Shown here one piece after another: positions 1-64,000 of a stretch of 64,000 nucleotides of DNA. Under the pieces are notes generated by a model that did not search any database, was not told the origin of the DNA, and saw only the letters and a program-made list of their open reading frames with translations. Within the stretch, counting starts at the first letter, position 1. Each line of letters begins with the position of its first letter. This DNA is from Amanita rubescens (lineage: Eukaryota > Basidiomycota > Agaricomycetes > Agaricales > Amanitaceae). The stretch is from contig WION01000068.1 of assembly GCA_015039365.1 (NCBI GenBank), positions 62,001 to 126,000 of the forward strand. The letters run 5' to 3'. The translations under genes were made by a program, and so were the position numbers.

Positions 1-376
1 GAACATCTGCGATGCTGTTCACTTGGAGCTCGGGCCTGTAGAGCATTCGACGTCTGGGCGCGTCGAAATTCGGCGTACCTTCCGAGTATGGAAGGTAGTC
101 ACGCGAATGTGACCGCAGGCTGAGGCAGATGCGTCAAAATGAATTGCGCTGGGCTGGGCGTTGCTGAGGAGGGTTCCGATGACTTGGGCATGATGCTTAT
201 GGTGAGAGCATCGCATGTGTGAAGTTTGAAGCCAAACGGTTGAGGCGGGATCGCTCCAGAGGCTTTCGACGTGAGGAGGTTGGTACCGGCTGAAGGGGAG
301 TGGCCGGTATCCGGTGGTCATGTGACACGCGCAAGACGCGTCAAATCCGTTTATCGCTAGGGGCTCCTAGCAATAA

Positions 377-520
377 TCCAAGCGGGAGGGAGCTCCGAGT
401 CCAGGAGCTCGCCGAGAATCCAGTACGGCTTCAAGAGCCGTGTACTATCCCGGTGAAGATCGAGAGGAGAGGGAGAAGGAAGATGAGACGGCCGTGAGGG
501 GACGGAAGCTAGGGCATATG
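377..520 (+). CDS. Possible exon of an unrecognised plus-strand HRE gene
   Basis: One frame is open from after a TAA at 374-376 to a GTGCGT donor-like site at 521. It encodes a charged, Ser/Arg/Glu-rich segment of 48 codons ending near KLGHM. No domain is recognisable. The next stretch (596 onward) closes after about 20 codons in the same phase, so the downstream connection is not resolved. This is only a tentative exon. Confidence 0.3.
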
Positions 521-1464
521 GTGCGTCTCTTCAAGTCTCTTCTTTCGTTTCTTCCTTTCGTTCCGTTCGGTTTGCTGATATGATTGCTGGGCTAGCGTGA
601 TGGAACTTCAACGCTGAACGGCAACCGATTTCGAGGGATAGGAAATGGGGAATAGGGACCAGATAAACATGGTCCCGGGATAACAGATGGGATTCTCCCC
701 CACACGACGTGCTTTGGGGAGAAGGGAATGGTGCAGATGCCAGGTAAGTGCCTGATATCTTTCCTGTCGACGTGGCTGACTAGCATCAGGTGTAGACGCG
801 TGTAACCGGCTGATAGCGAGGGCTTGGCCTCTCGCGCATTTCGACAGGGGGGAACGGGGCCAGGAGCGGCCCGTTTGACGTTATCGATGAAGAGGGAGCT
901 GATGGGATGCGAGGAGGGATGCAGGAGAACGATATGGAACGAGGGCTCCGGGAAAGGTATATTCTTTCCTTTTCATTTCTTCGTTTCTCGCTGACTTATT
1001 CTTTCAGCTTCATCTTATCGACTCGTAGGACTCAGCAGCAAGTTCCTATCGATTTTCTTGTCAATGAACGATAGGCGAGAGGGAGGGATTCGTTCGAATC
1101 CCGATTGTAAGCATTCGGAGAGTTCGTTTGAGCTCTCCATTGTTTTGAACGATTGATCTTAACTAACACGCCCAGCGTCTCTTCCCCTTCAAGAGAAAGG
1201 GAAAAACGGGCGTATGGATTGATGGAGGGAACTCTCGTTTGAGTTCCCGTGTGATGTTGAGGGTATAGGTAAGTTTGCTATACCCGAGGGTTATGATTTA
1301 CTGACGACGTAAATGTCACGTCGTCTTTTGTCCGTTATAGGTGGTTTACGGCCGGGAGAAGTAGTAGACGAGGTAGACGGGGAATGGCTGCGAGAAGGCA
1401 GCTTCGGGAGCAGGTACGTTCTCGTTTTCTACTTGTTTTGATTCATATTAACCGCGTTGTATAG
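521..1464 (+). other. Chain of spliceosomal-type introns on the plus strand of HRE-1
   Basis: Six segments fit basidiomycete introns: 521-595 (GTGCGT, GCTGAT, CTAG), 744-789 (GTAAGT, GCTGAC, CAG), 957-1007 (GTATAT, GCTGAC, CAG), 1107-1175 (GTAAGC, CTAAC, CAG), 1269-1340 (GTAAGT, CTGAC, TAG) and 1414-1464 (GTACGT, TTAAC, TAG). Lengths are 46-75 nt. Several contain a hairpin just after the donor site, such as GGTATAG/CTATACC around 1269. Only the last two could be tied to an open reading frame; an in-frame TGA at 1220-1222 and other stops prevent a full model upstream. Confidence 0.55.
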
Positions 1465-1591
1465 ATGCGATTATTCCGGTTCGTCGGACGATAAGGGGAG
1501 AGGACTCAGTACGAGTTCTCTCCAGGGTTTGTGTTTGAGACCTGGACAATTGTCGGTCTCGAGGGTAGGACTATGCGTCGCCCTCTCGCGT
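1341..1591 (+). pseudogene. Unknown spliced plus-strand gene, penultimate exons (5' of the Gypsy-A insertion)
   Basis: Exons 1341-1413 and 1465-1591 are joined by intron 1414-1464 and stay open in one frame. The product reads as an acidic then Ser/Gly-rich segment (for example EVVDEVDGEW, then CDYSGSSDDKGRG). The exon is cut at 1591 by Gypsy-A. If the retroelement and one copy of the 4-bp target duplication GCGT are removed, the frame continues without a break at 10083 and ends at 10256. No family is recognised and the start is not found. The gene would have been intact here before the insertion, but it is now disrupted. Confidence 0.5.
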
Positions 1592-2078
1592 TGTAACGAG
1601 CCGGTTCCGGCTACGTTGGAACCGAACACCGAAGCGCACCGCATTCCGATTCTCGGCATCACATCACGCATCACGGAAGCTTCCGAAGTCAAACCTTCGC
1701 GCCAACGACCTTCGGCCACATTCCGACAGGGCCATTCCCGCAACTTGAGCGATATTCGAACGCAACAGGGCACCTAGATGCGCACGGACCAACGGACTCG
1801 GAGGAAGGCTCGTCGCAGGTAAGCCTCATGTCCTCGTAGTATATATACGGCATTGTCTGTAGTAGTTGGACATCGAATATACAGCCGGTCTCACTTCCGC
1901 TCTCTTTCTCGTTCCCTTGCGTCCGATTTCCGTTCTCCTTCTCGCTCGGTGACTCGGTCACCGTTCCGTTCCTTCTCCTTCGCTCTCGGCACTCTATCGC
2001 ACTTAAGCACATCGGTCAGACCTCCATAGCCCCTTTGGCCGAACACTGTTCCATGTCGGCCTTCTCTTTATTGTTTCA
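1592..2078 (+). repeat. Gypsy-A 5' LTR
   Basis: Begins TGTAACGAG and ends TTGTTTCA; it matches 9592-10078 over its full length with 7 transitions. A TATA-like run (TATATATA) lies near 1839-1846, and a GTAAGC donor-like site follows GCAG at 1819, so the leader may be spliced. Confidence 0.93.
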
Positions 2079-2080
2079 AC

Positions 2081-2100
2081 TGGAGCCCACCGCGAGGGGC
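2081..2100 (+). other. Candidate primer binding site of Gypsy-A
   Basis: Two bases after the 5' LTR the sequence starts TGGAGCCCACCGCG, the usual TGG start of a site pairing with a CCA-ended tRNA. I could not match the complementary sequence to a particular tRNA. No self-priming complement was found in the LTR. Confidence 0.45.
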
Positions 2101-2361
2101 TCTTAGGTCTGTGCCCCAGCCATTCATCCTCACCGTCCTGCAGCGCAGAAGGCATCGGAAAAGTTTCCATCTCAGTTAGGTCCACGCCGAGCTAGGCCCG
2201 CCGAACCTCAGCCAGGACCATCCAGCCGACCACACGTTCCTTGGTCTTCTCGGAAGCCGACTACTCCTCAGCCTCCACCCCCTGCTCCTAAACAGCCTCA
2301 GTCCGAACCACCGACAGATCCTCCGTCATCCGATCTCTCTACTAGTTCAGCCGACGAAGAC

Positions 2362-4533
2362 TTGCACCTTCCGGGAACATTTCCCCTACCGATCAGAGAT
2401 CCAACACCTGCCGACCTTTCCTCGTTTCTAGACCTATCCGCACTCCTTGCACCGCAGTCTCCTTCACTCCTTGGCACCTCGACTCCGAAATCGCTTCAAC
2501 CGGCTCATTCACAGCACGTGCCCACTGCTTTTAGTCTATTTCCGAACTTGCCACCGCTCTCGCCCTTGACACCGATACCTGATCCGCTTACCCCTGAGCC
2601 AACCCGTCCTGCCTCACCGCGTCCTGCCTCACCTCGTCCTGCCTCACCTCGTCCTGCATCCCGTCCTACCTCGCCTACCCCTACACCGCCTCCGCCTACA
2701 CCATCTCGTTCTCCCTCACCTCCTCCTACCAAAAGCAACATGGCTACCCCGACCCGTATGCCTATCCGGACTAGCAAAGAGGCGCCCCGTTTTCAGGGTG
2801 CCGCAAGCGGTCTTGAACGCTACCTCGAGGACATCGAGATGACTTGCGAAGACCGAGAACGCTCCGGAGACGCCGAGCTTGTTAAATGGGCGATCTATTA
2901 CACAGACGAGAAATCCTCCGAAACTTGGACAGCCACCAGGGACGCGCTAGCGGAACCAAAAGCTTGGGACGACTTTAAGAAAGCGATCCGCGAGATCTAC
3001 CCCGAGGCACAGCCCGATCGACGCCACACCATTGCAGCATTGCGTACCATCACCGATCGCTACTCATCCCAGACCATTACCTCCGAGACTACTCTAGCCG
3101 AATACCACAGGGAGTTCTCCGGCACTGCTCAGTACCTCATAACTAAACACCGCATGACCGGCCGCGAGGCAAGCATCATGTACATGTCAGCCTTCGCTTC
3201 TGACATCAGACCCGATATTACTACTCGGCTCACGATCAAGTGCCCGGACGTCAGACCCGACGACGGCTACGATCTAAAGGAAATGAACAGCGCCGCACAA
3301 TTCGTTATCAGCTCCAGACCTGCGATAGCACTCCTTGCAGCTACCACGCCTCCCACGCCTGCACCCGCGCCTGCGCCAGTCGCCCCTTCCTATCCAACCG
3401 CCGCTCCGACCGCACAGGCAGCAGAAACTTTCGCCCAACGACTCTTCAACGGATGCATTTTCTGTGGAGATTCAGAGCACCGAACTCCTTGGTGCCAAGT
3501 CAGGGACGAATACGTCAGACAAGGCAAGATCAGGCTAGTTGATGGCCGCATACAGCTCCTGAATGGCGAGGAACCGAATATGGATAAATACCGAATGCAC
3601 GGACGATGGTTCAAAGAACGTGTTGATAAATGGCTTCAGGACAATCCACAGCCGAACACGCCGCAGCCACGCGTAGCCTCCGCTAACCTACTGGAGATCT
3701 CCGACCACGCTGAAACATTTGCAGCCGAACAAAAGAAAAACTCTACCGCTATGCCCCGATCCAAGCAGACCCCCGCTCCGCCACAGCCCACGACACCGCC
3801 CGTCGCTTCCACGTCCAAAGGAAAAGAAAAAGATACACCCGCTTTCAAGTTCCGCTCGCCGATCGATGACACAACCGCCGCCCAGCGAATCATAGACCAT
3901 CTTCTCAGCCTACCCGTGACCCTAGCCGCTAAGGACCTCATTGCAATATCCCCGGCCGTCCAAAAAGACTTACGTCAATTGGTTACCGCCAAACGCGTTG
4001 AATCCGCATCTAGCAATGAGGTCTCCGCCACTGAAACTGAGCCCCCGGAAGACGATCCGATCGATGTCCTCATGGCCACTACTAAGCCTATCGAGACCCT
4101 CCGAGTCGTAGACGGCACTTTCAGCGGATCCGTCAAATGCGAATGCGTCGTCGACAACGGCTCTCAGATTATCGTCATCAGAAAGGACAAATGGGAACGC
4201 ACAGGCTCCGGCTACTCCGCTTCTAGACGCATCATGATGGAAACCGCTAACGGCACATCGAACTGGACCCTTGGCATCACCGAAAACCTCACCCTGACTA
4301 TCGGCGGATTACCGGTCCAAGTCCAGGCATACATCGTGGAAGACGCACCTTACGAAGTTTTACTTGGCCGCCCATTCTTCACCCTGCTCTCCGCCGTCAC
4401 CCGCGACTACCCCAATGGCAACCAGGACATCACAATCACCTGCCCCGAATCTAAAACCTCCGCCGTCCTTGTCACACGCCCGAGATCGTCCCGCAGCACA
4501 TGCGGAGCACATACCGTCAAAACAGGTTTTTAA
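2362..4533 (+). CDS. gag: Gypsy-A Gag with C-terminal aspartic protease
   Basis: Capsid-nucleocapsid-protease precursor. The open frame spans 723 codons, but its first residue is a TTG codon. The first in-frame ATG is at 2740-2742, giving about 597 residues; the upstream part is Pro/Ser-rich with PASPR repeats. A capsid-like helical region follows the ATG. A zinc knuckle CIFCGDSEHRTPWC (C-x2-C-x4-H-x4-C) lies near 3460-3500. A retropepsin-like motif (VVDNGSQ, with Asn where Ser or Thr is usual) lies near 4150-4170, followed by a GRPF segment near 4365-4380. The frame ends at TAA 4531-4533, overlapping pol in the -1 frame. Pol could be made by frameshifting near the five-T run at 4527-4531 or from the ATG at 4500; the sequence does not decide. 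Confidence 0.85.
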   Translation: MHLPGTFPLPIRDPTPADLSSFLDLSALLAPQSPSLLGTSTPKSLQPAHSQHVPTAFSLFPNLPPLSPLTPIPDPLTPEPTRPASPRPASPRPASPRPASRPTSPTPTPPPPTPSRSPSPPPTKSNMATPTRMPIRTSKEAPRFQGAASGLERYLEDIEMTCEDRERSGDAELVKWAIYYTDEKSSETWTATRDALAEPKAWDDFKKAIREIYPEAQPDRRHTIAALRTITDRYSSQTITSETTLAEYHREFSGTAQYLITKHRMTGREASIMYMSAFASDIRPDITTRLTIKCPDVRPDDGYDLKEMNSAAQFVISSRPAIALLAATTPPTPAPAPAPVAPSYPTAAPTAQAAETFAQRLFNGCIFCGDSEHRTPWCQVRDEYVRQGKIRLVDGRIQLLNGEEPNMDKYRMHGRWFKERVDKWLQDNPQPNTPQPRVASANLLEISDHAETFAAEQKKNSTAMPRSKQTPAPPQPTTPPVASTSKGKEKDTPAFKFRSPIDDTTAAQRIIDHLLSLPVTLAAKDLIAISPAVQKDLRQLVTAKRVESASSNEVSATETEPPEDDPIDVLMATTKPIETLRVVDGTFSGSVKCECVVDNGSQIIVIRKDKWERTGSGYSASRRIMMETANGTSNWTLGITENLTLTIGGLPVQVQAYIVEDAPYEVLLGRPFFTLLSAVTRDYPNGNQDITITCPESKTSAVLVTRPRSSRSTCGAHTVKTGF
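2609..2668 (+). repeat. Short tandem repeat encoding PASPR units in Gypsy-A gag
   Basis: A 15-bp unit resembling CCTGCCTCACCTCGT is repeated about four times, encoding PASPRPASPR-type residues in the proline-rich leader of the gag frame. Confidence 0.8.
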
Positions 4534-7500
4534 TTGTCGATGAATCGCCCACACGGAGACGAGACGCTCGGAATCCGCAGTCGCCCACCAAACATGTCAA
4601 TAATGAAGAACTGCCAAACGTACATACATCTACGCCGCACATACACGATATCACACCCACAACCATCTTTAATCAACCGACGATCGCTAATCCCGCTGAC
4701 CCCGATGCCACTACGCCAACGCCCGAAACTACCGACGCGCCGACCGTTTACACAGTTGGAAAGGGAGACAACCCATACCACTTGTCGGAGGAGCATTTCT
4801 TGGACATGTTGACCGCGCCCAGAATGATCGGTAATATACTCTTACCTTACAACGGACATATCAGTACTACAGAGCTCGAATTTAATTTTGTCCCCGCCGC
4901 CGAAACACTAGCATATAAGAAAGTCGCCAACCGAATTAAGCCAGTCGCTACCACGCTACCCGAGAAATTCCGAATTATCCGCCGCATACCATCCGATCCC
5001 CTCGCCGATCTCCCTACCCTTCCGACACAGCCACCGGACTTTACCCCAGGAACCCGATACACCGAAGAACGAATGCAGGCACAAAATATCAACCCCACTG
5101 GATTCTTAACTGCTGAAGAAGAAAAGCTCATCCACCATCTGATCCGCATACACGAAGAAGGCTTCGCATGGACCGAAGCAGAAAAAGGGAAGTTCTCCGA
5201 CGACTACTTCGACCCCGTGGTGATTCCGACCATTGAACACGTGCCCTGGACGCTAAAGAACATGCCGATTCCGCCTGGCAAATACAACGAGATCGTACGC
5301 ATCATCAAAGACAAAATCGCTTCCGGAGTCTACGAGCCGTCCAGCTCATCCTATCGGTCCCGCTGGTTCTGCGTTTACAAGAAAGACGGGAAATCATTGC
5401 GCATCGTCCACGACCTACAGCCGCTTAACGCCGTCACTATCAAAGACTCTGGACAGCCGCCAAACGTAGAACTACTCGCCGAGTCATTTGGTGGGTACTC
5501 ATGTTACGCTACCTTTGATCTATTCGTCGGTTTTGACCAGCGCCGCCTTGCCACCGAATCCCGAGACCTTACGACCTTCCAAACGCCTCTCGGTACCTTC
5601 CGCCTCATGTCTATTCCGATGGGATACACCAACTCGATGCAGATCCAGCACGGCGACCTCACCTATATCCTTCAAGATGAAATTCCGCATGTCACCAAAC
5701 CCTTCGTCGACGACTGCCCCTGTAAAGGACCGAAAACCCGCTACGAGCTCCCCGACGGAACCTTCGAGACCATCCCCGAAAATTCTGGCATCCGACGCTT
5801 CGTATGGGAACACATCCAGAACATTAACCGAGTTATCCAACACGTCAAACAAGCCGGCAGTACCTTTTCCGGAAAGAAGTCATTTTTCTGTATTCCAGAA
5901 GCTATCGTCGTCGGACACAAATGCACTTACGAAGGACGCCTTCCGGACAACTCACGAATCGAAAAGATCAGGAACTGGCCTATCCCCGAATCTATCACCG
6001 AAGTTAGAGGTTTTCTAGGAACTATGGGCACCATCCGCATCTACGTCAAAGACTATGCCGAACACGCTCGCTCACTCTCGGAACTCCTACGGAAGGGCGT
6101 CGAGTTCGAATTTATTGGTCACCATATCGCCGCCTTCGAGAACCTCAAGCTCATCGCTATCAATTGCAACGCCATCCGAGGCATCGACTACGAATCACTT
6201 CTCGAGGTTATCCTAGCCGTCGACTCATCCTGGTACGCTGTCGGATACTGGCTATCACAGATCGGTCCCGACAAGAAGCGCTATCCGAACCGCTATGGAT
6301 CTATTACCTTCAACGAGCGAGAACAACGATACTCCCAGGCCAAACTCGAGCTTTACGGACTCTTCCGCGCGCTCAAAGCTACCCGGATATTCATCATCGG
6401 CGTCAAAAATCTTGTAGTCGAGGTGGACGCTAAGTATATTAAAGGAATGATCAATAACCCGGATATCCAGCCAAATAACACGATTAACAGATGGATAGCA
6501 GGAATCCTCCTCTTCGACTTCAAACTTCGCCACGTCTCCGCAAAGAAGCACACTCCCGCCGACGGATTATCTAGGCGCCGAGCATCCGAAGAGGACGAGC
6601 CTCCAGACGACTCCGACCCGGACGACTGGATTGACGAAGCTAACGCATTCTGTATCGAGGCCGCCAACTGGACTTTCAAGCCGCACCTCACCGCCGCATG
6701 CTATGCCACCGGAACTGACGGCCCCGACATATTCTCCCGATCCGAAAAACAGCTAGCCCGAGACGCCGACATACTCAGGATTGAAGCCTACCTCAAAAAC
6801 CCGCAACGGCCGCCCGACATGTCAGCCGATCGATTCCGACAATGGCTCAACAAGGCCAAGCGATTCTTTATTCAAGGCGACCGGCTCTGGTACCGAGACG
6901 ATCACCGCCGACACAAGCTCGTCATCCTCAACGACTCCAAGCGACTACAGATCATACAGGAAGCACACGATGACACCGGACACAAAGGCATCTTCGCGAC
7001 TCGCGCTCGTATCCGAGACCGTTTCTGGTGGTCCTCCCTTGACTACGACGTTAAATGGTACGTCCGGACGTGTCATAACTGCCAGATCCGAAACGCCCAA
7101 CGCCTACACATTCCGCCGACTGTTCCAGAGCCCGGAGGTCTCTTCCGAATCGTACACATGGACACCATGAAGATGCCAGCATCCGGCGGATTTACCTACA
7201 TCACGCAAGCAAGATGCTCTCTCTCCGCATGGCCCGAGTACAAAATGCTCCGCTCCGAAAACGCAACAGCTATCGCCAAGTTCATATTCGAAGATATTCT
7301 CTGCCGCCACGGAGCCATAGAAGTCATTGTCACCGACAACGGAACGCCATATGTAGCTGCTCTAGAAGTCCTCCGCCACCGATACGGTATCAACCACATC
7401 CGAATATCCCCATACAACTCACAGGCCAATGGCATCGTCGAACGCCGACATTTTGACGTCCGAGAATCTCTCATCAAAGCAGCCGACAGTAAACCCGAGA

Positions 7501-8180
7501 AGTGGAGTCAAGTCGCGCCATCCGTATTCTGGGCCGAGCGCATTACAATACACCCATCTACTGGCTACAGCCCATACTTCATCACCCACGGAACCAAGCC
7601 GACACTGCCCCTCGACATCTCGGAAGCCACTTACCTTTGCCCGCCGATTACATCCGAGCTCTCGAGACAGGACTTGCTTGCCCACCGTGCCCGACAGCTA
7701 CAGAAACGTCCGGCCGATCTCAAAATCATCCGCGACAAAGTCTACAAGTCCCGGCTTAACGCCGTTCACAAGCTTGAGCAGCGCTTCCAGCATACGATCA
7801 AGAACTTCCGCTTCAAGAAGGGAGATTTAGTCCTCGTCCGTAATAACAAGATCGATATGGAACTCGATCGTAAAACAAAACCCCGGTACCTCAGACCGAT
7901 GGTCGTTATCCGGAAAACCCAAGGAGGATCGTATATACTCGCCGAGACCGATGGAACCCTTTCTAAGTTACGGTACGCAGCCAAACGTTTAATTCCTTAC
8001 CGATCACGCAGTATTGCACCGGGTGAGCGGCTTTCACAATTACTTAATAGATCCGATGAGGAGCTTTATACGATGACACACGACTCGCCTGACGAAGCCT
8101 CCCTCGCTGACGGCGATGGTGATGGTTTCATTGATGAGGCACTAACGGAGGTCGATGACCTACCCGAGTCTGAACTCTGA
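4500..8180 (+). CDS. pol: Gypsy-A Pol: reverse transcriptase, RNase H, integrase
   Basis: 1226-codon frame in the -1 phase relative to gag, with 34 bp of overlap. RT palm motifs include KKDGKSLRIVHDL and, at about residues 402-405, FVDD in place of the usual Y-x-DD. RNase H begins near residue 570 (AVDSSW). The integrase zinc domain has H...H and CHNC near residues 823-860. The catalytic triad is D (HMDTM, about 887), D (TDNG, about 945) and E (VERRH, about 980), with D-to-E spacing close to the D35E pattern. A basic module with KKGDLVLVRNN near residue 1105 resembles the GPY/F region. No chromodomain follows. The frame is intact, so the product could be functional if FVDD is tolerated. Confidence 0.92.
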   Translation: MRSTYRQNRFLIVDESPTRRRDARNPQSPTKHVNNEELPNVHTSTPHIHDITPTTIFNQPTIANPADPDATTPTPETTDAPTVYTVGKGDNPYHLSEEHFLDMLTAPRMIGNILLPYNGHISTTELEFNFVPAAETLAYKKVANRIKPVATTLPEKFRIIRRIPSDPLADLPTLPTQPPDFTPGTRYTEERMQAQNINPTGFLTAEEEKLIHHLIRIHEEGFAWTEAEKGKFSDDYFDPVVIPTIEHVPWTLKNMPIPPGKYNEIVRIIKDKIASGVYEPSSSSYRSRWFCVYKKDGKSLRIVHDLQPLNAVTIKDSGQPPNVELLAESFGGYSCYATFDLFVGFDQRRLATESRDLTTFQTPLGTFRLMSIPMGYTNSMQIQHGDLTYILQDEIPHVTKPFVDDCPCKGPKTRYELPDGTFETIPENSGIRRFVWEHIQNINRVIQHVKQAGSTFSGKKSFFCIPEAIVVGHKCTYEGRLPDNSRIEKIRNWPIPESITEVRGFLGTMGTIRIYVKDYAEHARSLSELLRKGVEFEFIGHHIAAFENLKLIAINCNAIRGIDYESLLEVILAVDSSWYAVGYWLSQIGPDKKRYPNRYGSITFNEREQRYSQAKLELYGLFRALKATRIFIIGVKNLVVEVDAKYIKGMINNPDIQPNNTINRWIAGILLFDFKLRHVSAKKHTPADGLSRRRASEEDEPPDDSDPDDWIDEANAFCIEAANWTFKPHLTAACYATGTDGPDIFSRSEKQLARDADILRIEAYLKNPQRPPDMSADRFRQWLNKAKRFFIQGDRLWYRDDHRRHKLVILNDSKRLQIIQEAHDDTGHKGIFATRARIRDRFWWSSLDYDVKWYVRTCHNCQIRNAQRLHIPPTVPEPGGLFRIVHMDTMKMPASGGFTYITQARCSLSAWPEYKMLRSENATAIAKFIFEDILCRHGAIEVIVTDNGTPYVAALEVLRHRYGINHIRISPYNSQANGIVERRHFDVRESLIKAADSKPEKWSQVAPSVFWAERITIHPSTGYSPYFITHGTKPTLPLDISEATYLCPPITSELSRQDLLAHRARQLQKRPADLKIIRDKVYKSRLNAVHKLEQRFQHTIKNFRFKKGDLVLVRNNKIDMELDRKTKPRYLRPMVVIRKTQGGSYILAETDGTLSKLRYAAKRLIPYRSRSIAPGERLSQLLNRSDEELYTMTHDSPDEASLADGDGDGFIDEALTEVDDLPESEL

Positions 8181-8290
8181 ATGCTCCGAGGATATGCATA
8201 TAGTTTTTGCTACAAAGTACAGGTACATTCGTTTAATCACTTCTTATTACAGGAGCCCGCGACGAGCACCGAACCCGAGTCCTCCGAATC

Positions 8291-9481
8291 CTACGCCTTG
8301 CCCTTGCCCTTGCCCTTGCCCTTGCTCTTCGCCTGGGGAACCTCCTCGGCCATCTCCTCCCTTAGCTCCTTCATGTCTGCCTGCAGGTCCTCCACCGACC
8401 GCTTGTAAAGGTCCTGGAATCTCGTCAGCTTCCTCTCCAGCCTGCCGATACGATCCTCATAGCCCGCCTTCGTCTTACCCGCTCCCGAACCGCCTTCAGA
8501 ACCCGTCTCCACGTCACCGGCCTCCTTCAGATCCGTCTTGCTACGCCTACGCGGAGGTTGCTCCTCCGGACTACTCCCAACCTCGATCTTCCGTTTATCT
8601 GACCGAGACGGCGTCTTCACCGACGAGCCCGATACCCCAAGTGCGCCTACACCTCGCGCCAAAGACGACGGAATGCTCTTAGCAGCCGACGACGCGACGC
8701 TTGAGGATCGCACGACAGGAGCATCCGCACCAGGCATGGCGCACCTTACCTTCTTCGCTCGACACAGATCGCATGCCGTATGGTCACCGGAGAAGACACA
8801 GGCCTTATTCAGCCTTACGCAAGTTTCGCAGCGCTGCGATTCGGGCATCAGCTGAGGGACCGCGACATAGTCCATCACCAACGTACCTGTTGAAGGGAAA
8901 TCAACTCTGAACCGACAGCCGGAGCGACCTTACTGCATGTAGTACGAGGCCTCGGCGCAGGTCTCTTGAAATCGACGACTGGCACTTCTGGGACAGTTTG
9001 ACGGCCAGCAGGTGCACCCGCATGCGACGACCTTTCTAGGACGCTACTCCGCGCAACCGAACCGGAACTGATATGGCTCGCAGAGTCCTCTGGACGCAAA
9101 CTCGCCCCGGAGGAGGACCTTGCCAGGTTCACCGTTGTACTAAGTTCTCGTAGACCGACGCCGAGCTTATCGTACTGGACGAGGCCATCCGTGATGACTG
9201 AAACAAGCTTTGTCGTTGACCCCGCATCTGCAAGCTCCCGGCTATACGTCCGGATCTTCTCCTGGACACGATTAGTTTCCGCCAACGACAACGTACCCCT
9301 TACTCACCACGTCGTTCTTCGCCAGCTCTAGCCATTTCCGGACATCCCCCTCATTGCTCAAGTTTACTTCCCCCTCTGGCACATCCAGCAACCGCTCGCC
9401 AAACGCCTCGACGTGCTTGTCCAGCTTGCGCGCTATCAGCTTCGTGACACTGCTCCCACCGCCTGCGGATACGGCCGACAT
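8291..9481 (-). CDS. Antisense three-exon gene in Gypsy-A encoding a Zn2Cys6-pattern protein
   Basis: A minus-strand gene lies between pol (ends 8180) and the 3' LTR. Exon 1 is 9481-9308 from an ATG at 9481. Intron 1 is 9307-9262 (GTGAGT, CTAAT, CAG, 46 nt). Exon 2 is 9261-8887. Intron 2 is 8886-8834 (GTACGT, CTGAT, CAG, 53 nt); an acceptor at 8852 would also keep the frame. Exon 3 runs to 8291. All junctions are phase 0, giving about 363 residues. Exon 3 opens with six cysteines spaced C-x2-C-x6-C-x8-C-x2-C-x6-C, which fits the fungal Zn(II)2Cys6 pattern, although the basic loop (CDLCRAKKVRC) is in the second half. An RRRSK patch, a coiled-coil-like helix and a KGKGKGKGKA tail follow. The likely role is nuclear, nucleic-acid binding; this is inference from the motif. 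Confidence 0.65.
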
Positions 9482-9591
9482 GATTGTAGAAGAGGAAGAG
9501 AAGAACCCACCCTCCACTCCCCTCTATCTCTTATCGCCCTCTTATCTCCTCGGACCTGACCAGGAGGTCAGTATTAAAAGACCCCGGGAGG

Positions 9592-10078
9592 TGTAACGAG
9601 CCGGTTCCGGCTACGTTGGAACCGAACACCGAAGCGCACCGCATTTCGATTCTCGGCATCACATCACGCATCACGGAAGCTTCCGAAGTCAAACCTTCGC
9701 GCCAACGACCTTCGGCCACATTCCGACAGGGCCATTCCCGCAACTTGAGCGATATTCGAACGCAACGGGGCACCTAGACGCGCACGGACCAACGGACTCG
9801 GAGGAAGGCTCGTCGCAGGTAAGCCTCATGTCCTCGTAGTATATATACGGCATTGTCTGTAGTAGTTGGACATCGAATATACAGCCGGTCTCACTTCCGC
9901 TCTCTTTCTCGTTCCCTTGCGTCCGATTTCCATTCTCCTTCTCGCTTGGTGACTCGGTCACCGTTCCGTTCCTTCTCCTTCGCTCTCGGCACTCTATCGC
10001 ACTTAAGCACATCGGTCAGACCTCCGTAGCCCCTTTGGCCGAACACTGTTCCACGTCGGCCTTCTCTTTATTGTTTCA
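9592..10078 (+). repeat. Gypsy-A 3' LTR
   Basis: Pairs with 1592-2078 and is preceded by the purine-rich tract AAAAGACCCCGGGAGG at 9576-9591, the expected plus-strand primer. It is followed by the second GCGT target copy at 10079-10082. Confidence 0.93.
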
Positions 10079-10082
10079 GCGT

Positions 10083-10256
10083 ATTGGAACGAACGAGGGC
10101 CAGGAGGTATTCCCGAGGACGCGGTGTCAAACGGATGGACGGGGAGGACTCGATGGTAAGTCAGAGTTCGTTGTAACTCTCCGTTTTTTAGGCTCGGACG
10201 AATCTAATACGACTCGCCACGAGTTTCTTCCCTTTTTACAAAAGGAAGGGTTATAA
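10083..10256 (+). pseudogene. Last exon of the plus-strand HRE gene (3' of the Gypsy-A insertion)
   Basis: 58 codons including the TAA at 10254-10256, in frame with 1341-1591 once the insertion and one target copy are removed. The end reads RHEFLPFLQKEGL. It converges on the giant minus-strand frame that ends at 10411. The intergenic stretch 10257-10410 holds an 8-bp perfect hairpin (10265-10272 with 10278-10285) that could act in transcript ending, and a GTGAGT...CTGAT...CAG intron-like unit near 10311-10372 that is also present in HRE-2. Confidence 0.5.
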
Positions 10257-10410
10257 TTAAGCATGGAGACTCTCAGGGAGTCTCCTTCCGAGTAATTTGA
10301 TTAAGTAGGTGAGTTGTAAGTTCATAACTTGATAGCATTCATTTTGCTGATATATATTTTCATAAATTACAGATTTACATGTGTGGAGGGCTCGAGATTA
10401 GCCCTCCGAA

Positions 10411-13400
10411 TCAATTCGCAATTGCCACAAGAGGCCGAGCGACGAACGAGACGAGGGAACGGCGATAACGTGAAGATATCGCGGGAACGCTCGTGAATCG
10501 GGAGATGACATCTGACAGTCGTCGCGGTCTCAGGTGGTTGATGCGAAGAAGATTGGACGGTATGGGCAGTATTTGTACTGCCCGATATAAGGGTGAGTGT
10601 TCGTCACCCGTATTGATTGTCTTACTGACGACGAAGTAGCTTTCAAGTCGTCTCCGGTTGACCGCTACGTTGGGCGGTTTACAGCGGGCGCGCCAAATGC
10701 GTTCAACGCACGCAGAACCAGGAGTTTCTGCCCACCACGAAAGCTCAGGCGGAAGTGAGGGTAGCGAGTTCGTTGTGGCCTTGACGTCGACATAGGCATA
10801 AGGAGAGGCTGAAGTGGGAGACTCGTCGTCCTCGATGTACTCGTGGATGATTGTGTACTCCGTCTCTTCGGTCTCGTGATTGCGGATCGCGTGGAAGGTA
10901 ATGACACTGAGGACCCGCGTCATTCTCGACAACATGTCAAGACTACAGCCAGGGGCAAGAACGACAGCTTGGCAGGTGTGTTTGGGTATATGTGGTATGA
11001 GTACTACCATGGGCCGAGGTGAGTACTGGCTCGTACTCAAGCCGAAATTGGCATTAACGATATCCATAGGACGTCGTTGGGAGCTTCCGAGTCCTGAGAC
11101 AGGAAGCTCCGAGGGCTTTTGTTGGAGCTGGTCGACACTCAGCTGAAGGAACAGGGGAACCAGCTTGAAATCGGCTGGTATAGGTGAACGCGGCAGAGGG
11201 ACCACAGGAGAATCAGTTGAGTACCAAATTGTACTCGTTTTCACGTTGTTGATAGCGCATAGGTCGCGCTGTCTAGTTACTGCTCCATTGGATTGCCGTG
11301 AAGCATCTTGAGGGGATGAGGGGCCGGATTGCAGAGTTCTCCCGGTCTTGGATAAGATGGGGGAAGGCTCGTTGCTTTCGGCTTTTGATTCAGGTGAGCG
11401 TAAGATTGCGCTCTCCGGGTTGATTGATGTATTGACGACATCACAGGAACGTCGTCGGGATGTAAGAAGCCAGTCGAGATTAAGACTCGGCTGTGTGAAT
11501 GGATGGACCAGCCGATGCAAGTCAAGCAAGCCTGGTCTCGGCTGGAACGGTGGAGAGGCCTGCGTAGGGTAGGCGGACGCAGACGAATAGAACGGCGTGT
11601 GGGCCGTGTTGGGTACAGGTGAGTGTGGATTCACACTCATTCCGTTATTATTGACAGCAGGCTGATCTAGCTGTCGTATTCCTGTTTCGTCGGACAGTTC
11701 GCGGGTATAAAGGGCTTCTTCGACAAGCTCTTTGTCGTTAACGGCCTTAACGTGCCGTTCTGAGCAACTTTCCCGTACATTGTCAGTGGGAACGTTGCAC
11801 GCAAGTTTGGGACACTGCGAGATGGAATCCGAATATCTTGAAAGGGAGAGCTCGTTGGCTCTCCGGATCTCGGGCTGTTGAAGAGCAGCTTCGGATCGTA
11901 TAGGAGAAGGCTCCAAACCTTCGGGTTCAGGTGAGCGTACAGTTACGCTCGTTTCTGTCTCTTTATTGACGACTCGTGTGTTCAGTCGTCTAGAATCGGA
12001 TTCGGGCTCAACAACCTTGTCAGGTGGACCTTTGGGGCTTCGACAAACGGATTCGTTACAGGTGAGGGAGCGTCGATTCATACGCTCCCGAATATATGCA
12101 GCAGCTCTCGCGAGCTGTCCTCCTTCATTCCTCGAAGGAGTTAAGGTATGTTGTGACTGTCTTCGAGCAGTCCCGGGATAAGGTGAGTGTAGTTGTTCAC
12201 TCGCCGATGATTTCTTATTGACGACATTTAGGATATGTCGTCTGGGTACCACCTCAACAGGTGGTGAAGGCTCGTCCGAAGATGGACGAGCGGATGTTGT
12301 TGGTGCAGAGCGGATGTATGAGGGAACGGAAGCGGAGAGTAGCAGCGTGGAAGCTGCTGTTGCAAGTTTAGGTGCGTCATCTTCACTTCTATTGATCTTA
12401 TTATTAACGATGGCATCGCAGATCCGCCGTTTCTCCCCCATTTCATTCGAAAATGAAGTAGTTTGGGTTTGTGCGCCAGCGAGTGTTTGGGATTGATTAG
12501 AGCACTCGACGGAGCGCTCACAGATTCCGGAGGACTGAGATAGTCCTCCCTTGGTTTCAACAATTTGTGAGGCTTCTCCCGCAACGGGAGAAGATGAAAT
12601 TTCACCAATCAGTGTTGAAGTAGATCCATTGGAGACCCGAGAGAGGGTCTCCGTCAAACGGTGTGTAGTATTACTATTTACTACATGATTCGTACTTACG
12701 ACGCTCGATGCGTGTCGTTTCGAGATTACAGGGAAAGGTGGCGAAGCCTTGTCATTGGAAGGACGAGTAGGAGGAGCCCGAGTTGAGGATACAATGACGG
12801 GCGAGGGTTTCGACAGCAAGGAGGCTGTCTTGGGCGCAGGTAGGTGCTTAACTGCACTCGTTCCTTTCGTAGGGTTGACTTCTGCCTTTCCAACAGGTGG
12901 CTTCTCGACGTTCCGACGTTTCGGAAGGGGAGCCGAGATAATTCGGCCAGAAGACTTGATGCCGATACGGGAGTTTCCCTTTGGGGACTCTCTGTTATTG
13001 AGAACGGTCTGCTTAGACTGTTCTCGAGCCTTGGCGGGTACACTGGGCGAAGGCCGGGAGATGGGCAAAGCCTTCTCCGGGGCAGGCTTGACGGATACAG
13101 GTCTTCGAGCCTGTGTGGGCTTGTGAGGAATATTCGGGGGACTCTTAATGAGTCCCGGGGTTTCAGGATGACTGTCCGACTTCGCAGAGCTTGGACATGC
13201 TTCAGAACGAGCCAGTTGAACTCGTTTGAGCGTATTTCGAGTCTCGGGAGTCGAGACTCTCTTAATGGCTTCTTCCATTGCTTGCGGATGTACTTCTTCA
13301 AGAGAAGATTGTCGTGAAGGGCCAGGATGGATAGGAATGGCGATAGGAGTGAATACTGGCAGAGTAGAGGCTGCCGAAGTTTCAGGTATGGGGTTTTCAT

Positions 13401-15555
13401 TATTTTCTTTTTGTTTACTAATAACGGCGTCTAGCGTACGCCGTTTCTCCCCCGTTTCATCAAAGGACAAAGGGGAGATGACTGGCTCGTTGGCAAGTCG
13501 TCCAGATTGGATGGAATGCTCTTCGGAGCGTTCCGGGATGTTTTCGGGAAGTCTGCAAGGACTTCCGAGTGTTTCCATAGCTCGATTGAGCTGTTCTGGT
13601 CCTCCTGTGCTGAGACCAGATGGTGTTTTACCAAACGGCCGGTTGGCGGTTGGTAACGATGCTCCAGAACGAGCATCTGACCTTAGGTGAGCTTTTCTGC
13701 TCACTACTTGTTTTGTACTAACGACGTTAGGCGTACGCCGTTTAGAAACATTCGAAAGGGACAGCTTAGGCTCGTTCATGAGCCGGTTTGAAGGGATGGC
13801 CCGTAAAGAGGAGACGGGCATGAGATTAGATAGCGTGAGGGCTGTCTCGGTCGAAGGTGCGTGTTCTGACATGTAGGCTTGTTCCTTTGTGCTAACGATT
13901 GTGTTTTCCCTTTGAGGTATCAGCCTGGACGCGACTTCTGAACAAGGAACGCGTAAAATAGTGGCGGGGACAACTCGAGCCTTGGCCGGCTTTTCGACAG
14001 GTACAGAAGATTTGGCTAGTTGTCGACCTTCAACACACGTAGCGGGCTTCGACGAAGTACAGGAGACAGTCGTTGCTGTCTCCGTTGATGATTCTGAAGG
14101 GGACTTCCAATGGAAGTCAGCTTTACGGGCTTTGGACAGCTCGTTGTCCGTTAGGGAGCTCCGGGAGTTCCGTTGGAGTTCCCGAGGTATAGAGACGGAG
14201 CCCGGCTTCAACGAGCTCGGACGTGTTTGGGAACGAGTCATTTGAACTCGTTCCAATGCGTTTCGAGACTCAGAAGTCGAGTCTCTCTTTTCAGCTTCAT
14301 ACATGACTCGTGGAGAATCGTGTTTCACGGGAATGGTTGAAGGAGAGGTTTTGGGCGTATCACGCACGATAGGGATAGGCGAGGAGATGGGAACGGAGTC
14401 CGGCAGCTTGAGGGCTGCTGAGACGGTTTCAGGCGAGTCTTGTTCCTCGTCTTTTGCGTGTATACTAACGACGGAGTTGCAGACCCGTCGTTCCTCCCCA
14501 ATTTCATCCGAAAGGGAGGGAATTTGAACTTGCGCATCAGCGAATCCAAGTATCGACGTGGAGCGCTCAATTACGCGCTCCTTCGGCATTTCGGGAAGCG
14601 TACTAAGCGCACTTCCCTCCGGTTCAAATAACATATCTGACGGCGGTTGGGGATGATTCACGGACGACTCGGAGGTTCTAGGAACCTCCTGTTTCACTCG
14701 AGGTGTGAAATCAGCCTTGGGACGCGTCGTGTCGCGTGATATCGCACACGAGCTTAAGTTTATGTTATAGGGCAAACTGAACTCATGTTCGCCCGAATTA
14801 ATAGGCGTATAAGTCTTAGGGAACATATTGGAGACTCTTGAACGAGTCTCCGAAGTTTGTTGCGTAGCGTTCATATTGTTCACTACTAGTACATGACTTG
14901 AATCTACCAAGCTCGACGCGTGCCGTTTTGGGGAAGGAGTCTGAGCCGACATTCCTTCCGTCTTACTAGCGTGTGCGCCGAGACTGAGAGAATGTTGGGA
15001 GATGGATAATACCATCTCCGAAGTGGACTTAGTTGTGGGATAAGTTGCGGGTTTTCGAGCTGGCGTAAGCTCGTAGGCAGCGGCCAAGGGACTTGTCTTG
15101 AGTCCTGGGAGAGTAGGGAACATGTCCGGCTCTGTAGCAGAGCGCGTCGGACTTCCTTCAGAACGAGCTGGGGGTCGAGTTCGTTCTGGCGTGATGAGCC
15201 AAGTCTCGTGAGCTGAGACTCTTAAGTTGGCTGTGATGGATGTTCGTGGGCAGGTTCCTTCGTAGGAAGCGGACTGTAGTGGGTCGGGACGGATGGGAGC
15301 GTAAGCGTAATAAATCGGCGTTGTCGTCTTTTCGAGTTTGCTTTCTATCTGGCGTATAAGTTCTTTGCAGAGCTTGTCTTGCCTTTCCGTGTGATCCAAC
15401 CATCTAGCCAAGGTGCTCGGGGCGATGTTTGGCAGTGCGCGTCCGAGTTTGCGTGAATTATGAGAAGGGCCCGTGGGGTCCTTGTTCCGAGGGCTTGTTT
15501 TCCTCGGGATGTTCAAGCGTGGAGGCTCCGAGTATCGGGAGCCTCCGAGGGTCAT
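10411..15555 (-). CDS. Giant intronless 1714-codon frame of HRE-1, low-complexity Ser/Pro/Thr/Glu/Arg protein
   Basis: A single uninterrupted frame starts at ATG 15555 (MTLGGSR). I recognise no catalytic domain. The sequence looks disordered and contains many diverged internal repeats with the pattern R-R-x3/4-[ND]-[VI]-V-[NS], followed 8-14 residues later by S-P-x-P, and blocks like GEKRRICDAIV. The C-terminal part (TEETEYTIIHE, LPPELSWWAETPGS) is the most conserved with HRE-2, as are the first 20 residues (GGSR...PP...IPR.T.PR). A frame this long is very unlikely by chance, and its homologue in HRE-2 is open apart from one frameshift, so I favour real coding. In one aligned 34-codon stretch third positions vary most, but a neighbouring stretch does not show this. 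The function is unknown; scaffold-like or nucleic-acid binding is only a guess. Confidence 0.65.
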   Translation of the reverse strand: MTLGGSRYSEPPRLNIPRKTSPRNKDPTGPSHNSRKLGRALPNIAPSTLARWLDHTERQDKLCKELIRQIESKLEKTTTPIYYAYAPIRPDPLQSASYEGTCPRTSITANLRVSAHETWLITPERTRPPARSEGSPTRSATEPDMFPTLPGLKTSPLAAAYELTPARKPATYPTTKSTSEMVLSISQHSLSLGAHASKTEGMSAQTPSPKRHASSLVDSSHVLVVNNMNATQQTSETRSRVSNMFPKTYTPINSGEHEFSLPYNINLSSCAISRDTTRPKADFTPRVKQEVPRTSESSVNHPQPPSDMLFEPEGSALSTLPEMPKERVIERSTSILGFADAQVQIPSLSDEIGEERRVCNSVVSIHAKDEEQDSPETVSAALKLPDSVPISSPIPIVRDTPKTSPSTIPVKHDSPRVMYEAEKRDSTSESRNALERVQMTRSQTRPSSLKPGSVSIPRELQRNSRSSLTDNELSKARKADFHWKSPSESSTETATTVSCTSSKPATCVEGRQLAKSSVPVEKPAKARVVPATILRVPCSEVASRLIPQRENTIVSTKEQAYMSEHAPSTETALTLSNLMPVSSLRAIPSNRLMNEPKLSLSNVSKRRTPNVVSTKQVVSRKAHLRSDARSGASLPTANRPFGKTPSGLSTGGPEQLNRAMETLGSPCRLPENIPERSEEHSIQSGRLANEPVISPLSFDETGEKRRTLDAVISKQKENNENPIPETSAASTLPVFTPIAIPIHPGPSRQSSLEEVHPQAMEEAIKRVSTPETRNTLKRVQLARSEACPSSAKSDSHPETPGLIKSPPNIPHKPTQARRPVSVKPAPEKALPISRPSPSVPAKAREQSKQTVLNNRESPKGNSRIGIKSSGRIISAPLPKRRNVEKPPVGKAEVNPTKGTSAVKHLPAPKTASLLSKPSPVIVSSTRAPPTRPSNDKASPPFPVISKRHASSVVSTNHVVNSNTTHRLTETLSRVSNGSTSTLIGEISSSPVAGEASQIVETKGGLSQSSGICERSVECSNQSQTLAGAQTQTTSFSNEMGEKRRICDAIVNNKINRSEDDAPKLATAASTLLLSASVPSYIRSAPTTSARPSSDEPSPPVEVVPRRHILNVVNKKSSASEQLHSPYPGTARRQSQHTLTPSRNEGGQLARAAAYIRERMNRRSLTCNESVCRSPKGPPDKVVEPESDSRRLNTRVVNKETETSVTVRSPEPEGLEPSPIRSEAALQQPEIRRANELSLSRYSDSISQCPKLACNVPTDNVRESCSERHVKAVNDKELVEEALYTRELSDETGIRQLDQPAVNNNGMSVNPHSPVPNTAHTPFYSSASAYPTQASPPFQPRPGLLDLHRLVHPFTQPSLNLDWLLTSRRRSCDVVNTSINPESAILRSPESKAESNEPSPILSKTGRTLQSGPSSPQDASRQSNGAVTRQRDLCAINNVKTSTIWYSTDSPVVPLPRSPIPADFKLVPLFLQLSVDQLQQKPSELPVSGLGSSQRRPMDIVNANFGLSTSQYSPRPMVVLIPHIPKHTCQAVVLAPGCSLDMLSRMTRVLSVITFHAIRNHETEETEYTIIHEYIEDDESPTSASPYAYVDVKATTNSLPSLPPELSWWAETPGSACVERIWRARCKPPNVAVNRRRLESYFVVSKTINTGDEHSPLYRAVQILPIPSNLLRINHLRPRRLSDVISRFTSVPAISSRYRRSLVSFVARPLVAIAN

Positions 15556-16150
15556 ATGGATAGCTTCGGGTTCGCTCTAGGTGGTTATAGAACGAGTAGC
15601 TTATTCGTAGAATTGAAATAGCTTGGACAATGTCACAAGCGTCGTTTCGGGTTTCTGGAGTCCGGAACGCGAGATGGAGGTTCTAGAGAACCTCCAGGGG
15701 GTATTGGGGTGGTTGTATAACACTTTCCTGGTGTTGTAGAAGGTAGATGGTTTTTCGAGAGAGAGATTTCTGGTTGAAATCTTCCAAATGGGAAGATTGG
15801 CACAGTACACTTGTGAAAGTGCAAAAAAGTGTAACGTTCTTACTGAAAGGAACCTAATAAGGTTCCAACTTAATCACCCCTTGCGTCTTGCACTGAATCA
15901 ACGTGTATATGTGATACCGTGCAGTGTACGCGAGTGGGGTAAAGTAAGGTGTAAGATGATGTGTCACAAAGTGTGACAACCTACTATATATGTACCATAA
16001 CATAACTATCTACGAGAATAGGGGAAATCTATCTACAAGGGAGTTAATGGATAACTCCCATCCTTGTATTCGGAGATCCCAAGGGGATCTCCCATCTTGA
16101 TGAAGGTCTTGATGAATATGTACGAGAGCTACATAGTAGCCCCGTTACAG
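15556..16150 (-). promoter_or_regulatory. 5' region of the giant HRE-1 gene and right terminus of the element
   Basis: On the minus strand the element starts CTGTAACGGGG at 16150. It passes a 9-bp hairpin (16072-16080 with 16084-16092) and a TATA-like TATATAT at 15985-15991, then a run CACTTTTTTGCAC, before the ATG at 15555. HRE-2 has the same order: terminus, GGAGATCC hairpin, TATA at 40595-40600, CACTTTTTTGCAC, then ATG. The shared layout supports a promoter in the terminal 600 bp. Confidence 0.5.
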
Positions 16151-16737
16151 GACACCCCTTCATTTCAGCAAACTCCTTTGCAGTTGTAGGACAATCCGCC
16201 TTGGAAAGCTTCGTATTGGGATCCATAGGCGTAGTGCGCGGCTTGATATCTTCAAAACCGTACCGACAGAGCATAGCTTTGATATAGGCTGACTGGGATA
16301 ACGAGATGGTACGTCTTTCACGATTGCGTTTGACTTCAAAACCGAGTATCCAATGAATCTCTCCCAGATCCGTGATACGAAAGTCTTTCGCAATCTCCTC
16401 TTTGACATGCTTCACCAATTCAACACTCGAAGTCACAATAGTCAAATCGTCAACATGCGCAACAATGACAATCAACTCCGTGTCGGTTCGCCGATAGAAA
16501 AAAGCATGGTCCACCTCACATCTAACCATCCCCAACCTTTTCTTCAACACTCCGCTCAACTTCATGTACCAATGACAGGCTGACTGCCTCAAGCCATAGA
16601 GAGGTCTCTTCAACTCGAGAACCTGCTTGGGTTTGTCTGTCATATCGACTCCAGGCGGCAAACGCATGTAGATGGTCTCTCTTTCCTCGAAATCACCATT
16701 CAAGAACGCATTCTTCACATTGATTTGGTGAATTTCA
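16151..16737 (-). pseudogene. pol: Copia-1 RT, C-terminal part, cut by HRE-1
   Basis: Encodes the RT thumb side: NVKNAFLNGDF, PLYGLRQSA, and HVDDL as the catalytic box where YVDD is usual, then QSAYIKAML and TTPMDPNTKLS. It ends in EFAEMKG, just before the conserved block that normally leads to RNase H, at the HRE-1 junction. It joins the upstream part across the MITE at 16738-17527. Confidence 0.88.
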
Positions 16738-17527
16738 TAGTGTTTGGAGGTTCAGTTATGTAACCGCAATTAACCGTAACTTAACTGAACCTAACTGCTT
16801 GACCAGTTAATTATCAGTTAAGGTTAGGCCCTTTCCCTAACCTTAACCGGACCGGTTATGACCGGTTATGACCGGTTAAATTATGTAATCTTGTAGAGCT
16901 GGTCCTTAGCTTCATTTTGAGCCCTTATTCATGTAATTTGGCCCAGTGGTTCATGAGATATGAAGTATTTTGTGAAGGGATGTCAAATTATTGTGTTTCC
17001 CATTAGCAATGTGGTCCATGACATGCAAAAAGCAATATACAATTAGTTTCTCATGTTCAATCTGCTAGCTATTTCCCTCACCACACTCAGAAACATAGTT
17101 CTCTGGGATGCTAATGAGGAGCAAAGTTTTGCATGGCTGTCATGAGGCTCTAATTTGTATGCAATTTTCATTATGTTTATCATTCTGTATTGGACAATAT
17201 ACTTCTGACTTAGGCTGTTGGCATTTGGGACTTGTTTCTGACTTATGTTGATCAGTTATGAGCATCATAGACAACATTGCTAATGGGAAACCAATCATCT
17301 TGACATCACTCACAAAACACTTCATATCTCATGAACCACTGGTCCAAATTACATGAATAAGGGCTCAAAATGATGCTAATAACCTGCTCTACCAGATTAC
17401 ATAATTTTAATCGGTTATAACCGGTCCAGTTAAGGTTAAGAAAATTCTGGGTCATCAGTTAATTGATCAGTTACAGTTAATCAATTTTGGGGCAATTAAC
17501 CAGACTTAACCTAACCTCACAACACTA
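16738..17527. mobile_element. hAT-like MITE (790 bp) inside Copia-1 RT
   Basis: Both ends start TAGTGTT (left TAGTGTTTGGAGG, right arm reversed TAGTGTTGTGAGG). An 8-bp target duplication GAATTTCA lies at 16730-16737 and 17528-17535. Removing the element and one duplication restores the copia RT frame between the residues DYEI and HQINVKNAF. Long subterminal inverted repeats run inward for about 250-300 bp, with repeated ACCGGTTATG-type motifs. It encodes no protein, so it is non-autonomous; 8-bp duplications and this terminus fit the hAT superfamily. Confidence 0.9.
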
Positions 17528-18396
17528 GAATTTCATAATCCCGTCGAGCAGCCTTGGCTAACATCACTCTAGTCGCAGCCATCTTCACAACAGGTGCGAA
17601 AGTATCAAAGAAATCGACTCTGGGAACCTGAGAAAAGCCTTGAGCGACCAATCTCGCTTTATAATGAACAATGTTGCCTGCCACATCATATTTGATATGG
17701 AAAACCCATCGACAGCCGACTATATTCACGCCGCTTGGTGCAGGTACGATCTTCCATGTATCATGAGCTTCCAACGCCTGAAGTTCCTCCTCCATAGCCT
17801 CTTTCCACCTCGGCCAATCAGGGCTTCTTTTCGCCTCAGCTAACAAGTTAGGCACCAGTCCGCTTCCCTCATCCATCTCCGTCGCCATCACCAACCCACT
17901 GATTGGCTCATGTAGCTCAGGCTTCAAGGACTCCAGATTCTCGGGTAAGTCATCCGGTACTCTGATCCCCGTTGGGACAGTCTGTCCATGTAAACCTGTA
18001 GTGAACTCGCCGGATTTCAGGTCCTGAATGTATTGGCTAGGCTTCTTGTTCTGCATAGAACGTCAGAGTTCAGGCAGGGTCGGATTGACAGGTGGGTTTA
18101 CTTTGACATTCGTCATTTCGGCATTTACGCTTTGGGTATCATCCGCAGCTTCTTCAACCCTTGTTTCTTGGTCAACGTCCACATCAGAACTCTGTTCCTC
18201 ACTCCCCCTGACGTCGGGCTCTATCAAGTCAAAGACTTCTGGCAACCTTGAGAAGCCGACATTCCTCTCGACACCGACACAGCATTTTGTAGGATAATAT
18301 ATCCTATGACCCTTGCTTGCCATATCATAGCCCACCCAACGACCTTCCTTCACTCTCGGAGCAAGTTTTCCACCAGAGGTGTCGTGAACCCATACC
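17528..18396 (-). pseudogene. pol: Copia-1 RT, N-terminal part, with a frameshift and a TGA
   Basis: Begins after a frameshift near 18397-18420 relative to the gag-integrase frame (HDTSGGKLAPRVKEGRWVGY). It carries a TGA at about 18060 between LTLPEL-like and MQNKKPSQYIQDL sequence, then the start of RT (DTWKIVPAPSG, WVFHIKYD, ARLVAQGFSQ). It continues beyond the MITE. The breaks make the polyprotein non-functional. Confidence 0.85.
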
Positions 18397-20772
18397 TTAC
18401 ATCCCCATTGAGGAACATGTCAAGTCTGGGCGTTCGCCATTCAAGATTTTGTAGGGAGTTTGGTAATCGGAGAGAGAGCGCGTCCAGGTACGATTTTTTA
18501 TCCAGACGACATGCATAAGCGCTTCACCCCAGAGGTCCGCAGGTAAATGACACGTAAAAAGCATTGCTCGAGCTCGTTCAACCAGAGTGTGGTTAAGACG
18601 TTCTGCAACTCTGTTTTCCTGTGGTGTATCATGAACAGCGAGCTTGCTCTCGGTCCCTTGACCCTCTAGAAAAGTGAGAAATGCCTTGTTGAGGTATTCT
18701 CCCCCTCGATCGCTATGCAGGCACTTAATGGTGATATTAAGCTGGGTCTTTGTCCAGGCAGCAAACGACTTGTACGTGTTAAACGCGTCGGATTTGTTCC
18801 TGAGTAAGTAGACTGTCGTCCACCTACTCCAGTCGTCCGTAAAACTGATGTAGTACGTTCTGCCTCCTAGAGTTTCTTTTCGCACAGGACCCCAGAGATC
18901 TGAATGAATCTCATCACCAAATGCCGTTTTGTGCTCCCCTTCTTGTACCGTTGGTACTGACTTCACTTTAGGTTTTGCAAGTTCACAGTATGGACACTGT
19001 TTCTCGGTGAAATCAATGACTTCAAACCCATCAATAGTGCCCTTCTTCACAAGAAGTTTCAAGGTAGACGTGGCTATGTGTCCCATACATTCGTGTAACT
19101 CCATCAGGGTGAGTTTGTTACCCGTTCTGTTATTCGCCAATGCGACTGTTACTGATGGGGTATGTTCGGTCTTATAGACTCCATTGGTCTTCTCGATTAT
19201 GCCAATTACGGTCTTATCTTTGTCCATAACGACACATTGACCATTCCCAAATAATGTGTAATGCCCGGCATCATCCACTTTTCCAATAGAAACCAGTGGT
19301 ATTTTTGTCACCTCATCCCCATTCAGAACTGATATGACTATATCTCCCAAACCAGATGCCGTGAATAACTGTTTATTCGCCGCCGTAAGAGCTTTTGGCG
19401 CAATTTCTTTGAAGTTCAAGAATTCCTCTCGGCACGGAGACATATGGTGACTGGCTCCAGAATCATACAGATCCCAGATGCAATCGCCGCCGTTCGACAC
19501 AGAAGTAGTGAACGCATGGACCTTCTCGGGGATATGGACTCTGTCATCATCCATAATGCACGCTGTCAACCCTGACACGTTGTCAACAGGTCTGTTCTCA
19601 TCGATTTCAGATATAGCACCATAATCGTACAGATCATGTGCATCATCTGATAGCATGGGTTCATCGATTTCGCAGATACCATCATAATCATATAAGTCAT
19701 CTTCAATGATGGCCCACGTGCCAGAAACTTCCTCGATTGTAGCAGCGCCCATATTCGCTTGCTTTCCAGATGACTTGGAATCCTTGGAACTGGATGAAGA
19801 ACCACCATCCTTCTTTGGTTCGTTTTTACCCGAACCATCCTTGTCTTTATTGTCCTTTTTGTTAGGACAATTATTCCGCATATGTCCTTTACTCCCACAG
19901 TTCCAGCACTCCACTTTACCATACCGCCTTTTGTGTCTACCACCCTTGTCACCTCCTGGGCTAGCCCCTGGTTTCTCACTCAAAACTGTCGCCATAGCAG
20001 TAGCATCAGAAGTTTCCTTCTGCTTCCCGGAGGATTTGTTATTCGCCTTCTTGTAGGATTCTCGACGATCCCACTCTTCAAGAGCAAAACTCATCAATTC
20101 CTCGGCATCAGGATCACTTGACTTCGCGTCCAAAGTTGAAGATGTGTCGCTTGATGAAACCCCTTGACAGATATTCATCATTTTCATCTGAGCTGATAAT
20201 TGCACAATGAAAGTGGAGAGCTCGGAAGGTAGGAAATTGATTACAAGGGTCCTGTAGTCGTCCTCGCTGACCGTAATTCCTGCATTGACCAGCAGTTCAT
20301 ACTTCATCCTAATGCAGTCAAATTCAGAATGAAGATTGGCGCCTCTCTCGTAACGCATGGCCATAAACTCCGAGTGCAAGCTCGAACGCATGAGTATGCT
20401 TTTTCGCATAAACTCGATGACAATAGCTGACCACATTTCAGCTACAGTTGCTTTTTGCATGTACTTTGCAAAAATCGAGTCCGGGAGTTTCTGCGTCAGA
20501 AGATACATGGCCAAATCTTCCTTGTCCTGCCAGGTCTGCAATTTCTTGACCTGTTCGGTGGTAGGGTCCACGGTGCTATCCTCAGTCGTCACAGACGCCG
20601 AAGCTTTTGGTTTAGGGTTAGACCCATCAAACTGTGTGTAAACCTTCTTCTGGCGAACAGCGATTAAGAACCTAGATTGGAACATAACCCAGTTCGAGCC
20701 GTCTGACTCTAATTTCTCAACCGCATGTGAGAAATCCGACAGAGTCGAGTTGGTATTACCGGTAGTTGACAT
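18397..20772 (-). pseudogene. gag-pol: Copia-1 Gag, aspartic protease and integrase
   Basis: From ATG 20772 (MSTTGNTNS): a copia-type Gag, then zinc knuckle CWNCGSKGHMRNNC (near 19870-19910), protease motif DLYDSGASHHM (near 19440-19475), pre-integrase H...H...CPYC (near 18985-19110), and the integrase core with HSDLWGP, LHSDRGGEY and an E in ENRVAERLNH. This is the usual Ty1/copia order with integrase before RT. The frame is open over 790 codons but shifts out of phase at about 18410, so it is part of a dead copy. Confidence 0.9.
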
Positions 20773-20844
20773 TTTACAAGTTGTAGCTTTGATAACGTGC
20801 AAATGGTCGACTTTAAATTTTCTGTTAGAATTTGTTAAAGCCGG

Positions 20845-20855
20845 GGCCCATAACC
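20845..20855 (-). other. Copia-1 primer binding site, internal tRNA-iMet type
   Basis: On the minus strand the leader starts GGTTATGGGCCCCGG. GGTTATGGGCCC is complementary to the anticodon arm of initiator tRNA-Met (CAU in context). Drosophila copia uses this kind of internal half-tRNA primer rather than a 3' CCA end. Confidence 0.7.
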
Positions 20856-21133
20856 TATTGTAGTTTAGCTCAGTCAGATAGTGCAAATGACTATAATTCG
20901 ATAACTACCTATTGTAGTTTAGCTAAGATACATTTAGCATAATAGAAATGTAACGTAAAGGAGCCCACATACCTCAGTCAGATAGTGCAAACGACTGAGG
21001 TATGTGGCTTGCAAACGAGCCTATAACGAGCTATAAACTATACAGTTAATTAAATGATCGAAGATCGAGTCTTCCGATCGTGTTACCAAAAATAGCAATC
21101 ATGCCTCAGCACGCCCAAGACTCGCGTACAACA
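20855..21133 (-). repeat. Copia-1 5' LTR (approximate bounds)
   Basis: The end beside the primer site is set by GGTTATGGGCCC; the outer end is placed at a TGT (TGTTGTACGCGAG on the minus strand). Only one LTR is in the window, so the outer limit is uncertain. It contains a perfect 15-bp stem (20965-20979 with 20993-21007) with a 13-nt loop. Part of the stem and loop (CAGTCAGATAGTGCAAA) recurs near 20871-20887. Confidence 0.55.
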
Positions 21134-21523
21134 CCAAATAGTGACCAAAATAGACTGACCGGGATTGTCTATTTCAACATGCTCCTTGCTCCACCTGCCT
21201 GATCAGCCCCTATGGCCTATGCTCCTTAGAGTCCTTAACCATTGCATCTGAGTTATGCTGTTGGCTCAGGACTCCAGGCCCACCCTCTGGGATCATTGCC
21301 ATGGCTATCGCTTGCACTGAGTGTCTCTGTTAGAGCTATTGTGCAACCGCAGGGCTGTCTCAGCTCACAAACTCTGAACCCACCTGATTGCTTTATATTG
21401 TCCCTTTTGCACCAATTGTATGCCTCTGAAAAATTCTTGTTGTCAACTACTACTCCATATTGTTCTTGTCCACTCTGAGGAATGTAAGGCTCCTATTTGC
21501 GTAATCGTTTGAGCTAAATAGAC
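21134..21523. other. Flanking AT-rich DNA, nothing assigned
   Basis: Short frames only. The sequence may belong to the Helitron-type relic that follows, but I see no motif that proves it. Confidence 0.4.
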
Positions 21524-22489
21524 ATGTCTGACCCTGCAGTCATAGCGGACCTTTCACAAGAAGATTGTTATCATGTTCTCCCCAAGTTAAATCCGAGAAA
21601 CCCACAACCTTTTTTGGTGCTCTTCCTTCCACTGACTGCAGAAACAAGTTACAAACCTGAACTCATCTATCAGATTCTCCAGAACTCCACTGCCACTATT
21701 TTACATCAGCTTCTAACATTTGTGGCTGAAACACTCATGGGATGGCAGGGCCTCCTCAAAACATCTTTGTGATGAAAACGACTGCAATGACTATGAATGG
21801 GATGCAAGGTGTGTTAAAGGCAACAACCTTCAATCTTGAGATACATCGCATTTCCTTGACATTCCTACAGACTCTGAAATGAAGAAATTTTATTGTTTGT
21901 TTTGTGATGCTACATCTAATGAGAGTCTACGATCTGGCATCTGTGGCCTATGTGGCTGGAGGGGTTTATTGTGGCATATGAAATGAATGGTTCTCCTTAC
22001 AAGATATCCCTAACCGAGCTTGTTTAGTTCCGGGAACTGCTCATCCTGCTCATGATTTGTTCTATGGTCTTTTACTAGAGCTGTTGGGAATGGAACAAAG
22101 GCTGGATGGATTCTCCATGCAGCTGCATTGGCGATTTGAAGTATGGTGATCTGAACCTTCCACCTAGGAGGGCTTTGGCCAATAACCTTTGGATTGGGGG
22201 TGTTCCTGATGTTTTGAAATATCTCAGCTTTCCAGAACAATTTCTTATTGCTTTGGTCTACCCAAGAGCCTTCAAAGCATTTGAATGATCACTGCATAAG
22301 AAATGACAACCCTAGACTTCAGTGTGCGATGAGAGGCAATGTTTGCAGCTATGAGCTTGATGCACTGGGTACTGCAGAGATGGTCCTGGGTAATTTGATG
22401 CCATGTCATCCTGCTATTCTGGCATCTGTTATTCAAATCACATTGTTTGGCCAATGTCATTTTCCAGAAAATTAGATGCAAAACTATAT
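21524..22489 (+). pseudogene. Helitron-type DUF6570-like ORF relic, 5' part
   Basis: Frameshifted pieces resemble the cysteine-rich DUF6570 region found upstream of Helitron helicases in Agaricomycetes: CLFCDATSN...CGLCGW near 21895-21960, PPRRALANNLWIGGVP near 22160-22205, EQFLIALVYP near 22238-22265, RGNVCSYELDALGTAEMVLGNLMP near 22332-22400. A TAG at about 22472 and several frame changes show decay. Family recognition is from memory of these motifs, not a search. The frame continues at 28305 beyond Gypsy-B. Confidence 0.65.
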
Positions 22490-22748
22490 TGTAACGGTTG
22501 ATATTTCATTATCTTTTCTTTTTCTTTTCTTTTCTTTTTATTTACAAGAAGTTCCCACGCTTACATAAGGATTCCGCGGAACGACGGCGTGGGAGTAACG
22601 AGTCAGAGTATATATACTGAAGTCTACCTATGTATTCCTTAGCCTTACGATTGTTTCTGTCGTCCATAGACGCAATCTAGTCTCACTTTCCAGTCTTGCG
22701 TTCGACCTCGAGTGTCTTAGTGATTGTGTTTGGGATCACCTCCTAACA
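22490..22748 (+). repeat. Gypsy-B 5' LTR
   Basis: TGTAACGG...CCTAACA, 259 bp, identical to the 3' LTR. It has a CT-rich block near 22510-22540 and a TATA box (TATATATA) near 22610-22617. About 25-30 nt downstream, AGCCTTACGATT at 22641-22652 is the likely transcript start, because it is complementary to the primer site. Confidence 0.95.
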
Positions 22749-22749
22749 T

Positions 22750-22761
22750 AATCGTAAGGCT
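22750..22761 (+). other. Gypsy-B self-priming site
   Basis: AATCGTAAGGCT, one base after the LTR, is a perfect 12-nt complement of AGCCTTACGATT at 22641-22652, placed where the mRNA 5' end should be. In the Tf1/sushi group the 5' end of the mRNA folds back on such a site to prime minus-strand synthesis. There is no TGG-type tRNA site here. Confidence 0.8.
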
Positions 22762-23057
22762 CTTAACACTACCACACTCGTTTGTCCGTCGTTACCCACA
22801 ACGGACGTACAAATTATTCGACGGTCACTGTGCTTGATAGCACTAGTAGCCCACTTCAGATACACGTACCTCCTCACGCTGCATATCGCGCGTATCCACT
22901 ACCGCTTGATAAACCCGGACTCGAGGGTTAACGAGATAGAACAGGGACTGCTCTAAACTTAGAGTTGCAGACCTTGTAAAACTACGATTCGTTCAAGTTT
23001 GGGCGTACCTATTCGATCCATAGGAGAAGACGAACTAGAACCAAACGAACAGTATAA

Positions 23058-28040
<4,983 letters not shown>

Positions 28041-28045
<5 letters not shown>

Positions 28046-28299
28046 CGGTTGATATTTCATTATCTTTTCTTTTTCTTTTCTTTTCTTTTTATTTACAAGA
28101 AGTTCCCACGCTTACATAAGGATTCCGCGGAACGACGGCGTGGGAGTAACGAGTCAGAGTATATATACTGAAGTCTACCTATGTATTCCTTAGCCTTACG
28201 ATTGTTTCTGTCGTCCATAGACGCAATCTAGTCTCACTTTCCAGTCTTGCGTTCGACCTCGAGTGTCTTAGTGATTGTGTTTGGGATCACCTCCTAACA
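28041..28299 (+). repeat. Gypsy-B 3' LTR
   Basis: Identical to the 5' LTR; preceded by the purine-rich GAGGAGGGGGTGA. The target duplication TATAT follows. Confidence 0.95.
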
Positions 28300-28304
28300 T
28301 ATAT

Positions 28305-28473
28305 CTGGGAGGCTCTGGTGTGGCTAAAGGTGAATAATCATTTTACGGACACATCAACATTTCTTCTGAATGACTGGTCTCTCAGACTCTCTCTATCGGT
28401 TGATGATGTTCTCATGGAATTGTTGTCAATTGTGCAATATCTTGAAGATACAGATATTGTGCATGAAGCCTGA
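28305..28473 (+). pseudogene. Helitron-type DUF6570-like ORF relic, 3' part
   Basis: Reads WEALVWLKVNNHF...LLSIVQYLEDTDIVHEA and ends at TGA. When Gypsy-B and one TATAT are removed it is in phase with the end of the 21524-22489 relic (...MQNYI then WEALVWLK). So Gypsy-B landed within this already decayed frame. Confidence 0.65.
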
Positions 28474-28486
28474 TTGCACACTCACA

Positions 28487-29050
28487 AAAATGACAAGCAC
28501 TGTTTCTATGTCTCTTACAGAGTTCTCCACTGCCCTTGACAAGTTGGATCAGAGTGGATCTAACTGGGTAATGTTTCAGCATTATTTCCTTATTGCTATT
28601 TGTCAAAAGAAAGTTTTGGGACACTTTGATGGTTCAAGTGTTAAGCTGGCCTTCATTATCAAACCATATTAAGTAAGGCATCACAAACTTTTTTTGCTAA
28701 TTACATATATCAAAAGTAAAACCTTTAATAAATCTCCTGAACAACCCATTAAAATATTCAAAAGAATTCAAATCTTGAAGTGCATGGTTATCTTGAAGAA
28801 GTCTTCAAATATTATGAAAGAGAGAATGATAAATTGACTACCCTTTTGAAAGCTAATAAATAACTTAACGAAGGGGAGTGTTGAATTTATATTATATAAA
28901 TAATAACCATTAAGGAATATTATGTAAATCATCTAGATTATAAGTCTAGAATGGTCTCACCTGACCTACCTTAAAAAACCTCTAATTAGAGATGGATAGA
29001 GGCCTTGTCTCCATCTCTAATTGGAGGGTTTTTTTGAAGTAATAGGCTAC
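28487..29050 (+). pseudogene. Copia-type relic: gag start and 3' end, most of pol deleted
   Basis: 28490-28660 encodes a segment (LDQSGSNWVMFQHYFLIAICQKK) clearly like the N-terminus of Copia-1 Gag (LESDGSNWVMFQSRFLIAVRQKK). Degenerate sequence then leads to a purine-rich GAAGGGGAG and TGTTGAATTT at about 28880, typical of the start of a copia 3' LTR. A small inverted repeat (AAAACCTCTAATTAGAGATGG with a matching arm) lies at about 28974-29034. Confidence 0.6.
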
Positions 29051-29079
29051 CTCAGGTAATTGTTGACATAAAATAATTA

Positions 29080-29680
29080 TTTCTGAATTTTACAAGTCCA
29101 AGTCCATTTTCCCACACCCAGACATATTGCCATTTCTGGAAGGTGGGGGATGTATTTGTACATGTTTTTGAGATGGGAATGGTTCCAAATAAGGTAAGCA
29201 AGTTGGGATACCATATTTGGAAGTTATGAGGTTGTTTGTACATGTTTATGACACAAACAATGGATAATTTTCTTATTTGGAAAGAGATAGTTTCCAAGAT
29301 ATCCACTGATTGATGTTTCAGGGTGAAATTTCCTAAAAAGGAAATGATGATGATGTAATTTCAGGGTCAATCAGTTGTGTAGCCTTGGTCAGTGGCTTTC
29401 TAAATGTGGTTGTATGACAGCATTTGGTGCTGATTTCATTGAGATATTCACTGTTTGATTTTCAGGGTCAAATTTCTAAAAAAGGAAATTGATAATGTAT
29501 TGCCATTTTGGGAAATATCTGCTCACTGTTGGTGATGATGAGCAGAAAGAAATTGCAATATCTCCCTTAATACTGAATATCTTTGTGGCACTTTTTTTGG
29601 AACATATTCCTTATATGTATGTTTATGCACTCATCTGCTGTGTTAGAATGTAAAAAATGCTAGTGGTTTCTGTCAGAATG
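29080..29680. repeat. Dispersed AT-rich repeat D, copy 1
   Basis: Shares long stretches with 33825-34650, for example GTGTAGCCTTGGTCAGTGGC and CTTGCCATTTTGGGAAATAT-type segments. No coding capacity. Superfamily unknown. Confidence 0.7.
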
Positions 29681-29911
29681 CAACATGTCCAAGAGTTGGA
29701 GGTACCCTCTGAGCAAACCAAAAATGAGCTGCATGTCAGTTTTCACTTTGGGTGTCTTTTCTTTTTTGGAGCTTGTGGAAGCCTTGGACAAGCCTTCCAA
29801 TCATAATGAATGTGACTATAACAAGTATGTGAAAATCAGTGGCCATCTCCCAATTGTAGATCCAGATTTTTTCAAAGGAGGCTTTGCCTATCAAGTGAGT
29901 AAAAGGCAACA

Positions 29912-32661
29912 CTTTACCCTCCCCCACGTGTCCTTGTGGACTCCTTGTGGACTCCCGGACTCCTCAGGACTCCTCAGGACTCCCTGTAGACTCCTGATAA
30001 ATTGACATAAAATGCCAGGAGTGGACAAGGACTCCTTGTGGACTCCTTGTTCACTCCCTGTTCACTCCTCATTGACTGCAAAAAAAGCGAAAAATGCCAG
30101 GAGTCATCCCACAAGGAGTGGACCAGGAGTCCCTGTGGAGTCCTGCTCACTCCTGGTTCAAAGCAAAAAAGTAGCAAGTAAAAATTGCAAGGACTGGACA
30201 GGAGTCCCTGTGGAGTCCTGCTCACTCCCTGCTCATTTGTCATTACTGTAACAGCAACATAAATCTGTTGCACTACAATGCTGTGACATAACAGTGAATC
30301 TAAATAACTACAAACCATTTAAAAACATCATCTGCACCAATCAATACCACCACCATCACCACCACTATCATCATCACCATCCACCTGTGGCCCACTTGTT
30401 TCCTGCTCTGATTGTTTGTTGATGTAGTATGCAGGAACCAGTTAAAAACATATGGTGTAATCTACCATTACTACCATCTCTTATCTGTCCTGGGATAACA
30501 GGTGGCATTTTGTAACTCTTTGAACTGATTATCATACTTATCAATGCTGATGTGGTTGGGCAAGGCTAGATCAGCATTATCATCCTGATACCAGTGATGT
30601 AATCTGCCATTGCTACCGTCCCTTATCTGTCCAGAAATAGCTGCCAGCTTTCCATAATTCTTTCGGCCAATTGTCCAGAATTACCATAGTTATTATTCTG
30701 ATCATGACATGGTAGTGTTGTACACCAACTACTCAGGTAATACCATACTTGTGAGAATGTCAATTCTGGGCTACATTGTAAAATTTGCCAACCCTACTGT
30801 CCTTTAAATTGAATTACCAATTGGTACATATATCAGACTTGGGAATATTACAGGTTTTTTATTTATTTTAAGGCTTTATCTAGCCTTATCCAAATTCAGC
30901 CAAAATCCTGATGGCCAATCATCCTTTTCAGTATTTGCTCATAACCACCTAGTAAGGCATTCAATGTTCACATGCCTTTGTATTGAAGGCACACATGTAA
31001 CTGAGTCACATCTTCATGGAAACTTAATCCATCAGGATTCCTACTCATTCCCAGCCATTCCTATTGCATCCTATGTAAGTAGACTGACATCACCAGTACT
31101 TCACACTCATGTGCAATTTCATGCTGCTTTCCAAATTTCAGGTGGGCATGCATGTTGTTTGGCAATGTTTATACTTGCAATAAAAACCTGAAAATTCATA
31201 TGATCCAGGTCATATATGTAGGACTTATTGTAAAACCAAATAATCCCAAGCACTTGAAATATTTGCAAAAGACCTTTTCAGATGTGAGTGTGAGGAATTG
31301 TAAAGTCTGAAAATAATCTTGAAAATGTCCCATGTGATCAAGGACATGCAAAAATTATGATGCCAAACTAAATAAGCTAAAATGTGAATGCAAAAAGTCT
31401 GTTTGTCTTTTGGTTTTGCCACTCCATGTGTGACCACCTGCAAAGTCAATTTGGGAGGGGTGTCTGGTGATGATCAAGTTTGGTCAGTTTTAGGAAGTTG
31501 GGGTTGCTGGTTATGAGTGACTGGAAGTGCCACTGGAAGTCAGTTGCAGTGACTTGTGCAATGGTTCAGAGTAGCATCAGAAAACATGCCAATTGAAAAA
31601 TCTGACATCTGATGGTGTCTGATTCCTGATTACCTGACTGGTGCTGGGACACTTGGAGGGTATGGGATGCAAAGCAGCAAATCCAAGGCCCATTCTTCCT
31701 GATCATCTTTGTTATGTGCATGGTTTGTACATGGAAATTGCTGCCATCTTAAAGTTGTGTTACAAAACATCACAGGGCTCAGCTCTTATAAGATGGAGCT
31801 TCATTTCATTCAGCCTTGGAACTGGTTGTTTGATTGTCTGACAATCAGATGTCATCAGTTAATATCAGACAACAGACAACCAGTGTTCCAGCACAAGTCA
31901 GGCAATCAGAAAATCAGATCAGGTTCAAAAGACTGGTGTTCAAAACAGTACTTTGCAAGTATCTTGAGTTTGGCAGCATTTGGCACTGCAATTCTTGCAC
32001 AGATGTGATCACATGATTTTTTGGGATTTTTGAGAATTTTTTTGATTTTTTTGATTTTTTTCAAAGCTATGTTTGAAAATGTATTTTGCAAATATCTCAT
32101 GTTTGACTTTATTTGGCATTATGATTGTTGCATATTCTGAATCACAAAAGCTAGGCGCATCTTTTTTGTCACAGTCACATATTACATAATGTCACACTTC
32201 TATAAAAGGAAAATTTCGATTTTGTTATATTTTATCTTATCTTATCTAGGCCATCATATTACTTAAGCTGCTTATCATCTATCTATCTATCTAATCTTAT
32301 CTCCACTGCCCCCCCTTTTCCCGAGGGGGTGCTGGGGGATATGTGCCAGATGCCCCCTCCTTATATACCTGTGGGCCTGCGCACAGACCAACTGGTCATG
32401 TCACATGACCACATAAACAGGAATGAAACAAGGAGTCCTTACACTCCTTGTGGACTCCTCATACAGGGAGTCCAGAGGAGTCCCGGGAGTCTACTGGGAG
32501 TCTACCGGGAGTCCCAGCTCACTCCCGGTACATTTTGGCTGGGATGAGGGGTCTTCCAGGGAGGTGGGAGTCCCTCTGGAGTCCCGGGAATTCCCGGGAA
32601 TTCCCGGGAGTGAGCCAGGAGTCCTCAGGAGTCCACAAGGAACGCGTGGGGGAGGGTAAAG
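29912..32661. mobile_element. Inverted-repeat element of about 2.75 kb with subterminal GGAGTCC arrays
   Basis: The ends are inverted copies: 29912-29944 (CTTTACCCTCCCCCACG...) and 32628-32661, about 31 of 34 matching. Just inside each end lies a 200-330 bp array of GGAGTCC/GGACTCC words (29945-30240 and 32420-32627) in opposite orientation. The interior (30250-32410) has no convincing frame. Such subterminal arrays are typical transposase-binding regions of non-autonomous DNA transposons. I found no clear target duplication, so the outer bounds are tentative. Confidence 0.6.
32278..32299 (+). repeat. Short (CTAT)n microsatellite
   Basis: About four to five CTAT units inside the inverted-repeat element. 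Confidence 0.8.
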
Positions 32662-32776
32662 ACCTCGTAAAAGGCCTTGTATTGGCAACCACTAACCCCT
32701 GGACAAAGTTGCTGCATTGTTTTGAAGGAAGATAGCTAATGGATCACATTGTGGGGACTTGGGCTCCAATGGTGGA

Positions 32777-32962
32777 TCTGTTACAAATGTATGTTACATT
32801 AAGTCTTTTTCTCAGCCACAGCCACCATTCTCTCTTATTCTCTCTTTACCTATCTTTGCATATGCTTATTGTGTTCTCACAAATTCTACATGCATGTGAA
32901 ATAAGAGAGAACGGTGGCTGTGGCTGAGAAAAAGACTTAAGGTAACATACATTTGTAACAGA
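32777..32962. mobile_element. Foldback element, 62-bp arms
   Basis: The arms 32777-32838 and 32901-32962 are inverted copies with about 2 mismatches, separated by about 62 bp. Both outer ends read TCTGTTACAAATG. No protein and no clear target duplication. Likely a small foldback MITE. Confidence 0.75.
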
Positions 32963-32999
32963 TTTACTATATTTGTGTATATACATATACCTCATACTA

Positions 33000-33820
33000 T
33001 AAAAACCACACAAATATATGACTAGACCTCAGTCTAGTTTTAACAGTCAAACTGTTCTCTTACCATTTAAGATCCCCCAAGGAATTAACTGATAAAACCC
33101 TCATACACTTGAATGTTCTTAAGTGCTGGAACTCCCTTGAGGAACCTATGGCACCAGTTAAGCTTGATTTAGCTGTGAACAAACAAACATAACAAGATCT
33201 GGCTCCTCAAAGTTAGAGAAAGACATCTGTGAAAGCTGACGCTTCTTCTCCAGGTTGCAATGGAGATGGCCATCTGCTACTAGAAAAATGGCAGAAAAGA
33301 AAGAGAACAGCATAGATAGGGAAAGGAGGTATTGAAAGAAGTACTTGGAATATATGCTCTGGTTGCTGTCACTTGATGTCATAAATTCATCACATGGTCT
33401 GCTAGAGGTCTTGTACCCCTGGTTATTTGGCCATGTAGGTGAGATTTATAACACATGGGTGGCAGATTTACTCACTTGAATAACCAACAAAAAGGATCCT
33501 TTTTGATGTCTTTCCAAATATCAACTTCTTTAGGGATGATGCTAATGTTGTAATTGTTGTGATGTGATGCTTCCTCAGTGGCAAGGACTCTTGGGTTTGC
33601 CGTGGTAGTGACATTTATCAGCTTCTGAGTTTTTGGGTCTTGGTTCAAGACCATAATAGGGAAGCAAAGGGCATATTCTTTCCTTTCATCACCTGATCAG
33701 CCCATTCAAACCTCTATTTAGAAAGGGGGATGAGATTAGCCTCCCTTTCTAGTAAGAGGCAGTTTGGGGGCTAACATGCTTGGATGAATAATTCCATGAA
33801 ATAAATAGGTACTCTGCAAA
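33000..33820. other. AT-rich intergenic stretch without assigned features
   Basis: Only short frames in all phases. A small inverted pair, GAAAGGGGG/CCTCCCTTTC, lies near 33720-33750. Confidence 0.5.
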
Positions 33821-33824
33821 GTTT

Positions 33825-34650
33825 TACAAGTCCATTTTCCCACACACAGACCCCCTACCATTTTGGAAGGAGGTGAAGGTGTTTGTACATGGGAAAGTGA
33901 TCATAACTCAGGAACAAGGGATAATTGCCTTATTTGTTAGATTGCCAGTTTCCAAATAAGGTAAACAAGTCAGGATACAATTTTTGAAAGTTGTGGAGGT
34001 GTTTGTACATGTTATGGCACAACAATTGATAATTTTCTTTTTTGGAAAGATTGTCAAACTTCCAAATAAGACAGAAAATGGGTCATTCATGGTCAAATTT
34101 CCTAAAAAAGAAATGATTGTGTAATTTCAGGGTCAATCAATTGTGTAGCCTTGGTCAGTGGCTTTCTAAATGTGGTTGTATGACAGTGTTTGGTCTCATT
34201 TCATTGAGATATTTGCTGATTGATTTTCAGGGTCAAATTTCTAAAAAAGGAATTGATAATGTAATGTGTGCTTTAGGATCAAGTAGTGGGTTTCCAAAAA
34301 TGGAAGTAGTGCCCTTTAAACTTGCCATTTTGGGAAATATCTGCTCACTGTTGGTGGTGATGAGCAGCAAGAAATTGCAATATCTCCCTTAATATTGAAT
34401 ATTTTGTGGTGCTTTTTGGAACATATTCCTTATTTATATGTATATGCACTTATCTACCATGTTAGAATGTAAAAAAATGTGACTGGTTTCAACATGTCTT
34501 GCTCATTGTTGACAACAGTGAGGAGTAACAAATGACAATATCTCCATCAATACTAGTTATTTCTGTGGCGCTTTTCTTGGTATGTCCCCATTAGGCATAT
34601 AGGAAGGTATTTGGCATGTCAGAACGCAAATATTATGTACCAATCATGTC
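33825..34650. repeat. Dispersed AT-rich repeat D, copy 2
   Basis: Homologous to 29080-29680. Its right part (about 34497-34648) recurs at 44615-44775. Confidence 0.7.
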
Positions 34651-35232
34651 ACAAATAAAATTGGTGTGCTCACTGTCTGCCACAATGAGCAGCCATATCT
34701 CCACCAAAACAAGATCTTCCTGTGGCACTTTTCTGGATTTGTGATCACACAAAACAAAGATAAACATTGGGAGGGTCTCAATTGTTTTCAAACCCATGAT
34801 CATCTCCTCTATGAGACTACATAAGTTAGTAATCTACTATGTTTCATAGGTTTCCAAGCTTTCAATTATGTTCTCAAGCATTTGATTCTGCCTTCCATGT
34901 GTTCTTTATATGTCCAGGCTTGATGGTATTTGTGAAATCTACCAACCTATCTAAAGGATGGTAGGGTTGGTAGATTTCACAATATATTAGAATGATAAAA
35001 ACACAGTTCAATTACAGCCTGAAAAGAATTCAAGCAGACAACAGCAAAGAATATGTAAATAAAGACTTCATGACCTTCTGCTGTGATGAAGTGTCATTTG
35101 TAACCAGCAGCAGCTGCAACATCCTAAAACAAACCATTGCACTACACTGACCATCACCAGATATGGGACATGGGCCCTGAGTCAATGAGACCAAAGACAT
35201 GGATCGGGTAAAGGACGGAGACTATCACTTGC

Positions 35233-35581
35233 GTATGTCTCTTTTTCCTTTCGGCTCTCCTGTACCTCCACTAACTGCGGCATGCGCTAGACGTGGTTTT
35301 CCTGAATACGCGAGTGTCCAATGGGTAGGTCAGAAGACTCAATAGTATCTTCCGTAAGTTTTCCGAGATTTAGCTTAGCTTTCGGTTGGTTTATTATTTC
35401 TTAGCGAATCGCGATTGACTCGCCGAGTCCCTTCCCCTTCAAACGAAGAGGAGCAAATTAAGTGTTCGGAGACTCTGGTGTGTCTCCGTGGTTGTAATTG
35501 ATTAAGTTGATTAATTAAGTGAGTCGTTAACTCGGATATAGTCGTTTTGCTGATAAATATCTTCATAATTTACAGGATTTA
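35233..35581 (+). other. Plus-strand introns and degenerate 3' exons in HRE-2
   Basis: Introns fit at 35233-35290 (GTATGT, CTAAC, TAG) and 35354-35404 (GTAAGT, TAG), with a third from a GTGAGT near 35520 to TTACAG near 35575 that is also present in HRE-1 at 10311-10372. The last exon 35405-35461 is open for 19 codons to TAA and resembles the end of the HRE-1 plus-strand gene (PFPFKRRG versus FLPFLQKEG). The exon 35291-35353 has stops in all phases, so the gene is broken or the model is wrong. Confidence 0.4.
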
Positions 35582-35601
35582 CAAGCTTGAGGGACTCGGA
35601 A

Positions 35602-37394
35602 TCACGGTGAAGCCAACACCGAACGACACGAACGAGAATATTGACAATGCGGAGATTCCACGCAACGCTCGTGGGTCAGGGAGTGACCCGACTCAGTCGT
35701 TGTTTCGGCCTCAGGACCGGGATCATTTCCGAGTACGAAATTCATTGATTTGGGCGGCATCGTTTCCGCCCAGTGTAGATGTGAGTGATGTTCACTCATA
35801 AAGTTTGTTTTATTGACGACACTATAGTTTTGTCGTCTGTAGTTAACCGCTACGTCGGGCGGTTTATGACGGGTGCGCCAAATACGTTTGACGCACGTGG
35901 AATCAGGAGTTTCCGCCCACCACGAAGGCTCGGGTGGAAGAGACGGTGGCGCGTTTGCTGCGGCCTTGGCGTCGACATAGGGATAAGAAGGAGGGGCTGA
36001 AGTGGGAGTCTTGTCGTCCTTGTGGATGATTGTGTACTCCGTCTCTTCAGCCTCGCGATTGTGGATTGCGCGGAAGGTAATGGCACTGAAGACCCACATC
36101 ATTCTCAACGACGTGCCAAGACTACAGCCAAGGTCAAAAGCGACGACTTGGCTAGCGCGTTTGAGTATAGGCGGTGTGAGCACCACCACGGGTTGAGGTG
36201 AGTACGCAGCGGCACTTGGGTTGAATAACTGGCTGATGACATTACAGGGATATCGTCGGAGCGAAAAGGACCAGTCGAGTTCGTTACTCGATTGCTTTGA
36301 AGATCCGACCAGTTGACGCAACGCACTATTCAAAATGTCTAGGATTTGTCGTTGGGATGAATCAAGACAGTCGGGGACACAGCCCAACTGTGTGGGGTGT
36401 TGGACCAGCTGATGCGATTCGAAGGAGATGTCCTTCAGCTGGTGTGGTGAAACGGCCTGCGTAGGAAGGGTAGCCATATGCGTGAGTGGAGCGAGGGCCA
36501 TACAAGGACCAGGTGAGTGCAAGTTGCTACTCATTTCCTCGTTATTGAAAACATATGGGCCTCGTAGTCGCGTTTCTTCCTCGTTGGACAGCGCTAGGTC
36601 TTGAGGGGTGTCTTCAACACGTTCCTCGACGTTGACGGACTCCGGGAGTCTTTCCACACGACTTTCCGAGACCTCAACATGGGAGATTCCCAATGTAGAC
36701 TCAGGATGGTGCGAGACCGGGTTTGAACAAGTGGTAGAGAGCCCAATGGCTCTCGGGACGTAGAGCTGCTGAGGAGCAGCTTCGGGCTGAACCGGAGAGG
36801 ATTCGGGTTCTTCAGGTTCAAGCCTTGGTGAGCATGAGTCCACGCTCGCCTCTGTTTCTTTTCTAATAACAGACAGGGCTTGTCGTAGGGATGCGAACTC
36901 AGCTTCCGACTTATCGGGTGGACCCTTAGAAGCACGACGAACATTTCCGTCATAATCAAGTGAGCGTCTGCGTTTGCGTTCTTGAACGTACGCTGCAGCG
37001 CTCGCTAAATGCCTTCCTTCTGAAACTTCAGAAGGATAGTTGTTGGGGTTAGACTGCCTTCGAACAGTCTGGGAGTTCCGTGAGTATACCTTACTCACTG
37101 TTGTTCTGTCATTGACAACATTTAGGCCATGTTGTCTAGATACTGCCTCAATAGGTGGCCTGTCCTCGTCTAGTGGGTGACGAGGAGCCTCTGCTTGGAC
37201 GGAAGAGGTAGCGGGAGCAGGGACGGATGGCATGGACGCTACCGAGGCATTAGGTGAGGACATTTCCTCACTTATGTGCTGTATATTAACGACGGTGGTG
37301 TCGTAGATCCGCCGTTTCTCCCCCAATTCGATTGAAAGTAAAGAAGATTGGACCCGTATGTTAGAAGGTCCAGGAATTGACGTAGAGCGTTCAA
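35602..37394 (-). pseudogene. HRE-2 giant frame, C-terminal part after a frameshift
   Basis: 574 open codons (35602-37326) plus the conserved lead-in that reads IERSTSIPGPSN in a shifted frame. It aligns with the HRE-1 protein along its length: GEKRRIYDTTVVN, SKGPPDKSE, NREAEETEYTIIH, LPPEPSWWAETPDSTC. The last 80 residues differ from HRE-1. A single indel around 37400-37440 separates it from the N-terminal part. Confidence 0.6.
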
Positions 37395-40295
37395 TTACGC
37401 TCTCTTTGGCGTTTCGAGAGGCGCAGGTGCGTTCCTCTCGACTTCAACAGTTCTTTTGAGCTGTTGCGGCTTTCTCGCAGAGGGAGCGAGTAAATTCTTA
37501 CCAGCCCGCACGTTTAAGGCTGGCTCAGGGACTCTAGAACGGACTTCATTCTTTTGGTGAGTGACTTTACTCACTACCAGTTTCTTGTTCGTAACGTGAA
37601 CCTCACATCGTTTAGAAACACGAGGAGGTGAACGGATTAGCTCATTTTGGAGCTGTGAAGAGGGGATGGCCGGTGTAGGGGAGACTGGCGAAGGTTTTGG
37701 CACCAAGGAAGTTTCCTTGGCAAAGGGCATGTATTCTGTCCGACTTGCTAGCTTTCTTGTACTGACCGCTGTGTCTCCAATTCGAGACTTCGATTCGGAC
37801 ACAGTAGCAACTGTTCTGCTAGGTAGAACCTTCGGGATCCGACAAACGGAGTCGTTGAGGATAGAGGAGCGTCGAACTGTACGCTCCTGAACGTGTACCA
37901 CGGCTTTCACATGTGGTCTTCCTTCCGACACTTCGGAAGGAGTTTTCAAGAGTTCGGACTGCTTACGAGCGGTCCTAGGGTACGGTGAGTATACTTTACT
38001 CACTCTTGATGGCTTTGAGCTGCTAACGATGTTTGGATCATATTGTTGTGATACCACCTTAGCAGATGATTCATCCTCGTCTGCGGGTTCACCAGAGGGT
38101 TCGGCTTGAACAGAGAGGACGGGAAGGATGACGGGATTGGGAGCTGACAGTGTAGGGACTGCCACGTCATCAGTTGAGGAGGCTTCCTCACTTCCTCGAT
38201 GTGTACTGACAATGTCATAGTTACGTTGTCTCGGTAACACCTCAATAGGTGTTGTAACCTTGGGAGACCGACGAGGAGAAGTACCACGAGTAGGAGGGAC
38301 AGGTGAGGATCGGACTTCCTCATCTACGTTGTCGTATATATTGACAATGTTCAGGCTGCATCGTCTCGATACCACCTCAGCCGGTGGTGAAGCCTCATCT
38401 GGAGATTGACGAGTAGGCATGTTACGTGCAGGGAGAGCAGGTGAGGAAACTTCCTCATCTTCGTTGTTGTGTATACTAACGATGTTTAGGCTACATCGTA
38501 ATACTGGTACCACCTCAAAGGGTGGTAGTATAAGTCCGTTTGAAGGTGCGCGAGCAGGTGCAGTTGGGAATGCGGGAACAGTAGAGGCGACAGAAGAGGG
38601 GACTAGCGACGTGGAGTCTTCCGGGACCAGTGAGGATACTTCCTCACTTTCGACATTCTGTATACTGACAACGGCATCGCAAACTTGCCGTTTCTCCCCC
38701 ATTTCACCAGAAAAGGAAGAAATATAGCCGGGCGTGCTCACAAATCCAAGAGCATCAGGCGAGCGCGCGGGTATGTGCTCATTTGAGATTTCGGGAAGTA
38801 AGGGTGAGCTCCCCTCTACTTCTATAATTTGTTCGAGTTGAACTACCTCTCGTACAGCGGGAGGTTCGCTGATTGCTGACTTTGTGGTGACGACACGATC
38901 GCATCGTTTAGGAAGCCACGAAGGCGCGAGGGTTAGCTCATGTTTGAGCTGAGCTGAAGGATTGGCCCGTATAGAGGTGACGGGCAAAGATTCAGACAGC
39001 GAGAGGGCTGTCTCGGTTGAAGGTGCATATTTGACTGCGCTCTCTTGTTCCTTCGTGCTAACCAACTTATATCCAATTCGAGACTTCGATTTGGACTCAG
39101 CGCGAGGGATAGGAGCACAACGTGCGACGGCGGCGACAACTTGATACTTTGACGAAGATCCGACAACTCTCGTACTTTTGTCTGGAAGTTTCCGGACAAA
39201 CACGGAGGGTTCCAACATTGGCGGCGGTATACGCTTATCACGCGTATTGGATTTCCGAGACGGTGTATGAGAGACGGACAATTCCGTCTTCTTAGACGAT
39301 TCCGAGGGAAGTTTCCCTCGTGAATCTAAACCACGAGCTATTGCTGGCTCGTTGGGCTTACTCGGTGAATTCCTTTGGAGTTCACGAGATGCGGGAGTGA
39401 GGTCCGGCTTCAACGAGCTCGGACGCTCTTGAGTACGAGTGACTTGAACTCGTCTCGGGGTATCTGGAGACTCAAGGGCCGAGTCTCTCTTTCCAGCATT
39501 GTACTTGACTCGTGGAGAGTTGTGTTTGCGTGGAACGGTTGAAGGACGGGGCTTGTCCTCCATAGGGAGAAGGGTGGTCCTACTCGGAGTTGAGACAGGA
39601 CGTGTTGGCGTTGACGCACTTCGGACGCGTTCTCGCTTGTCTACAGTCATCTTTGAGATGACTCCGGGACTCTTCCTCGTTGTCTCGGCGGTTGCCAATA
39701 GTGGTGACAGCTTGTTACCGGGGTCTTGAGTCGGAGGTTGGCTATCCGAGTGGGTAAGGTCGTGAGTGAGCTGAATGCGTACACGTGAATCCCAGATTTC
39801 AGCAAGCTTCAGGAATGGCTTGGGTAACGTGTCCGAGGCATAAGAACCATTATGCAAGCATAGGTACGCGTTGCGGAAGTTGAGTTGAACGACGCGTGAA
39901 TGCTCGTTGAGTCTGAAGTGAGACTTCAAGTATGTCGCGACGAACACGTCAAACTCAGTTGCGTGATCGGATATGAGTTGAGAACACTGAAGATAATGTT
40001 CTCGTTTATGAGCGGGGAAGACTTTCCGCCAGCTCTTAAGGGTACTGGATATTATTTCCAGTTCACGAGACAATGTTGAGCTGAAGTTCAACTGAACTTC
40101 ATTGCGTATTTGCTCGCTACGAGCCTCAAGCTCGTAGTACTTAGTTTTCATTCGTTTTCGTGAGGAACGATACCTCCTCTCCTTCTCGGGAAGGAGCAAT
40201 GAGGAGGTTTCCTCAATTGCGAGATTCAAGTTTTCCCGAGGGTTCGTTTCCCTCGGGATATCCAGTGGAGGCTTCCTGGAGCCTCCTGGGGCCAT
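37395..40295 (-). pseudogene. HRE-2 giant frame, N-terminal part (966 codons)
   Basis: Starts at ATG 40295 (MAPGGSRKPPLDIPRETNPR), matching the HRE-1 start (MTLGGSR...PPRLNIPRKTSPR) with an in-frame indel. Residues such as VSTKEQ, APSTETALSLS, PVTSIRANPS and GEMGEKRQVCDAVVS match HRE-1. At least four tandem units of the RRCSLNIVNI...DEEV type occur near 38000-38700. A TAA ends it at 37395 after the frameshift. Domain content is unknown. Confidence 0.6.
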
Positions 40296-40717
40296 TAGGA
40301 TGATTCTGGTTCGCTCTATGTGGGTGTAGAACGAGTGGGTGTTAATCTTGAATATATTTGATGTTCAACTTTCAAGTTTGAAAGTTGCCAAGCACGTCTG
40401 CACAGGGTAGTGCAAAAAAGTGTAAAGAGGTTAAGATGATAGTGGTTATTCCTTATACAAACACCCGTTGCGCCAACAGTGTGCACTGGACCAAGATATA
40501 TTCTTGAGACGTGCTATGTAGCGTAGGTGGGTAAAGTATAGGATGATTATGTAATGTGTCAATGCGTGAATATACAGTCACGCGTGACTTCAACTATATA
40601 CAGTATATCTATGGGAGTTGTCCACAGCTCCCCGGTCTTCAGGCTTGGAGATCCTCTGGATCTCCGACATCATGAATATCCATATGGCTTCAGGCAGCTC
40701 TTGTAGCTACCTTACAG
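40296..40717 (-). promoter_or_regulatory. 5' region of the HRE-2 giant gene and element terminus
   Basis: The same order of elements as in HRE-1: terminus 5'-CTGTAAGG at 40717, a GGAGATCC/GGATCTCC hairpin (40647-40654 with 40658-40665), TATA-like TATATA at 40595-40600, and CACTTTTTTGCAC upstream of the ATG. Confidence 0.5.
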
Positions 40718-40920
40718 CCAATGACAATGCTGTGATTGGCGGAGTATTTTTACTATTTTTTATTAGTCTTTACATTATTGTGTGTGACAATACATGAGAA
40801 AAATGGTAGAAATCCTCTGCCAATGACAACATTGTGATTGGCGGAGTATTTTCACTATTTCTTTACTATTTTATATTATCATGTGTAACAATATGCAAGA
40901 AAAATATCAGTTGCAACTAG
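40718..40920. repeat. Two 102-bp tandem units directly at the HRE-2 end
   Basis: Both units start CCAATGACAA (40718 and 40820) and share ATTGGCGGAGTATTTT. The first unit begins at the HRE-2 junction. Confidence 0.8.
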
Positions 40921-41075
40921 TCACCACCAGTTCCAGACCGGTCCGAATAAAGACCGGTCCTGAACCAGTTGCCATTTCACTCACAACCGTTGGCAACTGG
41001 TCCATACTGGTTTTGGTCCGGTTGCCTGAAATAGCAAAATTAAAAAGACCGGACCGGACCGGACTTTTAAACACT
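40918..41075. mobile_element. Possible hAT-like MITE remnant
   Basis: Flanked by TAG...CTA with the right arm reading TAGTGTTTAAAAG when reversed, and rich in ACCGGTCC/GGACCGG words like those of the MITE at 16738. The left arm matches poorly and the flanking 8-mers (GTTGCAAC and GTTATACC) do not agree well. Confidence 0.35.
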
Positions 41076-41079
41076 AGTT

Positions 41080-41700
41080 ATACCCATTCCACTTCCCCTA
41101 TGCCCAACTCCTTGTCCACACACATACAATCCCCTATGCCATTTCATCTATATATGCTATTGCCTTTGTTCTACTTATGATACAGCTGAGTTTCCTTACA
41201 TGTATATAAACTGATGTAATGTAAATTTAAACCCTAAGTTCAACTTAGTTGTCCAATACAATAGTTTGTTAACTCAACATAACCTCACTCTCACCTAAGA
41301 ATGTTGTTTATACTCTGTTCATTATCACTCTCAAGTATAAGACGACTTCTAGTTGTCTTATTACTTAGCTTATTCATTCACCTATTGTTTGACTTGTCCA
41401 TTGGACTTAGTCTACTTTGTCAAGTGCTCTTACCATGGATGGATTGTAGGTGGAGATTGACATGATCATAACAGTATCATATTAGAGTAGAGTGTACAAA
41501 TACAAGTCTTTGGTCTGCAACTCATGGCCACACTACCCTCAATTAATTGAGATTGTACATAAACATAAATAAATTAGCCTTGACAACACTTTCTCATACA
41601 TGGACAACTATCTGTGTTCTCCACCTCATGGTTACACTTTCCCCAATTAAAGTACAAACAAACACACTGCAACCACTTTTGAAAAATTTAAGCATTTTTA
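41080..41700. other. AT-rich stretch without assigned features
   Basis: Resembles LTR-like sequence in part (AACCCTAAGTTCAACTTAGT at 41230 is close to a segment of the Gypsy-C LTR at 59830), so it may be an old solo LTR fragment. No coding frame is convincing. Confidence 0.4.
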
Positions 41701-41711
41701 AATTTTTATTG

Positions 41712-41936
41712 GACAGAGATCAGAGTCCTATAGGAGTTCTACTAGAGTCTAATTGAACTAAATAAAACAATACAAAACATGTTTCTACTTCTTTATGCAT
41801 TTTTTATTATTAGACAGTGATTGGAGTCCTATAGGAGTCCTAGGAGTCTAATCAGACTAAACAAACAATGCCAAACATGTTTTTACTCTTTTTAAGATTT
41901 TTTATCAGACAGTGATTGGACTGGGGGGGAGTGTAA
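41712..41936. repeat. MITE-X copy 1 end with two tandem units of about 100 bp
   Basis: Units 41712-41812 and 41813-41907 each start GACAG and carry GAGTCCTATAGGAG; a third start follows at 41908. It ends GGGGGGGAGTGTAAAG, the inverse of the start of MITE-X copy 2. Confidence 0.65.
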
Positions 41937-42220
41937 AGTACTGAATTTGGTGTGATGTTCAAAGGGTTTGAGTCAGCTGTAGTTATGAAATTGGTAACTG
42001 GACAGCTCCCAGTGTACCAAGCCCCCTTACCCTCTGAAGAAATGGCCACAGCACCTACTTCATTGTCTGTCACTGGGTCTTCCTCTGCAGAGGTTGCTGA
42101 ACTGCTTCTGCTTGATGACTACACCATGCTTATGATGCTGCTTTGACTTGTGGTTATCCCAAAGAATGGGGATGGGGATTCATTCATCCACAGATTTACT
42201 GAGACTGCAGCAGTACTTTT

Positions 42221-43280
42221 TTACACTCCCCCCTCAGTGTGATAAGAGTCCTATAGGAATCCCTGATTCATATAGGATTTTGATAACAATCTGATAAAAA
42301 ATTAAAAAATGCTAAAAATGTTCCCAAAGTAGATATTTGCATTTGTTTATGTTTGTTTGCACAAAATAAACAATATGGGCATCATTTGATAGCATTTTTT
42401 GAAGGTATGAGTTTGGAGGGGCTGGATGGTATTGTTTGGTGCTATTTATGCTTGCAATAAAATCTCAAAAATAGTTTAAAAATGCAGAAAAATCATGTGA
42501 TGTAGGGCATGGAGGGATTTGGGGACCAAATAAAGCCAAACTTGCAAGTCTGAGAAAACTGACAAGTCTGCAAAAAAAATAATTAAAAATGCCAAAACTC
42601 ATTTCATCAACAACATGCAAGAATTATGATGAGCCAAAGTGCTTTTTGTCTTCTGGTGTCACCATCACCATACCCACTGCAAATGCTGGCTTCCACATAG
42701 CATTGTATTGAGGTTATTACATTTACATATGTATGAGCCTAATCACATTGATTTTTCCACATATTTTAAGACTTTTCAAATTTAGTCTTGTTTGGCATGT
42801 TCATTCTTGCACATTTGAGATGCCACAATTTTTTAGGCATGTCACAAACATATCACACACCCCTGTCACACATGTCCATTTTCCACCAAACATACAAACA
42901 AATATAAACAAACACAAATATTAGCACTACTTAATTCTTGGGTATTTTTCAACTTTTTTTTAGATTTTTTAGGAGGGTTTTGGTGCTTCCAGCACTGTTT
43001 CTGGAGGTATGTAAATATCAGAAGAGGAGCCCACAGCACCTACCACTTTCAAATATATGTAAATATATACAAACAAGCTCAAAATAACAATACTACATGT
43101 CTTTCTACTGTATTTATGCATAATCTGATTAAAGTCTTATTAAACCCAGTTCTATTAACTCCTATTAAAGTCCAATAACTCCAATAGGACTCTCATTGAT
43201 ATGAAGTAGGATTTCTCAGCCAAAATGGCTGGCAACCATATGTATCAGAATCTGATAGGACTCCTACAGGTAAGGGGGCT
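42221..43280. mobile_element. MITE-X copy 2 (about 1.06 kb)
   Basis: Starts TTACACTCCCCCCT and ends in GGTAAGGGGG; GAGTCCTATAGG-type words lie just inside both ends. It shares its left 280 bp with 44321-44600 and its right 600 bp with 61535-62455. No protein. Superfamily unresolved. Confidence 0.65.
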
Positions 43281-43284
43281 CTCC

Positions 43285-44315
43285 TCATCTTGCAGCAGCT
43301 GTTCTTTCACTCAAAGTCGACCTGACTGGCCCTAAAGTCACATGACAGCAGCAAGAATTTGTCTTTGGTCCAGACATTTTTTTACAAACAAGTCTAACTT
43401 TTTTTACATGAAGGGAGAGTGTAACTACTATGTATCACAAAAAGATGGGAATATGGCCATACTCTGGAGCAGGTAAAAAAAGAAACAAAACAAAACAAAA
43501 TGAACCTGAATGAAGCAAACCTGAAACAAACCTGAAATGAACAAATGGTGGTCTGCAATTGGCAAGTCATCCTCTGGTAAAAAACAAAAGAGAAAACCCA
43601 TGAAATGAACCCAAAATGAACAAATGGCAGTCTGCAATGAGAACCCAAAACAAACCCAAAACAAATGAATGGCAGTCTACAATTGGCAAGTCACTGAAAC
43701 TGTACGGCTGAGAGCTGACGAGCGAGCATCAAACTTAAAGATAATTATTAGCATGCCTGCCCAGCCTCTGGTAAAAAACAAAACAGAAAACAAAATGAAA
43801 TGCACCTGGCACCCTCCTCATCAAGATTCTGATTGATTTCTGGTACATGTACCATCAGTTTGATAGTACAACTCTACAAGCAAAAAGAGCTACAGAAGAT
43901 CTAAAAGTCCTTTTTCATCTAGCAGATATTTGAAAACATTTACAATCCTACATACAGTATTTTATCCCTCAACCTCTTGAGCATTTGAGTCATGACATTC
44001 TGGTACTGGGAGCAAGTCAGCCTGCAGTATTGTAGGTCAATGATGTTGAGAAGTCTTATCTTGGCCTCAGGTCTTCCAAAAACTTTTGACTCAATTCAGG
44101 AATATATTTGGTATTAAGTTGGAGTTGGCATCAGTCTTTGCTGTGGTTGGTGTTGGACTTGCCCAAGTCAATGCTGGCCTCATTAATCAACATGGGTTTG
44201 CCAGCTGACTTGGGCTTGTTGGCTGATTGCTGATGTGGGCTTGGGCCTTTGCCTCATCTTGCTTAAATGCCAACAAGCAAAAGATATAAGTTAGGAGTTG
44301 GATGACCCTACAATC
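43285..44315. repeat. AT-rich stretch with diverged tandem words
   Basis: 43480-43700 holds imperfect repeats of AATGAACAAATGGCAGTCTG and GCAATTGGCAAGTCA. No coding frame. The rest is unassigned. Confidence 0.5.
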
Positions 44316-44320
44316 CAGTA

Positions 44321-44600
44321 CTTTACACTCTCCCCCAGTATGATAAAAGTCCTATTGGAATAGGATTCTGATAACCATCTGATAAAATTTTGAAAAATGT
44401 TAAAAATGTTCCTAAAATAAGTATTTGCATTTGTTTATGTTTGTTTGCACAAAATAAACAACATGGGCAACATTTGACAGCATTTTTTGAAGGTATGAGT
44501 TTGGAGGGGATGTGGATGGTTACAGTTTTGTATTCTTTAATGTTGTTTGGTGTTATTTATGCTTGCAATAAAATCTCAAAAATACTTTAAAAATGCAGAA
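44321..44600. mobile_element. MITE-X copy 3, left part only
   Basis: Starts CTTTACACTCTCCCCC and matches copy 2 through GCTTGCAATAAAATCTCAAA; it then passes into repeat D sequence at about 44610. Confidence 0.6.
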
Positions 44601-44614
44601 AACTTTGTGGTTTC

Positions 44615-44775
44615 CATCAGAATGCAATATGTCTTGCTCACTGTTGTCAACAGTGAGGAGCAACAAATGACAATATCTCCATCAATACTGGTTATTTGTG
44701 TAGTGCTTTTTTTGGTATGTCCTCATTAGGATATAGGAAGGTATTTGGCATGTTGGAATACAAATAGTATGTACC
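44615..44775. repeat. Repeat D fragment
   Basis: Matches about 34497-34648, including GACAATATCTCCATCAATAC. Confidence 0.65.
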
Positions 44776-44779
44776 AATC

Positions 44780-45745
44780 ATGCCTGGTATTTTACACCAG
44801 ATTCCATTGCTGCAAACACTTGTGTTCCACTGTTCCACATTGATGATTTGGTTGAGCAGGATTCTATGATTCTGATATTAATGGTAAAGATTGTGACAAA
44901 CTTTTGCACAGTTTCATATGTATGTCCTTCCTCACTCAATTTGTATGGTGCCTATGCTATGTACATCACCTGCACTTTGTTAAGGATGCTATATTGGATG
45001 AAGAAACTATCATGGTCATATCAAATCACACCCTTGGAAAGTTTCTCAAGAAGTTGGAAATCAGCATTGAGGCTGGTGACTGTTTCATGTGGTGAATTGT
45101 GCAGTGCAAAGAAAGGAAAGCAGAGATATGTAAGATCAAAGCATCACAGGAGTCAGGTATCAGTATAACAACTTCATATTCAAGTTGAGCCATCACATGA
45201 TGTTTCTGGATTTTTTTCATTAAGTTTTGCACACTTGTATCTGAAAAAGTAGTTTATGTCTTGAGCTTCGCATCTATGTAATTCTTACATATTTTTTGGG
45301 ATTTTATTATACATGTTAGTGCCAAATAGTGCCAAACAGACAGGTCATATGTGTATAGGGCCCTGCCAATGTAGCCATTGCCCCACCCCCCACCCTTGCA
45401 TGGGTGCTCAGAATGCAGACAACTCAAAGCTCAGACTATTTGGACTTAACTCAGATTCCAAGTTGAGTCTGATCTGGGCTGGCTGTAGGAGTCTATATGG
45501 AATGCTTGGACTGAGCTTGTAATCTGAGCCCAGTCCAAGCCAAGGCAGTCCAACTATTTTCCACAGTGGGCTTGGACTTGTGGGCTTGGAGTGAACTCAT
45601 AATATAAGTTCACATTTGAGTGAGTTGTCTGCCATTTTTTTGGTCCTAATAATGAACTTGGAATCCAAGTGAATTACTAGTAATCCTTGAAATCTGCTCA
45701 GATTCTGAGATTCTTAGGTGGCTCAGTGCTAAGTGCTCCCAACCC
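44780..45745. other. AT-rich stretch without assigned features
   Basis: Frames up to about 106 codons on the plus strand, none with a recognisable motif. Probably decayed repeat DNA. Confidence 0.45.
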
Positions 45746-45749
45746 TACA

Positions 45750-45905
45750 CTTGGACATAGACTTGATATAACTGCTACCAACTGTTATAGACCGCATTTG
45801 TGAACATCTAAAGCATGTATTAAGTCTATCAGAGGGGTACACAACTACTGCAACATTTGTAGTGAGTTGCAACAACACTTGGTGCATTTTAACAGGTTAT
45901 GGGCC
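45750..45905. repeat. Palindrome-family repeat R, diverged arm
   Basis: Carries the arm words GACTTGATATAACTGC, TTATAGACCGCATTTGTGAA and GTAGTGAGTTGCAACAACAC found in 46455-47275 and 51195-51380. Confidence 0.7.
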
Positions 45906-46454
45906 CTGGACTTTGAGTAACTGCTAGAGAACTGCTATTGTGTTTTGGACTAGACTGGCAATTTTGGACAGTCTACTTAATCAATATGTACTCCAATATG
46001 TGTTGATGGCAATGGTGTTCAAAATACTTGCTTAATGTGTTGATGAAGCTAGGGCATTTGACTTGGTAAAAAAGCGCTCACATCCCCTCTAAGTCTTCAA
46101 GCCCCAGTCTGTCAACATATGTTGCTAGGTTTGACAGCTGATACAAGTGGTTGTGGGTATTACCATGGAAGGCTCCAATGAGAGATGTATATTGAAGTTC
46201 CTCAGTGTGTCACCCAAGGGGGCTTTTGAAAGGGGGCATTTGGCTCGATTGAATACACATGTCAGCTGGAAAAAAAGAATGAATGTGATCTTACTTACTT
46301 TTCACCACTTCATACCATATCAGCAGCTGCTAAGACAAACCCATGTCAGCACAGGGAGACAAAGATTACAGACTCATCAAATAGGCCCTACATTTTTTAT
46401 GTGTGCTGTGACAACATATTCTGCCACCACATTGCACAAGGATTGCTAGGAGAT

Positions 46455-47065
46455 GCTGTTAAAAATGTGCCAAGTGTTGTTGCAACTGACTACAAATGTT
46501 GTAGTAGTTGTCTAACCCTCTGATAGACTTAATACACGCTTTAGACATTCACAAATGTGGTCTATAACAGTTGATAGCAGTAATATCAAGTCTATATCCA
46601 AGTGTAGGTACTGTAGTTCCCTACATGTAAGGAAACCTGGCCTGTTTGGTTCTATTTACTACCTATCCCATCAGGCGTGAGTTTAGGTGTCCACTATATC
46701 GCGAGTGATTAAACATCAGATATCGCTCAAATCCTTTATATTTAGTGTTACAATACTATATTCTTTATTTTGTGTATAATGAGCTAGTTTATAGGTGTAG
46801 TGGTTGTGTCTGTGGACAAAACGCGATATAGTGGACACCTAAACTCATGCCTGATGGGATAGGTAGTAAATAGAACCAAACAGGCCAGGTTTCCTTACAT
46901 GTAGGGAACTACAGTACCTACACTTGGATATAGACTTAATATCACTGCTATCAATTGTTATAGACCGCATTTGTGAACGTCTAAAGCATCTATTGAGTCT
47001 ATCAGAGGGCTAGACAACTACTACAACATTTGTAGTCAGTTGCAACAACACTTGGCGCATTTTTA
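46455..47065. mobile_element. Large palindromic element R, arms of about 245 bp
   Basis: 46455-46703 and 46820-47065 are inverted copies around a core of about 117 bp. The inner arms contain GTTTAGGTGTCCACTATATC and its reverse. The outer ends read GCGCCAAGTGTTGTTGCAAC-type sequence. No protein. Foldback element; partial copies lie at 45750, 47072, 49445, 51010 and 51950. Confidence 0.75.
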
Positions 47066-47071
47066 ACAAAT

Positions 47072-47275
47072 AGAACCAAACAGGCCAGGTTTCCTTACAT
47101 GTAGGGAACTACAGTACCTACACTTCGATATAGACTTGATATAACTGCTATCAACTATTATTTATAGACTGCATTTGTGAATGTCTAAAGCGTGTATTAA
47201 GTCTATCTATCAGAGGGCTAGACAACTACTACAACATTTGTAGTCAGTTGCAACAACACTTGGCACAACAATAAA
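47072..47275. repeat. Repeat R arm abutting Copia-2
   Basis: A further direct copy of the R arm, ending CAACAACACTTGGCAC where it replaces the Copia-2 RNase H region. Confidence 0.7.
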
Positions 47276-48459
47276 TACATGACTGAGCCCACTGCACTGA
47301 TATAAGGAATGTCTTTCATTTCCTTCATCTCCTCATTGCTTTTAGGGCACTGGTCTTGTGAAAGCTTCAAACCAGGATTCATTGGTGTATCCACTGTACT
47401 GCAATTCTCCATGCCAAATCGCTTCAAGATGTCCATAATGTACTGCTTTTGTGAAAGATAGATCTTTCTCTTTGCTCTATCCCTCCTAATAGCAACTCCA
47501 AGCAAGTACGATGTCTCTCCCAAGTCCTTCAACTTGAAGTACTTGGACAAATCACTGACTACCTTGTCCAAGGCAGCCTGAGAGTTGGAAGCAAGTGTAA
47601 AATCATCCACATACACTGGCATTATGATCCGGACATCATCTCTCTGAAATGTATACAGAGCTGGATCTGAGCAGATTCTATTGAATCCCATGTCAAGAAG
47701 GGCAGAGTGCAACTTCTCATTCCATAACTTGGCAGCTTGTTTTAACCCATAGATAGACTTGTTTAGCTTGCACACCTAATCTGATCCAAGCTCTTTAAAT
47801 CCCTCTGGCTGCATCATATAGACATCAGCATCAATATCTCCATTAATAAATGCATGAGAGATGTCTACAGAGCACAAATGCAAGTCATCTATTGCTGCCA
47901 GTGCTAGGATAAGGCGAATAGTGGCCTGATGCATAGTTGGGGCAAATATCTCCATGTAATCAAATCCAGGTCTTTGATTGTAACCTTTAGCAACAATCCT
48001 GGCTTTGAATCGCTCTACAGTGCCATCTGCATTCCTCTTTATGTGAAACACCCATTTGGAGCCAATTGCTTTCTTTCCAGGAAGCAGCTTTTCCAACACC
48101 CATGTCCCATTGTTCAATTGTGCATTTAGTTCCTCCAAAGCAGCCTCATGCCACCTCTGTGCATCTGGGCCAGCCATCGCTTCAGCATAGCTATTAGGTT
48201 CATTTCCAGTTAATGATGATGTATGAACACATTCAGCATCTTCTTCCCCCTCATCATCATCATTATACCTCAAAACACGAGGTTTAACCTTCCACCATTC
48301 ACCAGGAGGTTGCACATTTCGTCTTTCATGTCTCTGTGCTAATGGGACCTCTGGGGCTCAACTGGTACTGGCCATGGTGGTGGAGTAACTGGCCTTTCTT
48401 CTTGTTCAGCTTCAGCTTCAGCCTCTGGTTGCACATCACATTCTTCCTCTGGTTGCTCC

Positions 48460-48530
48460 TGCTGCTGCTGCTGCTGTTCCTGTCACTCTGGCAATGGCAC
48501 CTGTATGTTGTCATCATCATCATCATCAAC
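48460..48530 (+). repeat. CTG and CAT microsatellites in the Copia-2 linker
   Basis: (CTG)n near 48460-48478 and (CAT)n near 48512-48530, translating to Ser and Met runs on the minus strand. Confidence 0.8.
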
Positions 48531-48556
48531 TTCCACTTGTATAGCTGGTATTGGAA

Positions 48557-48692
48557 TGTAACATTGCTCTGTATGTGTGTCATTCATCTCATTTCTAGTT
48601 TCCTGAGGTTGTTGAACAGAATGTGAAATGTTGCTCTGTATGTGTGTCATTCATTTCATTTCTAGTTTCCTGAGGTTGTTGAACAGAGTGTG
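48557..48692. repeat. Tandem duplication of about 70 bp in Copia-2
   Basis: TTGCTCTGTATGTGTGTCAT and the following bases through GAGGTTGTTGAACAGA occur twice in a row. Confidence 0.85.
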
Positions 48693-48899
48693 AGCCAAGC
48701 ATGTAATGTTCATCAAACTCTGCTCTTTCCAAAACAATTGTTTTTTTTGTAATAGGATTGCAGAATTTCCAACCCTTATAACCCTCAGGATACCCAATGA
48801 ATATGCACTTTTCCATATGTGACCCAAGAGCAATACATTTATCCTTTTGCTGTTGAATATTGAGTGAACATTGATGCAATGTAAGCATTTTAAGCACTT

Positions 48900-49440
48900 A
48901 TCCGAGACATATTAAGGTTATTCAACATTGTAGTATGACTTTCACCACTGTCATATAATTGCTAGATACTGGTTTTGTCATCCCACCATGTCGGCCACAA
49001 AACCGTTCCAATGACATTGCCTCACAAAACATTTTATATCTCATGGACTACTGACTCAATTGACATCAGTATATGCTCAAATTCAAGCTTAGATGCTATT
49101 CTATCATCTACTAATTTCTACTAATTTTATAAAAGTTTCCCATTGTGTGGTTGGTCAATCTTTTCAAGATGGCCAAACATTGGAACAGTTTTGAGGGTTA
49201 CTGTAGATTGATGGTTTGTGGGAGCTCTTGGGGCGTGGATTGAGCGTGTTGGCAAGGTGTTGGAGGGCGAGGCAGTTGGGGTGAGGCAGTTGGAGGGTGA
49301 GGCGGTTGGAGGGTGAGGTGGTAGATACTCGGTGGTTTGTTTGTACATATGGTTCCCGGAAGTTACCGGTATCTTAACTGCGTTACAAGCACCCACACGA
49401 CCTTGCCGGCAGAAGACCAAAGCCTTTGTTTCAATACAGC
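48900..49440. other. Repeat DNA with an LTR-like or SINE-like tail
   Basis: 49360-49440 (GGAAGTTACCGGT...GCGTTACAAGC...CAGCCTCGGAAC) resembles 62085-62185, which is part of a 240-bp insertion in a MITE-X copy. A purine-rich repeat GGTTGGAGGGTGAGGCG lies at 49255-49320. No gene is seen. Confidence 0.45.
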
Positions 49441-49562
49441 CTCGGAACTGCATCTACAGCATGTATTAAGTCTATCAGAGGGTTAGACAACTACTACAAC
49501 ATTTGTAGTGAGTTGCAACAACACTTGGCACATTTTTAACATGTATGGAAAGAAAAGAAAAG

Positions 49563-49930
49563 AAACATACAGTATGCATACCTAACTTCAATATGTTGAA
49601 ACCTTGAACCTGCTCCACACTCAGCTCAGGTAAATCAGCATGCCACCCTACTTGAGCACTCCATTCCAAGTAGCCATCCATTATTCCCTTGATTTGTGCC
49701 TTGAAACCATTGCTCCAGTCTTCTGTCCTATCTATATGTGTTTGAGGATCTACACTAAAATAAGTGTAAGATAGCATCACAGCTTCAAAGTGAAAAGGAT
49801 CAACTAACTGTTTTTTCTTGCCAAGTGTTGCCTTCATGAGCTCCATAAACATGTTGGGATATTCTTCAGGATCACTCTCCACTGTAAAATCTGGCAAGTT
49901 CGTCACTAGTGCTGTTGTTAGTAAAGACAA
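49563..49930 (-). pseudogene. Unrecognised coding fragment between repeat R pieces
   Basis: A run of ordinary-looking protein (DPEEYPNMFMELMKATLGKK ... GYLEWSAQVGWHADLPELSV) inside a 157-codon minus frame whose ends come from repeat R. The composition is unlike the low-complexity repeats around it. I do not recognise the family. It may be an exon of a captured or decayed gene. Confidence 0.45.
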
Positions 49931-49959
49931 CCAATGACAGTGGAACACTTACTTTCAAG

Positions 49960-51000
49960 CCTTTCAGACTTGTCATGCAGAGTCTTTCATGAGAGTCTTC
50001 ATCGCATTTTTAGTGAGAATGCGATGGGGGTTGATTTGTGCATGGTGCTTGAGTTGTTCAGCAGTGCCTTTCACAGCCTTTTAAGCAATGCCTAGAAAAG
50101 ATGAATGTGGTGGCTTGATCCTGAGCTGCATCATTGCATTCCAACTTGCGTGACTCAGACTCAGAGGCCTGGAAACCATTGACAAGAGAATAGTATGACT
50201 TTTTTCTGATCGGTTACCAAATAAGGACAGCATGTGTCATCAGAATCAGATCATCATCAATAGAGATAAGAGAATCAAGATATGACTTTTGGGCCTCCTA
50301 GAGGAGATCATGGGATATGTTGTCAAGCAAGCAGAGATAACCAAAACCGTCTGTGTGTGGGATGAAAGAGGATGAAGGGCACAAGAGGGCACAGTCATAT
50401 GAATCAGATTATCCTGATCAACTTTGTAGATTTTATTACAATCTTTGTGTCCAGCAAACTTGATTTGAATGCACCTGCTCTCACTTATTCCATGTAAGGA
50501 TATCATTCTCACTGGTAAATAATGTTTGATGATCATTAATCTTTGACATTGACCAAATTGAATTACACTACATAGCCTTGCAGTGGAACGCCGCAGTAAT
50601 TCCATCATCCGATGTCAAGCTGGTGTCAGTTTCATTGCTGTTAAGACCCAGTCCTGATGCCACCCTAGTAACTGGATAAACATTTATGTGCATTGGCTTG
50701 TTATTGCAATGAAGTGGCACCAACAGTTGTACTAGATCATAAGTGTCATGAACCAGCAGCACCAGCTGCTGCACCACGTGTGCCAGGTCATTCTTGCCCA
50801 CTCAAGTACACCTCCCACAACTATTAACCAAGAATAGATGCCAACAATACTAAAGCCATTTATTCCCCCTTTTCAGACCCTGTCTTCTTTCAATGACCCT
50901 GTCAAACCAATGAACCTCATGATCCAATACTCATTTTTTCTGTGCATCAATATACTTGGTGCAATTCCCCAAATCACATTAATCAAGCTACTAGCCACTA
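49960..51000. other. Unassigned stretch, possible minus-strand gene fragments
   Basis: Minus frames at 50246-50608 and 50568-50801 contain ordered-looking pieces (MHINVYPVTRVASGLGLNSN) but no known motif and no clear start. Possibly decayed transposon coding. Confidence 0.35.
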
Positions 51001-51009
51001 CTCTGTTGA

Positions 51010-51380
51010 ATATTGAGTGATTAAACATCAGATATTGCTCAAATCCTTTATATTTAGTGTTACTGTACTATATTCTTTGTTTTGTGTATAATAAGTTAGT
51101 TTATAGGTGTAGCGGTTGTGTCTCTGGACAAAACACGATATAGTGGACACCTAAACTCACGCTGATAGGATAGGTAGTAAATAGACCAAACAGGCCAGGT
51201 GTCCTTACATGTAGGGAGGGAACTACAGTACCTACACTTGGATATAGACTTGATATAACTGCCTTCAACTGTTATAGACCGCATTTGTGAACGTCTACAC
51301 CATGTATTAAGCCTATCAGAGGGTTAGACAACTATTACAACATTTGTAGTGAGCTGCAACAACACTTGGCGCATTTTTAA
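51010..51380. repeat. Repeat R, one arm plus core
   Basis: Contains the core (GAGTGATTAAACATCAGATA) and one complete arm of the 46455-47065 palindrome. The other arm is missing. Confidence 0.7.
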
Positions 51381-51384
51381 CATA

Positions 51385-52060
51385 CTCTAGAGTTACAATG
51401 CAACCTGCCATGTATTGCTGTACAAAATATGCACTTGCTGTGTGGATGTCATCAAATGTGCCTGCTCAATGCCATTAGCCAACATGATCAACTCTGCCTG
51501 CATGCCAAAAGTGGGCTCTGTGCAGTTGCAGTGTAGAGATTGCCACTTAGTATGACTCAGATCCAGTGGTTGTGTCATGATTAATTTCCATAATGTGGCC
51601 ACTGTTGTTGCTGGCAACAGTGGCCATCAATCACCTATGACATTGCAGAGAGTTGTCAGAGGTCATGAACAAATCTGAGAAGGTTGAGGTTATGAGGATT
51701 TGTGGCTACTATATATATGTATTGAAGTTAAGTTTCAACTAGGGGAGGACTCAGAACTGGGAGCAAAGATGAGTTGTTGGTTATGTTGGTTATCTGATGA
51801 TCACATGGTGGTGAGTAGTTGTTAGCAGCATAATGACAGCCAGCCTACTAAACATCCACACTAAAAGCATGTGGCAAAGTAAACTCACATATGTAACTCC
51901 ATAATCAAGAGAACAATGACATACTGAATTAATCAACCATACATAAAGTGTTGAATATTGAGTGATTAAACATCAGATATTTATTGCTCAAATCCTTTAT
52001 ATTTAGCGTTACAATACTATATTCTTTGTTTTGTGCATAATGAGTTAGTTTATACAACAC
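51385..52060. other. AT-rich stretch, with an R core fragment at 51950-52055
   Basis: No convincing frame. 51950-52055 matches the R core and then ends where LINE 5' sequence starts. Confidence 0.5.
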
Positions 52061-52272
52061 CATGTTTTCTTGTCCTTTTACCACCACCTTCCTTCCCCTT
52101 TGAGATATACTGTATATGTTTTGCATTCCCCAACCACCATTTCCTGTCCAGTGCTCTTCCAAAGAAGCTCCTTGTCTCTATTATCTCATTTTCTTCCCTT
52201 TCCCCCTTTTTCTCCCTCTTTCCATCATCCTTTTCCTTCCCTCCACCTCCTGAGCACTCCCACTTATCTACC

Positions 52273-54488
52273 ATGAGGGAACCCCCCTCCCATGGTTGTC
52301 TTGACCACTCCTCGTCCACCCTGCCAGCATCCAAGAGATCCAGGTCTGCATCCCCATCCTTTCCGTCTTCTTCTATCTGAGGGTTACAACTTCATGTTGC
52401 CCACAGTGGAGCGAGGCTCTGTGCCACTCCCCCTCTTACTCTCATAGCCCTGTGCCCTACACCCTGGCTTCTGACCCTCTTCTTTACATCTCCTATGACC
52501 CACTGCCACACCTTCACACTGTCACTCATCACACTGATGCATTTCATGACTCCAATATCTCCATTGACATTGATGCTATAAATGGCAATCACGTGCACCC
52601 TCACCTGTTATACCAACTTCACAACCGGATTTAGAGGAAGACATCCTATGCACTCCACATAGCCCCATGCCTGGAAGAGCCCCCCCCCTCTGGTACTACC
52701 ACTGCCCCTCGATTCAATCCTTTACCATCTCAACCAATTGATACTGCTGACAACCCCTTCTCAGATTCTCACCCTATGTCATGGGTGTCCCATCACTCAC
52801 GCCTATCAGCCAACCAATCCACAGCCTTCTCTTGCCCACAATCTTGCATGTCTGAGGTCAATTCAGTCAATGACAATGACTCTGGCTCTGACTCTGACAC
52901 TGACACTGGACTCAACAACCAACCAATTCCAGGCTTATATCATGAATCTTCCAACAATGTCACCATCACTGACCCTGAAGTCCCTCACCACTTCACTCAA
53001 TGAGGTGGTATCCTTGTTGGCCGACTCGCAGAACTCACCCACCTTTTCTTATTGGAACATGTCAACTGGCAAACCCTAGGACACTTCCTAATCAACTCGC
53101 TTTTGGCTGTTCACATCTCTGGATCTACACGCGACTTTGAAATCTTCATGGATCACCTCACTAGGCTCAACAGCACTGATGCCACCACCAACTACTTTAA
53201 CTCAACATACTTAGGCACTAAGGTCAACAACACACTCACCAGAGATCTTGCTCATTGGAAAAAGAAGTTTGCCTACTCCAAGACAAATAGCAACAACAAT
53301 ATGCACTCTGCATCGGCTGCCTTACAACGGGAGAAATCAGTGCATAACAATCTTCAGACTGCGCATAAAGCTCTTACTTGTGTCATTCACAATATCAACC
53401 AAAACACACCAACCGAAGTTCTGACCACCTTTAACCACTCCCTCAACAACTATGGGATCAAACCAGGTGATGACATATATGACATGTATGCCTCTCTGTT
53501 GGCCCAACTCAATAAGGCTTTTGAATCCAACTACAAAGATAAACAGAAATTCAATCAAGACACCACCATCCTCCAGACTGATGTTGCGTCCTTATGAGCC
53601 AAAGTTCTAACATTGAGAGCACAATTGAAGGATCTCCACAACAAACCTTCTCTCCCCGTTGACCCTGATGTCCCCATGACTACTGACCCCCCCCACACAA
53701 CCACAGAAGACAACAGCAACAACACCTAAACACCCCGATGATAGCAAACCAAGGAAAAATAGGTCGAAAGGTAAAACTAGTGCCTTGGTCTCTCTCTTGG
53801 TAGCCAACAAAAACTTCACTAATGCCTTTGCCACCATTGCAAAATCCTACCCCCATCTCAGCACTGAAAGGATCTTCAATATGGCTGCCCAGCTAGCTGA
53901 TGCTCCAGGAACGGCATCAACATTGCATACACAGCCAAAGGCAACAAACAACAACAAATCAGCCACCCAACCCAAAAAATCCTTTGCCAACATTGCATCT
54001 GTTGCACTGTCTTCACTTATCAATGACACCAAACCGCAACCCAAATCCAAACCATCATACCGAGCCCAAGAGACCAAGAAGTCCCTTGTCATACGCCCAT
54101 CCACAGCCAGCACATGGGTTGGTGAACTACACCTGTCACTCTCCCTGCCTGCAACACAGTTTCCAAACTCAAACTTTTACATGGCATCACCCTCCTTGAT
54201 GACTTTGTGCAGCTCATCAACCTGATGATGTTCAACAAAGATCAACTAGCCCTCTTCAACAATCATCACATCTCTAGCATCAGATGGTCAATTAAAGGTA
54301 ATCTTATTATATCCTGTGATAAGGGCCTCAACAATGCCATGAAATCAGCACTACACACAGCAGTCGCTTCATATCCCCTGACCTGTCACAGCATAGCATG
54401 CTCATACTAAACAAACCACCCACCACAGAATTAAAGTTTATAGCCCTCCCAACTGCCCTCCTTCATATGATGGAAAGGGGAACCTCTC
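52273..54488 (+). pseudogene. LINE relic, ORF1 (Gag-like) 5' part
   Basis: Starts MREPPSHGCLDHSSSTLPAS at ATG 52273. Frames then break repeatedly, with open parts 53052-53597 and 53785-54225 encoding Asn/Thr-rich, then basic protein. It is interrupted at 54488 by Gypsy-C; the continuation at 60038 carries the zinc knuckles. The order (low-complexity N-terminus, knuckles, then an endonuclease-type ORF2) fits non-LTR retrotransposons of basidiomycetes. Confidence 0.65.
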
Positions 54489-54616
54489 TGTTACAACACG
54501 GTACGGACTCCCGCATTATGCTCACATGACACATCGGACATGTTTATTCTTCTATGTGCCTACCATACTCGTCTCACCCCTTATGCTCGATTCATACGGA
54601 CAAGCTTGCTTCTTAC
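54489..54616 (+). repeat. Gypsy-C 5' LTR remnant
   Basis: The first 128 bp of the LTR (TGTTACAACACGG...CTTCTTAC). It differs from the 3' LTR at three sites, all CG to TG or CA. The deletion junction shares the bases TTAC. Confidence 0.9.
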
Positions 54617-57600
54617 ATGGAGAAAACGAAAAACTTCACGACCAATTAGAGTTTATAACGTCGATGGCACCATAAACAAAGAAGGAGAAATTGATGAACA
54701 ATGTCTTATCACCTTTGAAATGAACGGAAAACGCATGACTGAATGGTTTTACGTATCAGCAATAGGAAAACAAACAATCATACTGGGACTTCCTTGGCTA
54801 GAGAAGCACAACCCAGATGTAAATTGGAAAGAAAAGACTCTAGAGTTCCGAGACTCTGAACAGGACAAGATCAAGGCATCATTTCGGAGCATCTGTCAAC
54901 AGATTGACAGAATAGCTATGCCTGAATGGGAAGAAAGTCTCGTCATCGGATATTTGATGTCACACAAAGGATCGCAGATGACAGATCATGGATGGAACAA
55001 ACATACATTTGAGGCTATAGGAAGCTGGTCAGAAGACGAATACGATCAAGTAACTATCGCACGATATACACCAGCTGAACAAATGGAACACAAGTACCAT
55101 CAAACAGAGGAGGTTTACACGCTCCCTCCTGAATACTCGGCATGGAAAGATGTATTCGAGAAAAAAGCAAGTGAACGATTCCCAGAAAGCCGATCTTGGG
55201 ATCACCAGATAGAACTTCGCGATGATTTCATACCAAAAAGAGGAAAAATCTATCCCTTATCTCCGAAACAGCAGAATACACTGGATGAATGGATCAAAGA
55301 ACATGTTGAAAAAGGCTACATCAGACCGTCGAAATCGCCGCAGGCATCACCTTTCTTTGTAGAAAAGAAAGAAGCACAAAAACTACGACCCTGCCAAGAT
55401 TATCGATATTTGAACGAATACACTAAACCAAACACATATCCACTACCCCTTATCTCCGATCTTATGATCAAACTCAAAGATTCGGAATATTTTACGAAAT
55501 TGGATATCCGTTGGGGATATAATAACGTTCAAATCAAGGAATCTGACAGATGGAAAGCCACCTTTATCACCAATCGAGGTTTATTTGAACCTAACGTTAT
55601 GTTCTTTGGATTACGAAATTCACCAGCAACATTTCAAGCTATGATGGATGATTATTTCAGGGATTTTATGGAAAAAGGATGGCTCGTCATCTATATGGAT
55701 GACATGCTAATACACGCGCGCACTAAAGAAGAACTCGAGATTCGAACAAAACAAGTACTTGAACGATTACAGAAACACGATCTTTACCTCAAGCTTGAAA
55801 AGTGTAAATTCGCTGCCAAAGAAGTTGATTTTCTAGGCACCGTCATATCCAAAAATACAATAAAAATGGACCCGATCAAACTTGCCGGAATCAGGGACTG
55901 GCCAACCCCTTCTACCGTTAAACAAGTTAGATCCTTTTTAGGATTTGGAAATTACTATCAAAGGTTTATTTTCAGATTCGCCCACCTTGCACGACCCCTG
56001 CACGACTTAACGAAGAAAAATAAACTATGGACATGGACCGCTGAATGCCAAGTCGCATTTGATCTATTAAAAGAACACTTCACATCCACACCGGTCTTAA
56101 TGATGCCCGATGTTAACAAACCCTTTATTCTACAAACGGATGCATCAGACCGTGCTATCGGAGCAGTTCTCATGCAAAAAGATGACAATGGCGACTTACA
56201 CCCATGCGGATACCTATCCCACGCACTAACGCCGACTGAGACACGATGGCAAATCTATGACCGAGAATTATTCGCCATCTATTACACTCTTTATAACGAA
56301 TGGAGATACCTGCTTGAAGGAGCAGAACACCCTGTCATTATTCATTGTGACCATAAGAATCTACTCTATTATCGAGAACCACAACGTCTTACAAACCGCC
56401 AAGCACGATGGTGGAATGACTTGTCTTGATTTAATATTAAATTAACCCACATTCCTGGAGCAAAACTAATAATAGCGGACGCCTTATCCCGCCGACCCGA
56501 TCACATGACAAAAAACAAACCAGAAGAGTTAATAACGATGCTCCCAAAAGAACTCTTTGTTCGCACGATTGCCGAAGATCTCCGTGACAGAGCAATAGAA
56601 ATAACTGTCAAAGATGAATTCGCTCAATCAATCAAGAAATGTCTAAAAGAAAAAGGAACGCCGCCTTTACGCACAGCCCTTTCTGATTGGACCCTTGACG
56701 ATGAATTAATCCTATACAAAGGGAAATCCTTTATCCCTCCTAATACCGATCTTCGCTGAGATATTATTAAGGATTTTCATGAATCACCAACAAGCGGACA
56801 CCCCGGTTTCTTCAAAACACTTGCCTTATTAAAGGAATATTACTGGTGGCCATTGATTGATGTCTAAAATGGTTAAACAGTTTATTGATGGATGCACGGC
56901 ATGTCAACAAATGAAATCAAATATTCACCCTACCGCCGCACCTCTAATGCCAATCAAGTCGCACGCACACTGACCCTTCCAACAAATAACTATGGATTTC
57001 ATAACTGACTTACCCCAAAGTGACGGTTTTGATTCTATCTTTATCGTGGTCGATCAAGGACTTACAAAGGGAGTAATTCTCATGCCTTGTAACAAAACTA
57101 TCACCACCGACAAAACCGCCGACCTCTACATTCGGAATGTATTCAAAAACTTCGGTTTACCCGACGTCATGATCTCTGATTGAGGACCACAGTTCGCATC
57201 ACATGTCTTTAATGGCATAATGGACTCATTAAAGATCAAACACAAAATGAGTACCGCCTTCCATCCACAAACTGATGGACAAATGGAGCGATACAATGCC
57301 GAATTAGAAGCTTATCTCCGAATATTCTGTGCCTATGAACCAGATACTTGGAACAAGATGATACCAATAGCACAATTCGCGCATAATTCACGCACTCATG
57401 AAGCGTTGAAACAATTGCCCTTTCAATTGATGTATGGAACATCTCCGGTTGCACTTCCCCTTGTCTCAAATAAGACGAACACGCCAACCGCTGATAACTG
57501 CATCAACTCCTTGTTCCGTGCACGAGAAGAAGCACTCGCTGCACATGATCTAGCATGCGCTAAGATGATGGAAAGAACAACAAGAAAGACTAAACCGTTC

Positions 57601-58023
57601 AAAGTCAATGACAAAGTATGGTTAGAGTCTAGGAACCTGAAGATTCCTTATCAGAGCAGAAAGCTCGCACCTAAACGAGAAGGTCCCTTTTCCATCAAAG
57701 AAGTCTTAGGACCAGTGACATATCGTCTCACGCTGCCAAGACAATGGAAAATCCATAACGTATTCCACGCTGCCTTACTAACACCGTTCAAAGAGACTTC
57801 CTTTCATGGAACAACTGAAACAAGGCCCCCTCCCGATCTGATCGAAGGAGAACAGGAATACGAAGTAGAAGCATTGCTTGCACATCGCAAGTTCAGAGGA
57901 AAATTACAGTTCCTTGTAAAGTGGAAAGGCTATGACACCAGCGAAAACACATGGGAACCAGAAAATAACTTGACGCATATGGAAGACCTCCTTCTAGAAT
58001 ATAAAAGACGAAGGAAAATTTGA
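54617..58023 (+). pseudogene. pol: Gypsy-C Pol: protease end, RT, RNase H, integrase, chromodomain
   Basis: 54617-56429 is open: protease tail (KTSRPIRVYNVDG, ILGLPWLEKHNP), complete RT (CQDYRYLNEYT, VMFFGLRNSPATFQAMM, YMDDM) and RNase H (LQTDASDRAIGAVL). TGA at 56427-56429 interrupts before HIPGAKLIIADALSRRP. More stops at about 56757, 56866, 56972 and 57181 cut the integrase (zinc region GHPGFFKT, DFITDLP, DGQMERYN). 57220-58023 encodes the integrase end and a chromodomain (FLVKWKGYDTSENTWEP). A dead copy in which almost all stops are TGA. Confidence 0.9.
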
Positions 58024-58040
58024 AAACGTCATTCACAACC

Positions 58041-59540
58041 ATGCAGAATGGAAACGACACTACCAACGCCGTTCAGCACTTCCCCTGGTCCGAATTTTAT
58101 GCTGGAGAGACCACTGACACCTGACTCCCCACTCCCTCTGACTCCTACCGACCTCGACTCATTCTTCATACCACCGACACCGACGAAGAAGACGTTGACC
58201 CAAACAACTTCATTGATGTTTCCCACGGATCTCCCAATCAAACGACATCTCAGACGATCCCGATCACTCCCACCGAAACCCAGGAAACCCAAGTCGGAAC
58301 ATCAGAAACTCTGGCTGTACCTGGACGAATTGAGGAAAATCGCACTAGCCGACCGATCCCACCTAGAAACGCTGAAGACATTAGCATTACCCTGCATAGA
58401 GAGACGGTACTTGCTGGTCACACTCCGACTCAATCTCGTAAAGAGACTGTTCGAAGCCACGACCAGAGTCACGGTACAGATGGGACTCACCGCGATATGG
58501 CTAGCCCCATCATACGAACCACCCCCGATCTCTACCTCAGTTATCACGGAGTTACTACTTACACCAAGGTTAGAGACCGAGTCACTTTGATCTGTGATGC
58601 CGCGCAATTACAGATCGATCACTTTGACCAAGAAAGGATAGCTCGAGTCTGGCGACTTCTCATGGATTTCTGAACCGCCACCACTCTTGCCGATCAAGCC
58701 CGAGATCAGTACAACTACCATTGGTTTCGCGCTACCGAGGCTACACCTGACAGACACCGAGCAACTAGATGCATTATGGAGACAGATCGTAAGTCAAGAG
58801 AAATCTGGTGCCTCACCGGAAAGATCCGAGACCTCCTGTCAAGTATCCAGGGGGACACCGAATGGACAACAAACGAATTTGCAGATGGAGTTCCCCTCTT
58901 CCAGCTCACTAGTGACAACGTTTCGCAGATCAATAATGCGATCAGCGATCTCGATCTTCATCGCCAAATCCGTACAACAGGCGATCTCACTACGGAAGAA
59001 CCGAAACGAGATAAGAAGGCTCCTCATGCTCATCGATCCCCATCACCCCCCACCACCACCGTTATTCGCCACGGAGTCTGGAATATTCCTATCCCCACTA
59101 CTCGACGAAACGACCCTCCGCCTCCTCGATGACCTACGACCCGCAGTATGACCAATGCTGCCAACAACTGCCCCCACCGTTACAATCGCTGCATCCACTG
59201 CCGAGGTAAACATGCCTCTGAGGATCACCATCTCGCTGTTGCAATTCCTCCTATGCCTACTCTACCTCCACATGCTGCCACGCGTCGACGCAATCCAATG
59301 CCCGGTCCTTCCACTCAGACGCAAGGACATCCTCGAGTTACCCCAGCTACCCCAGCTACCACACGCCGCCGCCCTCGCCAGCCGAAGAAGAAGGGAAAGA
59401 AGAAGGAACACCACGCATCACAGTGTCAGGCATGCGTCAATGGACGACAATGCGATGGAGCTGACGATGATGCTTGCTACGACTATGGCACTTACAGCTA
59501 CGACTACGGAGACAATGCTACCCACAACATGAATACTTAG
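58041..59540 (+). pseudogene. Gypsy-C extra 3' ORF in sense orientation
   Basis: Between pol and the 3' LTR one frame starts at ATG 58041 (MQNGNDTTNAV) and runs about 500 codons to TAG 59538-59540 with only three stops, all TGA (near 58122, 58672 and 59130). The N-terminal half is Thr/Pro-rich and acidic. The middle (DLYLSYHGVTTYTKVRDRV, SLQ-free helices) looks folded. The C-terminal part has RCIHCRGKHASEDHH, a Cys/His cluster, and a Lys/Arg-rich tail (RRPRQPKKKGKKKEHH). I do not recognise the family. Its position matches that of the antisense gene in Gypsy-A. Confidence 0.6.
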
Positions 59541-59580
59541 ACAGTTTGTTGTTGCGGTCAACAACGTAGGGGAGAGCTAG

Positions 59581-60032
59581 TGTTACAACACGGTACGGAC
59601 TCCCGCATTATGCTCACATGACACGTCGGACATGTTTATTCTTCTATGTGCCTACCATACTCGTCTCACCCCTTATGCTCGATTCGTACGGACAAGCTCG
59701 CTTCTTACTATACTATCCCCTTGTTCCACATATGACGCTGTCCTTATACCTATTCTCATACTTACCTTTATACATTAATTAGTACGTCTCATTGTACTTG
59801 CTAGTATAAGTACCACTTGTATTCTAGAGTCGAACCCTAAGTTCGACTTAGCTGTTTATTGTCGTCTGGCAATATAACCTTACTCTTAACTCATCTATCA
59901 CAATCGTCCTCAGATCCTAAGTCAACGTCTTGACTTAGTATTGAACTTATAATCTTAACGTTTGACTTAAGACTTGTAATCATGACTAGAGTTGCCGTTG
60001 CAACTTAGGTTGAGATTAACAAGTTCGTAACA
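59581..60032 (+). repeat. Gypsy-C 3' LTR
   Basis: TGTTACAAC...TTCGTAACA, preceded by the purine tract AGGGGAGAG at about 59568-59576. It shares TGTTAC...TAACA ends and CTCTC flanks with the 5' side. Confidence 0.92.
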
Positions 60033-60037
60033 CTCTC

Positions 60038-60850
60038 CCTGCCTCTGGCCTTGTTTCAGTCTCTGTCATAGATGATGAAAAGGGCTCTATAGGTAAAAAA
60101 CTCATGGGAACCATGATCAACTTTTGGGGATTCCATAGACCCTGTAAACAGTGGGTTCAGAAAAGCACAGTACGCTGTTGCATTATGTGCCAACAATGGG
60201 GCCATGGTGCTTTCATGTGCCACTCCAAGCGCATCGCTTGCACTAAATGTGGTGGTGACCATCCCTTCCAAAGACACAAACAACATTGCAACACATGCAA
60301 ATCCAAATCCCCTGGTAAACTCTGTGTACCCAACTGTGTAAATTGCAGCAGCCCTCACTTTGCTGACTCACCCAATTGTCCTTATTTCAAAGCCCATAAT
60401 GACATGAATTCCATATGCGCCCTTTGGGCCAAATGAAGAGCTGACAATGCTGACCGCCTACAGGAATTACAAGTGTCATCCAAAAGGCCCAAGACCTCCA
60501 ACACCAGAACAACCACCAAAGGCAAAAGCACCCACAACAACACCAAACTCACGTTCACTATTCCCGCACACCTGATCAAGGATAAGGAAGGCTTCACCAT
60601 GGTCACCAGGCCAAACAAATCTAACCAGTTTGCCACAATCATTGACAACAATGGTGATGAAATTGTCACCGTTGATGACGCCGCCCCTGCCTGGCACTAG
60701 CACGTCCATCTTCGGACCCAAAATCATCAACACTCTCATGAACCGCGCTGGAAGAATGGACAAAGATCCATTGGATGATGATGATGCAAATGAAAATTAC
60801 GGCGATGCTCACAGTGGCGACCTGGAGAAATTGCCAACCAAATGTTAATA
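60038..60850 (+). pseudogene. LINE relic, ORF1 3' part with zinc knuckles
   Basis: Three Cys/His clusters in a row: CIMCQQWGHGAFMC (C-x2-C-x4-H-x4-C), CTKCGGDHPFQRH...C and CVNCSSPHFADSPNC, near 60180-60400. A TGA at about 60434 breaks the frame before a Thr/Lys-rich tail (60473-60700). This continues the 52273-54488 ORF1 across Gypsy-C. Confidence 0.75.
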
Positions 60851-61320
60851 TGACCTCCCTCAGTAACAACTGGGCTGCCTCATCTGGGCCTAACTTCCCT
60901 CCCTTTTCTTTTTCAAAATGTACACAAAAATCATCGACATACTCACACTCTTTTAGAATCTTACCTCGACAGCATGGAATTATATTCATACAGGAAGCTT
61001 TATTTTCACACATCAGACAGACCATCAGCACCACTGATGAATTAGGAGATCCCATCTTTGGTCCTGTTCATCACACAGAATGGGAATGCATAAACTCTCA
61101 CTCCTACTTCCCTAACACTCAAACCTGTGTCTATGTTAATAGACGAATCCTCACTGACTATTACATCTGAGGGTCTTGACACTAACCTCCTAATTTTACG
61201 CTTAACATGGATACTAGATAACAGCACATCCATGCTAGTATGCGTCTACAATCCCCCCACAACAAACAACAGTGTAGTTAATGTTAAAAATGCGCCAACA
61301 ACCATGAGGCCATTGGGTTG
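60850..61320 (+). pseudogene. LINE relic, ORF2 start (AP-endonuclease-like)
   Basis: Frameshifted segments read HGIIFIQEALFSHIRQTIST, PVHHTEWECIN, CVYVNRRILTDYY, then SMLVCVYNPPTTNNSVVN, matching the layout of the N-terminal apurinic endonuclease domain of LINE ORF2 (QE and YNPP blocks). It stops at about 61320; RT is absent, so the copy is 3'-truncated. Confidence 0.65.
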
Positions 61321-61534
61321 AGCTCATCAGAAATGTTTGCCCAATATAGTAACATGACCAAAATGGGCTACATGTGATATCTTACATAATGCACAGATCA
61401 TCAAAATCACTGGCTGGGTGCCCCCACCCTGCCAAAGTATGGGAAATCAATAGAGACTAGGCTATATACATAGCAGGAGGTACCAGTTTTCTCACAATTT
61501 AGGTGTCAAGTGGAAATGTGACAATGGCAAAGTG

Positions 61535-62455
61535 GCCACTGCTAATGCTGGCTTCCACATAGCATTGTGGTTCTTATAATATATATGTATGAGCCTAATC
61601 ACATTGATTTTTCCACATATTTTAAGACTTTTTGAATTTAGTCTTGTTTGGCATGTTCATTCTTGCACATTTGAGATGCCACAATTTTTTAGGCATTTTT
61701 TGCAGATTGTTTGAGGCATGTCACAAACATGTCACACACACCCAGTCACATATGTCCATTCTCAAACATCCCAACAAATGTGGTGAAACAAGCTGCATAT
61801 TGTGCATTTTCCACCAAACCTACAAACAAATATAAACAAACACAAATTATTAGCATACATAATTTTTGGGTATTTTTCAACATTTTTTTAGATTTTTAGG
61901 AGGGTTTTGGTGCTTCCAGCACTGTTTCTGGAGGTATGTAAACTTGGGTAATATGGGCTGCTGCTGTGCACAGCAAGTCCGAGGCCTTTTTTTTATTACA
62001 TAAAGATATTAACATCTGGTGAACTTTTATCTGAGCCTGAGGGGGATCATTTATGATGGCATATTTGGCACTGGAAGTTACCAGTGCTTAAGTGCGTAAT
62101 GTGATGCGTTACAAGCTGCAATTTCGAACCCCCCTTTTTGGTATAAGACCGAACCCTTCACTTCATTTCAGCCTTGGAACATCAGAAGTGGAGCCCATGG
62201 CACCTACCACTTTCAAATATATGTAAATATATACTCAAAATAGCAATACTACACATCTGTCTACTGTATTTATGCATAATCTTATTCAAGTCTTATCAAA
62301 CTCCCATAGGACCAGTCCTATTCACTCCTATTCAAATCCAATAACTCCAATAGGACTCTCATTGGAATGAAGCAGAATTTCTCAGCCAAAATGGCTGACA
62401 ACCATATGTATCAAATCCTATAGGAATCCTAGACTCCTATGGGTAAGGGGGGGGT
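61535..62455. mobile_element. MITE-X copy 4 with a 240-bp insertion
   Basis: Matches the right 600 bp of copy 2. It is interrupted at about 61942-62181 by sequence that has a TTTCGAACCCCCC B-box-like word and resembles 49360-49440. It ends GGTAAGGGGGGGGTGTAA at about 62457. Confidence 0.6.
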
Positions 62456-62459
62456 GTAA

Positions 62460-62905
62460 TGACCTGTGAGGATTGAAGGGACCTTGTAGTAAGATTGCTC
62501 TTGCAATGTTTTTGAGTGGGGAAAGAATGTGCATAATGAGGAATGTGGCTGATTTCCATCCTTAAGATGGGTGAATCATGTAAAATATCACTGTTTGTTC
62601 AGATACTGACCCCACCACCATGTCAACCAGGATGTGTTCTTGGGTGAATTGAAATACCAGAGTATGCCACAGTTTCTGGTAGTGGGCTATGGTACACACA
62701 CTTGGAGCTGTTATAAATGATGTTAATGTGGTAGAAAAATGAAAGGCCAGGCTGCTTACTTATGAGTGATAGCACTCTTAACAATGGAGGGTGCATTCCA
62801 TGATCATCATTTAAAGTTCAAATCTACATCAAAAATGTATGTGAAATGTTTATTTGCTTCTGATACTGTCCTCTTATGTTCTTATGTCCTTTTATCATGT
62901 TTTTT
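62460..62905. other. Unassigned stretch upstream of the Q-rich frame
   Basis: No strong frame. A polypyrimidine stretch ending TTTTTTACAG at about 62900-62909 looks like a 3' splice site feeding the next reading frame. Confidence 0.4.
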
Positions 62906-62909
62906 ACAG

Positions 62910-63999
62910 GTCTAGGCCTACTACTCCTGAAGCTGAGTGTCAAAATACACGTACTGCATCCAGGATGCATCAGATTGAGAATATGACTGATCCAGATAAT
63001 TGCCGAAGTCAGGCTAGGCTTCGCAGACAGCCTGTTTTACCTCAGGGCATTATTGAACAGCCCAACTTTGGTCTGGAGCTGGCTGCTCAGATTCCAGAAG
63101 TGCATATACCTGTGCATATCAATGCTCCCAGGCAATTTCCTATGCCTGATATTCCTCCTTTGGTTAGAAGAGGTAGAGGAGGTAGAGGAGGTAGAGGAGG
63201 TGCTATTCCTGCTCTTTGCAGCTATGGTTGGTGGAGCAGTTGCTGTCCATGATGATGCTTGTTGCTGGAGTTCAGACTAGACCTATAGTTGGGTGGGGAG
63301 ATATGGCTGCTCAGTTGGCTCCTACAGGTGCTCAGCTAGCTGTTAGAGGCAGAGGCAGACCTAGATGCATGTCTGGACCAAGAAATGTTTTGTCTGGGCC
63401 TCAGGCTAATGTAGAAGAGCTCAATAATGTCCACAGAGGACACATTGCTCATAGAGAACAGGCTGAAAATCACAGGGTGCAACAGGCAGCACTTCTGCAA
63501 CAGTTGCAAGCAAGGTTGCAAGAAGAGCACAGGCAAAGGCAACTTGCTCAACTTGAAGCTCAGTTGCATGGACAGTTGGATTTGGAGGCTGAAAGGCAGA
63601 GACAGTGGGACCTGGCTGAGTTACAAAGACAGGAACTGGAAAGACAGGCTGAAATACAAAGACAACTGGCTTTGGAATTAGAAAACCTGGATGATGTAGA
63701 TGAGTTTCGACCACCAGAAGCTGATGCTCAAGTCAGAAATTTTATAAATAATCAATGGAGAGCAGAGCATGAAAGAGAGCTTGATCCTGATCTAAATGAC
63801 ATTGACTTTGATGAATTTTGATTGGCAAAGACTGGATGATGCTATTGCTCAGGCTTTTCCTCTGAATGAGCAGCAAGAACAGGAAGCAGCTAACATTTAT
63901 GGAGAGAACAGGAGATTTGAAAATCAAGCCAGAAGAGGCATGCAAAATCATCAAGATGATGTTCCTGATCTGCCTCAGAGAGACCCCAGGGATCTTCCC
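62910..63999 (+). pseudogene. Q/E/R-rich coiled-coil protein, frame-broken, runs off the window
   Basis: 62910-63252 encodes an Arg-rich start with GRGGRGGRGG. 63216-63821 in another frame encodes RGRGRPRCM, then a long heptad-like run (HREQAENHRVQQAALLQQLQ ... QLDLEAERQRQWDLAE) and an acidic end. A one-base excess in a T-run at about 63819 shifts the frame. Beyond it DWQRLDDAIAQAFPLNEQQE continues to the window end. The family is not recognised; such coils occur in Agaricomycete transposon proteins, but this is weak. Confidence 0.5.
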
Positions 64000-64000
64000 A

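What the first reader, a model, noticed from the sequence alone, without database searches (positions are those of the whole stretch)
10079..16150. Dense field of short perfect stem-loops through an entire mobile element
HRE-1 (also 1-1591) and HRE-2 carry short hairpins every few tens of bases, in the giant frame, in the other gene and in non-coding parts. Examples with exact arms: 10265-10272/10278-10285, 10385-10392/10400-10407, 10564-10571/10576-10583, 12631-12638/12645-12652, 13000-13010/13015-13025, 13547-13553/13560-13566, 13658-13664/13671-13677, 16072-16080/16084-16092. Between 13000 and 13790 I count about ten stems of 5-11 bp. Gypsy-A, which sits inside HRE-1, does not show this. 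I know of no fungal transposon class defined by such a field. It could be an RNA-structure constraint, a DNA cruciform or packaging code, or a by-product of how the element copies itself.
Basis: seen in the sequence. Interest (0 to 1): 0.88.

Follow-up and report, generated by a model that had tools for sequence, protein, structure and literature searches.

The report
Hairpin-studded retrotransposon in a mushroom genome
A mushroom retrotransposon that lacks its own copying enzyme carries dozens of short perfect hairpins along its length, and they are preserved in a way that does not look like ordinary messenger-RNA folding, so they may matter while the element is copied.

Summary
Window 10079-16150 holds 39 perfect stems of 7 bp or more (loops 3-10) against 2.3 in dinucleotide shuffles; the giant frame holds 30 against 2.8 in synonymous-codon shuffles. 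Gypsy-A shows no excess. HRE-1 is an 8-kb LTR retroelement of Amanita rubescens, sense = window minus strand, with 320-bp LTRs, a polypurine tract, a 1714-aa frame without known domains and no recognisable reverse transcriptase. A gag-bearing Ty3/gypsy-type family with cognate junctions is its likely helper.

Stems recur at the same places in lineages about 20% apart, change 2-3 times more slowly than loops and flanks, and in the HRE-1 clade show compensatory changes. Enrichment peaks at loops of 4-8 nt and is nil at loop 0, pointing to single-strand folding. Sense G·U changes are not preferred: A·C exceeds G·U in the HRE-1 clade and equals it in the HRE-2 clade, against a plain sense-RNA constraint. 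I favour selection on folding of single-stranded replication intermediates, minus-strand cDNA included; the function is inferred.

The parts
15830..16149 (-). HRE-1 5' LTR (320 bp, TGTAACGGGG...CGTTACA), with four perfect stems of 7-9 bp
15813..15829 (-). primer-site position just inside the 5' LTR (does not begin with TGG; junction shared with the gag-bearing family)
10411..15555 (-). 1714-aa open frame, Ser/Pro-rich by eye, no Pfam match; 30 perfect stems >=7 bp
10079..10410 (-). non-coding part of HRE-1 beyond the frame's stop, up to the Gypsy-A insertion, with stems at 10385-10407 and 10265-10285
1..1591 (-). HRE-1 continued beyond Gypsy-A, without a long frame, 8 stems >=7 bp; the element runs on past the window start to its 3' LTR
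1592..10078 (+). Gypsy-A inserted in HRE-1 (487-bp LTRs 1592-2078 and 9592-10078), no hairpin excess; internal negative control
40421..40716 (-). HRE-2 5' LTR-like region (296 bases, bounds chosen by eye) followed by the same primer-site letters
35267..40420 (-). HRE-2 internal part (diverged clade; open frames 37395-40295 and 35602-37326); left edge not determined, matched by L031 down to about 35267; no 3' LTR found by the search; 33 stems >=7 bp in 35500-40500
13423..13445 (-). example stem AACGGCGT-(7)-ACGCCGTT; similar Arg-Arg...Val-Val coding units recur, and a like stem stands in the non-coding tail
12220..12242 (-). example covarying stem GACGACAT-(7)-ATGTCGTC; C148 has GACGACGT/ACGTCGTC and C780 GACGACGC/GCGTCGTC

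Best explanation
HRE-1 and HRE-2 belong to a non-autonomous LTR retroelement family of Amanita rubescens, probably copied in trans by a gag-bearing Ty3/gypsy-type family with cognate LTR, primer-site and polypurine-tract junctions. About 60 perfect hairpins of >=7 bp per 8-kb copy, and further near-perfect ones, are kept by selection on folding of single-stranded forms of the element. Because sense-strand G·U pairs are not favoured, the constrained molecule is unlikely to be the sense RNA alone. The reading I put first is that hairpins also matter in the single-stranded minus-strand cDNA (and perhaps in the genomic RNA as well), where they would compact the strand, keep it from misfolding or annealing, and shield it until second-strand synthesis. 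Shown: the excess, its conservation, compensatory changes in the HRE-1 clade, the loop-size profile, the wobble pattern, the shared junctions with a gag-bearing family. Inferred: trans-mobilisation, which intermediate folds, and what the fold is for.
For: Excess over dinucleotide and synonymous-codon shuffles, in all copies tested: 56-68 stems >=7 bp in each of 7 HRE-1-clade copies, 21-47 v 2.3-3.4 shuffled in 8 of 8 HRE-2-clade copies. Of 131 helices, 88 were alignable in all 7 lineages; 65 of those are intact in at least 4 and 25 in all 7. Stem divergence 0.068 v loop 0.219 and flank 0.189 in four close copies; stems slower at codon positions 1, 2 and 3 alike. Compensatory cells: 83 of 948 changed cells (8.8%) v 2.2-3.4% of changed cells in six slid controls. 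LTR pairs 99.4-100% identical in 8 of 9 copies compared (C780 98%, truncated), so the differences arose mostly in active lineages. Loop profile: 1.0-fold at 0, 6-11-fold at 4-8, about 1.2-fold from 16 up. Wobble: HRE-1 clade A·C 65 (expected 123) v G·U 27 (102), nominal p 0.002, helix-bootstrap ratio 1.53-4.06 against a mutational 1.21; HRE-2 clade 45 v 44. A simulated sense-RNA model gave A·C/G·U of 0.29-0.59.
Against: The A·C excess of the HRE-1 clade is not seen in the HRE-2 clade nor in the static count of one-mismatch stems (G·T 50, A·C 60 over ten segments). In the HRE-2 clade double changes restore a Watson-Crick pair in 15 cases and do not in 25 (stems in at least 2 copies), so compensation is clear in one clade only. 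Folding z-scores are stronger on the sense strand in 4 of 4 copies (one within error), which leans towards sense RNA. Nothing shows that the element is transcribed, packaged or copied by the gag-bearing family. Single mismatches are common (85 v 17 compensated), so any one stem is weakly selected.
Confidence: 0.4

Rival explanations
1. Plain sense-RNA constraint: the hairpins are dispersed recognition or packaging signals, or compact and stabilise the genomic RNA, so that a non-autonomous RNA is captured by the partner's particles.
For: Loop sizes of 4-8 nt; sense z -2.0 to -3.1 v antisense -1.8 to -2.2; stems in LTR, coding and non-coding parts alike; dispersed packaging signals are described for RNA viruses (PMC6281560, search listing with start of abstract only).
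Against: Sense G·U changes are as depleted as A·C (HRE-2 clade) or more so (HRE-1 clade), unlike a simulated sense-RNA model. No shared loop motif stood out by eye in the 60 listed stems (not tested statistically).
Confidence: 0.27
2. Antisense-transcript constraint: an RNA of the opposite polarity folds into the hairpins and regulates the element.
For: In the HRE-1 clade A·C on the sense strand (G·U on the antisense) is the best tolerated single change, and single-lineage A·C exceeds G·U in 7 of 7 lineages.
Against: Not repeated in the HRE-2 clade or the static count; the observed ratio 2.4 lies below the simulated antisense range 3.2-4.1; I had no expression data.
Confidence: 0.1
3. Mutational by-product: intrastrand correction or template switching during reverse transcription makes and repairs perfect inverted repeats without selection.
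For: Strand-symmetric mismatches and near-perfect Watson-Crick stems and compensatory changes would follow from hairpin-templated correction; copies look mosaic.
Against: Unbiased correction should not lower per-site divergence in stems, yet it is 2-3-fold lower; single changes outnumber compensated ones (85 v 17); of 384 alignable stems 353 have an intact counterpart in another lineage, 25 differ by one mismatch from the nearest, 6 by two or more.
Confidence: 0.12
4. Coding by-product: a repetitive Arg-Arg...Val-Val protein pattern forces complementary codons.
For: A recurring unit with Arg-Arg and Val-Val codons forms stems in the frame; the pairing register relative to codons is uneven (18, 11 and 1 of 30 stems).
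Against: Synonymous-codon shuffles keep the protein and lose the stems; stems start in all three codon phases, 6, 13 and 11; the non-coding tail and LTR carry them too.
Confidence: 0.02
5. DNA-level cruciform or dyad-binding code in double-stranded DNA.
For: Strand symmetry of mismatches in the HRE-2 clade.
Against: No enrichment at loop 0 and 1.9-fold at loop 1; loop lengths of 3-12 fit no fixed dyad spacing.
Confidence: 0.05

Closest known systems
LARDs (large retrotransposon derivatives) of Triticeae, and TRIMs
   Different: Here a 1714-aa frame is kept open, the structure is a field of separate short perfect hairpins, and sense-RNA wobble tolerance was looked for and not found
Palindrome motif of maize Copia elements (consensus CACCGGACNNNGTCCGGTG)
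   Same: Short perfect hairpins with tiny loops in an LTR element, structures concentrated in LTRs (PMC10760457, passages)
   Different: There one consensus motif recurs; here stems differ in sequence and cover LTR, frame and non-coding parts
Ty3/gypsy-type family at L040 in the same genome
   Same: LTR about 74-77% identical over 140-260 alignable bases, near-identical LTR/primer-site junction, hairpins in LTR and ORF1
   Different: Has Retrotrans_gag and a weak CCHC-knuckle match; its pol part could not be read here
Genome-scale ordered RNA structure and dispersed packaging signals of RNA viruses
   Same: Many local hairpins through coding sequence (concept recalled; search listings only)
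   Different: Those are expected to tolerate G·U pairs (recalled); this is an LTR retroelement whose stems do not favour them

Membership tests
LTR retrotransposon | two near-identical LTRs with TG...CA ends | tested here: met
   320-bp LTRs; 99.4-100% identical pairs in 8 of 9 copies compared, C780 98% over a truncated stretch
LTR retrotransposon | target-site duplication | tested here: met
   5-base TGCGG, AACCG, TGCAA in 3 of 6 copies whose flanks were printed; not in H1, C87 or the truncated C780
LTR retrotransposon | polypurine tract at the 3' LTR | tested here: met
   GGGGGAGGA|TGTAACG, 26 exact places in the genome
LTR retrotransposon | primer-binding site after the 5' LTR | tested here: inconclusive
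   CTTTTTTGCACTTTCAC follows the LTR and does not begin with TGG; the junction is conserved and shared with the gag-bearing family; no primer was identified
Autonomous Ty3/gypsy | gag, protease, RT, RNase H, integrase | tested here: not met
   no Pfam match in the 1714-aa frame and none above cut-off in 7 short ORFs of the rest
Non-autonomous partner of a Ty3/gypsy-type family | cis signals shared with a gag-bearing family | tested here: met
   LTR similarity, primer-site junction, Retrotrans_gag E 1.1e-6 in L040; the polypurine junction also occurs 6.7-8.2 kb downstream of gag matches on C36, C87 and C223
Non-autonomous partner of a Ty3/gypsy-type family | actual mobilisation in trans | not testable with these tools
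   inferred only
LARD | large internal domain encoding no protein product | tested here: not met
   indels of a multiple of three in 12/12, 16/17 and 13/15 cases and dN/dS 0.64-0.70 over 1359-1364 of 1714 codons suggest a translated frame
LARD | conserved RNA secondary structure | tested here: inconclusive
   structure conserved but without sense-RNA wobble tolerance
TRIM | short element almost without internal domain | tested here: not met
   8.0-8.4 kb in the complete copies aligned, with a 5.1-kb frame in H1

The most novel reading that the evidence does not exclude
A retroelement whose whole sequence, including a 5-kb reading frame, is under selection for hairpins in its single-stranded minus-strand cDNA rather than in its RNA: a structural code read on first-strand DNA during reverse transcription.
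Probability: 0.22. Interest if true: 0.87.

Novelty: new variant of a known kind. Interest (0 to 1): 0.66.

Why it matters
A 17- to 40-fold excess of perfect 7-8-bp stems, conserved through coding and non-coding DNA, is an unusually strong structural signal for a transposon. If the constrained strand is the cDNA, it would give a natural system to ask whether single-stranded DNA folding is selected in retroelements; if it is RNA, it would be a dense dispersed-signal system for trans-packaging. Many young copies in one mushroom genome make comparative tests possible.

Tried and rejected
Rejected: coding by-product; telomeric element (no exact five-fold TTAGGG in the assembly; variant repeats were not searched); known RNA family (no Rfam match at gathering score in the window); template-switch bursts as the recent source of most stems; structure-protected mutation alone, since a 3-fold lower rate should not by itself give a 17- to 40-fold excess (reasoning, not simulated). 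Led nowhere: relatives in viral contigs (20 stretches matched a pattern, 0 confirmed); literature searches for hairpin- or palindrome-rich LTR elements of fungi (one search returned one plant microRNA paper, nothing); folding z-scores could not settle the strand; one script failed and was rewritten.

Full report
WHAT WAS CLAIMED AND CHECKED. Seven of the eight quoted hairpins are exact and one has a single mismatch. Perfect stems with loops of 3-10 nt were counted on eleven stretches of the window and on 60 dinucleotide-preserving shuffles of each. The named part (10079-16150) has 39 stems of >=7 bp against 2.3 and 23 of >=8 bp against 0.6; 1-1591 has 8 against 0.5; HRE-2 (35000-40600) has 33 against 2.2. 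Gypsy-A has 4 against 3.1. The remaining stretches have a milder or no excess (>=7 bp): 8 v 2.0 at 16151-21000, 6 v 2.0 at 22490-28301, 17 v 4.5 at 28302-35000, 4 v 3.4 at 40601-45000, 10 v 4.0 at 45000-52000, 5 v 2.6 at 52000-60000. Shuffling synonymous codons (200 shuffles) of the giant frame leaves 2.8 stems of >=7 bp against 30 observed, so the protein sequence does not force the stems. Stems start in all three codon phases (6, 13, 11), but the register of pairing relative to codons is uneven (18, 11, 1 of 30), so the two codes are not fully independent.

WHAT THE ELEMENT IS. The genome is a 75.7-Mb assembly in 786 contigs. It is Amanita rubescens by inference: protein hits named for that species lie on contigs of 171,249 and 94,767 bases, the lengths of C780 and C121 (taxonomy). 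HRE-1 lies on the minus strand. Copies lacking the Gypsy-A insertion show direct repeats of 320 bases at both ends. LTR pairs are 99.4-100% identical in 8 of 9 copies compared, and 98% over a truncated stretch in C780. Five-base target duplications were seen in 3 of 6 copies whose flanks were printed; the window copy itself lacks one. A polypurine tract abuts the 3' LTR. The letters after the 5' LTR do not begin with TGG, so the primer is unknown. The 1714-aa frame has no Pfam match and 7 short ORFs of the remaining part have none above cut-off. Of more candidates, 40 were scored both for an HRE-1 piece (42 matches) and for the LTR (40 matches), so copy counts are lower bounds.

A LIKELY HELPER. 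The LTR/primer-site junction was found at 25 places: 18 exact and 7 with one or two mismatches, six of the seven reading CTTCCAC. One of these six, L040, has an LTR about 74-77% identical to HRE LTRs over 140-260 alignable bases, a 516-aa ORF1 without Pfam match, then Retrotrans_gag (E 1.1e-6), a weak Ty3_capsid match (E 1.4e-4) and a CCHC knuckle (E 0.003), the last two below their cut-offs. A related protein from an unnamed ENA source carries ORF1-like sequence together with Retrotrans_gag (P0031). Gag matches number 19; on C36, C87 and C223 the polypurine junction lies 6.7-8.2 kb downstream of one. ORF1 of L040 has 6 stems of >=7 bp v 0.8, its LTR 2 v 0.2, its gag part 3 v 0.2 (small numbers). 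That HRE is copied by this family is inferred.

THE STEMS ARE CONSERVED. In the HRE-1 clade each of 7 full or near-full copies has 56-68 stems of >=7 bp (loops 3-12); the H1 part, 6 kb, has 40 and was left out of lineage counts as kin of C87. Of 131 distinct helices, 88 could be aligned in all 7 lineages; 25 are intact in 7, 65 in at least 4, 6 in none by the threshold used. In the HRE-2 clade 8 of 8 copies have 21-47 v 2.3-3.4 shuffled; L031 was left out there because it is 99% identical to HRE-2. Against four close copies, sites in stems of >=7 bp differ at 6.8%, loops at 21.9%, flanks at 18.9%; against four far ones 16.7%, 39.2% and 35.7%. In the frame (from about codon 303 on) stem sites are slower at codon positions 1, 2 and 3 alike in three comparisons (0.09-0.15 v 0.20-0.26). 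In the non-coding stretch after the frame the contrast has the same direction but rests on 1/48, 3/56 and 3/56 stem changes.

COMPENSATION. Alignment blocks show compensated pairs directly. In one search, 919 pairs against close copies gave 85 one-sided changes and 19 two-sided ones, 17 of them Watson-Crick; independence at 6.8% per site would give about 4 two-sided. In one search, cells with a two-sided change to another Watson-Crick pair are 83 of 948 changed cells (8.8%), against 2.2-3.4% in six slid controls; for stems present in at least 3 copies 60 of 385 (15.6%) against 0.8-4.0%. Raw counts are 83 v 19-30 and 60 v 4-15; the slid controls contain fewer Watson-Crick-majority cells, so the shares are the fairer figures. 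In the HRE-2 clade the signal is not there: 15 two-sided events restore a pair and 25 do not (stems in at least 2 copies); that alignment is much more diverged (55-88% identity) and may be poor in places.

THE FRAME. Over the 1359-1364 codons compared, indels are multiples of three in 12 of 12, 16 of 17 and 13 of 15 cases (exceptions: a one-base difference near the end of the frame in C148 and C780, and a 584-base insertion in C780); dN/dS is 0.64-0.70; C121 has 2 and C780 1 stop codons at aligned codons. So a protein is probably made, under loose constraint. A profile search, limited to the 7983 best word-sharing candidates, found 26 related proteins; 6 carry a species name, each time A. rubescens.

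WHICH MOLECULE FOLDS. Enrichment by loop length, pooled over 8 copies, stems >=6 bp: 1.0-fold at loop 0, 1.9 at 1, 4.3 at 2, 3.3 at 3, then 8.8, 7.2, 10.6, 9.4 and 6.3 at 4-8, falling to 1.1-1.2 from 16 up. This fits hairpin folding of a single strand rather than dyad symmetry of double-stranded DNA. If the sense RNA were the only constrained form, changes to G·U should be tolerated better than changes to A·C (general knowledge of RNA evolution). In the HRE-1 clade, among pairs held in at least 3 copies, G·U events number 27 (102 expected at linker rates), A·C 65 (123), others 18 (66), nominal p 0.002; in at least 4 copies 14 (83), 49 (100), 16 (54), p 0.0002. Single-lineage A·C events exceed G·U in 7 of 7 lineages; of 48 helices with events 31 have more A·C and 12 more G·U; resampling helices gives a ratio of 1.53-4.06 where mutation alone predicts 1.21. 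Lineages are mosaic, so these p values are nominal. In the HRE-2 clade, stems in at least 2 copies, G·U is 44 (113), A·C 45 (116), others 50 (160). The static count of stems with one mismatch over ten segments is 50 G·T and 60 A·C (chance 6.3 and 13.2), transversion mismatches being near chance, 45 v 38.6. Simulations gave A·C/G·U of 0.29-0.59 for a sense-RNA model, 0.96-1.61 for a symmetric one and 3.24-4.07 for an antisense one; the neutral model, with few stems left, ranged 0.79-2.88. Pairs were dropped if fewer than 6 copies had letters or the majority pair was not Watson-Crick or not dominant. Against this, folding z-scores are stronger on the sense strand in 4 of 4 copies (differences -0.53, -0.42, -0.19, -0.83; the third within its error); Gypsy and Copia controls differ between strands by about 0.5 either way, and the non-HRE stretch 28302-35000 also folds better than its shuffles (-1.4 and -1.6).

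MECHANISM. The data ask for selection on folding, on a molecule that is not simply the sense RNA. Minus-strand cDNA is a natural candidate, because it is single-stranded in the copying cycle (general knowledge) and G·T pairs in it correspond to A·C on the sense strand; a contribution of both strands would explain the symmetric second clade. What the folding does (compaction, protection, avoiding misfolds, packaging) is inference. A mutational origin is disfavoured because stems are slow, mostly shared between lineages, and lineage-unique ones mostly lie one mismatch from the nearest relative.

NOVELTY. LARDs and TRIMs are non-autonomous LTR groups said to specify well-conserved RNA structures (PMC7215508, passages), and maize Copia elements carry an abundant palindrome consensus with structures concentrated in LTRs (PMC10760457, passages). 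A. rubescens is reported to have a large share of recent LTR insertions (PMC7550596, passages). Searches for a hairpin- or palindrome-rich fungal LTR element returned one plant microRNA paper and nothing; the species name with retrotransposon returned only PMC7550596. The library holds open-licence papers only, so absence is weak. I file this as a new variant of a known kind.

Noticed in passing
G000 contigs C471, C462, C441, C430, C158, C78, C21 at 3875-4777; L025: A relative of HRE-1 (78% identical) lies at the same coordinates from the start of seven contigs, and near 12460 on four others, as if a large shared block ends these contigs.
   Followed up: no
window 46457-47068: Long inverted repeat with 247-base arms, 96% complementary, 118 bases apart, related to direct repeats between 45730 and 51383.
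   Followed up: no
window 1592-10078: Gypsy-A, inserted in HRE-1, has 487-bp LTRs (99% identical over the first 300 bases) starting TGTAACGAG, with GCGT on both flanks.
   Followed up: partly
L023-L024 (C780 copy): A 584-base insertion lies in the frame and ends in an intron-like TTTTTTTGCAG; the deposited protein P0002 belongs to this contig.
   Followed up: no
P0009, P0010, roughly residues 30-170: Two proteins of the family share an N-terminal stretch that, by eye, looks folded and charged and is missing from the HRE-1 protein; function unknown.
   Followed up: no
window 32000-33000: Eight perfect stems of >=7 bp in one kilobase outside the HREs; a separate inverted repeat with 71-base arms lies at 32769-32970.
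   Followed up: no
C87, L029, L030 (and HRE-1 without target duplication): Copies look mosaic: neighbouring stretches match other lineages at very different identity, suggesting recombination between element lineages.
   Followed up: partly
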